Part shown: positions 1 to 56,454 of the stretch, piece after piece | How positions within the stretch are numbered: the first letter of the stretch is position 1 | Layout: every line of letters begins with the position of its first letter | Source of the DNA: Candidatus Blautia intestinavium | GTDB lineage: Bacteria; Bacillota; Clostridia; Lachnospirales; Lachnospiraceae | NCBI GenBank assembly: GCA_019113745.1 | Contig: DXGV01000058.1 | Coordinates: forward strand, 1-56,454 | Direction: 5' to 3' | Length of the DNA: 56,454 nucleotides | Made by a program: the position numbers and the translations under genes | The notes under the pieces: generated by a model | What the model was told of the DNA's origin: nothing | The model's database searches: none | Seen by the model: the letters and a program-made list of their open reading frames with translations, nothing else

Positions 1-35
1 ATAATCTGTCGGATTTGGTCTTTTGCTACTGCCAT
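1..35 (-). CDS. 5' end of a truncated CDS, possibly an IS256-type transposase
   Basis: A minus-strand ATG at 33-35 is preceded by an AAGGAG ribosome binding site about 8 nt upstream (near 45-50) and opens a frame reading MAVAKDQIRQI that leaves the window. The few residues resemble the start of IS256/mutator-family transposases, from memory only. An 8-bp inverted repeat lies upstream (54-61 with 73-80) and could be near an element end. Eleven residues cannot decide the function. Confidence 0.35.
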   Translation of the reverse strand, partial: MAVAKDQIRQI

Positions 36-137
36 AAATAAACTCCTTTTCGATAAGAATTGTCATATCTATAATTCTTACCAAAAAGGAGCCATTTTTT
101 ACCAAAGCCACAAAGTTTTTTACACTACCTTCAAAAG

Positions 138-172
138 AAAAAAGATGTCCCGTCAAACAGAACATCCTTTTT
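138..172 (-). terminator. Terminator after fucU
   Basis: Read on the minus strand, an A-rich left arm containing GGATGT pairs with ACATCT followed by a T-run (stem about 11 bp, with a G-T pair). It lies about 50 nt beyond the fucU stop, as expected for a Rho-independent terminator. Confidence 0.5.
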
Positions 173-220
173 AAACATCCTCATGAATCTGGTAGCCGAT
201 TTAACAACCGTTTTCAGTCT

Positions 221-664
221 TCAGTCGTTGATCACAACGCCTTTCTGAAGCATGATATTTGCATACAGCGCTTTTTCACTGGTGGAAATAATGCAGTAAG
301 CGGTTTTGGCTTCATCATAGAAAGCAAAACGCTCAATATTTCCTACAACAGCGTCTCCGCGGTCGTCATATTTGCGGATGATCTCTTTATATGTATCCCA
401 GATTGGGGTTTCCACATTATCCCCCGGCATAACTTCCATCAGGTTCACCGGATGTTCTACATAAGTATCCAGAGGGAAAACCTTCAGGATCGCTTCCAGA
501 ATTTCCGGAACGCCATGTCCGTCGCAGCGGATCGTAATAGCATTTTTTCCCATGGATTCTACAGGAAAGTTTCCATCGGCGATTACAAGACGGTCGCTGT
601 GTCCCATCTCACATAATACTTTTAATAATTCAGGTGATAAAATTTCAGGAATTCCTTTTAACAT
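221..664 (-). CDS. fucU: RbsD/FucU-family sugar mutarotase (L-fucose mutarotase-like)
   Basis: This 147-aa protein matches the usual length of the RbsD/FucU family, cytosolic enzymes that interconvert alpha and beta anomers of sugars entering catabolism. The N-terminus MLKGIPEILSPELL and the GHSD segment with the candidate catalytic His22 and Asp24 are family hallmarks, as is the CDGHGVPEILEAILKVFPLD stretch near residues 47-66. The FucU branch is favoured over RbsD by the opening residues. A GGAGGT ribosome binding site precedes the ATG. It is transcribed divergently from the aldolase/kinase block, so it probably feeds the same catabolic route. The substrate (fucose, rhamnose, ribose or other) cannot be read from the sequence. 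Confidence 0.85.
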   Translation of the reverse strand: MLKGIPEILSPELLKVLCEMGHSDRLVIADGNFPVESMGKNAITIRCDGHGVPEILEAILKVFPLDTYVEHPVNLMEVMPGDNVETPIWDTYKEIIRKYDDRGDAVVGNIERFAFYDEAKTAYCIISTSEKALYANIMLQKGVVIND

Positions 665-849
665 AATAATTCATACCTCCAGTTTTGATTTTTAATTTTG
701 TGAAGCCGTTCTTCATGGCAGTTTTAAATACTGATGAGCTTAGAGCAAGCCAATAAAGAAAACCGCCTTTTTCCTTACATTAAAATTTACCTTATCTGTA
801 TTCCTGTTTGCAAGGCAAAATTTTCCTGTGAATGATGAAAATTTTACAG

Positions 850-899
850 TTGACAGACAGGCTGTGAGGGGGTATGATAAAAAAAAACAGAAACGTTTC
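850..899 (+). promoter_or_regulatory. Sigma-A promoter with LacI-type operator for the aldolase operon
   Basis: TTGACA at 850-855 and TATGAT at 873-878 are separated by 17 nt. The perfect palindrome GAAACGTTTC at 890-899 is typical of a LacI/GalR-family operator and would sit at about +5 to +15, where bound repressor blocks initiation. The LacI gene two genes downstream is the obvious candidate ligand. The rest of the 352-nt gap (665-1016) holds no convincing gene. The promoter for fucU was not located with confidence. Confidence 0.7.
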
Positions 900-1016
900 G
901 GTTTCTGGAAAAACAGAAAATTTTCAGCGTCAGTGCACATAGTCCGGAGCGCGCTGCCCTTTGGACAGTGACGTGAAAGAGACTTCAGCACAACCAATCA
1001 CAGGAGGGAAAAGATT

Positions 1017-1868
1017 ATGCCACTTGTTACGTCAAAAGAAATGTTATTGAAAGCACAGCAGGGAGGATATGCCGTAGGAGCCTTTAACGCAGAGAATATG
1101 GAGATGGTAAAGGCTATTATCGCTGCGGCGGAAGAGCTGAGAGCTCCTGTTATGATCCAGACCACGCCGTCCACAGTAAAATATGGAACTGTTGAGACTT
1201 ACGCGGCAATTGTAGCTGCTGAGGCAGCGAAGGCTTCCGTGCCGGTATGTCTCCATCTTGATCACGGCGACAGCTTTGAACTTGCCATGCGCGCCATTCA
1301 TGCAGGATATACTTCTGTTATGATCGACGGTTCTAAACTGAGCTTTGAAGAAAATATCGCTCTGACAAAAAAAGTAGCAGATGTGGCGAAAGCGCTGGAT
1401 ATCCCCTGCGAAGCCGAGCTTGGCAAAGTGGGCGGAAAAGAGGACGATCTGGAAGCTGAAGCGGATACCAATACAGATCCGGCGGAGGCGAAGGAATTTG
1501 CCGAGAGAACAGGAGTGACTTCTCTTGCGGTGGCTATCGGAACAGCCCATGGATTTTATGTAGGCACACCGGTGCTGGATAAAGAACGTCTCACAGAGAT
1601 CCGTAAAGTAGTAGACGTGCCGCTGGTTCTCCACGGAGCATCCGGATTAAGCGATGATGACGTGCGCGACTGCGTAAAACGCGGTATGTGCAAGGTGAAT
1701 TTTGCGACGGAACTCAGGGATGCATATTCCAAAGCTGTGAAAGCAACTTTTGCGGAAAAAGAAAATACCATTGATCCGAAGGCATATGGACGTGCGGCGA
1801 TTCAGGCGGTGAAGGAACTGGTTATGTACCGGATGAAGGTCTGCGGATGCGACGGGAAAGCAGAATAA
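1017..1868 (+). CDS. Class II fructose/tagatose-bisphosphate aldolase
   Basis: The 283-aa product is a cytosolic zinc-dependent class II aldolase that splits a ketose-1,6-bisphosphate (fructose or tagatose type) into dihydroxyacetone phosphate and glyceraldehyde 3-phosphate. Visible hallmarks are LHLDHG with Asp82/His83, EAELGKVGG near 132-140, the zinc ligand His178 in GTAHGFY, and His206 in HGASGL. The length fits the GatY/KbaY/FbaA group. An AGGAGG ribosome binding site lies 8-9 nt before the ATG. The presence of a PfkB kinase and a GatD-like dehydrogenase downstream favours a tagatose-bisphosphate-like role over central glycolysis, but the sequence does not settle the epimer. Expression is probably controlled by the operator at 890-899. 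Confidence 0.88.
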   Translation: MPLVTSKEMLLKAQQGGYAVGAFNAENMEMVKAIIAAAEELRAPVMIQTTPSTVKYGTVETYAAIVAAEAAKASVPVCLHLDHGDSFELAMRAIHAGYTSVMIDGSKLSFEENIALTKKVADVAKALDIPCEAELGKVGGKEDDLEAEADTNTDPAEAKEFAERTGVTSLAVAIGTAHGFYVGTPVLDKERLTEIRKVVDVPLVLHGASGLSDDDVRDCVKRGMCKVNFATELRDAYSKAVKATFAEKENTIDPKAYGRAAIQAVKELVMYRMKVCGCDGKAE

Positions 1869-1945
1869 AAAGATATTCTTTGGCCGCACATGGCGGGAAA
1901 TCCTGAAACGACGCAGCAAAGAATATAAGAGGGAGTGATTGAGCT

Positions 1946-2962
1946 GTGGCGGCGACAATGAAAGATATTGCCCGGAAAACAGGGTTGGGGCTTGCCACGA
2001 TTTCTTCCTATTTTAATGGCGGAAATGTCAGAGAAAAGAACAGGAAGAAGATCGAGGCAGCTATCGAGGAGCTTCACTATGAGGTTAATGAAGTAGCCAG
2101 AGGACTGAAGACAAACGCTACCAGAACGGTGGGAGTGGTGATACCGGAACTGAACAATGTTTTCTGCGCGGAGATCATCACAGAGATGGAAGATATTCTC
2201 AGAGGACATGGATACGCGACGATTGTATGCGACTGTCGTACAGACAGAAAGCTGGAACAGGAAGCAGTAGATTTTCTCAGCAGAAAACGGGTGGACGGTA
2301 TTATCAATATGCCGGTGGATACGGAAGGCTGTCATCTGAAAAAATTTCTGAAAACAGGGAAGCCGGTAGTCCTTATCGACCGTAAAATCCAGGGAGCGGC
2401 CTGCGACAGCGTCCTTGTGGATAACGAAAAAGCGGCGGAGGACGCCATAGAGCTGTTTTTCCGGAACGGGCACAGGAAGATCGGGATCATCGGCGGGCCG
2501 GAGGAAATTTCCACAGCACAGGAAAGGGTGTCCGGATACCGGAAAGCATGCGAAAAATACGGTATTCCGCTGGAAGAAACTCTTATATGCCGTGAGGACT
2601 ATACGATCCAGGGCGGAGTGCGGGGGCTGGAAAGACTGGTAAAAAGAAACCCGGACATGACAGCGGTGTTTGTGACAAATTATGAAATGACCATGGGGGC
2701 GGTGATTGGTCTGAATGAACTGGGAATGCAGGTGCCAAAGGAACTCTCTGTAATTGGTTTTGACAATCTTCAGTTCGCCAGAGCATGCAGTCCGAAGCTG
2801 ACGATCGTGGCCCAGCCGACTGTAGAGATTGCCAGAGAAGCGGCGGGAATGATGCTGAAGCGTCTGGAAAGCGGAACGGAGGACAGCCCGTCAGAATACT
2901 GTACGGAAAAACTGAGTACCGAGATTATCATGGGAAGGTCAGTCCTCGATATTCGGGATTAG
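1946..2962 (+). CDS. LacI-family transcriptional repressor
   Basis: The 338-aa protein has an N-terminal LacI helix-turn-helix (MKDIARKTGLGLATISSYFNG, residues 5-25), a hinge helix near 45-58 (EVNEVARGLKTNAT) and a periplasmic-binding-protein-like sensor domain from VGVVIPELNN onward. The GTG start follows a GGGAG box. An in-frame ATG at 1958 would remove four residues and is an alternative. The HTH carries SSYFNG where most LacI members have SRVLNG, so its operator preference may be slightly unusual. It lies between aldolase and kinase genes and most likely represses this block, releasing on a sugar or sugar phosphate. A stem (ATATTCTTTG with CAAAGAATAT) flanks the gap after the aldolase. 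Confidence 0.92.
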   Translation: MAATMKDIARKTGLGLATISSYFNGGNVREKNRKKIEAAIEELHYEVNEVARGLKTNATRTVGVVIPELNNVFCAEIITEMEDILRGHGYATIVCDCRTDRKLEQEAVDFLSRKRVDGIINMPVDTEGCHLKKFLKTGKPVVLIDRKIQGAACDSVLVDNEKAAEDAIELFFRNGHRKIGIIGGPEEISTAQERVSGYRKACEKYGIPLEETLICREDYTIQGGVRGLERLVKRNPDMTAVFVTNYEMTMGAVIGLNELGMQVPKELSVIGFDNLQFARACSPKLTIVAQPTVEIAREAAGMMLKRLESGTEDSPSEYCTEKLSTEIIMGRSVLDIRD

Positions 2963-3081
2963 AAAAGTCAGCGTACAGAAGATATGGAGCGGTTGCCCCT
3001 CGTACATTGATTTAAGGAGCCGGAACAAATAATTTAGACGGGAGCCGGGAGGTATTCCCGAAAAATAAAGGGGTCAGAGGG

Positions 3082-4593
3082 ATGAAATCATATTTACTTG
3101 GAATAGATATCGGAACAAGCGCATGTAAAGTTGCCGTTTTCGACAGGGCGGGCAGAGTCCTGGCGGCGGAGAACGGCGATTATCCGGTTTATTATCCCCA
3201 TGAAGGCTGGGCGGAACAGAACCCGGAGGAATGGTGGAAAGCCGTGTGCGGCGCGGTGCGGGGGAGCATTGAGCGCGCGGGTATCCTGCCGGAAGAGATC
3301 GCAGGGGTAGGAATTGACGGACAGAGCTGGTCCGCCATTGCCGTTGACCGCAAGGGAAACGTTCTTACCAACACGCCGATCTGGATGGATACCAGGGCGC
3401 AGGATATTTGCGATAGGCTGAATGAAGAGATCGGCGCGGAAGAGATTTTCCGGACAGCGGGAAATTCTCTCCAGCCGTCCTACACAACGGCGAAGATCCT
3501 CTGGTATAAGGAGAATCTTCCGGAGGTTTACCGGAATACATACAGGATACTGCAGTCCAACAGCTATATTGCTTTTAAACTGACAGGAGAGATGACACAG
3601 GATCTGTCTCAGGGTTACGGCCTGCACTGTTTTAACATGAGGACAGGAAAATGGGACGACAGGATGTGCGACCGTCTTGGTATTCCACGTGAATTTCTTC
3701 CTGAGATCCGCGGATGCGACGAGATCGTGGGTACGGTGACAAAAGAAGCGGCCCGGGAAACCGGCCTTGCGGAGGGTACGCCTGTGGCGGCAGGAGGTCT
3801 TGACGCCGCCTGCGGAACGCTGGGAGCAGGCGTGATCCATCCGGGAGAAACCCAGGAGCAGGGCGGACAGGCGGGCGGAATGAGTATCTGTACGAAAGAA
3901 TACAAAGCGGATCCCCGGCTGATCCTGGGATTCCACGTGGTGCCCGGCCTGTGGCTTCTTCAGGGCGGAACTACCGGAGGCGGAGGCGTCATGCGGTGGT
4001 TTGAACGGGAGTTTGCGGATTATGAACGGATGATGAAGGAGGAGACGGGAGTTTCTTCTCTGAATCAGCTGAATGAAATCGCGGAAAAAGTTTCCCCCGG
4101 CTGCGACGGACTTGTATTTCTCCCATACATGGCGGGAGAGCGTTCGCCTATCTGGAATCCATATGCAAAAGGCGTTTTCTACGGACTTGATTTTTCCAAG
4201 ACCAAAGGCCATATGGTACGCGCCTGCATGGAGGGAGTCGCTCTTTCCCTCCGTCACAATCTGGAAGTGGCCAGAGAAGCCGGAGCGGAAGCGAAAGTGC
4301 TGAGAGCCATGGGCGGATCGGCAAATTCGCTTCTGTGGACGCAGATTAAAGCCGATATAACAGGCAAGCCCATCATTGTGCCGGCTTCCGACACGGCGAC
4401 CACTCTGGGAGCGGCCATGCTCGCGGGAGTTGGGACCGGATTCTATAAGGATTATGAAGAAGCGGTAAAACTTACAGTGTCGGAAACCAGAAGACACGAG
4501 CCAAATGAGGCGAACCGGGCAGTCTATGACAGGACTTACGAGACGTATCTGAGATTGTATGAAGCGCTCAGACCTCTGATGACGGAGAGATAA
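3082..4593 (+). CDS. FGGY-family carbohydrate kinase, xylulokinase-like
   Basis: The 503-aa protein has the two-domain FGGY architecture: the phosphate-binding loop GIDIGTS at 7-13, the sugar-site segment GIDGQSWSAI near 77-86, IWMDTRAQ near 100-107, the catalytic Asp241 in GGLDAACG, and the C-terminal ATP-binding GGSANSLLWTQIKADITG. It would use ATP to phosphorylate a ketose or polyol in the cytosol. Classical xylulokinases have GQMHG where this protein has GQSWS, so xylulose as substrate is doubtful. Together with the downstream dehydrogenase, PfkB kinase and aldolase it could phosphorylate a ketohexose such as tagatose. An unusually long gap of 120 nt precedes it. Confidence 0.85.
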   Translation: MKSYLLGIDIGTSACKVAVFDRAGRVLAAENGDYPVYYPHEGWAEQNPEEWWKAVCGAVRGSIERAGILPEEIAGVGIDGQSWSAIAVDRKGNVLTNTPIWMDTRAQDICDRLNEEIGAEEIFRTAGNSLQPSYTTAKILWYKENLPEVYRNTYRILQSNSYIAFKLTGEMTQDLSQGYGLHCFNMRTGKWDDRMCDRLGIPREFLPEIRGCDEIVGTVTKEAARETGLAEGTPVAAGGLDAACGTLGAGVIHPGETQEQGGQAGGMSICTKEYKADPRLILGFHVVPGLWLLQGGTTGGGGVMRWFEREFADYERMMKEETGVSSLNQLNEIAEKVSPGCDGLVFLPYMAGERSPIWNPYAKGVFYGLDFSKTKGHMVRACMEGVALSLRHNLEVAREAGAEAKVLRAMGGSANSLLWTQIKADITGKPIIVPASDTATTLGAAMLAGVGTGFYKDYEEAVKLTVSETRRHEPNEANRAVYDRTYETYLRLYEALRPLMTER

Positions 4594-4726
4594 TTTTCTG
4601 AGACAGACCTTTACAGGATAAATACGGCAGACCAGGAAGGAAATGCCGCAAAAGAGACCGGCGGCGTTTACCATAGATGCAGCAGTAAAATTCTTATGAC
4701 AAAGACAGGAAAGGAGCATCATCATT

Positions 4727-5779
4727 ATGCGCGCAGCAGTAGTAACAGCAAATGAAAGGGTGGAATATCAGGAGATTCCGGAGCCGGAGGTAAAGAAGGG
4801 ATATGTGAAAGTAAAAGTAAGATATTCCGGTATCTGCGGTTCCGACATTCCCCGTGTTCTCAACCATGGCGTACATTTTTACCCGATAGTGCTGGGACAT
4901 GAGTTTTCCGGAGATGTTGTGGAAGTGGGAGAAGGCGTCACAAAAGTGAAAGTGGGCGACCGTGTTTCCGGCGCTCCCCTGGTTCCCTGCATGAAGTGCG
5001 GCGACTGCCAGAAGGGAAATTATTCTCTCTGCAAGCACTACAGCTTCATCGGTTCCAGAGAGCAGGGAAGCAACGCGGATTATGTTGTGATCCCGGAACA
5101 GAACGCAGTTCCTTTTGACAAATCTGTTCCTTACGATCAGGCCGCCATGTTTGAGCCTTCCACAGTAGCTCTTCACGGACTGTTCCAGAATGATTATCAG
5201 GGCGGCGAGTACGTTGCCATCCTGGGCGGCGGAACGGTAGGGATGTTTACCATGCAGTGGGCGAAGATCTTCGGTTCCAGAAAAGTGGTTGTTTTTGATA
5301 TCAGCGAAGAACGCCTTGCTCTGGCGCAGCGTCTGGGCGCCGACGAGGTTGTGAACACTACAAAAGAGGATTACATGAAGACGGCAATGGAGATCACCGG
5401 AAATCAGGGATACGGTTTTGTCTTCGAGACGGCAGGTCAGGTGGCCACCATGCATATGGCCTTCGAGCTGGCGGCAAATAAGGCCCATGTCTGCTTCATC
5501 GGAACGCCTCATGAGAACCTGACGTTCACTCCCGCCCAGTGGGAGAATATGAACCGGAAGGAATTCAAGCTCACCGGTTCCTGGATGTCCTACAGCGCCC
5601 CCTATCCGGGAAAAGAGTGGGAACTGACAGCCCATTATTTCGCGACAGGACAGCTGAAATTCGATCCCGGCTTTATTTATAAGAAGATTCCCATGAGCCA
5701 GGCCCAGGAAGCCTTCCAGCTCTTCAAGACTCCGGGACTTGTAAAAGGTAAGATTCTTTTATCAAACGAGGAAGACTGA
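4727..5779 (+). CDS. Zinc-dependent polyol dehydrogenase, GatD/sorbitol-dehydrogenase-like
   Basis: The 350-aa medium-chain dehydrogenase carries the catalytic zinc ligands Cys37 (GICGSD) and His58/Glu59 (GHEFSG), four structural-zinc cysteines at 88, 91, 94 and 102, and a Rossmann NAD(P)-binding GGGTVG at 167-172. This pattern matches galactitol-1-phosphate 5-dehydrogenase and sorbitol dehydrogenase relatives, which oxidise a polyol or polyol phosphate to a ketose. An AAGGAG ribosome binding site precedes the ATG. Its stop lies one base from the PfkB start, so the two are co-translated and probably act on consecutive intermediates. Substrate is inferred from context only. Confidence 0.87.
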   Translation: MRAAVVTANERVEYQEIPEPEVKKGYVKVKVRYSGICGSDIPRVLNHGVHFYPIVLGHEFSGDVVEVGEGVTKVKVGDRVSGAPLVPCMKCGDCQKGNYSLCKHYSFIGSREQGSNADYVVIPEQNAVPFDKSVPYDQAAMFEPSTVALHGLFQNDYQGGEYVAILGGGTVGMFTMQWAKIFGSRKVVVFDISEERLALAQRLGADEVVNTTKEDYMKTAMEITGNQGYGFVFETAGQVATMHMAFELAANKAHVCFIGTPHENLTFTPAQWENMNRKEFKLTGSWMSYSAPYPGKEWELTAHYFATGQLKFDPGFIYKKIPMSQAQEAFQLFKTPGLVKGKILLSNEED

Positions 5780-5780
5780 A

Positions 5781-6710
5781 ATGATACTGACAGTGACATT
5801 AAACGCGGCCATTGACAAGCGATATGTGGTGGACGACTGCAGGATGGGAGAGGTGAACCGGGTAAAGGAATGTACCTATGTTCCCGGCGGCAAAGGACTG
5901 AACGTCTCAAAGCCGGCCTCCATCTACGGCGCGGAAGTCGTCGCCACAGGTTTTGTGGGCGGACACGCGGGAAATTATATTGAAGAGGCTCTGAAACCTT
6001 TCGGGATCAAAAGCGCTTTTTACCATGTGGAAGGGGAAAGCCGCTCCTGCATCAATATCTGGGACGAAGTCAACCATGTGCAGACAGAATTCCTGGAGCC
6101 GGGATTTACCCTCACAGAAGAAGACTTCCGGGGATTTGAAGAAAAGTTCCGGGAACTGGTGAAAGACGCGGATGTGGTGGCCATGTCCGGCAGCGTTCCC
6201 AAAGGACTTGACGGGACCGCATACCCAAGACTGGTGCGGATCGTAAAGGAAGCGGGGAAACCTGTGATCCTGGATACCAGCGGAAAGCTGCTGGAAATGG
6301 GAATAGAGGCGAAGCCTTCCATGATCAAACCCAATATCGACGAGATCCGGATGCTCACCGGAAAATCCTGCGACGATCTTAACGAGATCATCGAAGCGGC
6401 CAGGACCATACATCAGAAAGGCGTGGAGATCGTCGCGGTATCCCTGGGAGCGGACGGTTCCCTTGCCGTAAGCGACGAGGGCGTTTTCCGGGCGGTGGTT
6501 CCGAAGATCGACGCGGTAAATACTGTGGGATGCGGAGACTCCATGATCGCCGGATTCGCACTGGGGATCAGCGAGGGCCTGTCCCTGCCGGAAACCCTGA
6601 GAAGAGCCAGCGCGATATCCGCAGCGGCGGCCATGCGGGAAGAAACAGGGTTCTTCGTGATGGAGGATATGGAGAGACTGCTGCCGCAGATACAGATTAC
6701 AAAGTTATAA
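5781..6710 (+). CDS. PfkB-family sugar-phosphate kinase (1-phosphofructokinase/tagatose-6-phosphate kinase type)
   Basis: The 309-aa ribokinase-fold protein begins MILTVTLNAAID, the signature of the FruK/LacC branch. It shows the GGKGLNVS sugar-binding segment at 36-43 and the anion-hole/catalytic motif NTVGCGDSMIAGF with the catalytic base Asp253. These enzymes phosphorylate fructose 1-phosphate or tagatose 6-phosphate to the bisphosphate that a class II aldolase then cleaves, and such an aldolase is encoded upstream. Where most relatives read NVSRAL the protein has NVSKPA. It starts two bases after the dehydrogenase stop. It ends at the edge of a large palindromic intergenic region. Confidence 0.87.
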   Translation: MILTVTLNAAIDKRYVVDDCRMGEVNRVKECTYVPGGKGLNVSKPASIYGAEVVATGFVGGHAGNYIEEALKPFGIKSAFYHVEGESRSCINIWDEVNHVQTEFLEPGFTLTEEDFRGFEEKFRELVKDADVVAMSGSVPKGLDGTAYPRLVRIVKEAGKPVILDTSGKLLEMGIEAKPSMIKPNIDEIRMLTGKSCDDLNEIIEAARTIHQKGVEIVAVSLGADGSLAVSDEGVFRAVVPKIDAVNTVGCGDSMIAGFALGISEGLSLPETLRRASAISAAAAMREETGFFVMEDMERLLPQIQITKL

Positions 6711-6764
6711 AATGTGAGAAGTCGGGGATGAGGAACTGAAGGAGTAACGGCGGTTATGGAAGAA

Positions 6765-6899
6765 GGCGGCGAAGCGGTTGACGGCGGACGCGGTCAGGAG
6801 TATCCCGAAGGGAATACGTTGATTTTCGTGATTTTGCTCCGCATATTCCCATACGGGATACTACCTGACCGGAATCCGCCTGTGACCGGACTTCGGCAG
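6765..6899. repeat. Imperfect palindrome A in the pfkB-reductase gap
   Basis: Arms 6765-6818 and 6842-6899 are imperfect reverse complements over more than 50 bp. Shared blocks read 5' to 3' GGTCAGG, AGTATCCCG and GGGAATA in the left arm. A short perfect hairpin (GTCTTT-CTCG-AAAGAC, 6903-6918) follows, and TTGAACC (6941-6947) can pair with GGTTCAA (7024-7030). No coding gene is apparent between 6711 and 7571. Confidence 0.7.
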
Positions 6900-7032
6900 T
6901 ATGTCTTTCTCGAAAGACGGGTGGTTCCTTCAGCTCCCCATTGAACCGAGAGGGAAGGGTAAGAGTCAGACAGTTACAGGTCGAGCGCACCCGCAGGAGC
7001 TGCGGCATCAAAGCGTTCCCCATTGGTTCAAG

Positions 7033-7252
7033 AGTGTGGTGGTGGAGATACAGGCGGTTTGTACCGTGGATATCCCGCGGCGGACTTCAGGCAGATTTTC
7101 GCGCTTTTGCGAGCATAGCGTTTGCGAAAATGAACTGTCTGAGCGAAGCGACTTTTTAATTTTCGCACACAATAAGCGGCGGAGCAAAAAGCGGAAATCA
7201 ACGTGTCCGCAAGGGATACCGTGCCGCAGACCGTTGTCTCACGAACCACACT
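7033..7252. repeat. Imperfect palindrome B, about 220 bp
   Basis: AGTGTGGT at 7033-7040 is mirrored by ACCACACT at 7245-7252. Internal matching blocks include GATTTTCGCGCTTTTGC (7094-7110) against GCAAAAAGCGGAAATC (7184-7199), and TTTGCGAAAAT (7121-7131) against ATTTTCGCACA. The whole could extrude as a cruciform or fold as RNA. It abuts element C directly. Confidence 0.65.
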
Positions 7253-7530
7253 AGCATCGGTGTACAAGGGGCAATACGCTCCAAACCGTGTGATTTCAGT
7301 GATTTACTGTGTTATCCTCAATCAGCGTACGTCCAGTACGCCTCAATCGTCTGCCTTGTAAATCACTGAAATTCCTACGGTTGGAGTCTACGAGTCGAAA
7401 AGGTGATGATTTCTGCCCCCCTTTCAGGCACTTGATCGATACGTACAGGACGTACGCGGAGTGAAAGTAACGCAAAAGGGGCAGAAATCAGCCCTTTATC
7501 GACCGTATTGTCCCCTTGTACATCGATGCT
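7253..7530. mobile_element. MITE-like element C with 26-27-bp terminal inverted repeats
   Basis: The left end (7253-7278) and right end (7504-7530) are inverted copies sharing AGCATCG, TGTACAAGGGG and CAATACG, differing at one base and one insertion. Inside are two further stems: one pairs TTCAGTGATTTAC with GTAAATCACTGAA (extended by CTCCAA/TTGGAG), the other pairs GATTTCTGCCCC with GGGGCAGAAATC. There is no transposase ORF and no clear target duplication. The right-end TTGTAC at 7515-7520, with TAAATA 17 nt later, could act as a weak promoter for the reductase. Confidence 0.6.
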
Positions 7531-7571
7531 ATCCCCAATAAATAAAAAAACATTACAGAAGGAGAATTATT

Positions 7572-8576
7572 ATGGCAGAATTCATCAACCCGGCCATCGT
7601 GCCGAAAGTAACCCTTCCCTCCGGGGAGGAAGTTCCCTGCATCGGTATGGGAACCTTTGGCTCTGACAGAGTTTCCGCAGAGGATGTTTCCTCGGCTGTG
7701 GCAGGAGCCATCAGAAGCGGCTACCGCATGTTCGACTGCGCGGCGTGCTACGGCAATGAGCATCAGATCGGCGAAGTGTTCCAAGCGGCTTTTGATGAAG
7801 GCGTGGTGGAGAGAAAGGATCTCTTCATTATGACAAAAGTATGGAACGATATGCACAGAGATGTGGAGAAAGCCTGCAGAAAGAGTATCGAGGATCTGAA
7901 GTGCGACTATGTGGATCTTTATTTCATTCACTGGCCTTTCCCCAACTATCATGCTCCGGGATGCGACGTGACATCAAGAAATCCTGATTCCAGACCTTTC
8001 AGTGTGGAAGAGTTTATGGATACCTACCGTCAGTGTGAAGCCCTGGTGGAAAAAGGCGTGATCCGTTATATCGGTATTTCCAATATGACCATTCCCAAGC
8101 TGGAGGCTGTGCTTCCGCTGATGAAGATCAAGCCGGCAGCCTGCGAACTGGAACTGCACGTATGCTTCCAGCAGCAGGAGCTCTTTGATTATCTTGTGGC
8201 TCACAATATCAAGCCGGTTGGTTATATGCCTCTGGGCTCTCCCAGGAGACCGGAGAGAGATATCTGCCCGGAGGATGTGGCGGATCTTGATCTTCCGGAG
8301 ATGAAGGAGATCGCGGCGGCTCACGGCGGCGTGAATACAGCGCTTATCTCTCTTAAGTGGGCTCACCAGAGAGGAGAGATCGCGATTCCATTCTCTGTAC
8401 ATCACTATGCGGATAATCTGAAATGCGTGACAGAGGATCCGCTGACAGAGGAAGAGATGAAGAAGATCAGCACCCTGGAAAAAGGCAACCGCCTTGTAAA
8501 AGGCCAGGTGTTCCTCTGGGAGGGAGCAAAAGACTGGCATGATCTCTGGGACGAAGACGGCGTGATCGTACAGTAG
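7572..8576 (+). CDS. Aldo/keto reductase
   Basis: This 334-aa TIM-barrel oxidoreductase has the AKR catalytic tetrad visible as Asp55 and Tyr60 (FDCAACYGNE), Lys89 (MTKVWND) and His120 (YFIHWPFPN). The C-terminal segment IPFSVHHYADNLK takes the position of the IPKS nucleotide-binding motif but lacks its lysine, so cofactor affinity may differ. The protein would reduce or oxidise sugar aldehydes or ketones with NAD(P)H. An AAGGAG box precedes the ATG. It lies at the end of the catabolic block but is separated from the PfkB gene by 860 nt of palindromic DNA, so it may be transcribed separately. Confidence 0.88.
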   Translation: MAEFINPAIVPKVTLPSGEEVPCIGMGTFGSDRVSAEDVSSAVAGAIRSGYRMFDCAACYGNEHQIGEVFQAAFDEGVVERKDLFIMTKVWNDMHRDVEKACRKSIEDLKCDYVDLYFIHWPFPNYHAPGCDVTSRNPDSRPFSVEEFMDTYRQCEALVEKGVIRYIGISNMTIPKLEAVLPLMKIKPAACELELHVCFQQQELFDYLVAHNIKPVGYMPLGSPRRPERDICPEDVADLDLPEMKEIAAAHGGVNTALISLKWAHQRGEIAIPFSVHHYADNLKCVTEDPLTEEEMKKISTLEKGNRLVKGQVFLWEGAKDWHDLWDEDGVIVQ

Positions 8577-8613
8577 AGATCCGGTCCAGCACTGTGTTTT
8601 ATATCTGACATAT

Positions 8614-8684
8614 GGGGAGGAGACACTCCAGCAGAATCCGAGCTTTCGAAAGCCGGAATACCCTGCGGGAGTGTTTCCTCCCTT
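8614..8684 (+). terminator. Terminator after the reductase gene
   Basis: GGGGAGGAGACACTCC (8614-8629) pairs with GGGAGTGTTTCCTCCC further on, which is followed by TTTTCATTT. The 12-base palindrome GCTTTCGAAAGC lies in the loop. This is a strong hairpin directly downstream of the stop. Confidence 0.75.
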
Positions 8685-8707
8685 TTCATTTATAACACTT
8701 GAGAAAA

Positions 8708-8941
8708 AATGGCTTGCTGCCATATGAAACAGGGAAAGAGTACAGAAAAAATGAGAGGAAAGTAGCTAACTACCGTATGGAACGAGGAAAGAGTACGTAA
8801 GAAAAGAGAGAAAAGTGGTTTACTACCGTATGAAACAGGAAAAGAGTACAGAAGAAAAGAGAGAAATACGGGTTGCTACCGTATAAAGCAGGGAAAATAT
8901 ACAGTAAAAATAAGAGGAAAGCGGCTTACTACCGTATGGTT
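8708..8941. repeat. 53-bp tandem repeat array
   Basis: A unit containing CTACCGTATG and GGGAAAGAGTACAG recurs with starts of the CTACCGTAT block at 8717, 8770, 8823, 8876 and 8929, an exact 53-bp period. The copies are diverged at many positions. There are no unique spacers, so this is not CRISPR. No coding function is apparent. Confidence 0.85.
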
Positions 8942-9013
8942 GCCCGCATTGAAGCTGATATATGAAACTGGTATCAACAACCGGTAAAGACAACTGCCGG
9001 AATTAGATATTGG

Positions 9014-9285
9014 CAAGGTCATCCAGCGATAAAGTCTGGCACTGATAAAAGCTGAGAAAACGAAATCTGGCAACTGTCAAAATCTGGCACTGATAAAGCC
9101 GGGAAAATGGAATCTGGCAACTGGCAAAGTCTGGCACTGGCAAAAGCCAGAAAAATGGAATCTGGCAACTGTCAAAATCTGGCACTGATAAAGCCGGGAA
9201 AATGGAATCTGGCAACTGGCAAAGTCTGGCACTGGTAAAGCCGGGAAAACGGAACCCGACAACTGTCAAAGTCCGGCTCTTTCCA
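9014..9285. repeat. 47-48-bp tandem repeat array
   Basis: The TCTGGCAACTG block starts at 9066, 9113, 9161, 9208 and, diverged, 9255, giving a 47-48-bp period with about 5.5 copies. Alternate copies read ACTGTCAAAATC and ACTGGCAAAGTC, suggesting a higher-order two-unit duplication. The array runs up to the promoter of the response-regulator gene. Open frames across it are repeat artefacts. Confidence 0.85.
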
Positions 9286-9308
9286 AAATGCTGAAATCAT
9301 GTTAAAAT
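9280..9308 (+). promoter_or_regulatory. Possible promoter of the sensor operon
   Basis: TTTCCA (9280-9285) and TAAAAT (9303-9308) are 17 nt apart, about 35 nt before the response-regulator start. The -35 is a weak match. Confidence 0.45.
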
Positions 9309-9343
9309 GATTCTGAAATTTAACAACAGGAGACTGTCATAAC

Positions 9344-10963
9344 ATGTACCGTATTTTATTAGTAGATGATGAGATTCTTGTAAGAGACGCGATCAAGGAA
9401 AATATCGACTGGGAGGGACTTGGATGTGAGCTGGCGGGAATCTGTGAAAACGGACAGCAGGCTGCGGAGTTTGTAAAGCAGCACCCGGTGGATATTGTGC
9501 TGACGGATATCCTTATGCCTTACATGGACGGAATGGAGCTGAGCCATTTTCTGCATGATAATTATCCTGATATTGTGATCGTGATTTTCAGTGGATTTGG
9601 AGAATTTGAGTACGCCAAGAAAGCGATCCAGTACAATGTAAGCGAATATCTTTTAAAGCCGGTAACCGCAATGGAGCTTACTGAAGTCATCAATAAGATG
9701 AAAGACAAGGTGGATCAGCGCCGCAAAGAAAAAGCAAAAATGGAGAGACTGACCAGAGCGTCTGAGAATTACCGCAAAAACGCGCAGATCATCCGGTCTA
9801 AGGCCATAGAGGCTGTAGTAAACTGTACAGTAGATGTAAAAACAGGCATGGAGCAGCTTGACGCCATGGGAATAGAGCTTACAGAGGGAAGCTGTCGCGT
9901 GGCTATTTTTGATATTGACATTTATTCAGACATTTATCAGGTGGATACAGTAAAGAGACAGGAAAGCGCTCTGATGGCCTTTGTTCTTTATAATATCAGC
10001 GACGAGATCGTAAAAAGGGAGCAGGCCGGCATCGCCTACCAGGAGGGGGGAAACCATGTCTGTATTCTCTTTCAGGAAAAATGGGGCCGGGACCGGAACG
10101 AAAAGACAAAGGAAATCTGTCGGGAAATCCAGCAGAAGATGCAGGAGGTTATGGGAATCAGCGTTTCTGTTGGAATCGGAAAATGGGTAAGGAGGCCGGA
10201 ACAGCTTCTGATCTCCCACGATACGGCGGAAAAAGCTATCCAATACCGTTATCTTCTGGGAGAGAGCCTTCTTCTTGATATGGAGGAAATGAAACCGGAG
10301 CAGAATATTTCTCTGGAGAAATACCTGAACGATCTTTCAGAAGCTATAAAAGCCGGGTCTCAGGAAAATGCCGAAAAAGCCATGAGGGACATTGAAGAGG
10401 CGGTCAAAGGCGCTATGGTGGAAAAAAGCAGAGCCTGTATGTATCTTCAGCAGGTGATCCGTACTATCGACCGTATCTGTGAAGATGTTTCAGCAGATAT
10501 GGAGAAGATCCTTAAGGGACGCGACATGCTTTTGCAGCAGGTGACGGAGCAGAAATCATTCGGACGTGCCTGCGATGTCGTACGGGAATATGTAATGAAA
10601 ATGTTTAAAATGCTCACGGATATGAACAGCTCCAGCGGCCAGCGCCAGGCGAGAATGGCGGTGGAGTATATCCAGAAGAATTATATGAACCCTAACCTGA
10701 GCCTGAACGACATCTGCTCTTATCTGAATATCAGTACCAGTTATTTCAGCACGATCTTTAAGGAAATGACAGGAGAAACCTTTACGGAAGTCCTGATACG
10801 CACAAGGATGGAAAAAGCCAAGGAGCTTCTGGAAAATACGACGATGAAGAACTATGAGATCGCGGAAAAGGTGGGATTCTCCGATCCTCATTATTTTGGT
10901 ATTTCCTTTAAGAAAATGACAGGGATCACGCCTACGGAATATGCCAGGGAGAAACGAAAATGA
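9344..10963 (+). CDS. AraC-type response regulator (YesN-like)
   Basis: The 539-aa protein has an N-terminal receiver domain (residues 1-120) with acidic residues Asp8/Asp9, phosphoacceptor Asp55 in VLTDILMP and Lys105 in LLKPVT. A long middle linker (120-430) precedes a C-terminal AraC/XylS double helix-turn-helix (about 437-537) with the signatures LNDICSYLNISTSYFSTIFKEMTG and IAEKVGFSDPHYFGISFKKMTG. Phosphorylation by the adjacent kinase should activate DNA binding. Its stop overlaps the kinase start by 4 nt, so the two are translationally coupled. The likely target is the ABC transporter operon starting at 13910. Confidence 0.93.
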   Translation: MYRILLVDDEILVRDAIKENIDWEGLGCELAGICENGQQAAEFVKQHPVDIVLTDILMPYMDGMELSHFLHDNYPDIVIVIFSGFGEFEYAKKAIQYNVSEYLLKPVTAMELTEVINKMKDKVDQRRKEKAKMERLTRASENYRKNAQIIRSKAIEAVVNCTVDVKTGMEQLDAMGIELTEGSCRVAIFDIDIYSDIYQVDTVKRQESALMAFVLYNISDEIVKREQAGIAYQEGGNHVCILFQEKWGRDRNEKTKEICREIQQKMQEVMGISVSVGIGKWVRRPEQLLISHDTAEKAIQYRYLLGESLLLDMEEMKPEQNISLEKYLNDLSEAIKAGSQENAEKAMRDIEEAVKGAMVEKSRACMYLQQVIRTIDRICEDVSADMEKILKGRDMLLQQVTEQKSFGRACDVVREYVMKMFKMLTDMNSSSGQRQARMAVEYIQKNYMNPNLSLNDICSYLNISTSYFSTIFKEMTGETFTEVLIRTRMEKAKELLENTTMKNYEIAEKVGFSDPHYFGISFKKMTGITPTEYAREKRK

Positions 10964-12756
10964 AAAGGAACAGGCCGGCTGCGGTAATTATGGAGAAATT
11001 TAAAAGCATACAGAGCGCGATCTTTGCCGCGGCGTCTATTCTGATCCTTGGGGCAGTGGCGGTCGTCACCATTGTTTCCATGAGTTTTACCCGGAATACG
11101 ATTTTTGAGAACTCGTCGCTGTATACGCAGACGATCATCCAGCAGATGAACCAGAATATTGATTCCTACATAGATTACATGGAAAACATCGCTTACCTGG
11201 TATCCAGCAACGAGGACGTACAGTCCTATCTTTTTGACGATACGGCCGACGCCCAGGCAAGAGAGAGAATTCTGGGGCAGTTTGTGACCATTCTGGAGAG
11301 CCGCGGCGATATTCTGAACCTTGGGATTATCGGGACAAACGGCAGGATGCTGATCAATAACGGAAGCGAATCCGTAAATCCTGATCTTGATCTTGATACC
11401 CAGAAATGGTATACGGACGCGCTTAACAGTAATTCCAGCGTTTCTCTGACGTCTTCCCATGTGCAGCATATCATCAGCGGGGAAAGGCCCTGGGTGATCA
11501 CCCTGAGCAGAGGAATACGCAACCCTTCCGACGGCGGGGCAAAGGAAGGCGTGTTTTTTATTGATCTGAACTATAACGCCATCAGCGCGCTCTGCGATGA
11601 AAATATCACTGGAAACCAGGGATATGCTTTTATTCTGGACCAGGAGGGGAATATAGTTTACCATCCTCAGCAGCAGCAGCTCTATAATGAACTGCAGACA
11701 GAAAATATCGATCTGATCATGGAAGCGGATTCTGATACGGTGCTTACCGGAAACGGAAACAGCGGGAAACTCTATTCTATTTCCCGATCAGAAAAGACGG
11801 GATGGACAGTAGTAGACTGTGTAAGTGTGAAAGAGCTTCTGAAAAAGAGCAACCAGGCCCAGAGTATTTATGCGCTGACGTCTGTTGCCCTGGTCATTGT
11901 GGCTTTGTTTTTTTCCAGCTTTATCTCCGGAAGTATTACGCTGCCTATCCAGCGGCTGCGGGATTCCATGGCGCGGGTGCAGGAGGGGGATTTTGACGGG
12001 CCGGACGTGGAGGTGGACTCCGAAAACGAGATCGGCAGCCTCACCAGATCTTTCAATATGATGACGCACAGGATACATGAGCTGATGGAACAGAACGTGC
12101 GGGATCAGGAAGAAAAAAGGAAAAGCGAGCTGAAAGCTCTTCAGTCCCAGATCAATCCTCATTTCCTATATAATACGCTGGACTCGATCATCTGGATGGC
12201 GGAGGGCAAAAAGAATGAGGAAGTTGTTCTTATGACAGCTTCTCTGGCGCGGCTTCTCCGGCAGAGTATCAGTAATGAGGACGAGGTGGTTCCTATCGCT
12301 CAGGAGATCGAGTACGCCAGAGGCTATCTTACCATACAGAAAATGCGGTACAAAGATAAAATGGAGTTTCAGATCGATGTGGATCCTTCTATCCTGCATA
12401 TCAATCTTATCAAGCTCGTTCTGCAGCCGATCATTGAGAACGCGATCTATCACGGACTGAAATATAAGGAAAGCAAGGGACTTTTGCAGGTAAAGGGCTA
12501 TATGAAGGATGGAAACGCAGTTCTGCAGGTGATCGATAACGGAGTGGGAATGGACGCCGATACTCTGGCGCATATTTATGACAAGCATAAGGTGAATTAC
12601 CAGTCAAACGGAGTCGGCGTATATAATGTGCAGAAACGGCTGCAGCTCTATTATGGAAGCGATTATGGAATCGTATATGAGAGTGAAAAGGGCAAAGGAA
12701 CCACTGCCACCATTACCATACCAGGCATACAGGAGGGCGCCAGTGAAAAAATATAA
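10960..12756 (+). CDS. Sensor histidine kinase (YesM-like)
   Basis: The 598-aa membrane kinase has TM1 near 18-42, an extracellular Cache-like sensor region (about 45-300), TM2 near 305-323, a HAMP domain (about 325-378), the His_kinase phosphoacceptor motif QINPHFLYNT with His401, and an HATPase domain with N box IIENAIYHG (Asn494) and G1 box DNGVGMD (526-532). The organisation is typical of carbohydrate-responsive YesM kinases. It overlaps the response regulator by 4 nt and the following binding-protein gene by 14 nt. The extracellular region probably receives the signal from that binding protein rather than from free sugar alone; this is inference. Confidence 0.93.
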   Translation: MKRNRPAAVIMEKFKSIQSAIFAAASILILGAVAVVTIVSMSFTRNTIFENSSLYTQTIIQQMNQNIDSYIDYMENIAYLVSSNEDVQSYLFDDTADAQARERILGQFVTILESRGDILNLGIIGTNGRMLINNGSESVNPDLDLDTQKWYTDALNSNSSVSLTSSHVQHIISGERPWVITLSRGIRNPSDGGAKEGVFFIDLNYNAISALCDENITGNQGYAFILDQEGNIVYHPQQQQLYNELQTENIDLIMEADSDTVLTGNGNSGKLYSISRSEKTGWTVVDCVSVKELLKKSNQAQSIYALTSVALVIVALFFSSFISGSITLPIQRLRDSMARVQEGDFDGPDVEVDSENEIGSLTRSFNMMTHRIHELMEQNVRDQEEKRKSELKALQSQINPHFLYNTLDSIIWMAEGKKNEEVVLMTASLARLLRQSISNEDEVVPIAQEIEYARGYLTIQKMRYKDKMEFQIDVDPSILHINLIKLVLQPIIENAIYHGLKYKESKGLLQVKGYMKDGNAVLQVIDNGVGMDADTLAHIYDKHKVNYQSNGVGVYNVQKRLQLYYGSDYGIVYESEKGKGTTATITIPGIQEGASEKI

Positions 12757-13747
12757 AAAATGGATAATCGCAGGGAGCCTTGCAGTTCTGGCCGCTGCGC
12801 TGTGCGCAGGATTATATGTCAGAAAGGTGCAGAGGGAAAATAAAAGTTATTCCCTGATCTATATTCCCAAAGTAGTGGACGGGACAAATGATTTCTGGAC
12901 TTCCCTGATCCTCGGCACAGAGATGGCGGCGAAGGAATACCGGGCGGATATCGAGATCATGGCGCCTGAAGATGAAAATGACGTAGAAGGTCAGAACCGT
13001 TTTCTGGAAGCGGCCATAGAGAAAAAACCGGACGCCATCCTTTTCTCCCCGTCCAGTTTTACGGAATCAGACAGTCTGCTTAAGACCGCCAAGGAGAAGG
13101 GGATACATATTGTTTTTGTGGATTCCTACACAGACCAGGACGTCCAGGATATTACAGTGGCTACCGATAATCTGGAAGCGGGAGAGCTTCTGGGTAAATT
13201 TGCGGCAGGCATTCTGAATCCCGAAGACCAGATTGCCATTGTCGCCCATGTTAAGGGTGTTTCCACCGCTATTGAAAGAGAGGAAGGCTTCCGCAAAGGG
13301 CTGGGTGATCTGGCGGAAAATATTGTGGACGTTGTTTACTGTGATTCCCAGTTTGATAAATCTTATGCCCTTACTATGGAACTGATGGAAAAATATCCCA
13401 ATCTGAAAATGATAGCGGGTATGAACGAATATTCTTCTGTGGGAGCGGCCAGGGCCGTAAAAGCCGCCGGAGCGGAAAAGCGCATCCAGGTAGTGGGAGT
13501 GGACAGCTCCCAAGAAGCCGTTCAGCTTATGGAACACGGCGTCTTTAAAGGCATCGTTGTACAGAAAGCCTTTAAGATGGGTTATGTGGGAGTGCGGGAA
13601 ACCATGCGGATGCTTCGGGGAGAGGATTACGAGAAAAACGTGAATTCAGGCTGTGAGCTCGTAACTCCGGAAAATATGTATTCCGGCGAGATCGAAAAGC
13701 TTCTTTTCCCCTTCAATACGTTAAAAACCACAAATCCGGAACAGTAA
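12743..13747 (+). CDS. Membrane-anchored sugar-binding protein, accessory sensor of the kinase
   Basis: I choose the GTG at 12743 because AGGAGGG (12731-12737) lies 5 nt upstream and the protein then starts with a classic membrane anchor: KKYKKW followed by a hydrophobic helix (about residues 7-25). An upstream in-frame ATG at 12626 would lie deep inside the kinase gene. The product of 334 aa is a type I periplasmic-binding-protein fold (LacI/RbsB-like), with the ribose-binding-type strands YSLIYIPKVVDGTNDFW, PDAILFSPSS and IQVVGVDSS. It lacks a lipobox. Encoded in one operon with kinase and regulator, it most likely presents sugar to the kinase ectodomain, a three-component arrangement, rather than serving transport. 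Confidence 0.85.
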   Translation: MKKYKKWIIAGSLAVLAAALCAGLYVRKVQRENKSYSLIYIPKVVDGTNDFWTSLILGTEMAAKEYRADIEIMAPEDENDVEGQNRFLEAAIEKKPDAILFSPSSFTESDSLLKTAKEKGIHIVFVDSYTDQDVQDITVATDNLEAGELLGKFAAGILNPEDQIAIVAHVKGVSTAIEREEGFRKGLGDLAENIVDVVYCDSQFDKSYALTMELMEKYPNLKMIAGMNEYSSVGAARAVKAAGAEKRIQVVGVDSSQEAVQLMEHGVFKGIVVQKAFKMGYVGVRETMRMLRGEDYEKNVNSGCELVTPENMYSGEIEKLLFPFNTLKTTNPEQ

Positions 13748-13777
13748 AGACGCCGGATGATGGCTATTATGACTATG

Positions 13778-13824
13778 AAAAAAGGTTAAAAATTTACCCT
13801 ACCGTAAATTTTTAACCTTTTTTT
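13778..13824 (+). terminator. Terminator of the sensor operon
   Basis: AAAAAAGGTTAAAAATTTAC (13778-13797) and its complement GTAAATTTTTAACCTTTTTT (13804-13823) form a perfect 20-bp stem with a six-base loop ending in a T-run. The symmetry means it could also act in reverse, but no minus gene is near. Confidence 0.8.
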
Positions 13825-13837
13825 GGAAGATATTCTA

Positions 13838-13867
13838 TTACACTTCCACTCTGTTTCAAGGTATTAT
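13838..13867 (+). promoter_or_regulatory. Possible promoter of the sugar ABC operon
   Basis: TTACAC (13838-13843) and TATTAT (13862-13867) are 18 nt apart, just downstream of the terminator and about 43 nt before the permease start. It is a plausible sigma-A promoter of moderate quality, a candidate target for the upstream response regulator. Confidence 0.45.
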
Positions 13868-13909
13868 ATAGGAAACACGGATGTGTGCAAACGTAAGGAG
13901 GGTGAAAAA

Positions 13910-14887
13910 TTGGAAAAGTTAAAACAAAACCCAATGGTGAAGAAACTTGGCCTGAACAGGATACTGCTCGTCTGTATCCTCATTATTATGTTCGTAGCGT
14001 TCAGGGCGGTTCTTGGAAGTAAATTCCCGGTAGGCGACAGTATCAGATCTACTTTGAACTATGTATACTTCCTTGGATTTCTTTCTCTTGGTGTTACATT
14101 CGTAATCGCGACAGGAGGAATTGATTTCTCCATCGGTCCGGTAATGTTCTGCTGTGCGCTGGTTTCCGGTTACTGCATGACAAGCTACGGAGTTCCCATG
14201 GCTCTGGCAATGGTGATCTGTGTGCTGATCGGTCTTGCCTTCGGAACCTTCAATGGCTGGATGGTATCTTACATGTCAGTGCCGCCGTTCATTATTTCCA
14301 TGGCGTCCATGAACATTGCGAAAGGTATCGCTTCTGTATTTACAAAGACCCAGTCCGTAAGCTGGCCTCAGAGTTCTGACCCGGTAAACGGATGGTTCAG
14401 AAACATTGTTTCTGTAAACGGATTCCCGGTAGGTCTTATCATCTTTCTGGCAGTAGCTGTTCTCTGTGGTATTGTTCTTTACAATACAAAACCGGGACGC
14501 TATATCCTGTGCCTTGGCTCCAACAGCGAGGCTGTACGCCTTTCCGGCGTTAACACAAGAAAATGGCGTATGCTTGCCTACATGATCTGCGGACTGCTGG
14601 TAGGAATCGGAGCTCTGTTCTTTGTTGCTACATATACTACTGTTCAGCCGGGTTACGGCGATCAGTATAACAACGAGGCGATCGCAGGCTGCGTTATGGG
14701 CGGTACATCCATGGTCGGCGGACTTGCTTCCATCGGTGGTACGGTAATCGGCGTATTTATCATTTCTCTTCTTCAGCAGGGCATTATGGCGTTTGGCCTT
14801 GGAAAAGGACAGCAGATGATCATTACAGGTATTATCGTTATCGTAGCTGTTTATGTTGACGTTTCTGCAAGACGCAGAAAGAACTGA
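13910..14887 (+). CDS. Sugar ABC transporter permease (RbsC-like)
   Basis: I choose the TTG at 13910, which has AAGGAGGG at 13895-13902 in ideal position; the upstream in-frame ATG at 13823 lies against the terminator and lacks a Shine-Dalgarno sequence. The 325-aa integral membrane protein belongs to the BPD_transp_2 family. It has about 8-10 hydrophobic segments, the conserved ATGGIDFSIGPVMF and the GSNSEAVRLSGVNTRKWR cytoplasmic loop that contacts the ATPase. It forms the channel with the second permease encoded at 16431, which has the same loop. The sugar is not determined. Confidence 0.9.
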   Translation: MEKLKQNPMVKKLGLNRILLVCILIIMFVAFRAVLGSKFPVGDSIRSTLNYVYFLGFLSLGVTFVIATGGIDFSIGPVMFCCALVSGYCMTSYGVPMALAMVICVLIGLAFGTFNGWMVSYMSVPPFIISMASMNIAKGIASVFTKTQSVSWPQSSDPVNGWFRNIVSVNGFPVGLIIFLAVAVLCGIVLYNTKPGRYILCLGSNSEAVRLSGVNTRKWRMLAYMICGLLVGIGALFFVATYTTVQPGYGDQYNNEAIAGCVMGGTSMVGGLASIGGTVIGVFIISLLQQGIMAFGLGKGQQMIITGIIVIVAVYVDVSARRRKN

Positions 14888-14907
14888 TCGAAAGGGAGGA
14901 TGCGACA

Positions 14908-16419
14908 ATGGGTGAAGTTATTTTAACTATGAAGGACATTGATAAGTCCTTTCCTGGAGTTCATGCTCTGGATCACGTTAATTTTGAAGTAAAACGCGGC
15001 GAAGTACATGCGCTTATGGGAGAAAACGGAGCCGGAAAATCCACGCTTATGAAGGTCCTTACCGGTATTTACCAGAAGGATTCCGGATCTATCGTATATA
15101 AAGGAAAAGAAACAGAGTTTCATAATACAAGAGAGGCGCAGGACGCGGGCGTAGTAATCGTACATCAGGAGCTGAATATGGTGGGCGACCTTACCGTTGC
15201 TCAGAATATTTTCATCGGAAGAGAGCCGAAAAAGGGATTCCGCATCGACGATAAAAAAATGATCGAGGACTCCAAAAAACTGTTCCAGGATCTGCATATC
15301 GACATTGACCCGAGAGAGAAAATGCAGAACCTGACAGTCGGCAAACAGCAGATGTGCGAGATCGCGAAAGCAATTTCGCATAAGGCGGAGGTTATTATCT
15401 TTGACGAGCCGTCGGCAGCTCTTACAGAGAAAGAAATCGCCGATTTGTTCGTTATTATCCGCGACCTTCGTGAAAAGGGTCTGGGAATTGTTTATATCTC
15501 ACACCGTATGGATGAGATCAAGGTGATCACAGACAGAGTAACCGTCATGCGAGACGGAGGCTATGTGGGAACTCTGATCACAAAAGACAGTACAAAAGAA
15601 GATATCATCAACATGATGGTTGGACGTGTTATTTACGAAGATCCCAAGGAACACAGCATGGTTGCTCCTGACGCTCCCGTAGTCCTGAAGGTGGAACACC
15701 TGAATGCAGGAAAGATGGTTCAGGACGTAAGTTTTGAACTGAGAAAGGGAGAAATCCTCGGATTCTCCGGACTGATGGGCGCCGGACGTACCGAGACAGC
15801 GAGAGCTCTGTTCGGAGCTGACCCCAAGCAGAGCGGAAAAATCTCTGTCAGAGGTAAAGACGGACAGCTTCGTGAAGTAACTATCAACAGCCCCCAGGAC
15901 GCTGTTAAATACGGTATCGGTTATCTGTCAGAAGACAGAAGAAGATATGGATGTGTGGTACAGAAATCTGTAACCGAGAATACAACCCTGGCTACCATGG
16001 AGCAGTTTACCAGCGGCCTGCTTATCAATAAGAGCAAAGAGAAAAAAGTTACAGAGAAATATATTCAGGAACTTGCTACAAAGACGCCCAGCGCGGATCA
16101 GTTGGTAGTAAACCTGTCCGGCGGTAACCAGCAGAAGGTCGTTATCGCCAAATGGCTGACACGGGACAGCGATATCCTGATTTTCGACGAGCCCACAAGA
16201 GGTATCGACGTCGGCGCGAAAAACGAAATTTACAAGTTAATGAACAGACTGGCAGCAGAAGGAAAATCGATCATTATGATCTCTTCTGAAATGACAGAAG
16301 TTCTCCGAATGAGCGACCGTATCATCGTTATGTGCGAGGGTAAAGTGACAGGAAATATTGATATTTCCGAAGCCACCCAGGAACACATTATGACCAAGGC
16401 CACACGGAATATCAATTAA
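14908..16419 (+). CDS. Sugar ABC transporter ATP-binding protein (RbsA/MglA-like)
   Basis: The 503-aa protein contains two ABC cassettes, as usual for ribose/galactose-type importers. Cassette 1 has Walker A GENGAGKST, signature-region LTVGKQQM and Walker B VIIFDEPSAAL. Cassette 2 has a degenerate Walker A (GLMGAGRTE), signature LSGGNQQK and Walker B ILIFDEPTRGIDVG. Only one site is therefore fully canonical, the family norm. An AGGGAGG box precedes the ATG 20 nt after the first permease. It powers import through the flanking permeases. Confidence 0.95.
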   Translation: MGEVILTMKDIDKSFPGVHALDHVNFEVKRGEVHALMGENGAGKSTLMKVLTGIYQKDSGSIVYKGKETEFHNTREAQDAGVVIVHQELNMVGDLTVAQNIFIGREPKKGFRIDDKKMIEDSKKLFQDLHIDIDPREKMQNLTVGKQQMCEIAKAISHKAEVIIFDEPSAALTEKEIADLFVIIRDLREKGLGIVYISHRMDEIKVITDRVTVMRDGGYVGTLITKDSTKEDIINMMVGRVIYEDPKEHSMVAPDAPVVLKVEHLNAGKMVQDVSFELRKGEILGFSGLMGAGRTETARALFGADPKQSGKISVRGKDGQLREVTINSPQDAVKYGIGYLSEDRRRYGCVVQKSVTENTTLATMEQFTSGLLINKSKEKKVTEKYIQELATKTPSADQLVVNLSGGNQQKVVIAKWLTRDSDILIFDEPTRGIDVGAKNEIYKLMNRLAAEGKSIIMISSEMTEVLRMSDRIIVMCEGKVTGNIDISEATQEHIMTKATRNIN

Positions 16420-16430
16420 GGAGGAAAGTC

Positions 16431-17402
16431 ATGACTAAGAAGAAAAGTATTTTAAGTGATCAAAGATTTATTGTTGTGCTGGTTATCATCGTACTGGTTG
16501 CCATCTTCTCAGGACTGAGCAAGGAATTCAGGCAGTACAGTACGATCCTCAGTATGCTGGACTTCTCATACTATGATCTTCTGATGGCGATCGGCGTTAC
16601 CTTCCCGCTTATTACCGGAGGCGTAGACCTTTCCATCGGAACCGGTATGGTGTGCTACGCACTGATTTCCGGAACATTAATAAGAAACAACGGACTGCCG
16701 GTTGTTGCCGCAATGCTTCTGTGCATTGTACTGGGACTTGTTGTAGGTCTGTTAAACGGCGTCCTGATCGGAGTGATGAATCTTCCTCCGTTCCTGGCAA
16801 CACTTTGTACCTGTATGATCACCCGAGGAGCAGGTTCTCTGTGCAGCGCCACACCGTGGCCGGCCCTGACTCAGGAAGGCGGATGGTTCCATTCCATCTT
16901 CAAGATCACAGTTGGTACCGGAAGAAGCGCGGACCGCTATCCTCTTGGATTCCTGTGGATGATCCTTCTTGTGATCCTGATGGAGTTCGTTCTGTTCCAT
17001 ACAAAATTCGGACGTTACACTATCGCGATCGGATCAAACAAAGAAGCGGCGGCTCTTTCCGGAATTAATGTAAAATTCTATCACGTAATGGTATATGTAG
17101 TATGCGGTCTTTTCACCGGACTTGCAGCAATCGCATATGCGGCTGTTACACCGACTGTACAGCCAGGTACCGGAGCCGGTCTTGAGATGGACGCCATCGG
17201 CGGCGTATTCGTAGGCGGCGTTGCAGCTTCCGGCGGTTATGGATCTGTAGTTGGAACCTTTGTAGGTATCTTTGTCATCATGCTTCTGAAGACAGGCCTT
17301 CCATATATCGGCCTTCAGGCAAACTGGCAGCAGATCATTACAGGTGTCGTACTGATCGTAGCAGTACTGATCGATATCCTGAAAGAAAAGAAAAACGCAT
17401 AA
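16431..17402 (+). CDS. Sugar ABC transporter permease, second subunit
   Basis: The 323-aa membrane protein is a paralogue of the permease encoded at 13910, with the conserved ITGGVDLSIGTGMV segment and the coupling loop GSNKEAAALSGINVKFYH. A GGAGG box sits 11 nt after the ATPase stop. Two different permeases imply a heterodimeric channel, as in rhamnose, autoinducer-2 and galactofuranose-type systems, rather than the homodimer of classical RbsC. Confidence 0.9.
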   Translation: MTKKKSILSDQRFIVVLVIIVLVAIFSGLSKEFRQYSTILSMLDFSYYDLLMAIGVTFPLITGGVDLSIGTGMVCYALISGTLIRNNGLPVVAAMLLCIVLGLVVGLLNGVLIGVMNLPPFLATLCTCMITRGAGSLCSATPWPALTQEGGWFHSIFKITVGTGRSADRYPLGFLWMILLVILMEFVLFHTKFGRYTIAIGSNKEAAALSGINVKFYHVMVYVVCGLFTGLAAIAYAAVTPTVQPGTGAGLEMDAIGGVFVGGVAASGGYGSVVGTFVGIFVIMLLKTGLPYIGLQANWQQIITGVVLIVAVLIDILKEKKNA

Positions 17403-17441
17403 AAAATTATCTGGAAACACTGAAAAACAACGTATGTGAAA

Positions 17442-17465
17442 CGTCAGGTGTTTTCACCTGACGTA
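17442..17465 (+). promoter_or_regulatory. Intercistronic hairpin before the binding-protein gene
   Basis: ACGTCAGGTG and CACCTGACGT form a perfect 10-bp stem with a TTTT loop. No T-run follows, so it is more likely an mRNA-processing or stabilising element than a terminator. It would allow higher expression of the downstream binding protein. Confidence 0.65.
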
Positions 17466-17508
17466 TCATCATAAAAAACTATATAATTTTTAAGGAGGAT
17501 GAATTAAA

Positions 17509-18822
17509 ATGAAAGTGAAAAAACTGATCGCATTAGGACTTTGCGCAGCAATGGTAAGCGGCATGACAGTTTCTCCTGTACTGGCTGCAGAGGACACAGC
17601 AGAGGAAGCTGACGCTACAGACGAAACTGCTGAAGACACAACAGAAGAGGCTGATGCAGAAGACGCTGAAGCTACAGAGGAAGATGCTGAGGCTACAGAC
17701 GATGCAGCAGCAGAAGAAGAGACAACAGAAGACGCTGACGCTGCAGAAGAAGATGCGGAAGCTACAGACGACGCAGCAGCATCTGATGATCCTACCGCAC
17801 AGTTTGACGGACTGAAAGCAAACGAAGCATATGAATTCCCGATGATGGTTAAATCTTTCCAGTCTACATACTGGGATGCAGCTCAGGAAGGTATGAAGAA
17901 AGCTGCTGAAGAACTGGGCGTTACCTATACAGCTCAGGGACCGAACAGCGAGTCTGATATCGCTGACCAGGTTAACATGATCAATACAGCAATCAGCTCC
18001 AATCCTGTTGGTTTAGGTCTTGCAGCATGCGATACCTCTTCCGTTCTGGACGCTCTTCAGGAATGCGCTGACAAGGGAATTCCGGTAGTTACCTTCGATA
18101 CTGGCGTTGACAACGCTCCGGAAGGCTCTGTAGTATGCAACGTTGCTACCGATAACGCACAGGCAGGCGCAGTTGCAGCTGAAAATATGTACAATGCGAT
18201 CAAAGACGTTATTGCAAATGCAGACGGACAGGTTATCATTGGTGAAGTTAACCAGGATGCAACAGCTCAGAACATCCAGCAGCGTGGCGGCGGATTCATC
18301 AACAAGATGATCGAACTGCTTCAGGCAGATGGAAAAACAGTTGCAGTTACAGGTAACGAGTTCTATGTAAACGCAGCAGAAGGCGCTGACGCTACAGAAT
18401 CTGATGCAGACGTTATCATCCAGGTAGCTGTTCCGGCACAGACAACTGTAGAGCTTTGCTCCACAGAGGCACAGGCAATCCTTTCTCAGGAAAACTGCAT
18501 CGCAATCTTCGGTTCCAACCAGGTTGCAGCAGAAGGTGTTATCGCAGCAAACTCCAACCTGAACGTACTTGGTTCTGACCCGGCAAACGGCGATGTTGTT
18601 GGTGTTGGTTTCGACGCTGGTTCTATCATTAAAGGCGCTGTACAGGATGGTACATTCATCGGTGCTGTTACACAGTCTCCTCTGATGATGGGTTACTATG
18701 CAATCTACGCTCTGACAGCAGCAGCTAACGGCCAGGAGCTGGAAGACGTTCCGACAGATGGTTACTGGTATGACGCTACAAACATGGAAGACGAAGAGAT
18801 CGCTCCGAACCTGTACGACTAA
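17509..18822 (+). CDS. Sugar ABC transporter substrate-binding protein with acidic spacer
   Basis: The 437-aa protein starts with a signal peptide (MKVKKLIALGLCAAMVSG to VLA, cleavage near residue 26). Next comes a low-complexity Asp/Glu/Ala/Thr stretch of about 75 residues built from DAEAT and ATDDAAA-type repeats, then a type I periplasmic-binding domain (from about 105) with ribose-binding-like strands. No lipobox cysteine is visible at the cleavage site, although Gram-positive binding proteins are usually lipoproteins. The acidic spacer may hold the domain off the surface or interact with the wall. It completes the ABC operon. An AAGGAGG box precedes the ATG. The ligand is unknown. Confidence 0.9.
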   Translation: MKVKKLIALGLCAAMVSGMTVSPVLAAEDTAEEADATDETAEDTTEEADAEDAEATEEDAEATDDAAAEEETTEDADAAEEDAEATDDAAASDDPTAQFDGLKANEAYEFPMMVKSFQSTYWDAAQEGMKKAAEELGVTYTAQGPNSESDIADQVNMINTAISSNPVGLGLAACDTSSVLDALQECADKGIPVVTFDTGVDNAPEGSVVCNVATDNAQAGAVAAENMYNAIKDVIANADGQVIIGEVNQDATAQNIQQRGGGFINKMIELLQADGKTVAVTGNEFYVNAAEGADATESDADVIIQVAVPAQTTVELCSTEAQAILSQENCIAIFGSNQVAAEGVIAANSNLNVLGSDPANGDVVGVGFDAGSIIKGAVQDGTFIGAVTQSPLMMGYYAIYALTAAANGQELEDVPTDGYWYDATNMEDEEIAPNLYD

Positions 18823-18918
18823 TTGAATATAAGGAATTACAGGGAACATTGAAGAAGCGCAGCTTCTGAGATGGCAGCCGCAAAAACCAGACGAAGAAGG
18901 CTGAGCGGCCGCAGATAG

Positions 18919-18954
18919 AAAATATCCCCAGAGGCAGCTCTGGGGATATTTTCA
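18919..18954 (+). terminator. Terminator of the first sugar ABC operon
   Basis: AAAATATCCCCAGAG pairs perfectly with CTCTGGGGATATTTT around a GCAG loop. Apart from this and the rhaB promoter, the 323-nt gap 18823-19145 shows nothing else. Confidence 0.8.
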
Positions 18955-19030
18955 TTACATAAGACATAAATCTGTTCAGTACCGGATGTATTATCGGAAA
19001 TAATTTTCACATGAATAAAATTCTTCATAC

Positions 19031-19060
19031 TTGATGTATATAGTTTACTTATGTTATGAT
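19031..19060 (+). promoter_or_regulatory. Candidate rhaB promoter
   Basis: TTGATG (19031-19036) and TATGAT (19055-19060) are separated by 18 nt and lie 86 nt before the rhaB start. Confidence 0.55.
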
Positions 19061-19145
19061 TATTAAGAAAAGAATCAGGAAAAACACAGCAGACTGCACA
19101 ATGGTTTTCGCTGTGAATATTTTACATATTTAGGAGGTTTTCATA

Positions 19146-20549
19146 ATGGCTACATATTATCTTGCGGTAGATATTGGAGCATCCAGCGGACGTCTGATCC
19201 TGGGACATATGGAAAACGGCAAAATGGAACTGGAGGAAGTATATCGTTTTGAAAACGGTATGATAAAGAAAGATGGAGAGCTTTGCTGGGAGTTCGACCG
19301 TCTGTTTAAAGAGATCATCAACGGCTTAAAGAAATGCAAAGAGATCGGCAAGATCCCGGTAAGCATGGGTGTGGATACCTGGGGCGTAGACTTTGTTCTT
19401 CTGGATAAAGACGGAAACGTGCTGGGCAATACAGTAGGCTACCGTGACCACAGAACAGAGGGAATGGACGAAGAAGTTTATAAGATCATTTCCCTGGAGG
19501 ATCTGTATGCGAGAACAGGTATCCAGAAAGCTATCTTCAATACGGTTTATCAGTTGATGGCAGTGAAGAAACAGCATCCGGAATATCTGGAGCAGGCGGA
19601 GACCCTTCTTCATGTGCCGGATTATTTCCACTATCTGCTTACAGGAAAGAAAACATGCGAATATACGGAAGCGACTACAGGACAGCTTGTAAATCCGTAC
19701 ACAAAAGACTGGGATTATGAACTGATCGATATGCTTGGATACCCAAGAAAAATTTTCCAGAAACTGATCATGCCGGGAACAAGCATCGGACACCTTTCTG
19801 AAGAAGTTCAGAAAGAAGTAGGCTTTGACCTGGAAGTAGTAGCTCCGGCTACCCATGACACAGGCTCCGCCGTACTGGCAGTTCCCGCTAACGACGACGA
19901 CTTTATCTATATCAGCTCCGGTACATGGTCATTAATGGGTCTTGAGAGAGAGACTCCGGACTGCTCTAAAAAGAGCTGTGAAATGAATCTGACAAATGAA
20001 GGCGGATATGCAGGACGTTTCCGCTATCTGAAAAATATCATGGGCCTGTGGATGATTCAGTCTGTTCGTCATGAGATCAATGATAAATACAGCTTTGCGG
20101 AGATCTGCGCAATGGCAGAGGAAGCAAAAGATTTTCCGTCCAGAGTGGACGCCAATGACGAGTGCTTCCTTTCTCCTGACAACATGACAGAAGAGGTAAA
20201 GGATTATTGCCGCAGGACCGGACAGAAAGTTCCGGAAACACTGGGAGAGCTGGCGACAGTGATTTATGCCAGCCTTGCGGACTGTTACGCAAAGACAGCC
20301 AAAGAGCTGGAAGAAATGACAGGAAGAACCTACAGCCGTATTCATGTAGTAGGCGGCGGTTCCAATGCAGGATACTTAAATGAACTGACTGCAAAAGCAA
20401 CAGGCAAGGAAGTTCATGCAGGTCCCGGAGAGGCTACCGCTATTGGAAATATTACCGCTCAGATGCTGAAAGCAGGAGAATTCAAGACCATCGAGGAAGC
20501 AAGAACCACTATCCACGAGTCTTTCGGCATCAAAATTTACAAAGCCTGA
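19146..20549 (+). CDS. rhaB: Rhamnulokinase
   Basis: The 467-aa FGGY-family enzyme phosphorylates L-rhamnulose to rhamnulose 1-phosphate. It has the phosphate loop DIGASSGR (9-16), the RhaB-typical GVDTWGVDFVLLD (75-87), GYRDHRT near 98-104, HVPDYFHYLLTG (156-167), the catalytic Asp238 in ATHDTGSAV, and the C-terminal VVGGGSNAGYLNELTA. Length and motifs fit RhaB well. It stands alone between its own promoter and a strong terminator; no rhamnose isomerase or aldolase is in the window, so partners must be elsewhere. The ABC system at 37963-42634 resembles rhamnose transporters and could supply its pathway. Confidence 0.93.
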   Translation: MATYYLAVDIGASSGRLILGHMENGKMELEEVYRFENGMIKKDGELCWEFDRLFKEIINGLKKCKEIGKIPVSMGVDTWGVDFVLLDKDGNVLGNTVGYRDHRTEGMDEEVYKIISLEDLYARTGIQKAIFNTVYQLMAVKKQHPEYLEQAETLLHVPDYFHYLLTGKKTCEYTEATTGQLVNPYTKDWDYELIDMLGYPRKIFQKLIMPGTSIGHLSEEVQKEVGFDLEVVAPATHDTGSAVLAVPANDDDFIYISSGTWSLMGLERETPDCSKKSCEMNLTNEGGYAGRFRYLKNIMGLWMIQSVRHEINDKYSFAEICAMAEEAKDFPSRVDANDECFLSPDNMTEEVKDYCRRTGQKVPETLGELATVIYASLADCYAKTAKELEEMTGRTYSRIHVVGGGSNAGYLNELTAKATGKEVHAGPGEATAIGNITAQMLKAGEFKTIEEARTTIHESFGIKIYKA

Positions 20550-20601
20550 TCTTTCAGGGGGTGTCATTGACACCATTCTACTGTTTTACACACATATATT
20601 C

Positions 20602-20642
20602 AAAAAACCAGGAGGCTGCTGCGTGCAGCCTCCTGGTTTTTT
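20602..20642. terminator. Bidirectional terminator between rhaB and the XRE gene
   Basis: AAAAAACCAGGAGGCTGC and GCAGCCTCCTGGTTTTTT form an 18-bp stem around a TGCGT loop, flanked by A- and T-runs, serving the two convergent genes. Confidence 0.9.
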
Positions 20643-20661
20643 GTGGCCATAAAATATGAGA

Positions 20662-20886
20662 TCATTTTCTGGGGAACCTGTTCTTAACATCACTGATACC
20701 TGCGATATAGTTTAAATCCACATCATAAAAGTAAGCAAGTTCGATCAAATATTCCAACGGAATACGCACCTTTCCTTTTTCATAGTCAGAATATGTTGTC
20801 TGTGCGATATGAAGCATGGATGCGATTTTTGTCTGATTCAAATCATGATCTTCCCGTAACGCACGAATTCTTTGAATATAATTCAT
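20662..20886 (-). CDS. Small XRE-family DNA-binding regulator
   Basis: The product is a single helix-turn-helix domain of the Cro/C1 type: LNQTKIASMLHIAQTTYSDYEKGKVRIP, followed by LIELAYFYDVDLNYIAGI. I prefer the ATG at 20886 (74 aa) because a GAGG box lies about 8 nt upstream of it; the longer form from 20901 (79 aa, MRYTE...) lacks a clear box. It is divergent from the surface-protein island. The palindrome between the two genes overlaps the rightward promoter, so it probably represses that promoter and possibly its own. This style of regulator is frequent in mobile or accessory regions. Confidence 0.88.
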   Translation of the reverse strand: MNYIQRIRALREDHDLNQTKIASMLHIAQTTYSDYEKGKVRIPLEYLIELAYFYDVDLNYIAGISDVKNRFPRK

Positions 20887-20934
20887 TTCTGTATACCTCA
20901 TGAAACATATTCTATATGAAAGACTTACAATACA

Positions 20935-20963
20935 TTGACTTTTAACGGATATTCCGTTAAAAT
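20935..20963 (+). promoter_or_regulatory. Promoter of the surface-protein island with embedded operator
   Basis: TTGACT (20935-20940) and TAAAAT (20958-20963) are 17 nt apart. The inverted repeat TAACGGA-TAT-TCCGTTA (20943-20959) fills the spacer and touches the -10, an ideal repressor site for the divergent XRE protein. Confidence 0.75.
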
Positions 20964-21012
20964 ATTGGGTAAGAATTAACAGAAAATATAGAAAATAACT
21001 ATAGGAGCGTAT

Positions 21013-21516
21013 ATGTATATTATATTTTTTGATGTGAGCGCTTTATGTCTGGCTTTTTTTATTTTAATGCTGTGTGGAATGGGAATTTTCAATGAGATAG
21101 GCACCTGGTTTTATGAAAATTTTAAGATACTCGTCTTTGCTTTGATAATTGTCTCTATTCTAAAAGCTGTCTTCGTAGCTTTAAAATGTAGAAAAAAGTG
21201 GTATGAAGGCGCTTTGTGCGGAATCGTTGACAGTATCCGTATGATTCCTATGCTGCTTTTGTTAAATTCTGTGTTTACCTGGTTTTATCGGCTGCAGAAG
21301 GTAAATTTATGGAATTTCATTTTTGGTTCTGTTTCATTATTCTGCAGCGTCCTGTTTATATTAACTCCAACCTTTCTTTTGGCGGTATATACGGAGAAAA
21401 CCTGTACGGAAATTATAAAGAGGAAAGATAAGGGATGGCTGGCAGCTTATTTGGGAACTGCTGTTTTCAGCTCCCTGATCCAGATTTTATTATGTTTTAT
21501 TTACAGCATACTATAA
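21013..21516 (+). CDS. Small multi-pass membrane protein of unknown function
   Basis: I do not recognise this 167-aa protein. It has four to five hydrophobic segments (about 5-28, 36-55, 68-90, 98-122 and 145-165) with short polar loops such as KCRKKW and YTEKTCTEIIKRKDK. The lysine-rich loops suggest cytoplasmic faces. An AGGAG box precedes the ATG, and it is the first gene behind the XRE-controlled promoter. It could be a membrane partner or immunity-like protein for the secreted products downstream; that is speculation from position only. Confidence 0.75.
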   Translation: MYIIFFDVSALCLAFFILMLCGMGIFNEIGTWFYENFKILVFALIIVSILKAVFVALKCRKKWYEGALCGIVDSIRMIPMLLLLNSVFTWFYRLQKVNLWNFIFGSVSLFCSVLFILTPTFLLAVYTEKTCTEIIKRKDKGWLAAYLGTAVFSSLIQILLCFIYSIL

Positions 21517-21612
21517 AAATAAACGTTTTTTGCCACTGTCAAAGATTGAGAGAGATAAGATAAATAAACAATACACAGTATAAATATATGTAGAAAAGGG
21601 AAGGAGGTATAA

Positions 21613-22145
21613 ATGGTGAGAACAGGAAAAATTATTCCGGGAGTAATTGCAGCGGTGATTTTAACAGGCGTATGCATGAATCAATCTATTTATGCAGAAG
21701 AAAAAAGCAAGGATGATATTATTTCCAGCGAAGTTCCAATGACCGTGTTTTTTGAGGAAGGTACTTCTGAGGAGGAGATTATAAATATAAAAGAGAAAAT
21801 AGAAGAGATGCCGGAAGCAAGAAAGGTAGAGTATATATCTGCAGTCTGATTTCCTATATTGGAGGGATGGACAGAGTTCGAGAGGTTGAGTATTCAGAAG
21901 AACTTTTGGAAAATTCTTCTGGTATGGAACAGTTTTTCAATTTAGGTGGAGAGATTGATGCTGCAGAGGCAGACGCAGAGCGTGGAACAGTGTATGATGG
22001 CTTTTATATTTACGAGTATGATGCAAATTCGGAGGTATTAAAAAATTTAAAAGCGGGAGAGGAAATCATAACAGTAGATGGTGGGAAAACAGGAAAATAT
22101 GTGATTTCTGTAAAAGATAACTACGTGCTGTCTATTTCACGCTAA
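21613..22145 (+). pseudogene. Decayed secreted protein resembling the FtsX extracellular domain
   Basis: Two frames appear to be halves of one gene. The first (21613-21849, 78 aa) has a signal or anchor helix and then VPMTVFFEEGTSEEEIINIK followed by EKIEEMPEARKVEYISA, which matches the first half of the Gram-positive FtsX ectodomain (X-E-E-I--IK--I---P-V-VEY-S). It stops at 21849. The second (21867-22145, 92 aa, other frame) reads, including upstream codons, ISYIGGMDRVREVEYSEELL, like the second ectodomain half. The linking 30-40 residues seem deleted with a frame change. The second frame has GGAGGG almost touching its ATG, a poor start. There is no FtsX permease core. Function was probably secreted or membrane-anchored; unknown. 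Confidence 0.6.
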
Positions 22146-22181
22146 GATACAAAGCAAATAGAAAAGGAAGGAGAACAGAAG

Positions 22182-23177
22182 ATGAAGTTAAGAAAATATT
22201 TACCGGCATTTATTCTGTTTACGGCATGTGCAGGTGCGGCAACGGTCCATGCCGCCAGCGTTGAAAGTTCCGGCACGACCTGGAATGAGCACGAATACCT
22301 GGTGGTAGAGGGAGATTATACCTGGGATGAGGCGAAAAAACTTTGTGAAGAGCAAGGCGGATATCTTGCAGTAATCACGTCCCAGGAAGAGCAGTCCTTT
22401 ATTCAGGAATTGATAAAAGGCAAGAATAATGAAGGCTTCTGGCTGGGAGCCGAAAACAGTGGCGATATATGGACATGGATCAACGGGGAAGAATTTCAAT
22501 ATCAGAACTGGGATTCAGGAGAACCAAATGGTGACAGCAGCGATATGAAACTGCAGATCTATGAAGAGGATGGAAAGTGGGACGATACCTGGAGCGACGG
22601 AGATATCAGCGGAATAAAGGAGCATGGATATATCTGTGAGAAAGATACTTCACAGAACGGGAATGGGGATCAAGACAAAGAGTCTGTTTCAGGAGAATCT
22701 GATACCCAAAAAGAGACTTCATCTGATCTGACAGATGAAAAGGACAATATTGTCGAGTTGGCTGATCTGCATACAATGGATTCATATGAATATGAGATTG
22801 TGGATACCTTGCTTACTGACTCTTATGGTGATAAATATAGAGGAAATATTGTTGAATTTGACGGCGGGTATGTTGATGAAGGAGGATACGCTGTTTACGA
22901 TTTAAACGGACAGTATGGGAAGTTTACCGGAAAGCTTGTGACATCAGAGCGGACGAGGCGTAGTGCTGGCATTAATCTGGCGATATTTGCTGATGGAAAA
23001 CAGATTTATTCTAAAGCGGAAATAACCAAACAGACACCGATGGAGGAGTTTCAGTTAGATCTGACCGGTGTGGGGAAATTAGAAATAAAAACATCAAGCA
23101 ATTTGCGCAGGGATGGATGGGCATCAGAGGCGTATGTCTACATTATAGATGGAATGAGAAACTGGAGGACGATGTAG
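22182..23177 (+). CDS. Surface protein, N-terminal part: C-type lectin and NPCBM-like domain (frameshifted)
   Basis: The 331-aa product has a signal peptide (1-24, ending VHA) and a C-type-lectin-like domain (about 32-154) with WLGA (87-90), the EPN sugar/calcium motif at 114-116, KWDD (132-135) and cysteines 55 and 152. A Ser/Thr/Glu-rich linker (155-190) and a beta-sandwich resembling NPCBM carbohydrate-binding modules (about 205-324, GGYAVYDLNGQYGKFTG) follow. The frame ends in eight foreign residues. At about 23153 a single missing A would restore IDG-NEKLEDD and join it to the next frame, giving a protein of about 810 aa. The lectin would bind host or microbial glycans at the surface. 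An AGGAG box supports the start. Confidence 0.82.
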   Translation: MKLRKYLPAFILFTACAGAATVHAASVESSGTTWNEHEYLVVEGDYTWDEAKKLCEEQGGYLAVITSQEEQSFIQELIKGKNNEGFWLGAENSGDIWTWINGEEFQYQNWDSGEPNGDSSDMKLQIYEEDGKWDDTWSDGDISGIKEHGYICEKDTSQNGNGDQDKESVSGESDTQKETSSDLTDEKDNIVELADLHTMDSYEYEIVDTLLTDSYGDKYRGNIVEFDGGYVDEGGYAVYDLNGQYGKFTGKLVTSERTRRSAGINLAIFADGKQIYSKAEITKQTPMEEFQLDLTGVGKLEIKTSSNLRRDGWASEAYVYIIDGMRNWRTM

Positions 23178-24610
23178 TTTATCCTGAATATGACAGCTTA
23201 AACGATACGTTTCTTATTGATTCTGACGGATTTTCAAATGCCAATACTCTGATGAGAGATTCCTACGGAAATCTTCATAATGGTTATCAGGGATTTGATA
23301 CATGGCAGGGGGGATATGCAGTTTATAATCTGGATCAGAAATATCTTACCTTTGAAGGCACGATAGTCACAGATGCTTCTGAGGGTTCAGAAGGATCTAT
23401 GCAGATCCAGATATATCTGGACGACCAGTTGGCCTTTTCCCAGGCAAATATAACGAAACAGACAGAACAGATACCGGTCAGCCTGGACGTAACAGATGTG
23501 AAAGTGATGAAAATTGTGACCCAAACAGAAGAAAGCCATCAATGGCTTTATCTGGTTGACGATATCTTATTGCCCCATATTCATACGCCTGGAGAATGGG
23601 AAATAAAACAGGAACCCACCTGTACAGTGAAAGGTATTAAAGTTCAGTATTGTACGGAGTGTAAAGAAGAATGTAATACAGGTGAGATTGAAGCGTCAGG
23701 TCACAAACCTGGCGATTGGGAAGTAAGAGAAGAACCAACCTGCACAAAAGAAGGAACAGAGGTTCAGATCTGTACAGTATGTAAGCAAGAATGTAATACA
23801 AGAGAGATAGAAGCCCTAGGACATGAGCCGGGAGAATGGGAGATAAAGCAGGAGGCAACCTGCGCGGAGGAAGGAATCAGGGTTAAATACTGTACCAGAT
23901 GTAAGGAAGAATGCGAAACAGAAAAGATAGATGTTCTGGAACATACGCCGGGAGATGAGTGGGAAACAGAAACAGAGGCGACCTGCAGTGAAGCCGGAGA
24001 AGAGGTAAAAAGATGTACGGTCTGCGGAGAGATATGCGAGAAACGTTCCATACCGCAAAAGGATCATGAGGAATCGGAAGAGTGGGAAACTACCATAGAA
24101 GCAACCTGCAGCGGAGAAGGGGAAGAAGTTCTGAGATGTAAAAACTGCGGTCTTATATTAGATCACAGAACTATAGAAAAGCAGGATCATGAACCGGGAG
24201 AAGCTGTTGAAACAGTTGCGCCCACCTGTACCTCATCGGGAACAAGCGTCGTTTATTGTAAAAATTGCGGCGAAATCCTGGAAACAGCTCCCATACCGGA
24301 GACGGGACATACGTTTGGAAAATGGGTGACAGTGCGCGGAAGTATCTGGAACTCTCCTATGGTGAAAGAACGGATCTGTTCTGTATGTGGTTTTCGGGAT
24401 TCCGAGAAAAGCTATGTCTGGATCTGGGTAAAACCTGTAGTGATCATTGCAATTCTTGGAGCTGTTATTATATGGATTTTATATACTCAAATGGTGAAAG
24501 CCGGTTTGGAGCCGAAAAAGGAAAATATAAAGAAATTATTTGAAAAAAAGAAAGCGAATCTGAAGGAGCGTCTGAACAGATCAGATAACGATGATGAAAT
24601 TAAAAAGTAA
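23117..24610 (+). CDS. Surface protein, C-terminal part: NPCBM-like domain, seven zinc-ribbon-like repeats, membrane anchor
   Basis: This frame is the continuation of the lectin gene; true homology starts near NEKLEDDVV (about 23153), and the annotated ATG at 23117 has no ribosome binding site. It contains a second NPCBM-like module (residues 28-152, GGYAVYNLDQKYLTFEG), then seven repeats of about 40 aa (156-436). Each repeat has the form H-x3-4-W..., a TC and a CxxC pair, for example YCTECK, ICTVCK and RCTVCG; the last repeat lacks the first Cys. A transmembrane helix (about 440-462) and a lysine-rich cytoplasmic tail close it. The repeats resemble extracellular zinc-ribbon-like modules common in Lachnospiraceae surface proteins. 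Anchoring is by the C-terminal helix, with no LPxTG. Confidence 0.8.
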   Translation: MGIRGVCLHYRWNEKLEDDVVYPEYDSLNDTFLIDSDGFSNANTLMRDSYGNLHNGYQGFDTWQGGYAVYNLDQKYLTFEGTIVTDASEGSEGSMQIQIYLDDQLAFSQANITKQTEQIPVSLDVTDVKVMKIVTQTEESHQWLYLVDDILLPHIHTPGEWEIKQEPTCTVKGIKVQYCTECKEECNTGEIEASGHKPGDWEVREEPTCTKEGTEVQICTVCKQECNTREIEALGHEPGEWEIKQEATCAEEGIRVKYCTRCKEECETEKIDVLEHTPGDEWETETEATCSEAGEEVKRCTVCGEICEKRSIPQKDHEESEEWETTIEATCSGEGEEVLRCKNCGLILDHRTIEKQDHEPGEAVETVAPTCTSSGTSVVYCKNCGEILETAPIPETGHTFGKWVTVRGSIWNSPMVKERICSVCGFRDSEKSYVWIWVKPVVIIAILGAVIIWILYTQMVKAGLEPKKENIKKLFEKKKANLKERLNRSDNDDEIKK

Positions 24611-25442
24611 AATATTATTAGGTGTGTTGATAACAGGCGGGATCTTTCTATATGGGAGAGCTGCAAAAACAGATGAAATACTGAATGAACAAGGCTATAT
24701 GAGAGTAGAGAAGCTGGCGATAACTTACAGTGCGGAAGGAGGAATGGTTCAGACAATAAAATATGAATGTGTGGAAGACGAAAACCGGATTACCGGTACA
24801 GAATATGATCAGAACGGAAAAACGGACGGCAGGGGCACAGACTACTTTTACGATGAAAACTGGAAACTGATCCGCAGGATTAATTATGAGAATAGTTCAG
24901 AAACAAGCCCGGATGGAGGGAAAACAGCAGAATCAAAATATATTTATGACGATGCAGGAAATTGTATACGGGCGATAGAAAACGACAGAACAGGAAAGAA
25001 AGCGGAATTCAGATACAAATATGATGAGGACGGAAACTGTGTACAGGCTTCCTATATGGACAATAACGGAAAAGAGAAAGTTTCCTGGAAATCAGAATAT
25101 ATGTCCGACAAAAAAGGTAAAAAATGCAGGATCATGTATTTTGATGAAAATGGAGAAGTAAATTCATATGGAGAAAATACATATGATTTTATGGGAAATA
25201 TATTGCATAGCGTCAGCTATGACATGAACGGAGATATCAATCAGGAATACGGGTATACATACGAATATGATAAAGAAGGAAGGATAGTTCGTTCAGTTTA
25301 TTATGAGAGTGGAAAAGAGGATTCTGCTGTCGAATATGTATACGACGATAATGGAAACTGTATCCTGGAAACACAAAAAGACGCGGACGGGAAGCCTGTA
25401 CAGATTTTCGTATATAAATACGAGAAAATCCAGCAGGAGTAA
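24591..25442 (+). CDS. Secreted YD-repeat-like protein, copy 1
   Basis: The 283-aa protein has a signal peptide or anchor (MMKLKSKILLGVLITGGIFLYG) and a body of repeated YD-type motifs: YIYDDAGN, YKYDEDGN, YEYDKEGR and YVYDDNGN, each starting a short beta-hairpin like those of RHS/YD shells. It overlaps the preceding gene by 20 bp and may be translationally coupled; the nearest GGAG is 21 nt upstream, so the start is not firm (ATG at 24594 is the alternative). It is too short to form an RHS cocoon and has no toxin domain. It is a paralogue of the protein encoded at 25514. Function unknown. Confidence 0.75.
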   Translation: MMKLKSKILLGVLITGGIFLYGRAAKTDEILNEQGYMRVEKLAITYSAEGGMVQTIKYECVEDENRITGTEYDQNGKTDGRGTDYFYDENWKLIRRINYENSSETSPDGGKTAESKYIYDDAGNCIRAIENDRTGKKAEFRYKYDEDGNCVQASYMDNNGKEKVSWKSEYMSDKKGKKCRIMYFDENGEVNSYGENTYDFMGNILHSVSYDMNGDINQEYGYTYEYDKEGRIVRSVYYESGKEDSAVEYVYDDNGNCILETQKDADGKPVQIFVYKYEKIQQE

Positions 25443-25513
25443 TTGCCGGTTCAGAGGATTTGATTTCCTGATAAAAAATACATCTTAATAGTTAGAAAGA
25501 AGGAGAGAAGGTT

Positions 25514-26359
25514 ATGAAAAAAAGGAGAAAAATCGAAATTTTTAAATATTTGGTAGTCATTGGAGCCATAGCCCTGGGCGTACAGGATACTGTAGCCGTA
25601 AAAGCATTCAGTCCATTAAATGATCAGGGATATATGGTAACAGAATCCATGTCTTTTTCATATGACCAAGGAAATTGGAGATACCAAGGTGCAGGAAATT
25701 ATGTATATAATGCAGAAAATAACAGCATTGTTTATAAAAGCCAGGACGGATCAGCACATGAAATGACCTATTTTTATGATGAAGACTGGAATATGGTCAG
25801 AGAAACATGGTTAAGCTACGAAGACGGTGAAAAGGATGGATGGGAGTATTTTTATGACAAAAACGGCAATAGAATAAAGGAGATCTCTTATAGTCCTGGA
25901 GAAGAGCCAGATGAAACTCAGTATATATATGATGAAAATGGAAATGTACTACAATCTTTAGCAACTGATAGTTCTGGAAATTTATCGCTTAATTGGAAAT
26001 GTGAATATGAAATACAGGAAGATGTAACGCGGGTAAAAGAGACTTGGTATGATGGGAACGGTCAGACTATGGGACATACTGAATCTGAGATGACCTATGA
26101 TTCATATGGGAACGAAATATCCAGGGTGGATTATGATGAAAATGGAGAGATAGATGCGGATATAAAAAATGAATATACCTATGACGAAGAAGGAAGAATC
26201 ATAAAAAAAATAGAACATGACAATTTATCGGATACAGATAGTATGGTACAGATATTTGTATATGACAATAATGGAAATAATACTTTGGATTTTTTGTATA
26301 TGGATGATTATGAGGAAAAACATATATTTGTTTACAGATACGAGAAATTTGAACATTAA
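25514..26359 (+). CDS. Secreted YD-repeat-like protein, copy 2
   Basis: The 281-aa protein has a signal peptide (MKKRRKIEIFKYLVVIGAIALGV to about VKA) and repeats YFYDEDWN, YFYDKNGN, YIYDENGN, MTYDSYGN, YTYDEEGR and FVYDNNGN. It aligns along its length with copy 1; both begin the mature part with LN(E/D)QGYM and end with (I/K)FVY(K/R)YEK. The pair looks like a tandem duplication that has diverged substantially. AAGGAGAG precedes the ATG. Extracellular location is likely; ligand and role are not known. Confidence 0.78.
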   Translation: MKKRRKIEIFKYLVVIGAIALGVQDTVAVKAFSPLNDQGYMVTESMSFSYDQGNWRYQGAGNYVYNAENNSIVYKSQDGSAHEMTYFYDEDWNMVRETWLSYEDGEKDGWEYFYDKNGNRIKEISYSPGEEPDETQYIYDENGNVLQSLATDSSGNLSLNWKCEYEIQEDVTRVKETWYDGNGQTMGHTESEMTYDSYGNEISRVDYDENGEIDADIKNEYTYDEEGRIIKKIEHDNLSDTDSMVQIFVYDNNGNNTLDFLYMDDYEEKHIFVYRYEKFEH

Positions 26360-26435
26360 TTACAAATTTTCGATATTGGCAACAGCGAATTAATACATAA
26401 ATCTGCGGAATTATTATCAGAAGGGAGAAAACGTT

Positions 26436-26846
26436 ATGTTTAAAAAAGAAAAACTTATCAGAATGTGTGTAGGTGCCTGTGTATGTTTGGGATGTGTCTT
26501 GCTGAGCGGATGCGGACAAAAATCTGATATTGAAAAACTGGTGGGCGAATGGGAAATGGTAGAGCCAGACGGATATATGTTTCTTGGAGACGAAATAGAA
26601 TTTTATGAACCAAATGAAAAAGACGGCACGATAGGAAGTCTGGAATATACATATGATGATGGAACATCAAGAAGTGGCGAATATAATTATCACGAATCTT
26701 CAAAAAAAATTGAGTTGGCTATGTTTGATGAAACAGGATCACTGAATGATTATGCAAGGCATTTTACATTCTCTGTAGAGTTTGACGGCAATACAATGAC
26801 CTTTACAGATGAGGATTCTACATACATATATGAAAGAATGGATTAA
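26436..26846 (+). CDS. Small lipoprotein of unknown function
   Basis: This 136-aa protein has a clear lipobox, LLSGC at the end of a hydrophobic signal, so it is diacylglyceryl-anchored on the outer face of the membrane. The mature part is acidic (pattern VGEWEMVEPDGYMFLGDEIEFYEP) and rich in alternating hydrophobic/aromatic residues, suggesting a small beta-barrel or lipocalin-like fold such as those of DUF-type lipoproteins beginning with a (V/I)GxW motif. AGAAGGGAG precedes the ATG. It probably belongs to the surface-protein operon. Confidence 0.8.
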   Translation: MFKKEKLIRMCVGACVCLGCVLLSGCGQKSDIEKLVGEWEMVEPDGYMFLGDEIEFYEPNEKDGTIGSLEYTYDDGTSRSGEYNYHESSKKIELAMFDETGSLNDYARHFTFSVEFDGNTMTFTDEDSTYIYERMD

Positions 26847-26877
26847 TTATAAAAGTAGTATGTAATAGTGAAAAATG

Positions 26878-26913
26878 AAGGTGAAAAGTTGTCAGAGAGG
26901 CTTTTCACCTTTA
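26878..26913 (+). terminator. Terminator after the lipoprotein gene
   Basis: AAGGTGAAAAG pairs with CTTTTCACCTT. The rest of the gap 26847-27202 holds a short Shine-Dalgarno plus six-codon frame (ATG near 26980, MKRLIV then stop) that looks like the remnant of a signal-peptide start, and nothing else recognisable. Confidence 0.6.
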
Positions 26914-27202
26914 ACGTTTCCGTGTATTATAAATGTATACATATTTTATCAGATAATACATTGGGAGGAAGGGAAATATATGAAACGATTGATTGTTTAA
27001 TAAATACGGGAGGTGATACGGAAAATTGAGGTCCTGAAATATGGGTTTATTGAAAATCAGAATATTTCAGAAGAATAAAGCATGATTATATCCAGACTAA
27101 ATAGCTGATATCACTCCTATGAAAGATAAAATGGATACAGAGATTAAAGCGGACATTATATATATGATATGAAATAATTGGATAGAAAGGATGTAGAAGC
27201 GT

Positions 27203-28546
27203 ATGAAAAAGCAATGGTGCGCAGCAATGTCTATAATTTCAGCGGCAGTTTTAATAACAGGATTTTTCCCGGAGGCGGCAGTTTCACAAGATTTATGCAG
27301 AATTCAGCAGGTCTCAGCAGCATCCATCCAAGATAATCAAGCAGCGAATTTATCTAATGGCGATGACATGGGAAGTGCTGAAACAGAAGAGACTTCCGCA
27401 CCACAGAATCAGACAGAACCGGTGGAGATTGTAGCTTCTGTAAAAAATCTGGCTTATATGGGAAACAGAATCTATCCACTGACGGCAGGCAGGGACTCGG
27501 GTAATAATCTTGGCGTTTCCTCTGTAGGTCAGACAGGTATTCTATATGCTGCGGAACTGGATATGGATGAAGATGGGAACAAGGAAATACTGGCTGTGAC
27601 GTATGAAAACAGTAGTCAGATTGCAGGAGAAAATACGATTCATCTGTCAATATTGAAACAAAGCGACGGTAATTGGAATGTACTTACAGAAACAGAGGTA
27701 TTAGGAACCAAATATGGGGATACATTATACGACGTGAGCTTTATGAAGGACAGTTCTATTTATTATGAAGGATCTGTATTTCTGCGGAAATATAACGGAA
27801 AATATGAAATATTTTATGAATACTATGGAGAAGGAATGTTTGCTACAGGGCAGACATGGTTTATGAGAGGTTTCCGTTTTGAGAACAATACGCTTTCTGT
27901 AATTCCTGAGACGGAGAATATTTTTTATGAAGGCTCTCCGATTACGATGCTTTGGGATGAGACTTACGATGATATAGACGCCGGAACATATGAGGGAATG
28001 CTTAATAACTACTGTTCATTAGGATTTCAGAGACCAAATATAAGTTTTGAACATATGACTATGAACCAGAATCAAAATCTTTATCTTATGCTCCGTTTGA
28101 TTCTGGGCAGCGATTCTTCAAAGGAGGAGGTAGCCGCCCTGGTATCGAATGGAGGAACACTGGATACTCTGTGGTATGACATTCAGGATTATAGTGAAGC
28201 TCTGCCGGAAGATATAATGGAATTTCCTGGGCAGCAGTCCACCCCCGCCACCCAGGAACAGCCCCAGGCAGCGGGGACGGCCTCCTCGGAATACATCATT
28301 CCGGATTCCAATACCCGCTATCTGAGCGACTCCGAAGCGGCTGCTCTGGGTGCGGAGAAGCTTCAACTGGCTATTAATGAGATTTACGCCCGTCACGGCA
28401 GGGTTTTTACAAATGCCGACAACAGCGCATATTTTAGCTCCAAGAGCTGGTATCAGCCGGTTCAGGGAAAGACGGACGCACAGATCGAAGCGGAATTTAA
28501 CGAATATGAAAAGGCAAACGTGGATCTGATGAACAAATATAGATAA
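27203..28546 (+). CDS. Secreted protein with C-terminal YARHG domain
   Basis: The 447-aa protein starts with a signal peptide (MKKQWCAAMSIISAAVLITGF) and a Ser/Glu/Gln-rich linker. Next is a central beta-rich domain with a calcium-loop-like ELDMDEDGNKEILAV (about 114-128), as seen in FG-GAP/VCBS-like segments, and a second linker rich in Pro, Ala and Gln. The C-terminus is a YARHG domain (about 372-447) with the defining INEIYARHGRVF. YARHG domains are extracellular and found in wall-associated Firmicutes proteins of unclear function. The C-terminal third is visibly more GC-rich than the rest, which hints at recombination between a local and an acquired part. Confidence 0.82.
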   Translation: MKKQWCAAMSIISAAVLITGFFPEAAVSQDLCRIQQVSAASIQDNQAANLSNGDDMGSAETEETSAPQNQTEPVEIVASVKNLAYMGNRIYPLTAGRDSGNNLGVSSVGQTGILYAAELDMDEDGNKEILAVTYENSSQIAGENTIHLSILKQSDGNWNVLTETEVLGTKYGDTLYDVSFMKDSSIYYEGSVFLRKYNGKYEIFYEYYGEGMFATGQTWFMRGFRFENNTLSVIPETENIFYEGSPITMLWDETYDDIDAGTYEGMLNNYCSLGFQRPNISFEHMTMNQNQNLYLMLRLILGSDSSKEEVAALVSNGGTLDTLWYDIQDYSEALPEDIMEFPGQQSTPATQEQPQAAGTASSEYIIPDSNTRYLSDSEAAALGAEKLQLAINEIYARHGRVFTNADNSAYFSSKSWYQPVQGKTDAQIEAEFNEYEKANVDLMNKYR

Positions 28547-28562
28547 AAAACAATCTGGATCG

Positions 28563-28602
28563 TGCCGGGAGTCAGCGCATCGCTTTGTACTCCCGGCATA
28601 AT
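28563..28602. terminator. Convergent terminator overlapping the DUF3783 stop
   Basis: TGCCGGGAGT (28563-28572) pairs with ACTCCCGGCA (28589-28598). It lies between the YARHG gene and the convergent minus-strand gene and overlaps the last codons of the latter. Confidence 0.65.
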
Positions 28603-28949
28603 TCATGATAAAGCTTCAGGGAATCCCAGTGTTCGGTGATAGGAGTGAGGACAGCTTTCAGGCGGACGGGCTCCAGATTCTGTTCCCGGAAGAAAGCAAG
28701 AAAGCGGTCCGTCTGTTCTTCAGAAAAGCCCCTCATCACCATCATCTCGTCCTGAAAATTTCCTCCTAAGTTAAAGCGAGAATCAGGAGAGAAGCCTGGA
28801 ATTTCAAAAAGATAGCCCAGAGGGTGAAGGAATTCCGGCGCTTCCACTTTGCGGATGGAAACTCCGGATTTCCTGAGGTACCGCTGGATCATACGGTGGC
28901 GGTCGCTGCCTGTGAAATTATAGAGAAGGATCTGAGGTTCTGTATTCAT
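28572..28949 (-). CDS. DUF3783-family protein
   Basis: This 125-aa cytosolic protein fits the DUF3783 pattern: an N-terminal ILLYNF strand, then, towards the C-terminus, a segment DEMMVMRGFSEEQTDRFLAFFRE and an ending VLTPITEHWDSLKLYHELCREY. No catalytic motif is known to me. It is the last gene of the minus-strand cluster, 47 nt after the kinase-AraC gene, preceded by a weak AGGAG box. The function and any link to the sensor genes are unknown. Confidence 0.7.
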   Translation of the reverse strand: MNTEPQILLYNFTGSDRHRMIQRYLRKSGVSIRKVEAPEFLHPLGYLFEIPGFSPDSRFNLGGNFQDEMMVMRGFSEEQTDRFLAFFREQNLEPVRLKAVLTPITEHWDSLKLYHELCREYKAMR

Positions 28950-28996
28950 ATTATGCTCCTTTGCCCCTCCCGCCCGGGAGGGGAATATTTTTTCTT

Positions 28997-31807
28997 CTAC
29001 AAAAACTGCTTCCGGTATTCCGTTGGAGTTACATGGAACTTCTTCTGGAACAGCCCGGAGAATTCATCAACGTTTTGGAAGCCGCAGCTTTCGGCTACCT
29101 GATAAATATTCAGGTCAGGATTGGACAGAAGTTTTAAGGCGCGGTCCAGCCGGAGATCCCATACATAACTCATAAAATCCCGGCCGGTATACTTTTTCAG
29201 ATGTTCGTCCATCTGAGCAGCGGTAATACCGAAATGTCCGGCGATTTTTTCCGCGTCTGTATTCAGCCCCCGTTCCTGAAGATACTGCAGAATATGATAG
29301 GTATACTCATCGCTGCCGTAATAACTGAATTCCTTTTCGCGGACAAGATATGTGAACAGAAGCAGCAGCATGGCTTCAAGCTGAAAGCTCTGATGGAAAT
29401 TGTTGTTCGCGTATTCCTGGATCAGAGAGGTCAGAGTGGACTGAGCCTGGATCTGATGACCCAGAGAAAAGAAAATATAATTTTTCCCGCTGTTTTTCTC
29501 TTCTCTGAAAAAGTCTGAAATCAGATTTCTGTCTTTATAAAACTCCGCCAGAGTCTGCCGGAAGATATCCTGCTTGAGACAGAAATTGATCAGAAGAGTA
29601 TCTTTCTGCTGGAAACGCAGCTCATGTACGGCTCTTGTATTAAGGAATATGAGATCGCCGGGAGCCATATATATTTCATTTCCATCGACAACATTGATAA
29701 GGGCTCCGCTGCACAGATAGTTAAGTTCAAAGTAGCCGTGGGTATGTCCGGGGAAGTCCTCCGTAACCTGGTGGGCGAGGATAAAGAAATTCTCGTCCGG
29801 AGGGAGCTCCTGGAACACCTGATGGAGATTTTTCAGGTTGTACAGATTGTGGGTAAGCCGCTGGCTGTACTGAAGTAGCTTTTCCGGAGCTACAATGTCC
29901 CGGCCCTGGGCGGAGGCAGAGGCCGATACTGTGCTGAGAGGAAGAAATACCTGACTGTCGTAGGAAGGTCTGGTGACATATGGGCTGCGGTATTTTTTCT
30001 GCGCCGGAATCCTTATCTGGACTTCTGTTCCCTGACCGGGCTGGCTGGAGTAGGTCAGACCGTAACCCTGGCCATAGAGGATCTCCAGCCTCCGGTGGGT
30101 ATTATAAACGGCGATATTTGTTCCGCCTGAACTGCTGCTGCCGGAACCGGAAATAATAGACGGCAGCTTTTCGGGAGGAATTCCAACCCCGTCGTCAGAG
30201 ATCAGAAGAACAATGTCGTTATTTTCCAGCCATCCCGTCAGTACAATGGTGCCGGATTTGCTGTCCTTTTCCAGGATCCCGTGGAGAATGGCATTTTCGA
30301 TCACAGGCTGAAGCGTCAGCTTGGGAATCTGGTATTCTGTCAGTTCATCCGGAATATCGGATACAAAGGTGATCCTGTCATGAAACCGCATGTTCTGAAG
30401 TTCTACATAGATGGATACATGCTCCTCTTCCCTGCCGATGGTCGTGATGCTTTCCTTCCGGCTCAGCGTCAGTTTATAAAATTTGGAAAGATTCTGTACA
30501 GCGGCGGAAACCTCTGAATTTCTTCCCTGGAGAGCAAGCCAGTTGATCATGTCCATAGTGTTGTAAAGAAAATGAGGATTGATCTGTGCCTGAAGGGAAT
30601 TGAACTCGGCAATGCGGAGTTCCTCCGCCGCTTTAAGCTGTTCTTCCAGAAGAGCCGTCATTTTCCGCGTCATATAGTTATAAGTGTCGATCAGATCGCC
30701 TACCTCGTCGTGATACTCGGGACTGTCCATAGGCACCAGAGTGCCTTCTCTGACTTTGCTCATCTGATGGATGACAGAGGAGATACGGTTCGTGATGGAA
30801 TGGGACAGAAAATGGGCGACAACAGACGCCAGAGCCAGCACGCCGAGATACATCAGGATATATTCCAGCATCAGGATATTGCTTCTGGCGATCAGAGGTT
30901 CCGCCGGAAGAACGGTGACCATAAACCATCCGGGCTGCTGGATGCTGTAAAATCCCGCGTAAACTGTTTTGTTCAGGATCTCGCGTTCCATAAAATTGTT
31001 GGAAGACATAAAGGAATCGCGGATCGTGTCATAATCCAGCCAGTAGATTCCGGCAAGGGCGTCGTCTGAGGAAGCTACCATGGAGTTCCTTTCATTTGTA
31101 ATATAGGAAACACTGCCCTCCTGGGTCAGATTGTCCTTCAGGATCTCGGCAATGTGATCCGAAGAAAAATAAACGGCAATATATGCCTGATAGGAATTCT
31201 GCTGATAATAAAAGGTTGTGGAAGTGATGTAGGCCATATCGCCGTAGGTTCTTTGTTCACGGTCGCCAAGATAAAAGGACGGACAGAAAAGCTCGGATCT
31301 GCCGGTACCCTGGAAGATCCCATACCAGTATGTTCCTTTGGCTTTGCTCATGGGAGAAAAATAGCCGCAGGTAAGCTCATCTTCAAAAAGCTGGACAGAA
31401 TCCATAGGAAAATCCATATAAATCTGAAGTCCGGTGATCTGCCGCCCGTCTATGAGAGACTGCACCGCATTATGAAATTCGTAGGTCTCCGTATTGTTAA
31501 GAAGCAGGGAGGACGGAGAGTTGACCGGCTGATGAAAGATCTTCTGAAAAAAAGGAAGATCCGTGATTTCCGTATATGCGTCCAGGATCTGCTGTACTTC
31601 CTCTTCGATAAGGGGAGCTGTTTTGGCGGAAGCATCCTGCTCCCGGCGGATCGTGTCGGCGATCACCATATCATAGAGCCTGCTGTAAAAAAAGATCCCT
31701 ACCGTAAGCACAGGAATGGTGACGGCAATTACCAGGACGATGGTAAACTTTGATTGAAGGCTCATATCACCGTAGGAATGGCGTATTTTCTGAAAAATAC
31801 TTCTCAT
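28997..31807 (-). CDS. Histidine kinase fused to an AraC-type transcription regulator
   Basis: The uninterrupted 936-aa frame joins two normally separate proteins. Residues 1-600 are a YesM-like membrane kinase: TM1 (20-42), a Cache-like extracellular region (45-300), TM2 (310-333), HAMP (335-388), QINPHFLYNT with His412, N box IENAILHG and G box SDDGVGIPP, and GQGTEVQIRIP ending the ATPase domain. Residues 605-640 are a Ser/Ala-rich linker. Residues 670-740 are an AraC-type cupin (FPGHTHGYFELNYL, APGDLIFLN). Residues 835-936 are an AraC helix-turn-helix pair (IYQVAESCGFQNVDEFSGLFQKKF). The C-terminal part would therefore be a membrane-tethered DNA binder. It overlaps the response regulator by 4 nt. 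Cupin sugar binding plus kinase sensing would integrate two signals; that is inference. Confidence 0.9.
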   Translation of the reverse strand: MRSIFQKIRHSYGDMSLQSKFTIVLVIAVTIPVLTVGIFFYSRLYDMVIADTIRREQDASAKTAPLIEEEVQQILDAYTEITDLPFFQKIFHQPVNSPSSLLLNNTETYEFHNAVQSLIDGRQITGLQIYMDFPMDSVQLFEDELTCGYFSPMSKAKGTYWYGIFQGTGRSELFCPSFYLGDREQRTYGDMAYITSTTFYYQQNSYQAYIAVYFSSDHIAEILKDNLTQEGSVSYITNERNSMVASSDDALAGIYWLDYDTIRDSFMSSNNFMEREILNKTVYAGFYSIQQPGWFMVTVLPAEPLIARSNILMLEYILMYLGVLALASVVAHFLSHSITNRISSVIHQMSKVREGTLVPMDSPEYHDEVGDLIDTYNYMTRKMTALLEEQLKAAEELRIAEFNSLQAQINPHFLYNTMDMINWLALQGRNSEVSAAVQNLSKFYKLTLSRKESITTIGREEEHVSIYVELQNMRFHDRITFVSDIPDELTEYQIPKLTLQPVIENAILHGILEKDSKSGTIVLTGWLENNDIVLLISDDGVGIPPEKLPSIISGSGSSSSGGTNIAVYNTHRRLEILYGQGYGLTYSSQPGQGTEVQIRIPAQKKYRSPYVTRPSYDSQVFLPLSTVSASASAQGRDIVAPEKLLQYSQRLTHNLYNLKNLHQVFQELPPDENFFILAHQVTEDFPGHTHGYFELNYLCSGALINVVDGNEIYMAPGDLIFLNTRAVHELRFQQKDTLLINFCLKQDIFRQTLAEFYKDRNLISDFFREEKNSGKNYIFFSLGHQIQAQSTLTSLIQEYANNNFHQSFQLEAMLLLLFTYLVREKEFSYYGSDEYTYHILQYLQERGLNTDAEKIAGHFGITAAQMDEHLKKYTGRDFMSYVWDLRLDRALKLLSNPDLNIYQVAESCGFQNVDEFSGLFQKKFHVTPTEYRKQFL

Positions 31808-33357
31808 TGTAAATTTTTCTCCCTGTATTCTGAAGGCGAAAGGCCGCTGTATTTTTTGAAGCTTTTTCCGAAATAATTTCCGTCGCTGTAACCGACTCTG
31901 GAAGAGATGTCGGAAATCTTGTAGCGGGAATCCTGGAGAAGCTGTTTTGCTTTTTCCATACGATATTCCGTTATATACTGATTCAGCGTCTGGCCTGTCT
32001 CGTTCTTAAAAAAGGTGCAGACATAGGAGGCGGAAAGAAACACATGGGCGCTGATATCCTTAACGGACAGAGTTTCATTCATATAATTCTGGCCGATATA
32101 TTTTTTGATCAGAAAAATCGTGGGATTTTCCTGAGAATTATTTGCCGCGTCCCGGAAGAACGCCTCTGTCTTTTCCGCAAGAGTATCATGCAGCTCGGAA
32201 AACGTAAAACACCGGGCAATGGTTTCCGCAATGCTCTCCGGATTTTTTGAACCTGGAATCTGCTGCTGGTTTCTGGCGCTTTCCAGACAGAGAAAAAGCC
32301 GGTAGTACAGATCCTTGACCGGATTCTGCAGAAAGCGGCGGCTGTTCAGGAAAATAGATGCCAGATGATCCAGAATGGATCTGGCTTCATCTTCATTTCC
32401 GGAAGAAAGCGCCTCTGAAAAAGAATCCTCAGGAGACGGCATGGAGAGCGCGGCGCCGGAAGCTGTTTTTTCCATCGCTTCGGAGGTGAGCATTGTATCC
32501 GCCGGGAAAAAGAAACTGCTCTGGAGCAGGATCACAGCGGAAGCGTAGGACTGGTACGCCCGGGAGATTCCGCAGACAGTATCTCCGGCGGCTATGGAAA
32601 ACTTTATAAAAGGCGCAAAGCGGGAACAAAGAAAATCTCCTACAGACCCGATGGTATGCGCGGAAGGAGCGGTCTGTCCAAAGAGAAAATACACCAGGTA
32701 CTGCCGTTTCTTTTCTGTGTAGATACAGTCCATGTGAAGATGGGAGACAAAATGCCGGAAATCATCAAAAAATTCCGGGAAAGAGGGCGTCTCCGGATGA
32801 ATGAAATCATCCATTTTGACGATCACAGAAGTAAAATAAGTGGATGAATTCATAGTCAGCTTCAGCTCCGAAACCAGCGTGTCCAGAGAACTGCTGTCCG
32901 GATTATAAGGAACAGTCAGAAGGAGGGCAAGCTGGGAGGCTGTTTCCATAGATTTCATGGTTTCGCCCCGGTGGGAATGAAGCTTCTGCATATAAAGGTT
33001 TCTGGCCTCCAGAACGGCGTCGCGGATCTCTGAGGGAACAAGAGGTTTTTCTATATAGTTTACGGCTTTCAGCTTGATAGCCGCTTTCAGATATTCTTTG
33101 TCTGAGTACCCGCTCATGAAAATCGGCACAGAGTCCGGCAGGATTTTTTCCAGACGTTCCAGCATAGTGATGCCGTCCATACGGGGCATACGGACGTCGC
33201 ACAGGATAATCTCCGGTCTGTGGATACGGGCTGCTTCCAGCCCGTGGACGCCGTCGTCAGCCTGAAGAACCTCGTCAATCCCAAGAGATTTCCAGTCAAG
33301 AGAGGAGATCACACCGGTACGTGTAAGCTCTTCGTCGTCTACAATCAACAGTTTCAT
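31804..33357 (-). CDS. AraC-type response regulator partnered with the fused kinase
   Basis: The 517-aa protein has a receiver domain with Asp7/Asp8, phosphoacceptor Asp54 (ILCDVRMP) and Lys104 (IEKPLVP), a poorly conserved middle region, and a C-terminal AraC double helix-turn-helix (about 415-515: VKDISAHVFLSASYVCTFFK and ISDISSRVGYSDGNYFGKSF). An AGGAGG box precedes the ATG. Its stop overlaps the kinase-AraC start by 4 nt. With the fusion protein, the pair would place two AraC-type DNA-binding domains in one signalling unit. It follows the glycosyl/glycerophosphotransferase genes by 52 nt and may regulate them. Confidence 0.92.
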   Translation of the reverse strand: MKLLIVDDEELTRTGVISSLDWKSLGIDEVLQADDGVHGLEAARIHRPEIILCDVRMPRMDGITMLERLEKILPDSVPIFMSGYSDKEYLKAAIKLKAVNYIEKPLVPSEIRDAVLEARNLYMQKLHSHRGETMKSMETASQLALLLTVPYNPDSSSLDTLVSELKLTMNSSTYFTSVIVKMDDFIHPETPSFPEFFDDFRHFVSHLHMDCIYTEKKRQYLVYFLFGQTAPSAHTIGSVGDFLCSRFAPFIKFSIAAGDTVCGISRAYQSYASAVILLQSSFFFPADTMLTSEAMEKTASGAALSMPSPEDSFSEALSSGNEDEARSILDHLASIFLNSRRFLQNPVKDLYYRLFLCLESARNQQQIPGSKNPESIAETIARCFTFSELHDTLAEKTEAFFRDAANNSQENPTIFLIKKYIGQNYMNETLSVKDISAHVFLSASYVCTFFKNETGQTLNQYITEYRMEKAKQLLQDSRYKISDISSRVGYSDGNYFGKSFKKYSGLSPSEYREKNLQ

Positions 33358-33409
33358 AACGGCCTCCTTTTACTAAATACAGTGAACTTGTTCTTTATGA
33401 TCCCGGGTG

Positions 33410-34564
33410 TCAGCGCTCCCGGATTTTTTTCAGTATATGACGGCAGATTTCTCCGGCACAGGGTTTTTGGACCTCGTTAAACAGACGGTTTACCCTGTCC
33501 CGGTCCGCTTTCCAGCAGTCGTTTTCCGGGATCAGACAATCCAGAAATTCCTTCATGGTTCCAGGTCTGGGACCGGGAGTCACTTCATCGTAATCAAAAT
33601 TCATTCCTCTTCCCGCAAGATACTCTTCCTTGTCATAGGGAAGAAAAATGATGGGATTTCCGGTGAGCAGATAATCGATATAGATACTGGAGTAATCTGT
33701 GATCAGGCAGTCGAAGATATCAAGGATACCTGTAACATCTCCGGCCTCATCTTCTCCGAGAAAGCGTATGCGGCTGCCGAGGAAAGGACGGGCGGAAGCC
33801 CGCTCCGCAATATGCGTCCTGATAAAAAGAAGCATATTCTTTTCTTCCAGATACTTTTCCAGAAGTTTCTGGTCAAAATCCGGAAAAGGAAAAAGACGTA
33901 CGCTTCCCTGATCGCGGAAGGTAGGCGCGTAAAGAATAACGCGGCTGTATTCCGGCAGATCCGGGTATATTTTATCAAGAAGCTTTTTTCTGTTCTTTCT
34001 GCGGAAAATGTTATCGTTTCTGGGCTGTCCCCAGACTTTTATCCGGCTTTCCGGAACATGGAAACTCTCGGCCATAAGAGGAACAAGGGACCGGGAGGTA
34101 GTTAATATGCAGGTGTAATTTTCTGAAAAAATTTTCCGGAAATACAGCCGGGAGGACTTCTTCAGATTGGGGTCCAAAAGGGCGATTTTTTTCAGCGGTA
34201 CGCCATGCCACAGATTGACGATCATCCTGTTTCTGGAAAGACCGGTACCATAGACAGGGAGACCTGCCGAAGTAAACCACACGCCTGCGGAAAGCGCCCT
34301 GCGGATACCTGAGCTTGATCTTGTTTCAAAAAAATACTGAGCTCCGAATTTCTCAGACAGTCTTTGACGGAGCTGATCGTCGTTTATTACAAAGAGCGGA
34401 GTGACTTCAGGAACATGCTCCTTTACATATTCAAAAAGATACTGTGAATTATAATTATAATGGCTGTTGTCCGTGGAGGAGAACACCCATACATAGGGAT
34501 CCGGACGGCTTCCTCCCAGATGGGAGAGGATTTCTCCGGCGATCAGAGTCTTTGCTTTTCCCAT
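33410..34564 (-). CDS. CDP-glycerol:glycerophosphotransferase-like protein (TagB/TagF family)
   Basis: The 384-aa peripheral membrane enzyme belongs to the family that transfers glycerol or ribitol phosphate to wall or capsule polymers. Diagnostic motifs are NLWHGVPLKKI (catalytic His region, about 117-127) and CLITDYSSIYIDYLLTGNPIIF (about 288-309), with a basic RNDNIFRRKNRKK segment between. The protein is shorter than full TagF polymerases and similar to single-domain TagB-type primases or capsule-associated transferases. It is 29 nt after the GT2 gene in the same transcript. The acceptor glycan is unknown. Confidence 0.88.
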   Translation of the reverse strand: MGKAKTLIAGEILSHLGGSRPDPYVWVFSSTDNSHYNYNSQYLFEYVKEHVPEVTPLFVINDDQLRQRLSEKFGAQYFFETRSSSGIRRALSAGVWFTSAGLPVYGTGLSRNRMIVNLWHGVPLKKIALLDPNLKKSSRLYFRKIFSENYTCILTTSRSLVPLMAESFHVPESRIKVWGQPRNDNIFRRKNRKKLLDKIYPDLPEYSRVILYAPTFRDQGSVRLFPFPDFDQKLLEKYLEEKNMLLFIRTHIAERASARPFLGSRIRFLGEDEAGDVTGILDIFDCLITDYSSIYIDYLLTGNPIIFLPYDKEEYLAGRGMNFDYDEVTPGPRPGTMKEFLDCLIPENDCWKADRDRVNRLFNEVQKPCAGEICRHILKKIRER

Positions 34565-34593
34565 TACGGTTTTTCCTTTCTCCTTTCAGAGCT

Positions 34594-35337
34594 TCAGCGG
34601 TATTTCCATATTCCATGCAGAGCATAGGAAATGAAAAAAACAGCGCTTGTTATGGGGGAATATCCCATATACCGGTAAACGCGGTAAGTCATGGCTGCGG
34701 ACTTCCGTTTATTCCTGGATTTTCCGCCCTGGCTCAAGCGGTATTTCAGATAGGGCTTGTTGATCCCTGCCGCGGGACCGTATTCCTTCAGGATCTTCAG
34801 CCAGGTAAGATAGTCTTCGTGGCTGTCGTCATGCTCCATGGGATATGCAAGTGCGGCTTCTCTTTTAAGCAGCACAGAAGAACAGTTAATGCTGTTGTGT
34901 TTCAGCAGATCTCTGTAGGAAACAGTGCTGCCTACAGGAATATATTTCCCGGTGGAGGTTCCGTCCGGATTCATAAGTTCCCGCCCAGTGGAGCAGAGCA
35001 CCCGCCGGGTGCGCTCCATGACCTCAAGCTGTTCTGTCAGCTTTCCGGCTTCCCACCAGTCGTCCGCGTCAAGAAAAGCGATATATTTTCCGGACGCTTT
35101 CTGAACGCCCAGATTGCGGGAAGCGGCTGCCCCTTTATTATATGGATTTCTGATATAGTGAAAATTTTCTTTGTTTTCGTAGGGAGCAAGAACCTCCCCG
35201 GTACGGTCTGTAGAGCAGTCGTCAATGACGAGAAGCTCCAGAGGGACTTCCTGGCAGAACACAGAATCTACGGCCTGGCGGATAAAATCCGCTCCATTGT
35301 ATACCGGCATAATGACAGATACCAGAGGATAAGTCAT
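34594..35337 (-). CDS. Family 2 glycosyltransferase
   Basis: The 247-aa GT-A enzyme opens with VSVIMPVYNGADFIRQAVDSV, then LLVIDDCSTDRT, the metal/sugar-nucleotide DxD as FLDADDWWEAGK (about 93-104), and a C-terminal hydrophobic end that may touch the membrane. It resembles teichoic acid or capsule side-chain transferases. The spacing of 20 nt to the upstream fusion gene and 29 nt to the next gene indicates one operon. The donor sugar cannot be deduced. Confidence 0.9.
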   Translation of the reverse strand: MTYPLVSVIMPVYNGADFIRQAVDSVFCQEVPLELLVIDDCSTDRTGEVLAPYENKENFHYIRNPYNKGAAASRNLGVQKASGKYIAFLDADDWWEAGKLTEQLEVMERTRRVLCSTGRELMNPDGTSTGKYIPVGSTVSYRDLLKHNSINCSSVLLKREAALAYPMEHDDSHEDYLTWLKILKEYGPAAGINKPYLKYRLSQGGKSRNKRKSAAMTYRVYRYMGYSPITSAVFFISYALHGIWKYR

Positions 35338-35357
35338 GATAAGCTCCTTTCATGCTG

Positions 35358-37763
35358 TTATATGGATGATATAGTCTGGCGGATCAGTTCCTCCGTCATG
35401 GCGGCGGACTCTGCGTTGGCCCTTTCGTAATCCACGGAGAGCGCAGCCGCTTTTCCCCGGGCAAAAAGTTCCATTCCCTCAAGAAGCCCTTCGGCAGAGT
35501 TTTTCAGAAGGACTCCCCCATGCTCTGAGAGAAAACCGTGGGGACCGCTGACATCGCAGGCCATAACAGGCACTCCCAGGGTGTCAGCTTCCAGCATGAC
35601 CAGTCCCTGGCCCTCGTAGCAGGACGAAAGCAGGAAAAGACTGCATTTTTTCAGAACAGGCATTGGATTGCTCATGGAACGGATCAATATGATATGATCC
35701 GAGGCGGAACAGGAACGGGCATGTCTGACCGTATCCTCATAAAGCTCTCCGCTGCCGCCGATGATGATCAGCCATGTTCCGCGGTGAGATTTCCAGTATT
35801 TATCAAAAGCGTCTATCAGCCGCATATGGCCTTTTTCCGGAGAAAAACGTCCGATGCTGATAAATTTCGTGTCGCTGCTGTCAAGAACAGCGCGCAGCTC
35901 CTCAAGAGAATGATCCGATAATGTATTTTCATCAAAAGAGAGTTCTTCCTCAGCCCGCCGGAGAACGCTTTTATAGTCGTGACAGTTGCCGATCACAGAA
36001 ACGCGGCCGGATCCTTCGCCGCTTATTTCTGCAACAGACGGGACGATATCCCTGCTGACAGACACGATGCGGTCGTAAGTACGGTAAGCTTCCCGGAGGA
36101 GATACGGATTCTGGTTCCCCCGGGTCCTGATCTCCCGGACCATATCGTTGTGGACCCAGATGATCTTCGGACATGGAGCTTCTTCAAACAGAGAAGTAAT
36201 ATAGGCTTCATATCCGTTGTAATGGATCACAAGAGAAAATTCTGTTCCGCCGAAATGCTTTTTCCATTCCCTTTGGTAAGCCCGGTGAATACGGCGCCGG
36301 ACAGCCTCTGATCCGGATCCTTTCATGAAGTTCATCAGGGCTGCTGCTGTGAGGAGATCCATGTTCATCTCGCTTCCCAGAGGATAGATTCCCATTTCCG
36401 GAGGGATTTTATCCAGAATTTCCTGATGTTCCTTTGTATACAGAGTACGGAAAGAGAGAAAATAATTATATTTTGAAAGATCCATTTCCGTCAGAAGAGA
36501 ACACAGAGCAGTGGTAATACCGTTCTGGGCCAGATCGCCGCCGTAAATAAGAACGTTCTGCTTTCCGTTTCCGGTGTATCTTTTTGTCCGGCAGCAGTTT
36601 TCGCCAAGAAATACATGACGGCATATTTTTTCAGTGCCGTGTCCGTCCTCGTAGGTGGCGTAGCGCTTAAGAAACTCTTCGTCAGGAACGCCGCCCTCTC
36701 TGTGAACGAAAGGGATCACCTGACGGGGATCTTCTGTGTACAGGAAAGGATACGATCCGATATCCTCATACATTCCCCGGCCGCTTTCATACTCCTTCCG
36801 GTCGTAGGCAAACAGGATGATTTTTTTGCCTGCATTGGCAAAGTCGTAAAATACGCTGGAATAATCCGTGATCAGAGTATCGCACAGACTGAGCCCTTCA
36901 TAAGTGTCCCACTGGGCGGGAAAGGAACGGATATGGCGGTATCCTTCAAAAGTCTCGCTTCCGTGGAGAAACGGGTGAAGCTTCACCAGAAGGACCTCTC
37001 CGTCGCGGAGCTCGCTGTCCCAGAGCCGGAGATGACCGGACAGCGTATCCATGTAATCCTGACGGTCCACATTTCCGATCAGGCCCCGGAAGGTAGGAAG
37101 ATAAGTGATCAGCCGTTTGCCTTTCAGTCCTGCTTTTTCAAGAAGGCTTTCATCAGGAGAGCCGCGGAATATATCGTTTCTGGGATATCCCTCCCGGAGT
37201 ACGGTGCCCCGGTAAAGACTGGGGAGCATATAAGCGCCGGACATTTTTTCTTCCATAAAAGAATTGGGAAATATAAGATAATCAGAATCCAGAAGATTCC
37301 GCAGGACGTTCCCCATGCTGACAGCTTCCGGGCGGTTGTCCCGGCCCATTTTCTTCAGGGGCGTTCCATGCCAGGTGTTCAGATAGATCTGCCCTTCTTT
37401 TTTTATGAAGCGTCCCGGAAAAGTGGTGTCGTTTACCAGATAACCTGCCTGACTTAAGGCGCGGTAATAGGATAGGGAACCGGTACGGACAATCCGTGAT
37501 ACTTTCAGAGAATTCTGCCGGAGCTTTTCGCCGATCTCTTTTGAAGCGTCCCGGTGTACGGACAGAACCAGGGAAAAATTCCGGTAGGAGTCTTTCTGAA
37601 GCTCCTTGAGTATTGCCAGGATATTGCTTTCCAGGGCCTTTCCGCTTCTGGACTCCAGAAGGATCATCTCCGGATCCAGTCTGGTTCTTTCATAAAAGCT
37701 ATTATAAAAAGGATACCACGCTCCGCTGCGCAGTTTCCTTTTAACTTTATCTATAAAACGCAT
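35358..37763 (-). CDS. Fusion of CDP-glycerol glycerophosphotransferase and family 4 glycosyltransferase
   Basis: The 801-aa protein has two catalytic halves. Residues 1-390 are a TagB/TagF-like domain with LNTWHGTPLKKMGRDNRPEA (about 129-148), VKLHPFLHG and TLITDYSSVFYDFANAGKKI. Residues 405-800 are a GT-B glycosyltransferase of the GT4 type with an N-terminal YGGDLAQNGIT loop, FISIGRFSPEKGHMRLIDAF and the donor-site SSCYEGQGLVMLEADTLGVP. Such a fusion could add a glycerophosphate unit and a sugar to the same growing glycan. It is the promoter-proximal gene of the minus-strand cluster. Confidence 0.88.
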   Translation of the reverse strand: MRFIDKVKRKLRSGAWYPFYNSFYERTRLDPEMILLESRSGKALESNILAILKELQKDSYRNFSLVLSVHRDASKEIGEKLRQNSLKVSRIVRTGSLSYYRALSQAGYLVNDTTFPGRFIKKEGQIYLNTWHGTPLKKMGRDNRPEAVSMGNVLRNLLDSDYLIFPNSFMEEKMSGAYMLPSLYRGTVLREGYPRNDIFRGSPDESLLEKAGLKGKRLITYLPTFRGLIGNVDRQDYMDTLSGHLRLWDSELRDGEVLLVKLHPFLHGSETFEGYRHIRSFPAQWDTYEGLSLCDTLITDYSSVFYDFANAGKKIILFAYDRKEYESGRGMYEDIGSYPFLYTEDPRQVIPFVHREGGVPDEEFLKRYATYEDGHGTEKICRHVFLGENCCRTKRYTGNGKQNVLIYGGDLAQNGITTALCSLLTEMDLSKYNYFLSFRTLYTKEHQEILDKIPPEMGIYPLGSEMNMDLLTAAALMNFMKGSGSEAVRRRIHRAYQREWKKHFGGTEFSLVIHYNGYEAYITSLFEEAPCPKIIWVHNDMVREIRTRGNQNPYLLREAYRTYDRIVSVSRDIVPSVAEISGEGSGRVSVIGNCHDYKSVLRRAEEELSFDENTLSDHSLEELRAVLDSSDTKFISIGRFSPEKGHMRLIDAFDKYWKSHRGTWLIIIGGSGELYEDTVRHARSCSASDHIILIRSMSNPMPVLKKCSLFLLSSCYEGQGLVMLEADTLGVPVMACDVSGPHGFLSEHGGVLLKNSAEGLLEGMELFARGKAAALSVDYERANAESAAMTEELIRQTISSI

Positions 37764-37795
37764 TTATCAAAATCCCTTCAATTTCCAATATATTT

Positions 37796-37824
37796 ACTAT
37801 AACAAATGCCATTTCTGGTGTCAA
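37796..37824 (-). promoter_or_regulatory. Promoter of the minus-strand glycan/sensor cluster
   Basis: On the minus strand TTGACA (37824-37819) and TATAGT (37801-37796) are 17 nt apart, about 33 nt before the fusion-transferase start. This is a strong sigma-A match and the only good promoter seen upstream of the six minus-strand genes. Confidence 0.75.
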
Positions 37825-37868
37825 TGTTCACCATAGTTTTGTGCAAATAACTGAAAAATATTTTACCC

Positions 37869-37924
37869 CGATTCCAAAAATATTCCCATTTTTTTAAAAA
37901 ATCACTAATGCTAAAATGGAATCG
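37869..37924 (+). promoter_or_regulatory. Possible operator/promoter region of the second sugar ABC operon
   Basis: CGATTCCA (37869-37876) and its inverted copy TGGAATCG (37917-37924) bracket an AT-rich stretch; TAAAAT at 37912-37917 may be a -10. The -35 is not convincing. Paired half-sites suggest regulator binding, but no regulator can be assigned. Confidence 0.4.
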
Positions 37925-37962
37925 AATTAAAAAGAGATCATAAAAAGGGAGGAGAAAGAGCC

Positions 37963-39471
37963 GTGTCTGAATATGTTCTTGAGTTAAAAGGCATTACGAA
38001 GATTTTCCCGGGCGTTAAGGCGCTGAACAACGTGCAGTTCCAGTTGAAACCCGGTGAAGTTCATGCGCTTATGGGCGAAAACGGCGCCGGTAAATCTACC
38101 TTCATCAAAGTTATTACCGGTGTACATAAGGCGGAAGAAGGCGAAATGTTCTTAAACGGAAAGAAAGTGGACTTTAAAGGACCGAAGGATGCCCAGGCGG
38201 CAGGTATCGCAGCCGTTTATCAGCATCCCACTTCATATCCGCATCTGACCGTGGCGGAAAACATTTTCATGGGCCACGAGATCATCAAAAACAAAATGAT
38301 CCAGTGGAAGGCTATGAACGCAGAGGCAAACAAGCTCCTGCAGCAGCTTGACGCAGACTTCGACGCCACAGATGAGATGGGTACGCTGAGCGTGGCTCAG
38401 CAGCAGATGGTAGAGATTGCCAAGGCAATGTCCACCAACGCCAAGATCATCATCCTGGATGAGCCTACGGCGGCACTGACGAAATCTGAATCCGAGAAGC
38501 TCTATACACTTGTCGATAAATTAAAGGAAGAAGGCGTATCCATTATCTTCATTTCCCACCGTTTTGAGGATATGTACCGTCTGGCTTCCCGCGTGACCGT
38601 ATTCCGTGATTCCCAGTACATCGGAACTTATGACGTAAACGGGATCACCAATGCGGACCTGATCAAAGCAATGGTCGGACGTGAGATCAACGACCTGTTC
38701 CCGAAGCCGGAGGTAAAACTGGGCCAGGAAATGCTGAGAGTGGAGAATCTGTCCAGAACCGGTTTCTTCAAGGATGTGTCCTTCAGCGTAAGAGCCGGAG
38801 AGATCGTAGGTCTTACCGGTCTGGTAGGCGCCGGACGTACAGAGACTGTGGAGGCGATCTGCGGCATCACTCATCCGGATTCCGGAAAGGTATATCTGGA
38901 AGGAAAAGAAATACATATTAAACGCCCCTCCGACGCAATGGAAAAAGGAATCATCCTGCTTCCGGAAGACCGTCAGAAAGAGGGTCTGATCATGAGCTGG
39001 GGACTTGGAAGAAACGTAACGCTTCCTACCATCAGCAAATACGCGAAGCATGGGATCAATGATGAGAAGACAGAGAGAGATCTGGCGAAAAAGCTTCTGG
39101 AGGAGGTAGACACCAAGGCAGTGGATATCTTCCAGCCGGCAAGTTCTCTTTCCGGCGGCAACCAGCAGAAAGTTGTAGTTGCCAAGGCACTCAGCCAGGA
39201 GATGAAGGTCGTTATCATGGACGAGCCCACCAAGGGCGTGGACGTAGGTGCCAAAGCGGAGATCTACGCGATCATGGGAGATCTGGCAAAGAGAGGATAC
39301 GCCATCATCCTGATCTCTTCGGAGATGCCTGAGATCCTGGGCATGTCAGACCGTATCGTTGTTATGTGCAATGGAAGAAAGACCGGCGAGCTGAACCGTG
39401 ACGAGGCTACTCAGGAAAGAATCCTTGAGCTTGCCATGGAGAAAGGAACCGGAAAGGGGGCTGAAAAATGA
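37963..39471 (+). CDS. Sugar ABC transporter ATP-binding protein (rhamnose/autoinducer-2 type)
   Basis: The 502-aa double-cassette ATPase has Walker A GENGAGKST, signature-region LSVAQQQM and Walker B IILDEPTAAL in the first half, and GLVGAGRTE, LSGGNQQK and VIMDEPTKGVDVG in the second. The segment after the first Q-loop, AAVYQHPTSYPHLTVAENIF, recalls RhaT/LsrA-type ATPases. The GTG start follows GGGAGG. It overlaps the next permease by 4 nt. It would energise import with the two permeases and binding protein downstream. Confidence 0.94.
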   Translation: MSEYVLELKGITKIFPGVKALNNVQFQLKPGEVHALMGENGAGKSTFIKVITGVHKAEEGEMFLNGKKVDFKGPKDAQAAGIAAVYQHPTSYPHLTVAENIFMGHEIIKNKMIQWKAMNAEANKLLQQLDADFDATDEMGTLSVAQQQMVEIAKAMSTNAKIIILDEPTAALTKSESEKLYTLVDKLKEEGVSIIFISHRFEDMYRLASRVTVFRDSQYIGTYDVNGITNADLIKAMVGREINDLFPKPEVKLGQEMLRVENLSRTGFFKDVSFSVRAGEIVGLTGLVGAGRTETVEAICGITHPDSGKVYLEGKEIHIKRPSDAMEKGIILLPEDRQKEGLIMSWGLGRNVTLPTISKYAKHGINDEKTERDLAKKLLEEVDTKAVDIFQPASSLSGGNQQKVVVAKALSQEMKVVIMDEPTKGVDVGAKAEIYAIMGDLAKRGYAIILISSEMPEILGMSDRIVVMCNGRKTGELNRDEATQERILELAMEKGTGKGAEK

Positions 39472-40463
39472 AACAGAAATCACTTATGAAAAGAATTACA
39501 GGCTCTCGTGAAGCCCTGCTTGCGATTGTCCTGATCGTGCTTTTTGTGATCGTTACAGCGATCAGCCCATCATTCCTGACGCCAAAGTCACTGATGGATA
39601 TGCTGAAAAACAATGCGGTAATGATGGTCATGGCGCTTGGTATGCTCTGCGTCATGCTGGTAGGCGGAATTGATATTTCCATTATGTCTACGCTGGCTTT
39701 ATCCGGTATGTCTATCGGAATGATGCTGAAATACGATGTGATCGCGAACCCGGTTCTGGCGTTTGTTATCGCCATTGCCATTGGTATTGTCTGCGGATTT
39801 GTAGTAGGTCTGGTGATCTCAAGAGCAGACGTGCCGCCGATCATCGCTACCATGGGCTTTATGTATATTTATCGTGCAATGGGTTATCTTGTTTCCAACG
39901 GCGGCGAGTGGGCCAGCGCGGCAGCTCTGGGAAGCTTCAAGAATTTTGCTACCAGCAAGTTTTTAGGAATCAACTGTGTGATTTGGGTGATCATTGTCTG
40001 CTACGCTTTCTTCTTCTGGTTTATGAAATGGACCAGGACCGGACGTAAGATCTACGCGGTAGGAAGCAACGCGGAGGCGGCTGAAGTTTCCGGTATTAAC
40101 GTAAAAAATACGAAACTTCTTGTTTATACGATCATGGGTCTTCTTTCCGGTCTGGGCGGAGCCCTTCAGGTTTCCGTTTATGCATCGGCCATGCCTGACA
40201 TGCAGTACGGCGGAGAGATGGATGTTATCGCAGCCTGTGTAATCGGCGGCGTCAGCATGAACGGCGGACGGGGAACTGTTCTGGGGGCCCTTCTTGGTTC
40301 TCTGATCCTTGCGACTATCGCGAGAGCGCTTCCGCTGATCCCGTTCTTCAACCAGCTCTGGCTGAATACGATCAAGGGCCTGATCATTCTTGCAGTTGTT
40401 ATCATTAACATTGTTCTGCAGCGTGCTGCTGACAGAAACGCACTGAAAGGAAGGGAGATGTAA
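39468..40463 (+). CDS. Sugar ABC transporter permease
   Basis: The 331-aa BPD_transp_2 permease has about nine hydrophobic helices, the conserved LVGGIDISIMSTLALSGM and the ATPase-contact loop GSNAEAAEVSGINVKNTK. It is translationally coupled to the ATPase and 2 nt from the second permease. A heterodimeric channel with that protein is likely, as in RhaP/RhaQ or LsrC/LsrD systems. Confidence 0.92.
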   Translation: MKQKSLMKRITGSREALLAIVLIVLFVIVTAISPSFLTPKSLMDMLKNNAVMMVMALGMLCVMLVGGIDISIMSTLALSGMSIGMMLKYDVIANPVLAFVIAIAIGIVCGFVVGLVISRADVPPIIATMGFMYIYRAMGYLVSNGGEWASAAALGSFKNFATSKFLGINCVIWVIIVCYAFFFWFMKWTRTGRKIYAVGSNAEAAEVSGINVKNTKLLVYTIMGLLSGLGGALQVSVYASAMPDMQYGGEMDVIAACVIGGVSMNGGRGTVLGALLGSLILATIARALPLIPFFNQLWLNTIKGLIILAVVIINIVLQRAADRNALKGREM

Positions 40464-40465
40464 TC

Positions 40466-41473
40466 ATGGCTGGAAAATCTGGAAGAAGTATTAACAATGT
40501 GCCAGAAAGTTCGGTAAAGCGGATGATCTTCTCCTGGGAAGGAATTCTGGTTCTGATCTTTATTGCCGTAAATATTTTCTGCGCAATATTCTCAGAGTTT
40601 TATAACCTGAACAGTCTGCTCCGTCAGATGCCGGTTTATCTGGCAGAGGTATTCCTGATGCTGACAATGGCATATATCCTGGTGCTGGGCGAGATTGATA
40701 TCTCTGTAGGCTCTATCGTCTGCCTTTCCGCTACCATGTGCTGTATTGTCTGCAATTCCAACGCGCCGTTTATCGTAGTCGTACTGACTGCGCTGATCGT
40801 AGGAACCATATGCGGAGCCATCAACGGATTCATCCTTACGAGATTTCAGGAGCTTCCTCCTATGATCGTAACTCTGGCAACACAGATCATCTTCCGTGGT
40901 ATTGCCGAGATCGTTCTGGGAGACGGAGGAAGTATTTCCGTTACAAATACGGACGGTTTCCGTCTGATCGGCGGAAAAGTGGGACAGGTTCCCTACATTC
41001 TTTTCCTGGTGCTGATCCTTGCAGTGATCTTTGCCGTTATTCTTGGAAAGAGCACTTTCGGAAGAAGAGTATACGCTATCGGTACAAACCGTCTTACTGC
41101 ATACTATTCCGGTATTCATGTACAGAAGATCCGTATGATCATTTACACAGTGATGGGAACTATTTCCGGACTGTGCGCCCTGTTCCTGGTGTCCTCCTCC
41201 TATGGTGCGAATACCACAACAGGAAACGGATTTGAAATGGACGCTATCGCTATGGCAGTATTCGGCGGCATTTCTTCTACAGGCGGTAAAGGAAATCTTG
41301 CCGGCGGCGTGATCTCCGCGTTCATCATCGTATGTCTGCGTGTTGGTCTTGGACAGAAGAACGTAAACGCTCAGGTAATCCTTCTTATCATCGGCGTTCT
41401 GCTTGTTGCGGCGGTTGCCCTGCCGAACATCGTAGGACAGGTAAAGAGAGCCGTACAGGTAAAGAGCAAATAA
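40466..41473 (+). CDS. Sugar ABC transporter permease, second subunit
   Basis: The 335-aa paralogous permease has LVLGEIDISVGSIVCLSATM and the coupling loop GTNRLTAYYSGIHVQKIR. AGGGAGATG just upstream of its ATG and the two-base gap indicate coupled translation. It differs enough from the partner permease to be an old duplication. Its presence supports a rhamnose- or AI-2-type importer rather than ribose. Confidence 0.92.
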   Translation: MAGKSGRSINNVPESSVKRMIFSWEGILVLIFIAVNIFCAIFSEFYNLNSLLRQMPVYLAEVFLMLTMAYILVLGEIDISVGSIVCLSATMCCIVCNSNAPFIVVVLTALIVGTICGAINGFILTRFQELPPMIVTLATQIIFRGIAEIVLGDGGSISVTNTDGFRLIGGKVGQVPYILFLVLILAVIFAVILGKSTFGRRVYAIGTNRLTAYYSGIHVQKIRMIIYTVMGTISGLCALFLVSSSYGANTTTGNGFEMDAIAMAVFGGISSTGGKGNLAGGVISAFIIVCLRVGLGQKNVNAQVILLIIGVLLVAAVALPNIVGQVKRAVQVKSK

Positions 41474-41488
41474 TTTTCCGGTGTTTCC

Positions 41489-41573
41489 TGCGCAGAAAGC
41501 TTCTGCGCGGACAGAGAAATATCTGAAATGGAAGAAGCAGGTAGCTGCGCTTCTGAAAAAGAGGCGCAGTTGC
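41489..41573 (+). promoter_or_regulatory. Pair of intercistronic hairpins before the second binding-protein gene
   Basis: GCGCAGAA-AGC-TTCTGCGC forms a tight hairpin at 41489-41507. A second, interrupted stem pairs GCTGCGC (41544-41550) with GCGCAGT (41564-41570). Neither is followed by a T-run. Placement mirrors the hairpin at 17442-17465 in the first ABC operon. Confidence 0.6.
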
Positions 41574-41608
41574 AAATAAAAACTATATTATCCAAGGGAG
41601 GAAAAAAA

Positions 41609-42634
41609 ATGAACAAAAAAATTATTAGCGCACTTCTTTGTGGAACCATGATTCTTGGCGCTGCAAGCCCTGTATTCGCAGCAGGCGTAGGCGACGGACA
41701 GAAGATCGCCCTGGTTGGAAAATCAGCAGGAAACGCTTTCTTCGAGATCGCAGCAGCTTCTTTCCAGGAGACTGTTGAAGCCGAAGGCGGAGAGGTAGAG
41801 GTTGTATATCCGGAAACCGCAACTGCAGACGCTCAGATCAAGGTTCTTGACAACCTGATCTCTCAGGACTTTGACGCGATCTGCATCGCAGCAAACGATG
41901 TAAACGCTCTTCAGGCAAAACTGGAAGAGGCTATGGACGCTGGAATCAAGGTATCTTCTTTCGACTCCGCTCCGAACAAAGACAGCCGTCAGGTATTTGT
42001 AAACCAGGCTGGTACACAGGCTGTAGGTCAGGCTCTTATGGACGCTGTACTTGATATCTCCGGCGGCGAAGGCCAGTTCGCTATTCTTTCCGCTACATCT
42101 CAGGCAGCTAACCAGAACGCATGGATCGACGCTATGAAATCCATTATGGAAAGCGATGAGAAATACAGCAAACTGGAACTGGTAGAGGTTGCTTACGGCG
42201 ATGACGAGCCGCAGAAATCTACAGACCAGACAGCAGCTCTGATCCAGAACTATCCGGATCTGAAAGTTATCTGCGCTCCTACAACCGTTGGTATCGCTGC
42301 AGCAGCTAAATACCTTCAGGACAACGAATCCACCTGCAAACTGACAGGTCTTGGACTTCCGTCTGAAATGCTTGAGTACACAGGCGACGACGACGCTCAT
42401 TCCTGCCCGTACTTCTATCTGTGGGATATGCAGGGCCTTGGAAAACTCAGCGCATACACAACTATGGCACTTGTAAGCGGTGACATCACAGGCGCTCTGG
42501 ACGAAACCTTCACAGCAGGCGACCTTGGCGAGTACACCATTACAGAAGCTGACGACGGCGGTACAGAAATCGTTCTTGGCGAGCCGCTTCAGTTCACACC
42601 TGAGAACATTGAAGAGTACGCTGAACTGTACTAA
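41609..42634 (+). CDS. Sugar-binding protein, RhaS/autoinducer-2-binding type
   Basis: I choose the ATG at 41609, which has AAGGGAGG upstream and gives a signal peptide (MNKKIISALLCGTMILGAASPVFA); the longer in-frame start at 41528 does not. The 341-aa protein is a type I periplasmic-binding fold. Segments such as QNAWIDAMKSIM, LVEVAYGDDEPQKSTDQT and VICAPTTVGIAAAAKYL match the pattern I know from rhamnose-binding RhaS proteins. No lipobox is visible, as in the first binding protein of this window. It may supply the rhamnulokinase pathway, but ligand assignment is inference. Confidence 0.88.
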   Translation: MNKKIISALLCGTMILGAASPVFAAGVGDGQKIALVGKSAGNAFFEIAAASFQETVEAEGGEVEVVYPETATADAQIKVLDNLISQDFDAICIAANDVNALQAKLEEAMDAGIKVSSFDSAPNKDSRQVFVNQAGTQAVGQALMDAVLDISGGEGQFAILSATSQAANQNAWIDAMKSIMESDEKYSKLELVEVAYGDDEPQKSTDQTAALIQNYPDLKVICAPTTVGIAAAAKYLQDNESTCKLTGLGLPSEMLEYTGDDDAHSCPYFYLWDMQGLGKLSAYTTMALVSGDITGALDETFTAGDLGEYTITEADDGGTEIVLGEPLQFTPENIEEYAELY

Positions 42635-42654
42635 TTCAAAAACTATATGACAGG

Positions 42655-42680
42655 CAGAGCTCCTTCGGGAGCTCTGTTTT
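42655..42680 (+). terminator. Terminator of the second sugar ABC operon
   Basis: CAGAGCTCC-TTCG-GGAGCTCTG is a 9-bp stem with a stable UUCG-type tetraloop followed by TTTT. Confidence 0.85.
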
Positions 42681-42747
42681 CGTATGGCGTGCTGTTCCCT
42701 GTACATTAGCGCCGCGTATGTTTAATCGTTTAATACTAAAAGAAGTC

Positions 42748-42947
42748 CGAAAAGAAAAGGGGACATTGCAGAATACATTTACCGGAATGCGCTCTGCAAT
42801 ATCCCTTTTCAGATTTTACTTTATCATTTGTAGGGGAGGAATATCCCCAGAATGTGAGAGCAAGAAAACAGAGATTCTGTAAGCCCTATGATAGTTTTGG
42901 TGTATCTTTTGTACGCCTGTGCTCGTTCGTGCCTAAAGTAAAATCTG
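42748..42947 (-). ncRNA. Candidate structured non-coding RNA, about 200 nt
   Basis: On the minus strand an extended -10 (TGC-TATAAT, 42961-42953) would start transcription near 42946. The first bases CAGATTTTACTTTA (42947-42934) pair perfectly over 14 bp with TAAAGTAAAATCTG (42823-42810), closing a domain of about 110 nt that contains smaller hairpins (ACAGA-ATC-TCTGT and GGGGA-TATTCC-TCCCC). Immediately after comes a strong terminator: AAAAGGGATATTGCAGA (42809-42793) with TCTGCAATGTCCCCTTTT (42772-42755) and a T-rich tail. No ORF fits. The size and closed-stem design are compatible with 6S RNA or the Firmicutes raiA motif, but I cannot assign the family. Confidence 0.65.
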
Positions 42948-43147
42948 TGGTTATTATAGCATGGTTTCTCCAGGTGCAGATTTTACATTTTGTACAAAGT
43001 TTCTGTATAATATTGGTGATTATGATGAAGAAAACAATTTTCCGCCGGAAGAACAGGATTTAGAACGGCAAAATGCAGGAATAGACATTTTTTAAAGAGA
43101 TTTTTTCAGTGAAAACGAGAGAACCTGTATTTTTGCGCAGGTTGTGA

Positions 43148-43230
43148 AAAGAAGGAGACGAGTCGGCAGAATCTTTTTGGTCCTGATGAAGCCCATATTC
43201 TGTTGGACCGTCTCCTTCCTGTACTTCGGA
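43148..43230 (-). terminator. Terminator of the DUF1349 gene
   Basis: On the minus strand GAAGGAGACGGTC pairs with GACTCGTCTCCTTC, with a further ACAGAAT/ATTCTG pairing inside, then CTTTTC. It begins about 48 nt past the stop. Confidence 0.6.
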
Positions 43231-43277
43231 GATGAAAAAGGTATTAACCGATAGCCGCCGCATTCTGATAAAGCGTC

Positions 43278-43889
43278 CTACTCCTGATCCGGCGCCTGTC
43301 CGTCGTGAGCTTTCCACATACACTCAGAAAGCTTCATATCTGTAAAGACCGCCTTAAAGGAAGAATCCTCCGGGCTGCAGGCATAGATTCCGAACTGAAC
43401 GGCGCCGCCGCCTTTCCACATGTGGCAGATACGCATCTGCTGGTAGTTTTCTCCGTCATAAGAACACTCGATGCAGAAGTCGTCTTCTCTGCGGCTCAGG
43501 CGGTACCACATGGATTTTACGGAAGCGTCGATGCTGGTAGTCGCCCAGTCGGAATAGCCGTTGTTTGTCACAACACTTCCCAGATGCTGAAATTCGTCTG
43601 TTTCGTATTCAATGGAGCCTTTCAGCCAGTTTTCGCTGTCCAGGTAGAGGACAACGCCGCACTGGTCGAAACGGTGATGGCTGTCCGTAAATTCTGTCTT
43701 TACGGTAAAAGAAAAATATTTCTCGTCTGTTTCCATCTGGAGAACCGGCGCGTTGTCGTTGCGGAAATGGTAGTAGGTTCTCTGCCACAGGTCTGTGTGC
43801 GGTTTCGTTGTGATTTCGATCTTTTCGGGGGAAATGGAATAATTCTCCGGTTCCCGCGTCCATTTCAGATTGCTGGAATCCCATTTCAT
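43278..43889 (-). CDS. DUF1349 (concanavalin-like fold) protein
   Basis: The ATG at 43889 has AGGAGG about 8 nt upstream and gives a 203-aa protein starting MKWDSSNLKWTREP; an upstream in-frame start at 43952 has no such signal. The sequence follows the DUF1349 pattern: HTDLWQRTYYHFRNDNAPVL, then DQCGVVLYLDSENWLKGSIE and the ending VQFGIYACSPEDSSFKAVFTD. The family has a concanavalin-like beta-sandwich and is often linked to carbohydrate metabolism genes. It has no signal peptide, so it is cytosolic. It is a single-gene unit; no specific reaction is known. Confidence 0.85.
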   Translation of the reverse strand: MKWDSSNLKWTREPENYSISPEKIEITTKPHTDLWQRTYYHFRNDNAPVLQMETDEKYFSFTVKTEFTDSHHRFDQCGVVLYLDSENWLKGSIEYETDEFQHLGSVVTNNGYSDWATTSIDASVKSMWYRLSRREDDFCIECSYDGENYQQMRICHMWKGGGAVQFGIYACSPEDSSFKAVFTDMKLSECMWKAHDGQAPDQE

Positions 43890-44088
43890 AGTATAAATCC
43901 TCCTGTTTGATGGTGATTTTCGCGGAATATCCTTAAGTGTATAAGGGGCCATATGGACAAAAGGATAACCGCAGTTTTCTTCAGTATATCACATAAACGG
44001 TGTTTTTTGACAGAGAAAGAAATTTTGCGTAGACGAATAAAAAATACTTTGCTATAATAAAGCGATAAAACAGTGAGGAGATGACAAT

Positions 44089-44442
44089 ATGAAAGTGTTA
44101 GTATATAGAAAATGCAGTACCTGCCAGAAAGCCCTGAAATGGCTGGAAAGCCATCAGATCTTTTTTGAGGAGCGTGCCATTGTAGAAGAAAATCCCACCT
44201 ACGAGGAACTGAAAGAGTGGTATGAGAGAAGCGGCCTGCCACTGAAAAAATTTTTTAACACCAGCGGTATGCTGTACAAACAGATGAATCTGAAGGATAA
44301 ATTAAAAGAAATGTCACAGGAGGAACAGTTAAGACTCCTTGCCACAGACGGGATGCTTGTAAAGCGGCCGCTGGTGGTGGGCGAGGATTTTGTCCTTACC
44401 GGTTTCCGCGAAAAAGAATGGGAAGAAAAAATGCTGAAATAA
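44089..44442 (+). CDS. ArsC/Spx-family thioredoxin-fold protein
   Basis: This 117-aa cytosolic protein has the family's N-terminal redox motif RKCSTCQKALKWL with Cys9 and Cys12, followed by YEELKEWYERSGLPLKKFFNTSG and the C-terminal substrate-loop segment MLVKRPLVVGEDFVLTGF with the conserved RP. The CxxC arrangement resembles Spx and YffB-like members more than true arsenate reductases, and no ars genes are near. A GTGAGGAG box precedes the ATG; a TGC-TATAAT extended -10 lies at about 44051-44059. It could be a thiol-stress regulator or a reductase. Confidence 0.85.
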   Translation: MKVLVYRKCSTCQKALKWLESHQIFFEERAIVEENPTYEELKEWYERSGLPLKKFFNTSGMLYKQMNLKDKLKEMSQEEQLRLLATDGMLVKRPLVVGEDFVLTGFREKEWEEKMLK

Positions 44443-44544
44443 ATACCGGCTTAAGGAAAAGCGGGAACAATGAAAAGAAAAAAACACGATAGCCAGCGAG
44501 ATACAAAAGGGAAAACTGACTTGAAAAGAAACGGAGGAATAGAG

Positions 44545-46053
44545 ATGTCTGACAACGAAATGGTCAACCTGGACGAAATGGGAAGCCTGAAGGCCAGTAT
44601 GGAGGCTTTTCAGCAGGAGCTTCTCCATGGCCACAGAATCGATCCCAACCTGTATATTGAATATGATGTAAAGAGAGGCCTGCGTGATTCCGCAGGAAAA
44701 GGAGTGCTTACCGGCCTTACGGAGATCTCCGATGTGACGGCCTACGACCTGATCAACGGAAGAGCGATTCCGGCGGAGGGGCGGCTGTACTATCAGGGCT
44801 ACAATGTGTACGATCTTGTGAACGGGCTCCAGGGAAGGAAATTCGGCTTTGAAGAGACGATATACCTTCTTCTCTTCGGCAGGCTGCCCTCAGAGCAGGA
44901 TCTGGAGATGTTCACGGATATTCTGTCTCATTTCGAGACACTGTCAGGCAGATTTGTACGGGACGTTGTTATGAAAGGCTCCAATGCCAATATCATGAAC
45001 GCTATGCAGAGATGCGTGCTGTCCCTGTATACATATGATTCCCGTCCGGAGGATACTTCGGCGGAGAATGTACTGCGCCAGAGTATCGAGCTGATCGCCA
45101 AGCTTCCGCTGATCGCGGTATACTCCTACCATGCCTACCGTCATTTTAGAAGAGACGAGACATTGTTCATCCGCAATCCAGAGAAGGGGCTGTCACTGGC
45201 GGAGAATATCCTTCTGATGCTGCGGCCTGACAGGAAGTACACAGAGCTGGAAGCAAAGGTTCTGGATATCGCCCTGATCCTTCACGCAGAGCACGGCGGC
45301 GGAAACAATTCCACCTTTACCACTCATGTGGTTACTTCTTCCGGTACGGACACTTATTCGTCCATGGCTGCATCCATCGGTTCCCTGAAAGGCCCCCGGC
45401 ACGGCGGCGCAAATCTTAAAGTGCAGGATATGTTTGAGGATATCAAATCCCATGTGAAGAACTGGGAGGATGAAGGAGAGGTGGAGGCATATCTCCGCCG
45501 TATCCTGAACAAAGAAGCCTTCGACCGTTCCGGCCTGATCTACGGCATGGGCCATGCCGTTTATACCCTTTCCGATCCCCGGGAAGTGATCCTGAAAAAA
45601 TTTGCCCGCCAGCTTGCGGAGGAAAAGGGGCTGATGAAAGAATTCGCTCTCTATGAGCTGGTGGAGCGTCTGGCGGGCCGCCTTGTGATGGAGCAGAGAA
45701 AGCTCTTTAAGAATGTCTGCGCCAATGTGGATTTCTACAGCGGATTCGTATACACGATGCTTGGGATCCCCAAAGAGCTGTTTACGCCTATTTTCGCCAT
45801 CTCCCGTATTCCGGGATGGAGCGCTCACCGGCTGGAAGAGATCCTCAACGCAAGTAAGATCATCCGTCCGGCGTACAAATATGTAGGGCGTCATACGGAT
45901 TTCCAGCCCCTGGAAAAGAGGAAAACAGCCAGGGAGATCACACCGATTCTGGACAAAATGAAGCCGGATCCGGAAGGAACAAAAGAGGAAGATATTCAGA
46001 TGCCTCCGGAAACCGCAGTGGAAATTCAGCCGGTACCTGAAAAAGATAATTGA
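44545..46053 (+). CDS. Citrate/2-methylcitrate synthase
   Basis: I choose the ATG at 44545, with GGAGGA upstream, over an in-frame ATG at 44470 that would add a lysine-rich tail. The 502-aa enzyme condenses acetyl-CoA (or propionyl-CoA) with oxaloacetate. The catalytic triad regions are visible: LHAEHGGGNNSTF (His250), GPRHGGAN (His286), GMGHAVYT (His near 337) and VDFYSGFVYTMLGIP with the active Asp. It carries about 60 extra N-terminal residues compared with short citrate synthases, as in several Clostridia. No aconitase or isocitrate dehydrogenase is adjacent, so it may serve glutamate synthesis. Confidence 0.92.
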   Translation: MSDNEMVNLDEMGSLKASMEAFQQELLHGHRIDPNLYIEYDVKRGLRDSAGKGVLTGLTEISDVTAYDLINGRAIPAEGRLYYQGYNVYDLVNGLQGRKFGFEETIYLLLFGRLPSEQDLEMFTDILSHFETLSGRFVRDVVMKGSNANIMNAMQRCVLSLYTYDSRPEDTSAENVLRQSIELIAKLPLIAVYSYHAYRHFRRDETLFIRNPEKGLSLAENILLMLRPDRKYTELEAKVLDIALILHAEHGGGNNSTFTTHVVTSSGTDTYSSMAASIGSLKGPRHGGANLKVQDMFEDIKSHVKNWEDEGEVEAYLRRILNKEAFDRSGLIYGMGHAVYTLSDPREVILKKFARQLAEEKGLMKEFALYELVERLAGRLVMEQRKLFKNVCANVDFYSGFVYTMLGIPKELFTPIFAISRIPGWSAHRLEEILNASKIIRPAYKYVGRHTDFQPLEKRKTAREITPILDKMKPDPEGTKEEDIQMPPETAVEIQPVPEKDN

Positions 46054-46067
46054 AAACAGACAGGTTT

Positions 46068-46254
46068 TCTGGTATACTGTACCGGAATAAGGGAGTAGTC
46101 AGTACCAGACGATCCGCTTACTTTGCCGGCGAGAGCGCCGGAGCGGAGTATACTGTAATGCAGGGTATGATGATGTCAACATTCTGGAGAAATTCCTGGC
46201 GTCATCTGAAATGACGAGACTTATCCGCCGCAGGCGGATAGTCTCTTTTTTTCG
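46068..46254 (+). promoter_or_regulatory. yybP-ykoY manganese riboswitch with terminator
   Basis: The leader holds both conserved elements of the yybP-ykoY aptamer: GGGAGTAG (46091-46098) and CTTTGCCGG (46121-46129), on two facing helices closed by GTATACTG/AGTATAC pairing. An intrinsic terminator, GAGAC-TTATCCGCC with GGCGGATAGTCTC and a T-run, spans 46216-46252. Mn2+ binding is known in this family to favour readthrough into manganese exporters, and mntP follows directly. Confidence 0.9.
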
Positions 46255-46339
46255 CGAAAATCCGGCAGGCGTCTGTCCGGGAACTGAAGAGAACCTGGCT
46301 TCTTTATTCTATATTTACAATGTACGGAGGAATGAAAAG

Positions 46340-46897
46340 ATGAGTTTATGGGAACTTTTTATACTGGCGGTGGGACTGTCCATGGACGCTTTTTCTGTGG
46401 CTGTCTGTAAGGGGCTTTCCGTTGCGCAGGTGAAGAAAAAACATATACTGACAGCGGGAATTTATTTCGGATTGTTCCAGGCCCTGATGCCGGCCGTCGG
46501 CTACCTTCTTGGAACAGGATTCCAGGCGCAGATCCAGGCGGTGGACCACTGGATCGCCTTTATCCTTCTTTCTGTCATCGGTATCAATATGATCCGCGAA
46601 TCCAGAGGCGAGGCGGAAAGCCTTGACGACTCCTTCACTTTTAAAGCGATGATTCCCCTTGCCGTGGCAACCAGCATTGACGCCCTTGCGGTGGGAGTGA
46701 CTTTCGCTTTCCTGAAAGTGCAGATTGTTCCAGCGGTGAGCTTCATCGGCGTGGTAACTTTTGTCATTTCCTGCGCCGGAGTTGTGATCGGAAACCGTTT
46801 CGGGGCGAAATACAAATCAAAGGCAGAACTGGCAGGCGGTATTGTCCTGGTGTGCATGGGAATCAAGATTCTGGTGGAGCATCTGTTTTTCGGTTAA
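46340..46897 (+). CDS. mntP: Manganese efflux pump MntP
   Basis: The ATG at 46340 has GGAGG upstream and gives the typical 185-aa, six-helix MntP; the longer in-frame start at 46211 would fall in the terminator stem. The two duplicated half-motifs with membrane aspartates are present: [17 protein letters not shown] (near 10-26) and [16 protein letters not shown] (near 110-125). The protein exports Mn2+ across the cytoplasmic membrane to prevent toxicity. The Mn riboswitch immediately upstream confirms both identity and regulation. Confidence 0.95.
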
Positions 46898-46962
46898 GTT
46901 CTTATTAAGAGAAAAGTAGAAATTATCCGGATTTTTTATATTATTTTCGTGCAAGACTACAA

Positions 46963-46992
46963 TTGACAGTTTTAGCGCACTGATGCTATAAT
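46963..46992 (+). promoter_or_regulatory. Urease operon promoter
   Basis: TTGACA (46963-46968) and an extended -10 TGC-TATAAT (46984-46992) are 18 nt apart. It is among the best sigma-A matches in the window. Confidence 0.85.
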
Positions 46993-47025
46993 GCGGGAAA
47001 GTTAAAAAATTCTACATTGCTTTTT

Positions 47026-47067
47026 ACGGACGAAGATGTCGAAAAGATGTCTTTGTCCGTTTTTTTA
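47026..47067 (+). terminator. Leader terminator (attenuator) of the urease operon
   Basis: ACGGACGAAGA (47026-47036) pairs with TCTTTGTCCGT (47050-47060, one G-T pair) and is followed by seven Ts, between the promoter and ureA. Any transcript from 46963 must read through it, so urease is probably controlled by antitermination or processive readthrough. Confidence 0.7.
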
Positions 47068-47090
47068 TTTCATAAAAAAGGAGGACACTT

Positions 47091-47393
47091 ATGCGATTAA
47101 CCCCAAAGGAACAGGAAAAACTTATGCTCCATGTGGCCGGAAATCTGGCGAAGGAGAGGAAAGGACGCGGCCTGAAACTGAACTATGTGGAGGCGGTGGC
47201 CTATATCAGTTCAGAGCTTCTGGAACTGGCGAGAGACGGAAAGGAAGTTGTGGAACTGATGCAGCTTGGTACAAAAATGCTCACAAAAGAAGACGTTATG
47301 GACGGTGTGGCGGATATGGTGCACGAGGTACAGGTGGAAGCCACCTTCCCGGACGGCACGAAGCTTGTAACGGTTCATAACCCCATTCAGTAA
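47091..47393 (+). CDS. ureA: Urease gamma subunit
   Basis: The 100-aa protein is a full-length UreA, beginning [24 protein letters not shown] and ending with [18 protein letters not shown], the family signature. It forms the trimeric (alpha-beta-gamma)3 apoenzyme with UreB and UreC in the cytosol. AAAAGGAGG precedes the ATG. The gene is separate from ureB (not fused as in Helicobacter), and only 12 nt separate them. Confidence 0.97.
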
Positions 47394-47405
47394 GGAGGAG
47401 GCAGA

Positions 47406-47771
47406 ATGAAAATAGGCGAAATCATCCCAATGGACAGAGAGATCACATTAAACGAGGGCAAGCCGGTGGCGACAATTTCCGTGGCAAACGTGGGAGACCG
47501 TCCCGTGCAGGTGGGTTCCCATTTCCACTTTTTTGAAGTGAACCGCTGCCTGAAATTTGACAGAGAAAAAGCTTATGGTTTCCATCTGGATATTCCTTCC
47601 GGAACTTCTGTACGTTTTGAACCGGGAGAGGAGAAAGAAGTACAGCTCACCGCCATCGGCGGAACAAAGCGGGTCTTTGGATTCAACGATCTGACCTGTT
47701 CCCAGATTTCGGAAGTGGATAAAAAGGCGGCCATGGAAAACGCGGCGAGAAAGGGTTTTCTCGCGGAATAA
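47406..47771 (+). CDS. ureB: Urease beta subunit
   Basis: The 121-aa UreB has the conserved [18 protein letters not shown] start, the core [23 protein letters not shown] and the end [17 protein letters not shown]. It is a structural subunit, with the HFHFFEVN stretch packing near the alpha-subunit active-site flap. AAGGAGG lies 5 nt before the ATG. The length is as usual for three-gene ureases. Confidence 0.97.
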
Positions 47772-47796
47772 AAAGACAGCACAGCAGGAGGTAAAT

Positions 47797-49518
47797 ATGA
47801 GTGTAAAAATATCTGGTGAGAAATACGCGATGATGTACGGCCCCACAGTGGGCGATAAAGTTCGTCTTGCAGATACAGACCTGGTGATCGAAGTAGAAAA
47901 AGATTATACAACATATGGAGACGAGATTAAATTCGGCGGCGGCAAAACCATCCGGGACGGCATGGGACAGTCGGTAAAGACCACAAGCGCCGACGGCGAC
48001 CTGGATCTTGTTATCACGAACGCCCTGATCGTGGACAGCACGGGGATCGTCAAAGCAGATATAGGGATCAAGGACGGAAAAATCAAAGGGATCGGAAAAG
48101 CGGGGAATCCCAGTGTGATGGACGGCGTAACTCCGGGAATGACGGTGGGAGCTTCCACAGAGGCTCTGGCCGGCGAGGGAATGATTGTAACGGCGGGCGG
48201 CATTGACACCCACATTCATTTCATCTGTCCCCAGCAGATCGACTGCGCTCTGTATTCCGGCGTGACGACGATGATCGGCGGCGGAACCGGACCTGCGGAC
48301 GGCACAAACGCCACCACCTGTACGCCGGGACCCTGGAATCTGGAAATGATGCTGCGGGCGGCGGACGAATATCCTATGAACCTGGGCTTCCTTGGAAAAG
48401 GAAACTGCTCTGACGAGCGGCCGCTGGTTGAGCAGGTAAAGGCGGGAGCTATGGGTCTGAAGATCCACGAGGACTGGGGCTCCACTCCGGCTGTCATTGA
48501 CCACTGCCTGAATGTGGCGGACGAGTACGATGTGCAGGTGGCGATCCACACCGATACATTAAATGAGGGAGGCTGCGTGGAAGATACGATCCACGCCATC
48601 GGAGGCCGGACCATTCACACCTATCATACAGAGGGCGCTGGCGGAGGACATGCCCCTGATATCATTAAGGCGGCTTCCACTCCGAATATCCTGCCCTCCT
48701 CCACCAATCCCACGATGCCATTCACCGTCAATACACTGGATGAGCATCTTGATATGCTGATGGTCTGCCATCATCTTGACAAAAAGATCCCGGAGGATGT
48801 GGCGTTTGCGGACTCCCGTATCCGTCCGGAAACTATTGCCGCTGAGGATGTGCTTCACGACATGGGCGTATTCAGTATGATGAGCTCCGACTCCCAGGCA
48901 ATGGGACGTATCGGAGAAGTGATCACCCGTACCTGGCAGACAGCAAGCAAAATGAAAGAAGAACGGGGAGAGCTGCCGGAAGACAGAGGACACGGCAACG
49001 ATAATTTCCGGGTAAAGCGGTATATCTCCAAATATACCATCAATCCGGCGATCACTCACGGGATCTCCAGATACGTGGGGTCTGTGGAGCCGGGCAAACT
49101 GGCGGATCTTGTTCTGTGGAATCCGGCGTTCTTTGGCGTAAAACCGGATATGATCATCAAAGGGGGCATGATCATCGCCTCCAAGATGGGAGACGCCAAC
49201 GCTTCCATTCCCACCACTCAGCCGGTACTTTATCAGCCCATGTTTGCCGCCCATGGAAGAGCGAAATACGCATCCTGTCTGACCTTTGTATCCAAAGCCG
49301 CCATGGAAGAGCATGTGAAAGAAAAATACGGCCTGGAGAAAAACGTGGTTCCTGTGGAAAACTGCCGGAATATCGGGAAAAAGGATATGGTTTACAACGA
49401 CAGGACGCCGGAGATCACCGTAGATCCGGAAACGTATGAGGTAAAGGCGGACGGGGAGACGCTTACCTCCAGGCCGGCGAAGAAGCTTCCTCTGACTCAG
49501 TTATATAACCTGTTCTGA
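47797..49518 (+). CDS. ureC: Urease alpha (catalytic) subunit
   Basis: The 573-aa enzyme hydrolyses urea to ammonia and carbamate at a dinuclear nickel centre. The visible active site comprises His139/His141 (DTHIHF), the lysine carbamylated to bridge the nickels, Lys222 in [10 protein letters not shown], His251 and His277, the flap Cys324 in MVCHHL, and Asp365 in SSDSQAMGR. Everything needed for activity is intact. It is preceded by AGGAGG and followed by the channel and nickel-insertion genes. The length matches typical UreC. Confidence 0.98.
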
Positions 49519-49607
49519 CGAAGCCGGAGCTTCCGGCCTGACAGAGACAGAAGAGAAAACAGCGGCGGTATCTGCCGCCGCAAAAAAGGAATAAAGGAGA
49601 GGACAAG

Positions 49608-50114
49608 ATGTTAGGCGTTTGTTTATTGTTTGTGGGGATCGTGCTGATCAACAACGGCATGTGTAATTTTTACAAGGTGGACGGCAGATCCCTGGCGGTG
49701 ATGAATATTTTTACGGGCGGCCTTTCCCTGTTTATCAATTTTGTAAATCTTGTACAGGGAAATTACTATGCCGCCGGAACGGGACTCCTGTTCTGTTTTA
49801 CTTATCTTTTTGTGGCGGTCAATAATATTTTCGGGCTCAGTTCCATACCCTTTGCCTGGTTTTCCACCTTTGTGGCGGTGAACGCGGTGATCTGCGGAAC
49901 CCTGGAGGGCTTTGCGGGCATCCCGGCTCTTGGTATTCAGCCGGATATCCGCTGGGCGGGAATCTGGTATCTGTGGGCAATCCTCTGGGGCACTTCCTTT
50001 GTGGAGGATATCATGGGAAAGAAGCTGGGGAAATTCGTCCCGGCGCTGCAGGTGTTCGAGGGCGTTGTGACGGCATGGATCCCCGGCCTTCTGATGATGA
50101 CAGGAAACTGGTAG
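49608..50114 (+). CDS. ureI: AmiS/UreI-family urea channel
   Basis: This 168-aa inner-membrane protein has six hydrophobic segments and the AmiS/UreI features: LLFVGIVLINNGMCNFYKVDGRS at the start, FVAVNNIFGL (about 80-89), WYLWAILWGTSFVED (near 122-136) and an ending VTAWIPGLLMMTGNW. Family members are urea or short-chain amide channels, in Helicobacter proton-gated. It lies between ureC and ureE, 89 nt after the alpha subunit. Whether it is pH-gated is not readable from the sequence. It presumably admits host urea. Confidence 0.93.
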   Translation: MLGVCLLFVGIVLINNGMCNFYKVDGRSLAVMNIFTGGLSLFINFVNLVQGNYYAAGTGLLFCFTYLFVAVNNIFGLSSIPFAWFSTFVAVNAVICGTLEGFAGIPALGIQPDIRWAGIWYLWAILWGTSFVEDIMGKKLGKFVPALQVFEGVVTAWIPGLLMMTGNW

Positions 50115-50227
50115 AACTTAAATCTGCGGAAAACCGGCGGAGGATAGCGTCAGTACACATGAGGCACAGACTGTTGCCCGCTGTATACCGATGCTGTCAG
50201 GATACATAGAACAAAAAGGAGAACGCA

Positions 50228-50707
50228 ATGATCTGTGAAAAAATTCTGGGAAAAGTGACAGATGAGGAATTTAAAGGGAAAAAAATAGATTATGTGGATA
50301 TTTTCTGGGACGAGGCTTTCAAAAAACTGCACAGGAAAACATCTGCGGCCGGCGTGGAGCTGGGCATACGTCTGGACGATTCTGTGCTTACAAAGGGACT
50401 GCGTCAGGACGATGTGCTGGCCGTGGAGGGAGATACGGTGTATGCTGTGCGGATCCCGCCCTGCGAGATCCTGATCGTCCGCATTGATCCCCGCCACCCG
50501 AAAATGACGGCCAAGGTGTGTTACGAGATCGGGAACCGCCATGCGCCGCTGTTCTGGGGAAACGAAGAGGGAACTTTTATTACGCCGTACAATGAGCCTA
50601 TGCGGGCGATGCTGGAAAAGCTTCACGGTGTTTCGGTAGAGAAGGCAGAGACGGCGCTTGACTTTGACCGCCGGATTTCCGCGTCGGTACATTCCCATAC
50701 ACACTGA
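50228..50707 (+). CDS. ureE: Urease accessory protein UreE
   Basis: The 159-aa nickel metallochaperone has an N-terminal peptide-binding-like domain and a C-terminal metal domain with the conserved GNRHAPLFW motif (about 107-115). The C-terminal tail is short, SVHSHTH, with only three histidines, compared with the His-rich tail of Klebsiella UreE, so it probably delivers rather than stores nickel. AAAAGGAG precedes the ATG. It hands Ni2+ to UreG. Confidence 0.94.
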   Translation: MICEKILGKVTDEEFKGKKIDYVDIFWDEAFKKLHRKTSAAGVELGIRLDDSVLTKGLRQDDVLAVEGDTVYAVRIPPCEILIVRIDPRHPKMTAKVCYEIGNRHAPLFWGNEEGTFITPYNEPMRAMLEKLHGVSVEKAETALDFDRRISASVHSHTH

Positions 50708-50886
50708 TCTGTTTTATGCCGTGCGAAGTGTTGGTGAGCCGGAAGTGCTGCAGCGCCAGGAGTATAACAGAGTATGGGAAAAAGGGTTCGCTGTGTTTTT
50801 CGGACAGAAGGGACTCTGACTACGCTTTGAAATGTCCTGCTAAACAGGAAAGTACCATGACGAATGAGAAACAGGAGGATCTGGAA

Positions 50887-51582
50887 ATGACAGAAGGAAT
50901 TTCAAAATTCCTGCTTCTGCAGGTAAACGACGCTTTATTTCCCATCGGAGGTTATTCCCATTCCTATGGTCTGGAAACTTATATCCAGAAGGGTATTGTA
51001 AAAGACGAGGACAGCGCGGGAGAGTTTATCCGGAAGCGTCTTCAGTATAATTTTTTTTATAACGATTTTTTCGCGGCCCGTCTTGCCTGGGAATACAGTG
51101 AGGAAGAAAATATGGAGGCTCTCGAGGAACTGGAAACTATTATGGAGGCGGGCAAAATCCCCAGAGAAACAAGGGAGGCGAGCAGGAAGCTTGGAGCCCG
51201 GTTTGTGAAAACCCTTTCCGGGATCGAGGTTCCCTTCCGGAACGGGGTGTTTTTCCGGTACAGAGAGATGCGGAAGGGGAAAACCACCCATCACGCGGTA
51301 GCCTACGGTGTGTTCTGCCAGTCGGCTGGAATCTCCCGGAAGGATTGTCTGGAACATTTTCTGTACGCGCAGACTTCCGCCATGGTGACAAACTGTGTGA
51401 AGACCATTCCTTTGAGCCAGTCGGCCGGGCAGAAGCTTCTGGCGGAAACTTACGAACTTCTGGAAACAATGACGGAAAGGGTACAGGAGCTCTCCGACCA
51501 CTGGCTGGGGCTTTCCGGCCCGGGCTTCGATCTTCGGTGTATGCAGCATGAAGGTCTGTATTCCAGGATCTACATGTCCTGA
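50887..51582 (+). CDS. ureF: Urease accessory protein UreF
   Basis: The 231-aa all-helical protein has the UreF start FLLLQVNDALFPIGGYSHSYGLETYIQ and later HHAVAYGVFCQSAGI and AMVTNCVKTIPLSQSAGQKLL. It acts in the UreD-UreF-UreG nickel-insertion complex as a GTPase-modulating bridge. I choose the ATG at 50887 for its AGGAGG box; in-frame starts at 50857 and 50716 would add non-conserved residues. The 180-nt gap before it shows no other gene. Confidence 0.94.
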   Translation: MTEGISKFLLLQVNDALFPIGGYSHSYGLETYIQKGIVKDEDSAGEFIRKRLQYNFFYNDFFAARLAWEYSEEENMEALEELETIMEAGKIPRETREASRKLGARFVKTLSGIEVPFRNGVFFRYREMRKGKTTHHAVAYGVFCQSAGISRKDCLEHFLYAQTSAMVTNCVKTIPLSQSAGQKLLAETYELLETMTERVQELSDHWLGLSGPGFDLRCMQHEGLYSRIYMS

Positions 51583-51676
51583 GGACAGGGAAAAATAGAA
51601 TGGGATACTGCGCGCATAAAAGTATGGGCGGGCCATTCTGGCAGAGAAAAAATATATTGGAAAAGAGGATAAGGAA

Positions 51677-52285
51677 ATGTCATATGTAAAAATCGGCGTG
51701 GCGGGTCCGGTGGGTTCCGGAAAAACCGCCCTTATTGAATGTCTTACCAGAAAGATGGCTTCCGAATACAGTATCGGAGTCATCACAAATGATATCTATA
51801 CAAAGGAGGACGCGGAATTTTTGAGCAGAAATTCGGTTCTTCCCAGAGAAAGGATCATCGGAGTGGAGACGGGCGGCTGTCCCCACACGGCGATCCGGGA
51901 GGACGCCTCCATGAATCTGGAGGCGGTAGATGAGATGATGGAAAAATTTCCGGATATACAGCTTCTTTTCATTGAGAGCGGCGGAGACAATCTTTCCGCC
52001 ACCTTCAGCCCTGAACTGGTGGACGCCACCATTTTTGTCATCGACGTTGCCGAGGGAGACAAGATACCGAGAAAAGGCGGACCGGGGATTACAAAATCGG
52101 ATCTTCTGGTGATCAATAAGATTGATCTCGCTCCCTATGTGGGAGCCGACCTCTCTGTCATGGACCGGGATTCCCGGAAAATGAGAGGCGACCGGCCGTT
52201 TCTGTTTACTAATATCCGGGCCCAGGACGGAACAGACAAAGTAATCGAGTGGATAAAGAAAAATGTTCTTCTGGAAGGTTGTTGA
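51677..52285 (+). CDS. ureG: Urease accessory GTPase UreG
   Basis: The 202-aa SIMIBI-class GTPase has the P-loop GPVGSGKT (10-17), the [12 protein letters not shown] segment, the nickel-binding CPH motif in [28 protein letters not shown], and the guanine-specificity motif NKIDLAP. It couples GTP hydrolysis to nickel transfer to UreC. AAGAGGATAAGGA precedes the ATG. Its stop is 2 nt from the preferred ureD start. Confidence 0.97.
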
Positions 52286-52287
52286 GA

Positions 52288-53094
52288 GTGAGCGCAGAGA
52301 ATAAATTTGGAAAAAAATCCCAGGTCAGGCTGGAGACAGAGCTGAGAGACGGGAAAGTGATCTTAAGCGACGTATATTTTACAGCTCCTTTTAAGGTGAT
52401 GCTGCCGTTTTATGTACAGCCGGATTATATGCAGGTAATGGTGCTTTCCGCTTCCGCCGGGATCATGGAGGGGGACGAGCAGGAATTTTACCTTCATATA
52501 AAAAAAGATACCAACATGGAGTATCTCTCCCAGGCCTATGAAAAAATACATAAAATGAAAGAGGGGATGGCCCGCCGGCATACGAAGATCGTGGTGGAGC
52601 CGGGAGCGTATCTGAAATATGCGCCCCTTCCCACCATTCCTTTCCGGGATTCCGCTTTTGAGAATGTTCTTGATATCCGACTGGAAGATCCTACATCCCG
52701 CCTTCTGTTCCAGGAGATCCTTTCCTGCGGGCGCGCTGCCAGAGGAGAGGCTTTCGCCTATCGGTTTTATCATAATAGGGTATCTGTGTATCAGAAAGAT
52801 ACGCTTGTTTATCTGGACAACACCAGATACGAGCCGTCGCTGTTTGAGATGAACGGGATGGGAATGTACGAAGGGTTTACCCATCTTCTGAATCTTGTGT
52901 TTTTTAATATCGAAAAATCCGAAAACTGGATGGGGCAGGTGCGCGCCCTTCTGGACGAGCGGGAGGATCTGGAGGGCGGCGCGACCCGCACTGCCGGCGG
53001 AGACGCCGTCGTGCGTATCCTGGGAAGAAGCGCGGAATCACTTCTGAAGGTATCGGAAGAGATCCAGAAGATTGCAGTTACCCCACCCGCATAA
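52288..53094 (+). CDS. ureD: Urease accessory protein UreD (UreH)
   Basis: The product (about 268 aa) scaffolds the UreFG complex on the apo-urease and channels nickel. Family segments are FTAPFKVMLPFY, MVLSASAGIMEGDEQEFYLHI and LKYAPLPTIPFRDSAFEN. No ATG start is available: GTG at 52288 lies 9 nt after GGAAGG and is my choice, with TTG at 52282 (overlapping the ureG stop) and GTG at 52249 as alternatives. It is the last gene of the urease operon; no nickel importer is in the window. Confidence 0.92.
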   Translation: MSAENKFGKKSQVRLETELRDGKVILSDVYFTAPFKVMLPFYVQPDYMQVMVLSASAGIMEGDEQEFYLHIKKDTNMEYLSQAYEKIHKMKEGMARRHTKIVVEPGAYLKYAPLPTIPFRDSAFENVLDIRLEDPTSRLLFQEILSCGRAARGEAFAYRFYHNRVSVYQKDTLVYLDNTRYEPSLFEMNGMGMYEGFTHLLNLVFFNIEKSENWMGQVRALLDEREDLEGGATRTAGGDAVVRILGRSAESLLKVSEEIQKIAVTPPA

Positions 53095-53109
53095 TCTGTC
53101 TTAGCTCCG

Positions 53110-53250
53110 TAAGGAGCGTGACTGGAGCATTGATGAGGCGACAAGTGCGCATGCAGGGAGGGGCTGTGTAGGCAAAGTAACCGCCTCTGTGCTGAATGAT
53201 GAGGCAATGAATGCACTTGTGGGGAGAAGTTGTGAATAGTATCGCGTGGC
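53110..53250. repeat. Two diverged copies of an intergenic repeat
   Basis: Blocks starting GATGAGGCGACAAGTGCGC (about 53132) and GATGAGGCAATGAATGCAC (about 53199) share their order of motifs (GATGAGGC, then AGTGC or GCAC, GGGGAG, TTGTG or CTGTG) about 67 bp apart. Short frames across it are not convincing genes. Confidence 0.5.
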
Positions 53251-53282
53251 GGGGAAATCTGGATAAGGTTAAGGGAATTTTG

Positions 53283-53311
53283 TTGACAGTGATATCCGGC
53301 TGCATTATCAT
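53283..53311 (+). promoter_or_regulatory. Promoter of the diguanylate cyclase gene
   Basis: TTGACA (53283-53288) and TATCAT (53306-53311) are 17 nt apart, about 80 nt before the GGDEF gene. Confidence 0.75.
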
Positions 53312-53325
53312 ATATAGGAAATATT

Positions 53326-53371
53326 GCGTTAATGTACAAGGGGACAATGTTGCCCCCTTGTACATTAACGC
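53326..53371 (+). repeat. 22-bp inverted repeat in the diguanylate cyclase leader
   Basis: GCGTTAATGTACAAGGGG with ACAA (53326-53347) and TTGCCCCC with TTGTACATTAACGC (53350-53371) are near-perfect inverted copies separated by two bases. It shares the TGTACAAGGGG-CAAT core with the ends of element C. Transcribed from 53318, it would form a hairpin near the mRNA 5' end. Confidence 0.8.
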
Positions 53372-53391
53372 TATGGTAAGCAGGTGGCAAA

Positions 53392-54801
53392 ATGGCTGTT
53401 CTTTCAGCAGAAAAATCTAAAGAAACCGAAAGAAATGGATATATTTTCTCCTTCCTGGTCGCGCTTGAATTTTTTGTATCTTTTTCTTTTGTCGGTTATA
53501 TACATGTAGAACCGATATCCATGACATTTTCCTATATTCCGGTCCTGATCGCGGGGTGCGTCCTCGGGCCAAAAGAAAGCCTGATCACAGGCATGGTTTT
53601 TGGCCTGGCGTCCATGTGGAAAGCCTCCGCGTTCTATGTGGGAGCAGGAGACGCTATTTTTTCTCCGGTGATGAGCGGGAACCCTGCGGCGAGCATTATG
53701 ATGAGCGTTGTGGCCAGGGCGTTGTTCGGCCTTGTAACCGGGCTTTTATATACGGCGGCAAAAAGAAGCCGTTTTCCAAAAACAGGGATCGTGCTGGTGT
53801 CCACTGCGGGCAGATCGATCCATACGTTTTTTGTCTATCTGTTTATGGGATTTTTCTTTCCGGAGATGGGTTATACGGCGGCGGATACAGTTCAGGAGGT
53901 AAGCGAACCGGATTATCTGCTTTTTATTGTGATTCTCGACTGTCTGGTTCTGTTGTGCTATCTGTTTGTAAATTCCCGTTATATGCGGGAATTTATGGCC
54001 CATATCCGTTCTGTTGACCAGATGAACGTCCGCAGATGGAGAATGAATATCCTTCTGATCCTGATGATAGCGGCTGCTTTCAGCGTGGCGGTTTATTTTA
54101 CCAACCGGATCCGGCGGGTAATGGCAAATTACGGGTTTACGCTGTCTGAAGAAATGGCCTATGATATTATGCACCTGCAGCTCCAGTTCCTGATGGGCGT
54201 TATTTCTCTTGCGGCAATGGTGATCGTCATTCTGATCATGAGCCAGAAAAACGCTTTGTACCTGCATTATGAAGCAAGACTGGACGACCTGACGGGCTTA
54301 TATGGCAGACAGCAGTTCTTTCAGCGCGGAGAAGAGCTTCTGCGGCGGATGGAATTCGGAGAAAACAGGATCGGCGGCTGCTTTATTATTCTGGATGTGG
54401 ATTATTTCAAGAGAATCAACGATCAGTACGGTCATCCTGCAGGCGATAAAGTCTTAAAGGCGGTGGCGGCAGGAATGAAAGCCGCATTTGAGAGCTATGG
54501 GATTCTGGGACGTCTCGGAGGAGACGAATTCGTGGCCCTGCTCTGCGAACCTCTTTCCAAAGAGGAGATCGAAGAGATTTTGGATAAGATGAAAAAGACT
54601 GCGGCGGAGACTTATCCGGCTGAACAGCCGGTCACTTACAGTATCGGCGTGATACCGGCGGAAAAGGAATACAGTATTGACGAGCTGTACCGCAACGCCG
54701 ACCGCCTCCTCTATGAAGCAAAGAAACGGGGCAGGAATCAGACTGCTTTCGGATACCGGTTCCGCCGGGAGGAGGAAAACGGAGGGAGCGCAGTTTTGTG
54801 A
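53392..54801 (+). CDS. Diguanylate cyclase with an ECF S-component-like membrane domain
   Basis: The 469-aa protein makes c-di-GMP. The C-terminal GGDEF domain (about 296-455) has DDLTGLYGR, the metal Asp335 in LDVDYFKRIND, an intact GGDEF at 376-380 and YSIGV; no RxxD inhibitory site precedes GGDEF, so product feedback is not expected. The N-terminal half has about eight membrane helices. Residues 40-80 (PISMTFSYIPVLIAGCVLGP, then KESLITGMVFGLASM) read like the start of ECF transporter S-components, which bind vitamins. A second helical pair (about 217-285) links to the GGDEF domain. I infer vitamin- or metabolite-sensing by the membrane domain. It could equally be an uncharacterised MASE-type domain. 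Confidence 0.88.
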   Translation: MAVLSAEKSKETERNGYIFSFLVALEFFVSFSFVGYIHVEPISMTFSYIPVLIAGCVLGPKESLITGMVFGLASMWKASAFYVGAGDAIFSPVMSGNPAASIMMSVVARALFGLVTGLLYTAAKRSRFPKTGIVLVSTAGRSIHTFFVYLFMGFFFPEMGYTAADTVQEVSEPDYLLFIVILDCLVLLCYLFVNSRYMREFMAHIRSVDQMNVRRWRMNILLILMIAAAFSVAVYFTNRIRRVMANYGFTLSEEMAYDIMHLQLQFLMGVISLAAMVIVILIMSQKNALYLHYEARLDDLTGLYGRQQFFQRGEELLRRMEFGENRIGGCFIILDVDYFKRINDQYGHPAGDKVLKAVAAGMKAAFESYGILGRLGGDEFVALLCEPLSKEEIEEILDKMKKTAAETYPAEQPVTYSIGVIPAEKEYSIDELYRNADRLLYEAKKRGRNQTAFGYRFRREEENGGSAVL

Positions 54802-54853
54802 GGAGGACGCCAATAGATGGCGGCAATCGCAGCAGGTATGAAGCAGGCTTTCT

Positions 54854-55074
54854 GAATGACGATCCGGAGAACGGTGTAAATACTGACAAAAGGTCTGGAA
54901 GCGGCTGATAAACTTTTTGAATGACGATCCGGCAAACAGCGTAAATACTGACAAAAGGTCTGGAAGCGGCTGATAAACTTTTTGAATGACGATCCGGCAA
55001 ACGGTGTAAATACTGACAAAAGGTCTGGAGGCGGTTGATAAACTTTTTGAATGACGATCCGGCGAACAGCGTCG
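54854..55074. repeat. 65-bp tandem repeat array
   Basis: GACGATCCGG starts at 54858, 54923, 54988 and 55053, an exact 65-bp period; three full copies and one partial. Each unit includes GTAAATACTGACAAAAGGTC and CTGATAAACTTTTTGAAT. Long minus-strand frames here are repeat artefacts. Between 55075 and 55334 the DNA is AT-rich with short inverted AATTTCCAC/GTGGAAATT stretches; I see no gene there. Confidence 0.88.
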
Positions 55075-55334
55075 GAAATAAAGTACAAAAAAGCTGAAGT
55101 GAAAAGTCAACGTTCACTTTGAAAATACTGATCTTCCGGCAGAGTTTAGTCTTGCGGAAAAAAGAGGGCGAACAGGGAGATGAGGTAATTTCCACTAATA
55201 TTTTTACTGAAAATGCCCTAAGCAAAGTGGAAATTTGAGTGTAGGACTAATTTCTACTTTACATCCCCCTTGAAATAGAAATAAACTTTACACTTCTCTT
55301 GGAACAAAAAACTTCAAAAACATGGAAAAACATG

Positions 55335-55363
55335 TTGACAGGAGGTATCGGCTATAGTACAAT
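55335..55363 (+). promoter_or_regulatory. Promoter of the L13-S9 operon
   Basis: TTGACA (55335-55340) and TACAAT (55358-55363) are 17 nt apart, a strong housekeeping promoter. Confidence 0.85.
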
Positions 55364-55369
55364 TACTCA

Positions 55370-55538
55370 ATGTGACATAGTGCGATGACTCCTGAGCCAA
55401 AGCCCCGGCGAAGGTGTTTTTATCAGCGGTTTCGGACATTTCCGCAGTAATTTTGCACTGATCACCAGGAATCACTCATTATCGCGGGAGTGCCGCGGTT
55501 GGACAAAATATCGTTGATAAATAACAGGAGGTAAGACC
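55370..55538 (+). promoter_or_regulatory. Long rplM leader, candidate L13 leader RNA
   Basis: About 170 nt of untranslated leader separates the promoter from rplM, containing several short complementary stretches (for example CACTGATCACC and GGTGTTTTTATCAG near 55410-55470, and CGCGG/CCGCGG near the end). Firmicutes L13 leaders are known autoregulatory RNAs of comparable position. The fold was not computed. Confidence 0.5.
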
Positions 55539-55967
55539 ATGCAGACTTATATGGCTAATCCAGATAAAATCGAGAGAAAATGGTATGTAGTTGATGCAGA
55601 AGGCTGTACACTGGGCCGTCTGGCATCTGGTGTAGCAAGCGTTTTAAGAGGAAAGAACAAACCTCAGTTTACACCTCATGTAGACACAGGCGATTATGTG
55701 ATCGTTGTAAACGCAGATAAAGTAAAAGTTACCGGCAAGAAATTAGATCAGAAAATCTATTATCGTCACTCCGAATATGTAGGCGGAATGAAAGAGACTA
55801 CATTAAGAGAAATGATGGCCAAGAAACCGGAAAAGGTGATTGAGCTGGCAGTAAAAGGAATGCTTCCGAAAGGACCTCTGGGAAGAACCATGTACAAGAA
55901 ACTTTTCGTTTATGCCGGACCGGAGCACAAGCATGAAGCTCAGAAACCGGAAGTCTTAACATTTTAA
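55539..55967 (+). CDS. rplM: 50S ribosomal protein L13
   Basis: The 142-aa protein is full length and has the L13 hallmarks: [30 protein letters not shown], the [12 protein letters not shown] segment and [34 protein letters not shown]. It binds 23S rRNA early in 50S assembly. AGGAGG precedes the ATG. It is co-transcribed with rpsI 17 nt downstream, the usual bacterial pairing. Confidence 0.98.
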
Positions 55968-55984
55968 TGAGGAGGTAGGAGACA

Positions 55985-56377
55985 TTGGCTAGCGCAAAAT
56001 ACTACGGAACAGGAAGAAGAAAAAAATCTATCGCAAGAGTTTACCTTACACCTGGTACAGGCAAAATTACAATTAATAAAAGAGATATTGATGATTACTT
56101 CGGTTTAGAGACTCTGAAAGTGATCGTTCGTCAGCCGCTGGTTGCTACTGAGACAGACGGCAAGTTTGATATCCTTGTTAATGTTAAAGGCGGCGGATAT
56201 ACAGGACAGGCAGGCGCTATCAGACACGGCGTTGCAAGAGCTCTTCTGGAGGCAGACGCTGAGTACAGACCGGTCCTGAAGGCAGCAGGATACCTGACCC
56301 GTGACCCGAGAATGAAAGAGCGTAAGAAATACGGCCTCAAGGCTGCCCGTCGCGCGCCTCAGTTCTCCAAGAGATAA
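55985..56377 (+). CDS. rpsI: 30S ribosomal protein S9
   Basis: The 130-aa protein uses a TTG start (55985) with GAGGAGGTAGG upstream. It shows the S9 features: [40 protein letters not shown] and the C-terminal [17 protein letters not shown] tail whose terminal SKR contacts tRNA in the P site. It is complete and intact. Confidence 0.98.
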
Positions 56378-56407
56378 CAGGCCCGACAAACCAATTCAAA
56401 AATGCTC

Positions 56408-56448
56408 AAAAAGCCCGGAACCATGCGGTTTTCCGGGCTTTTTCCTTT
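56408..56448 (+). terminator. Terminator of the L13-S9 operon
   Basis: AAAAAGCCCGGAA pairs with TTCCGGGCTTTTT and continues into a pyrimidine-rich tail, 31 nt after the rpsI stop. Confidence 0.9.
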
Positions 56449-56454
56449 CCAAAA

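Follow-up and report, generated by a model that had tools for sequence, protein, structure and literature searches.

The window, the whole stretch of 56,454 nucleotides of Candidatus Blautia intestinavium analysed here, encodes on its minus strand a protein of 936 amino acids in which a membrane histidine kinase is followed, in one chain, by a cupin and an AraC-type helix-turn-helix (HTH) region (together, the AraC half). A response regulator, a sugar ABC transporter operon and a rhamnulokinase are encoded in the same window. The features are listed below.

28997..31807, minus strand: gene for the fused kinase, cupin and AraC-type HTH protein, 936 aa; YesM-type kinase (open reading frame, Pfam, homologues)
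31688..31759, minus strand: first transmembrane helix, residues 17–40 (hydropathy; helix 17–40 in the structure model)
30905..31687, minus strand: extracytoplasmic sensor region, residues 41–301, ca. 260 residues (structure model)
30815..30883, minus strand: second transmembrane segment, about residues 309–331 (hydropathy; long helix 302–354 in the model)
30371..30610, minus strand: His_kinase domain with His412, residues 400–479 (Pfam, 8.5e-23)
29999..30313, minus strand: HATPase_c domain, residues 499–603 (Pfam, 4.4e-12)
29807..29992, minus strand: low-confidence linker, residues 606–667 (pLDDT < 50 for residues 608–667)
29528..29788, minus strand: cupin domain, residues 674–760 (P686, H688, H690, E694, G701 and G717 invariant in 19 fused rows)
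29177..29308, minus strand: first HTH, residues 834–877 (recognition helix acidic)
29000..29176, minus strand: second HTH (helices 4–7), residues 878–936 (recognition helix acidic)
31804..33357, minus strand: response regulator with receiver, GGDEF-like and AraC HTH regions (REC and HTH_18 matches; GGDEF_2 sub-threshold)
19146..20549, plus strand: rhamnulokinase gene (TIGR02627 above cut-off; near the kinase/regulator system in many relatives)
37857..37887, plus strand: predicted response regulator operator, direct repeat AATATTTTACCC-N7-AAAAATATTCCC, upstream of the transporter (consensus match)
37963..42634, plus strand: sugar ABC transporter operon, the likely target (protein family matches)
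37963–39471, plus strand: ABC ATPase gene
39468–40463 and 40466–41473, plus strand: ABC permease genes
41528–42634, plus strand: sugar-binding protein gene

The frame of the fused gene starts with ATG and contains no internal stop or frame change, so the single kinase–AraC polypeptide of the original prediction, which was made from the DNA letters alone, stands; the same holds for the separate AraC-type response regulator, whose gene overlaps that of the fused kinase by 4 nt. A domain search of the whole protein, proposed there as a check, found His_kinase, HATPase_c, AraC_binding and HTH_18. The predicted YesM-type kinase with His412 and its N and G boxes was borne out by Pfam and by invariant residues: the H, N and G boxes are all present, N410–N416, N505, D538, G540 and G542 are invariant in 63 sequences, and His412 lies within the motif NPHFLYN, common to 80 of 80 related kinases. 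Hydrophobic 19-residue windows cover residues 15–44 and 309–339. The sensor region between them (residues 41–301) had no Pfam match at E <= 0.01, and a weak HAMP match at residues 333–381 scored 17.7 bits, below the cut-off of 25. The structure model of the full-length protein has a pTM of 0.37.

The AraC half was matched by AraC_binding at residues 676–817 (E = 4e-7) and by HTH_18 at residues 856–934 (1.5e-17, 64 bits). The cupin residues H688, H690 and E694, which form the H-x-H-x3-E cupin motif, are kept in all 28 fused and standalone rows. The HTH_18 match and structural matches to AraC-family domains indicate a two-unit HTH fold, which the model predicts to be intact. The claim of a complete cupin and AraC HTH is thus right as to the domains and the modelled fold, but the helices that would face DNA are abnormal for an AraC protein, as described below. 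There is no Response_reg match anywhere in the 936 residues; the fused protein thus has no receiver that could be phosphorylated in cis, as one form of the prediction would require. Separate translation of the AraC half was also considered and rejected for the window gene: between residues 595 and 715 the only candidate starts are GTG 664 and ATG 714, with no clear ribosome site by eye.

One genome per species was scanned for related loci, and the best 80 of the 97 loci were kept (L030–L109). Sorted by reading frame, 17 of these 80 encode the whole fusion, 7 encode a kinase whose AraC part is reduced to about 55 terminal residues from the second HTH (half-HTH loci), and 56 encode the kinase only; because the 80 loci were chosen by similarity, the fraction 17 of 80 does not measure how common the fusion is. 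The fused loci include that of an isolate, Blautia schinkii DSM 10518 (L033), and the presence of the fusion in this isolate and in many independent assemblies rules out an assembly join or chimera. Homologues split into two genes at about residue 605 were searched for among the relatives; no split kinase/AraC gene pair was found, the relatives being either fused or without the AraC half. One fused frame runs off its contig (L031), and in another the first HTH is scrambled (L040).

Within the genus, the fused frame was found in 11 of 64 genomes, with up to 34 candidates scored per genome. In 10 of 13 kinase-only genomes of the genus (taken from a scan with 14 candidates scored per genome, and then searched with up to 34) there was no match to the AraC half at E <= 1e-30, and in the other three the matches were only 25–29% identical. 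A search of 397 genomes of the family, with 5 candidates scored per genome, gave six matches to the AraC half at E <= 1e-40: the window protein, one other fused protein and four standalone proteins. One genome (G017) has, besides its fused copy, a match at a contig edge (L026) that groups with that copy and appears to be the truncated end of another gene of the fused type.

Five standalone AraC-type proteins of 323–350 aa are 36–44% identical to the AraC half. They align from about residue 615 (from 617–639 in BLAST) through the end of the fused protein, which places the fusion junction at about residues 605–615 and means that a whole regulator of ca. 325 aa, cupin and two HTHs, was appended. 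Evidently such a standalone regulator was joined to the kinase and afterwards, more than once, shortened or lost. Kinase and AraC-half distances are strongly correlated among the window and 16 whole-fusion loci, L041 being left out (r = 0.94; none of 10000 permutations as high). On a branch separating the fused AraC halves from nine standalone relatives the support is only 77/72, so that a single origin is neither shown nor rejected; one fusion event for all fused AraC halves is likely.

The fused state is scattered over the kinase trees, where starred branches force a minimum of 8 changes both in a tree of 82 rows, whose two surviving outgroup rows have very long branches, and in a tree of 43 of these rows, without the outgroups, L041 and 36 others; these counts are blind to gain versus loss. 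The direction is suggested by remnants. In one kinase-only locus (L061), a stretch of 37 residues just downstream of the kinase, in another frame, is 78% identical to the AraC half of a fused relative (L060), so at least one fossil of a lost AraC half is visible, and another locus (L051) keeps the linker and a stub. These remnants argue for repeated loss of the AraC half, which we infer to be the main direction of change. Exchange between strains also occurs: the window and L030 form a mosaic of segments 85–100% identical, in which a stretch of about 700 nt in the kinase core has few or no differences and identity in the AraC half drops as low as 85%. Such exchange may add to the patchy spread of the fusion.

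A response regulator frame lies upstream of the kinase in 80 of 80 loci, and the receiver motif is present in 78 of 81 regulators (the window counted); of the three without it, two (L043 and L104) run into a contig end and the third (L062) is a shortened frame inside its contig. The kinase/regulator pair is divergent from an ABC sugar transporter ATPase gene in 65 of the 80 loci (with other genes between in L045). The transporter is on the same strand as the pair in five more loci and partly visible in L030. No ABC transporter is shown in the remaining nine (L031, L043, L053, L062, L063, L066, L087, L103, L104); several kb upstream are in view in L053 and L062, with no ABC transporter there.

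In the non-coding upstream part of these transporter regions there is an operator-like direct repeat with the consensus AATATTTTACCC-N7-AAATATTTTCCC. With up to 3 mismatches it occurs once in the genome of the window, and it lies upstream of the transporter even where the regulator genes are elsewhere, as in the window. A score of at least 17/24 was reached by 64 of 70 upstream regions and by none of 70 single-base shuffles, the consensus having been drawn from some of the same, related regions that were later scored. By class, 13 of 14 whole-fusion, 7 of 7 half-HTH and 44 of 49 kinase-only regions reached this score, so the repeat is present with or without the AraC half. With at most 2 mismatches and one fixed spacing, the pattern was found exactly once in 32 of 64 genomes of the genus and was absent in 32, a fixed spacing that misses genomes with an 18-nt period such as those of L057–L059; the reversed pattern, used as a control, occurred once in all 64. 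We infer that the response regulator binds this repeat.

The recognition helices of the two partners differ in conservation and in charge. In the same 16 loci, the helices of the response regulator hardly vary (mean entropy 0.28 and 0.29 bit) whereas those of the fused protein are variable (1.47 and 1.56 bit). Among the 56 kinase-only loci, which are more diverse, the regulator helices have 0.50 and 0.60 bit, consist mostly of the same words and are never net negative. As the yardstick applied here, a transcription factor of the AraC/XylS type would be expected to have recognition helices that are neutral or basic and can contact DNA. In the fused proteins, the net charge of recognition helix 3 is −3 to −1 (17 of 17, L040 with its scrambled first HTH being left unscored) and that of helix 6 is −4 to −1 (18 of 18), versus 0 to +3 in 27 of 27 and at least 0 in 26 of 27 comparison HTHs, a count in which related proteins stand as separate observations; the nominal p-values take no account of relatedness and are given no weight. 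Of the comparison HTHs, 21 come, by place, from the same genome; the rest are the second regulator of the window and five standalone proteins. For the whole HTH domain, the net charge is −6 to 0 in 14 fused proteins scored versus −1 to +9 in 25 comparison domains. A second alignment gave negative values in 19 of 19 fused rows and, for both helices, zero or positive values in nine of nine standalone relatives, five of which were already among the 27. Judging by these residues, the AraC half is unlikely to bind DNA.

This bears on the first of two readings offered by the original prediction, a membrane-tethered transcription factor. Spelled out, this reading would have the AraC half bind an operator of its own close to the membrane, under the control of the kinase or of a sugar. 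It is favoured by an HTH fold that the model predicts to be intact, by the HTH_18 match at 64 bits, and by the Bacteroides hybrid two-component systems, which show that kinases with tethered AraC HTHs can bind DNA (PMC11253607). The acidic and variable helices speak against such a role here, as do the near invariance of the regulator's helices, the presence of the repeat in species with no AraC half, the scrambled first HTH of L040 and the seven loci that keep only half of the bipartite HTH; moreover, an upstream alignment of 28 rows contains, by eye, no block conserved only in fused species. A tethered transcription factor is therefore very unlikely. The other reading, a dual-input node acting together with the response regulator, holds up.

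An AraC half that does not bind DNA could be a passenger, the product of an accidental fusion, functionless and being lost. The many changes of fused state in both trees, the L061 fossil and the L051 tail fit such decay, and one of the 17 fused frames is broken (L041, near residue 150), although the other 16 are open. The ratio of non-synonymous to synonymous change (dN/dS) was estimated in six pairs. It is 0.02–0.06 in the kinase core, 0.03–0.09 in the cupin and 0.08–0.14 in the second HTH (five of the six pairs scorable for each), and 0.09–0.28 in the first HTH (all six), in several pairs the highest of the folded parts, as decay would have it. The first HTH and the linker are the least conserved parts. 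The cupin and the second HTH, at 0.03–0.14 overall, are under selection, which argues against it. The tails of the half-HTH loci point the same way: measurable dS was available in 6 of 21 pairs, and dN/dS is about 0.03 in four of these, all close (the four with estimable dS among 15 pairs of a six-member clade), and 0.19 and 0.23 in two pairs with L054. Tyr902 is invariant in 25 of 25 whole-fusion and half-HTH rows versus 2 of 27 others; it also occurs in 2 of 9 standalone relatives, so it may be partly inherited. Cys908 was rejected as a signature; it is found in all 25 fused or cut-down copies yet also in 7 of 9 standalone relatives. Taken with the open frames, this selection makes a mere passenger unlikely.

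The seven half-HTH loci keep the second HTH without the cupin, so sensing alone does not explain it, and the second HTH appears to serve a function independent of both the cupin and the first HTH. One candidate is docking by DNA mimicry: the acidic pseudo-HTH would act as a built-in anti-activator that grips the response regulator by its basic DNA-binding domain and keeps it at the membrane, and the grip would be loosened by sugar bound in the cupin or by phosphorylation of the regulator; in some lineages the module would have been pared to the half-HTH of about 55 residues, working without the sensor. This would explain the retained tails, and the charges are opposite, the net charge of helices 4–7 being −5 to 0 in 18 whole-fusion proteins and −5 to −3 in the 7 half-HTH proteins versus 0 to +4 in 25 regulators. 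Helix 6 itself ranges from −4 to +1 in the half-HTH loci and so is not uniformly acidic there. The 56 kinase-only loci have no such partner, yet the words of their regulator helices are mostly unchanged, and mimicry is quite improbable.

The evidence on the sugar points mostly to rhamnose. Among NCBIfam models, the AraC half matches the rhamnose activator RhaS best (68.9 bits, far below the cut-off of 288), and the binding protein of the transporter has its nearest match in the rhamnose-binding RhaS family (290 bits, below the cut-off of 342). In the structure model, the best match of the cupin is the regulatory domain of RhaR, about tied with AraC and ExsA. Rhamnulokinase was found in 14 of 15 genomes tested, and in one (G023, kinase locus L016) the rhamnulokinase and isomerase genes lie within ca. 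5 kb of the kinase. For L-rhamnose isomerase, the model TIGR01748 had no match in the genome of the window, which is 82.7% complete; it matched in 5 of the 15 genomes, 3 of them above cut-off, and a second isomerase model was above cut-off in none of the 15, findings that speak against a firm assignment of the sugar. Rhamnose or a near relative, a similar deoxy-sugar, is the likeliest ligand of the cupin.

The reading preferred here is that the kinase of a sugar-uptake two-component system acquired, at its C-terminus, a whole standalone AraC-family regulator of ca. 325 aa. After the fusion, the surface of the HTH would have turned acidic and ceased to read DNA, while the cupin pocket would have been retained under strong purifying selection. 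The kinase would then have two inputs, the outer extracytoplasmic sensor domain and an inner, cytoplasmic cupin that may bind imported rhamnose or a similar deoxy-sugar, and the sugar-bound cupin would act by way of the tethered pseudo-HTH to tune kinase or phosphatase activity. DNA output would pass solely through the separate response regulator, at the one direct-repeat operator upstream of the ABC operon. That the AraC half is such a captive domain, feeding a cytoplasmic and probably rhamnose-type signal into the kinase while the regulator alone provides the output, is given a probability of about 0.58. The loss of DNA binding, the pairing of regulator and operator, the ligand and the direction of control are the conjectural parts of this proposal, and the 56 of 80 loci that do without the AraC domain count against an inner sensor.

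Three known types of system are similar in part. Like the YesM/YesN-type systems, the locus has a kinase of His_kinase and HATPase_c domains, an adjoining regulator with REC and AraC HTH, and linkage to a sugar ABC operon; unlike them, the kinase has an extra C-terminal cupin and AraC HTH. The Bacteroides hybrid systems likewise combine a membrane kinase and an AraC-type HTH in one chain and control sugar use, but in these a receiver lies between kinase and HTH and the proteins bind DNA themselves, whereas the fused protein has a cupin in the place of the receiver, an acidic HTH and a separate response regulator. With RhaS and RhaR it appears to share the cupin fold, and it has in common with them the H-x-H-x3-E pattern, two HTHs and a rhamnulokinase gene nearby, and it differs in being fused to a kinase, in recognition helices unlike those of the DNA-binding members, and in a RhaS score far below the equivalog cut-off. 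A PMC literature search by titles and the openings of abstracts gave no recognised description of a kinase–cupin–AraC fusion, and no mention of two-component or Blautia was found in passages of PMC3870299.

The locus appears to record how a sensor kinase took over a transcription factor, a process whose intermediate and lost stages can still be seen in living relatives among common gut bacteria, and would show a route by which one-component and two-component regulation can be merged. It also cautions against taking a fused AraC domain as DNA-binding before its helices have been checked. Given the helix charge test, the one operator and the half-HTH tail, a few constructs would suffice to test the idea.

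The neighbourhoods of the five standalone relatives were scanned as well, and among 18 neighbour proteins no target was common to all five. Two of the standalone relatives (L126 and L157) have a gene for a sugar-binding protein close by.

Identity between the window and L030, one of the best 80 of 97 relatives' loci of the fused kinase, is a mosaic across 28989–38109, ranging from 85 to 100% in 250-nt steps. Within the kinase core, about 700 nt are identical or nearly so, and residues 390–603 carry zero synonymous changes. This patchwork, together with a near-identical core lacking synonymous change, suggests recent recombination between close relatives.

A few of the relatives carry altered or partial copies. 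In L040, unrelated residues replace the first HTH (about 8830–8990), though the reading frame and the second HTH are retained. The frame of the fused gene in L041 (G034:C7) is broken near residue 150, leaving two overlapping open pieces. Genome G017, which has an intact fusion, also carries another AraC half of the fused type; this one shares 52% identity with that of the window and is truncated by the end of its contig (L026, G017:C205). In L062, the open frame of the separate response regulator is shortened to 243 aa (5264–5992) and holds the second half only; the contig extends upstream of it.

In the window, the stretch upstream of the response regulator's gene (33410–37763) holds three genes resembling those of glycosyl- or glycerophosphotransferases. 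Relatives of all three were found at the same place in L030, L031, L032, L042 and L049, and of two of the three in L045; none were seen in the stretches of the remaining loci.

Elsewhere in the window, a second YesN/YesM-type pair (9344–12756), a REC-HTH regulator and a dCache kinase, immediately precedes a different sugar ABC operon. A weaker operator-like repeat (13788–13817; 19/24), which also scores on the opposite strand, is found a short distance upstream of a further sugar-transporter permease gene. The protein encoded at 23117–24610 has, by eye, about six repeats of roughly 40 residues with paired C-x-x-C motifs, followed by a hydrophobic C-terminal segment.
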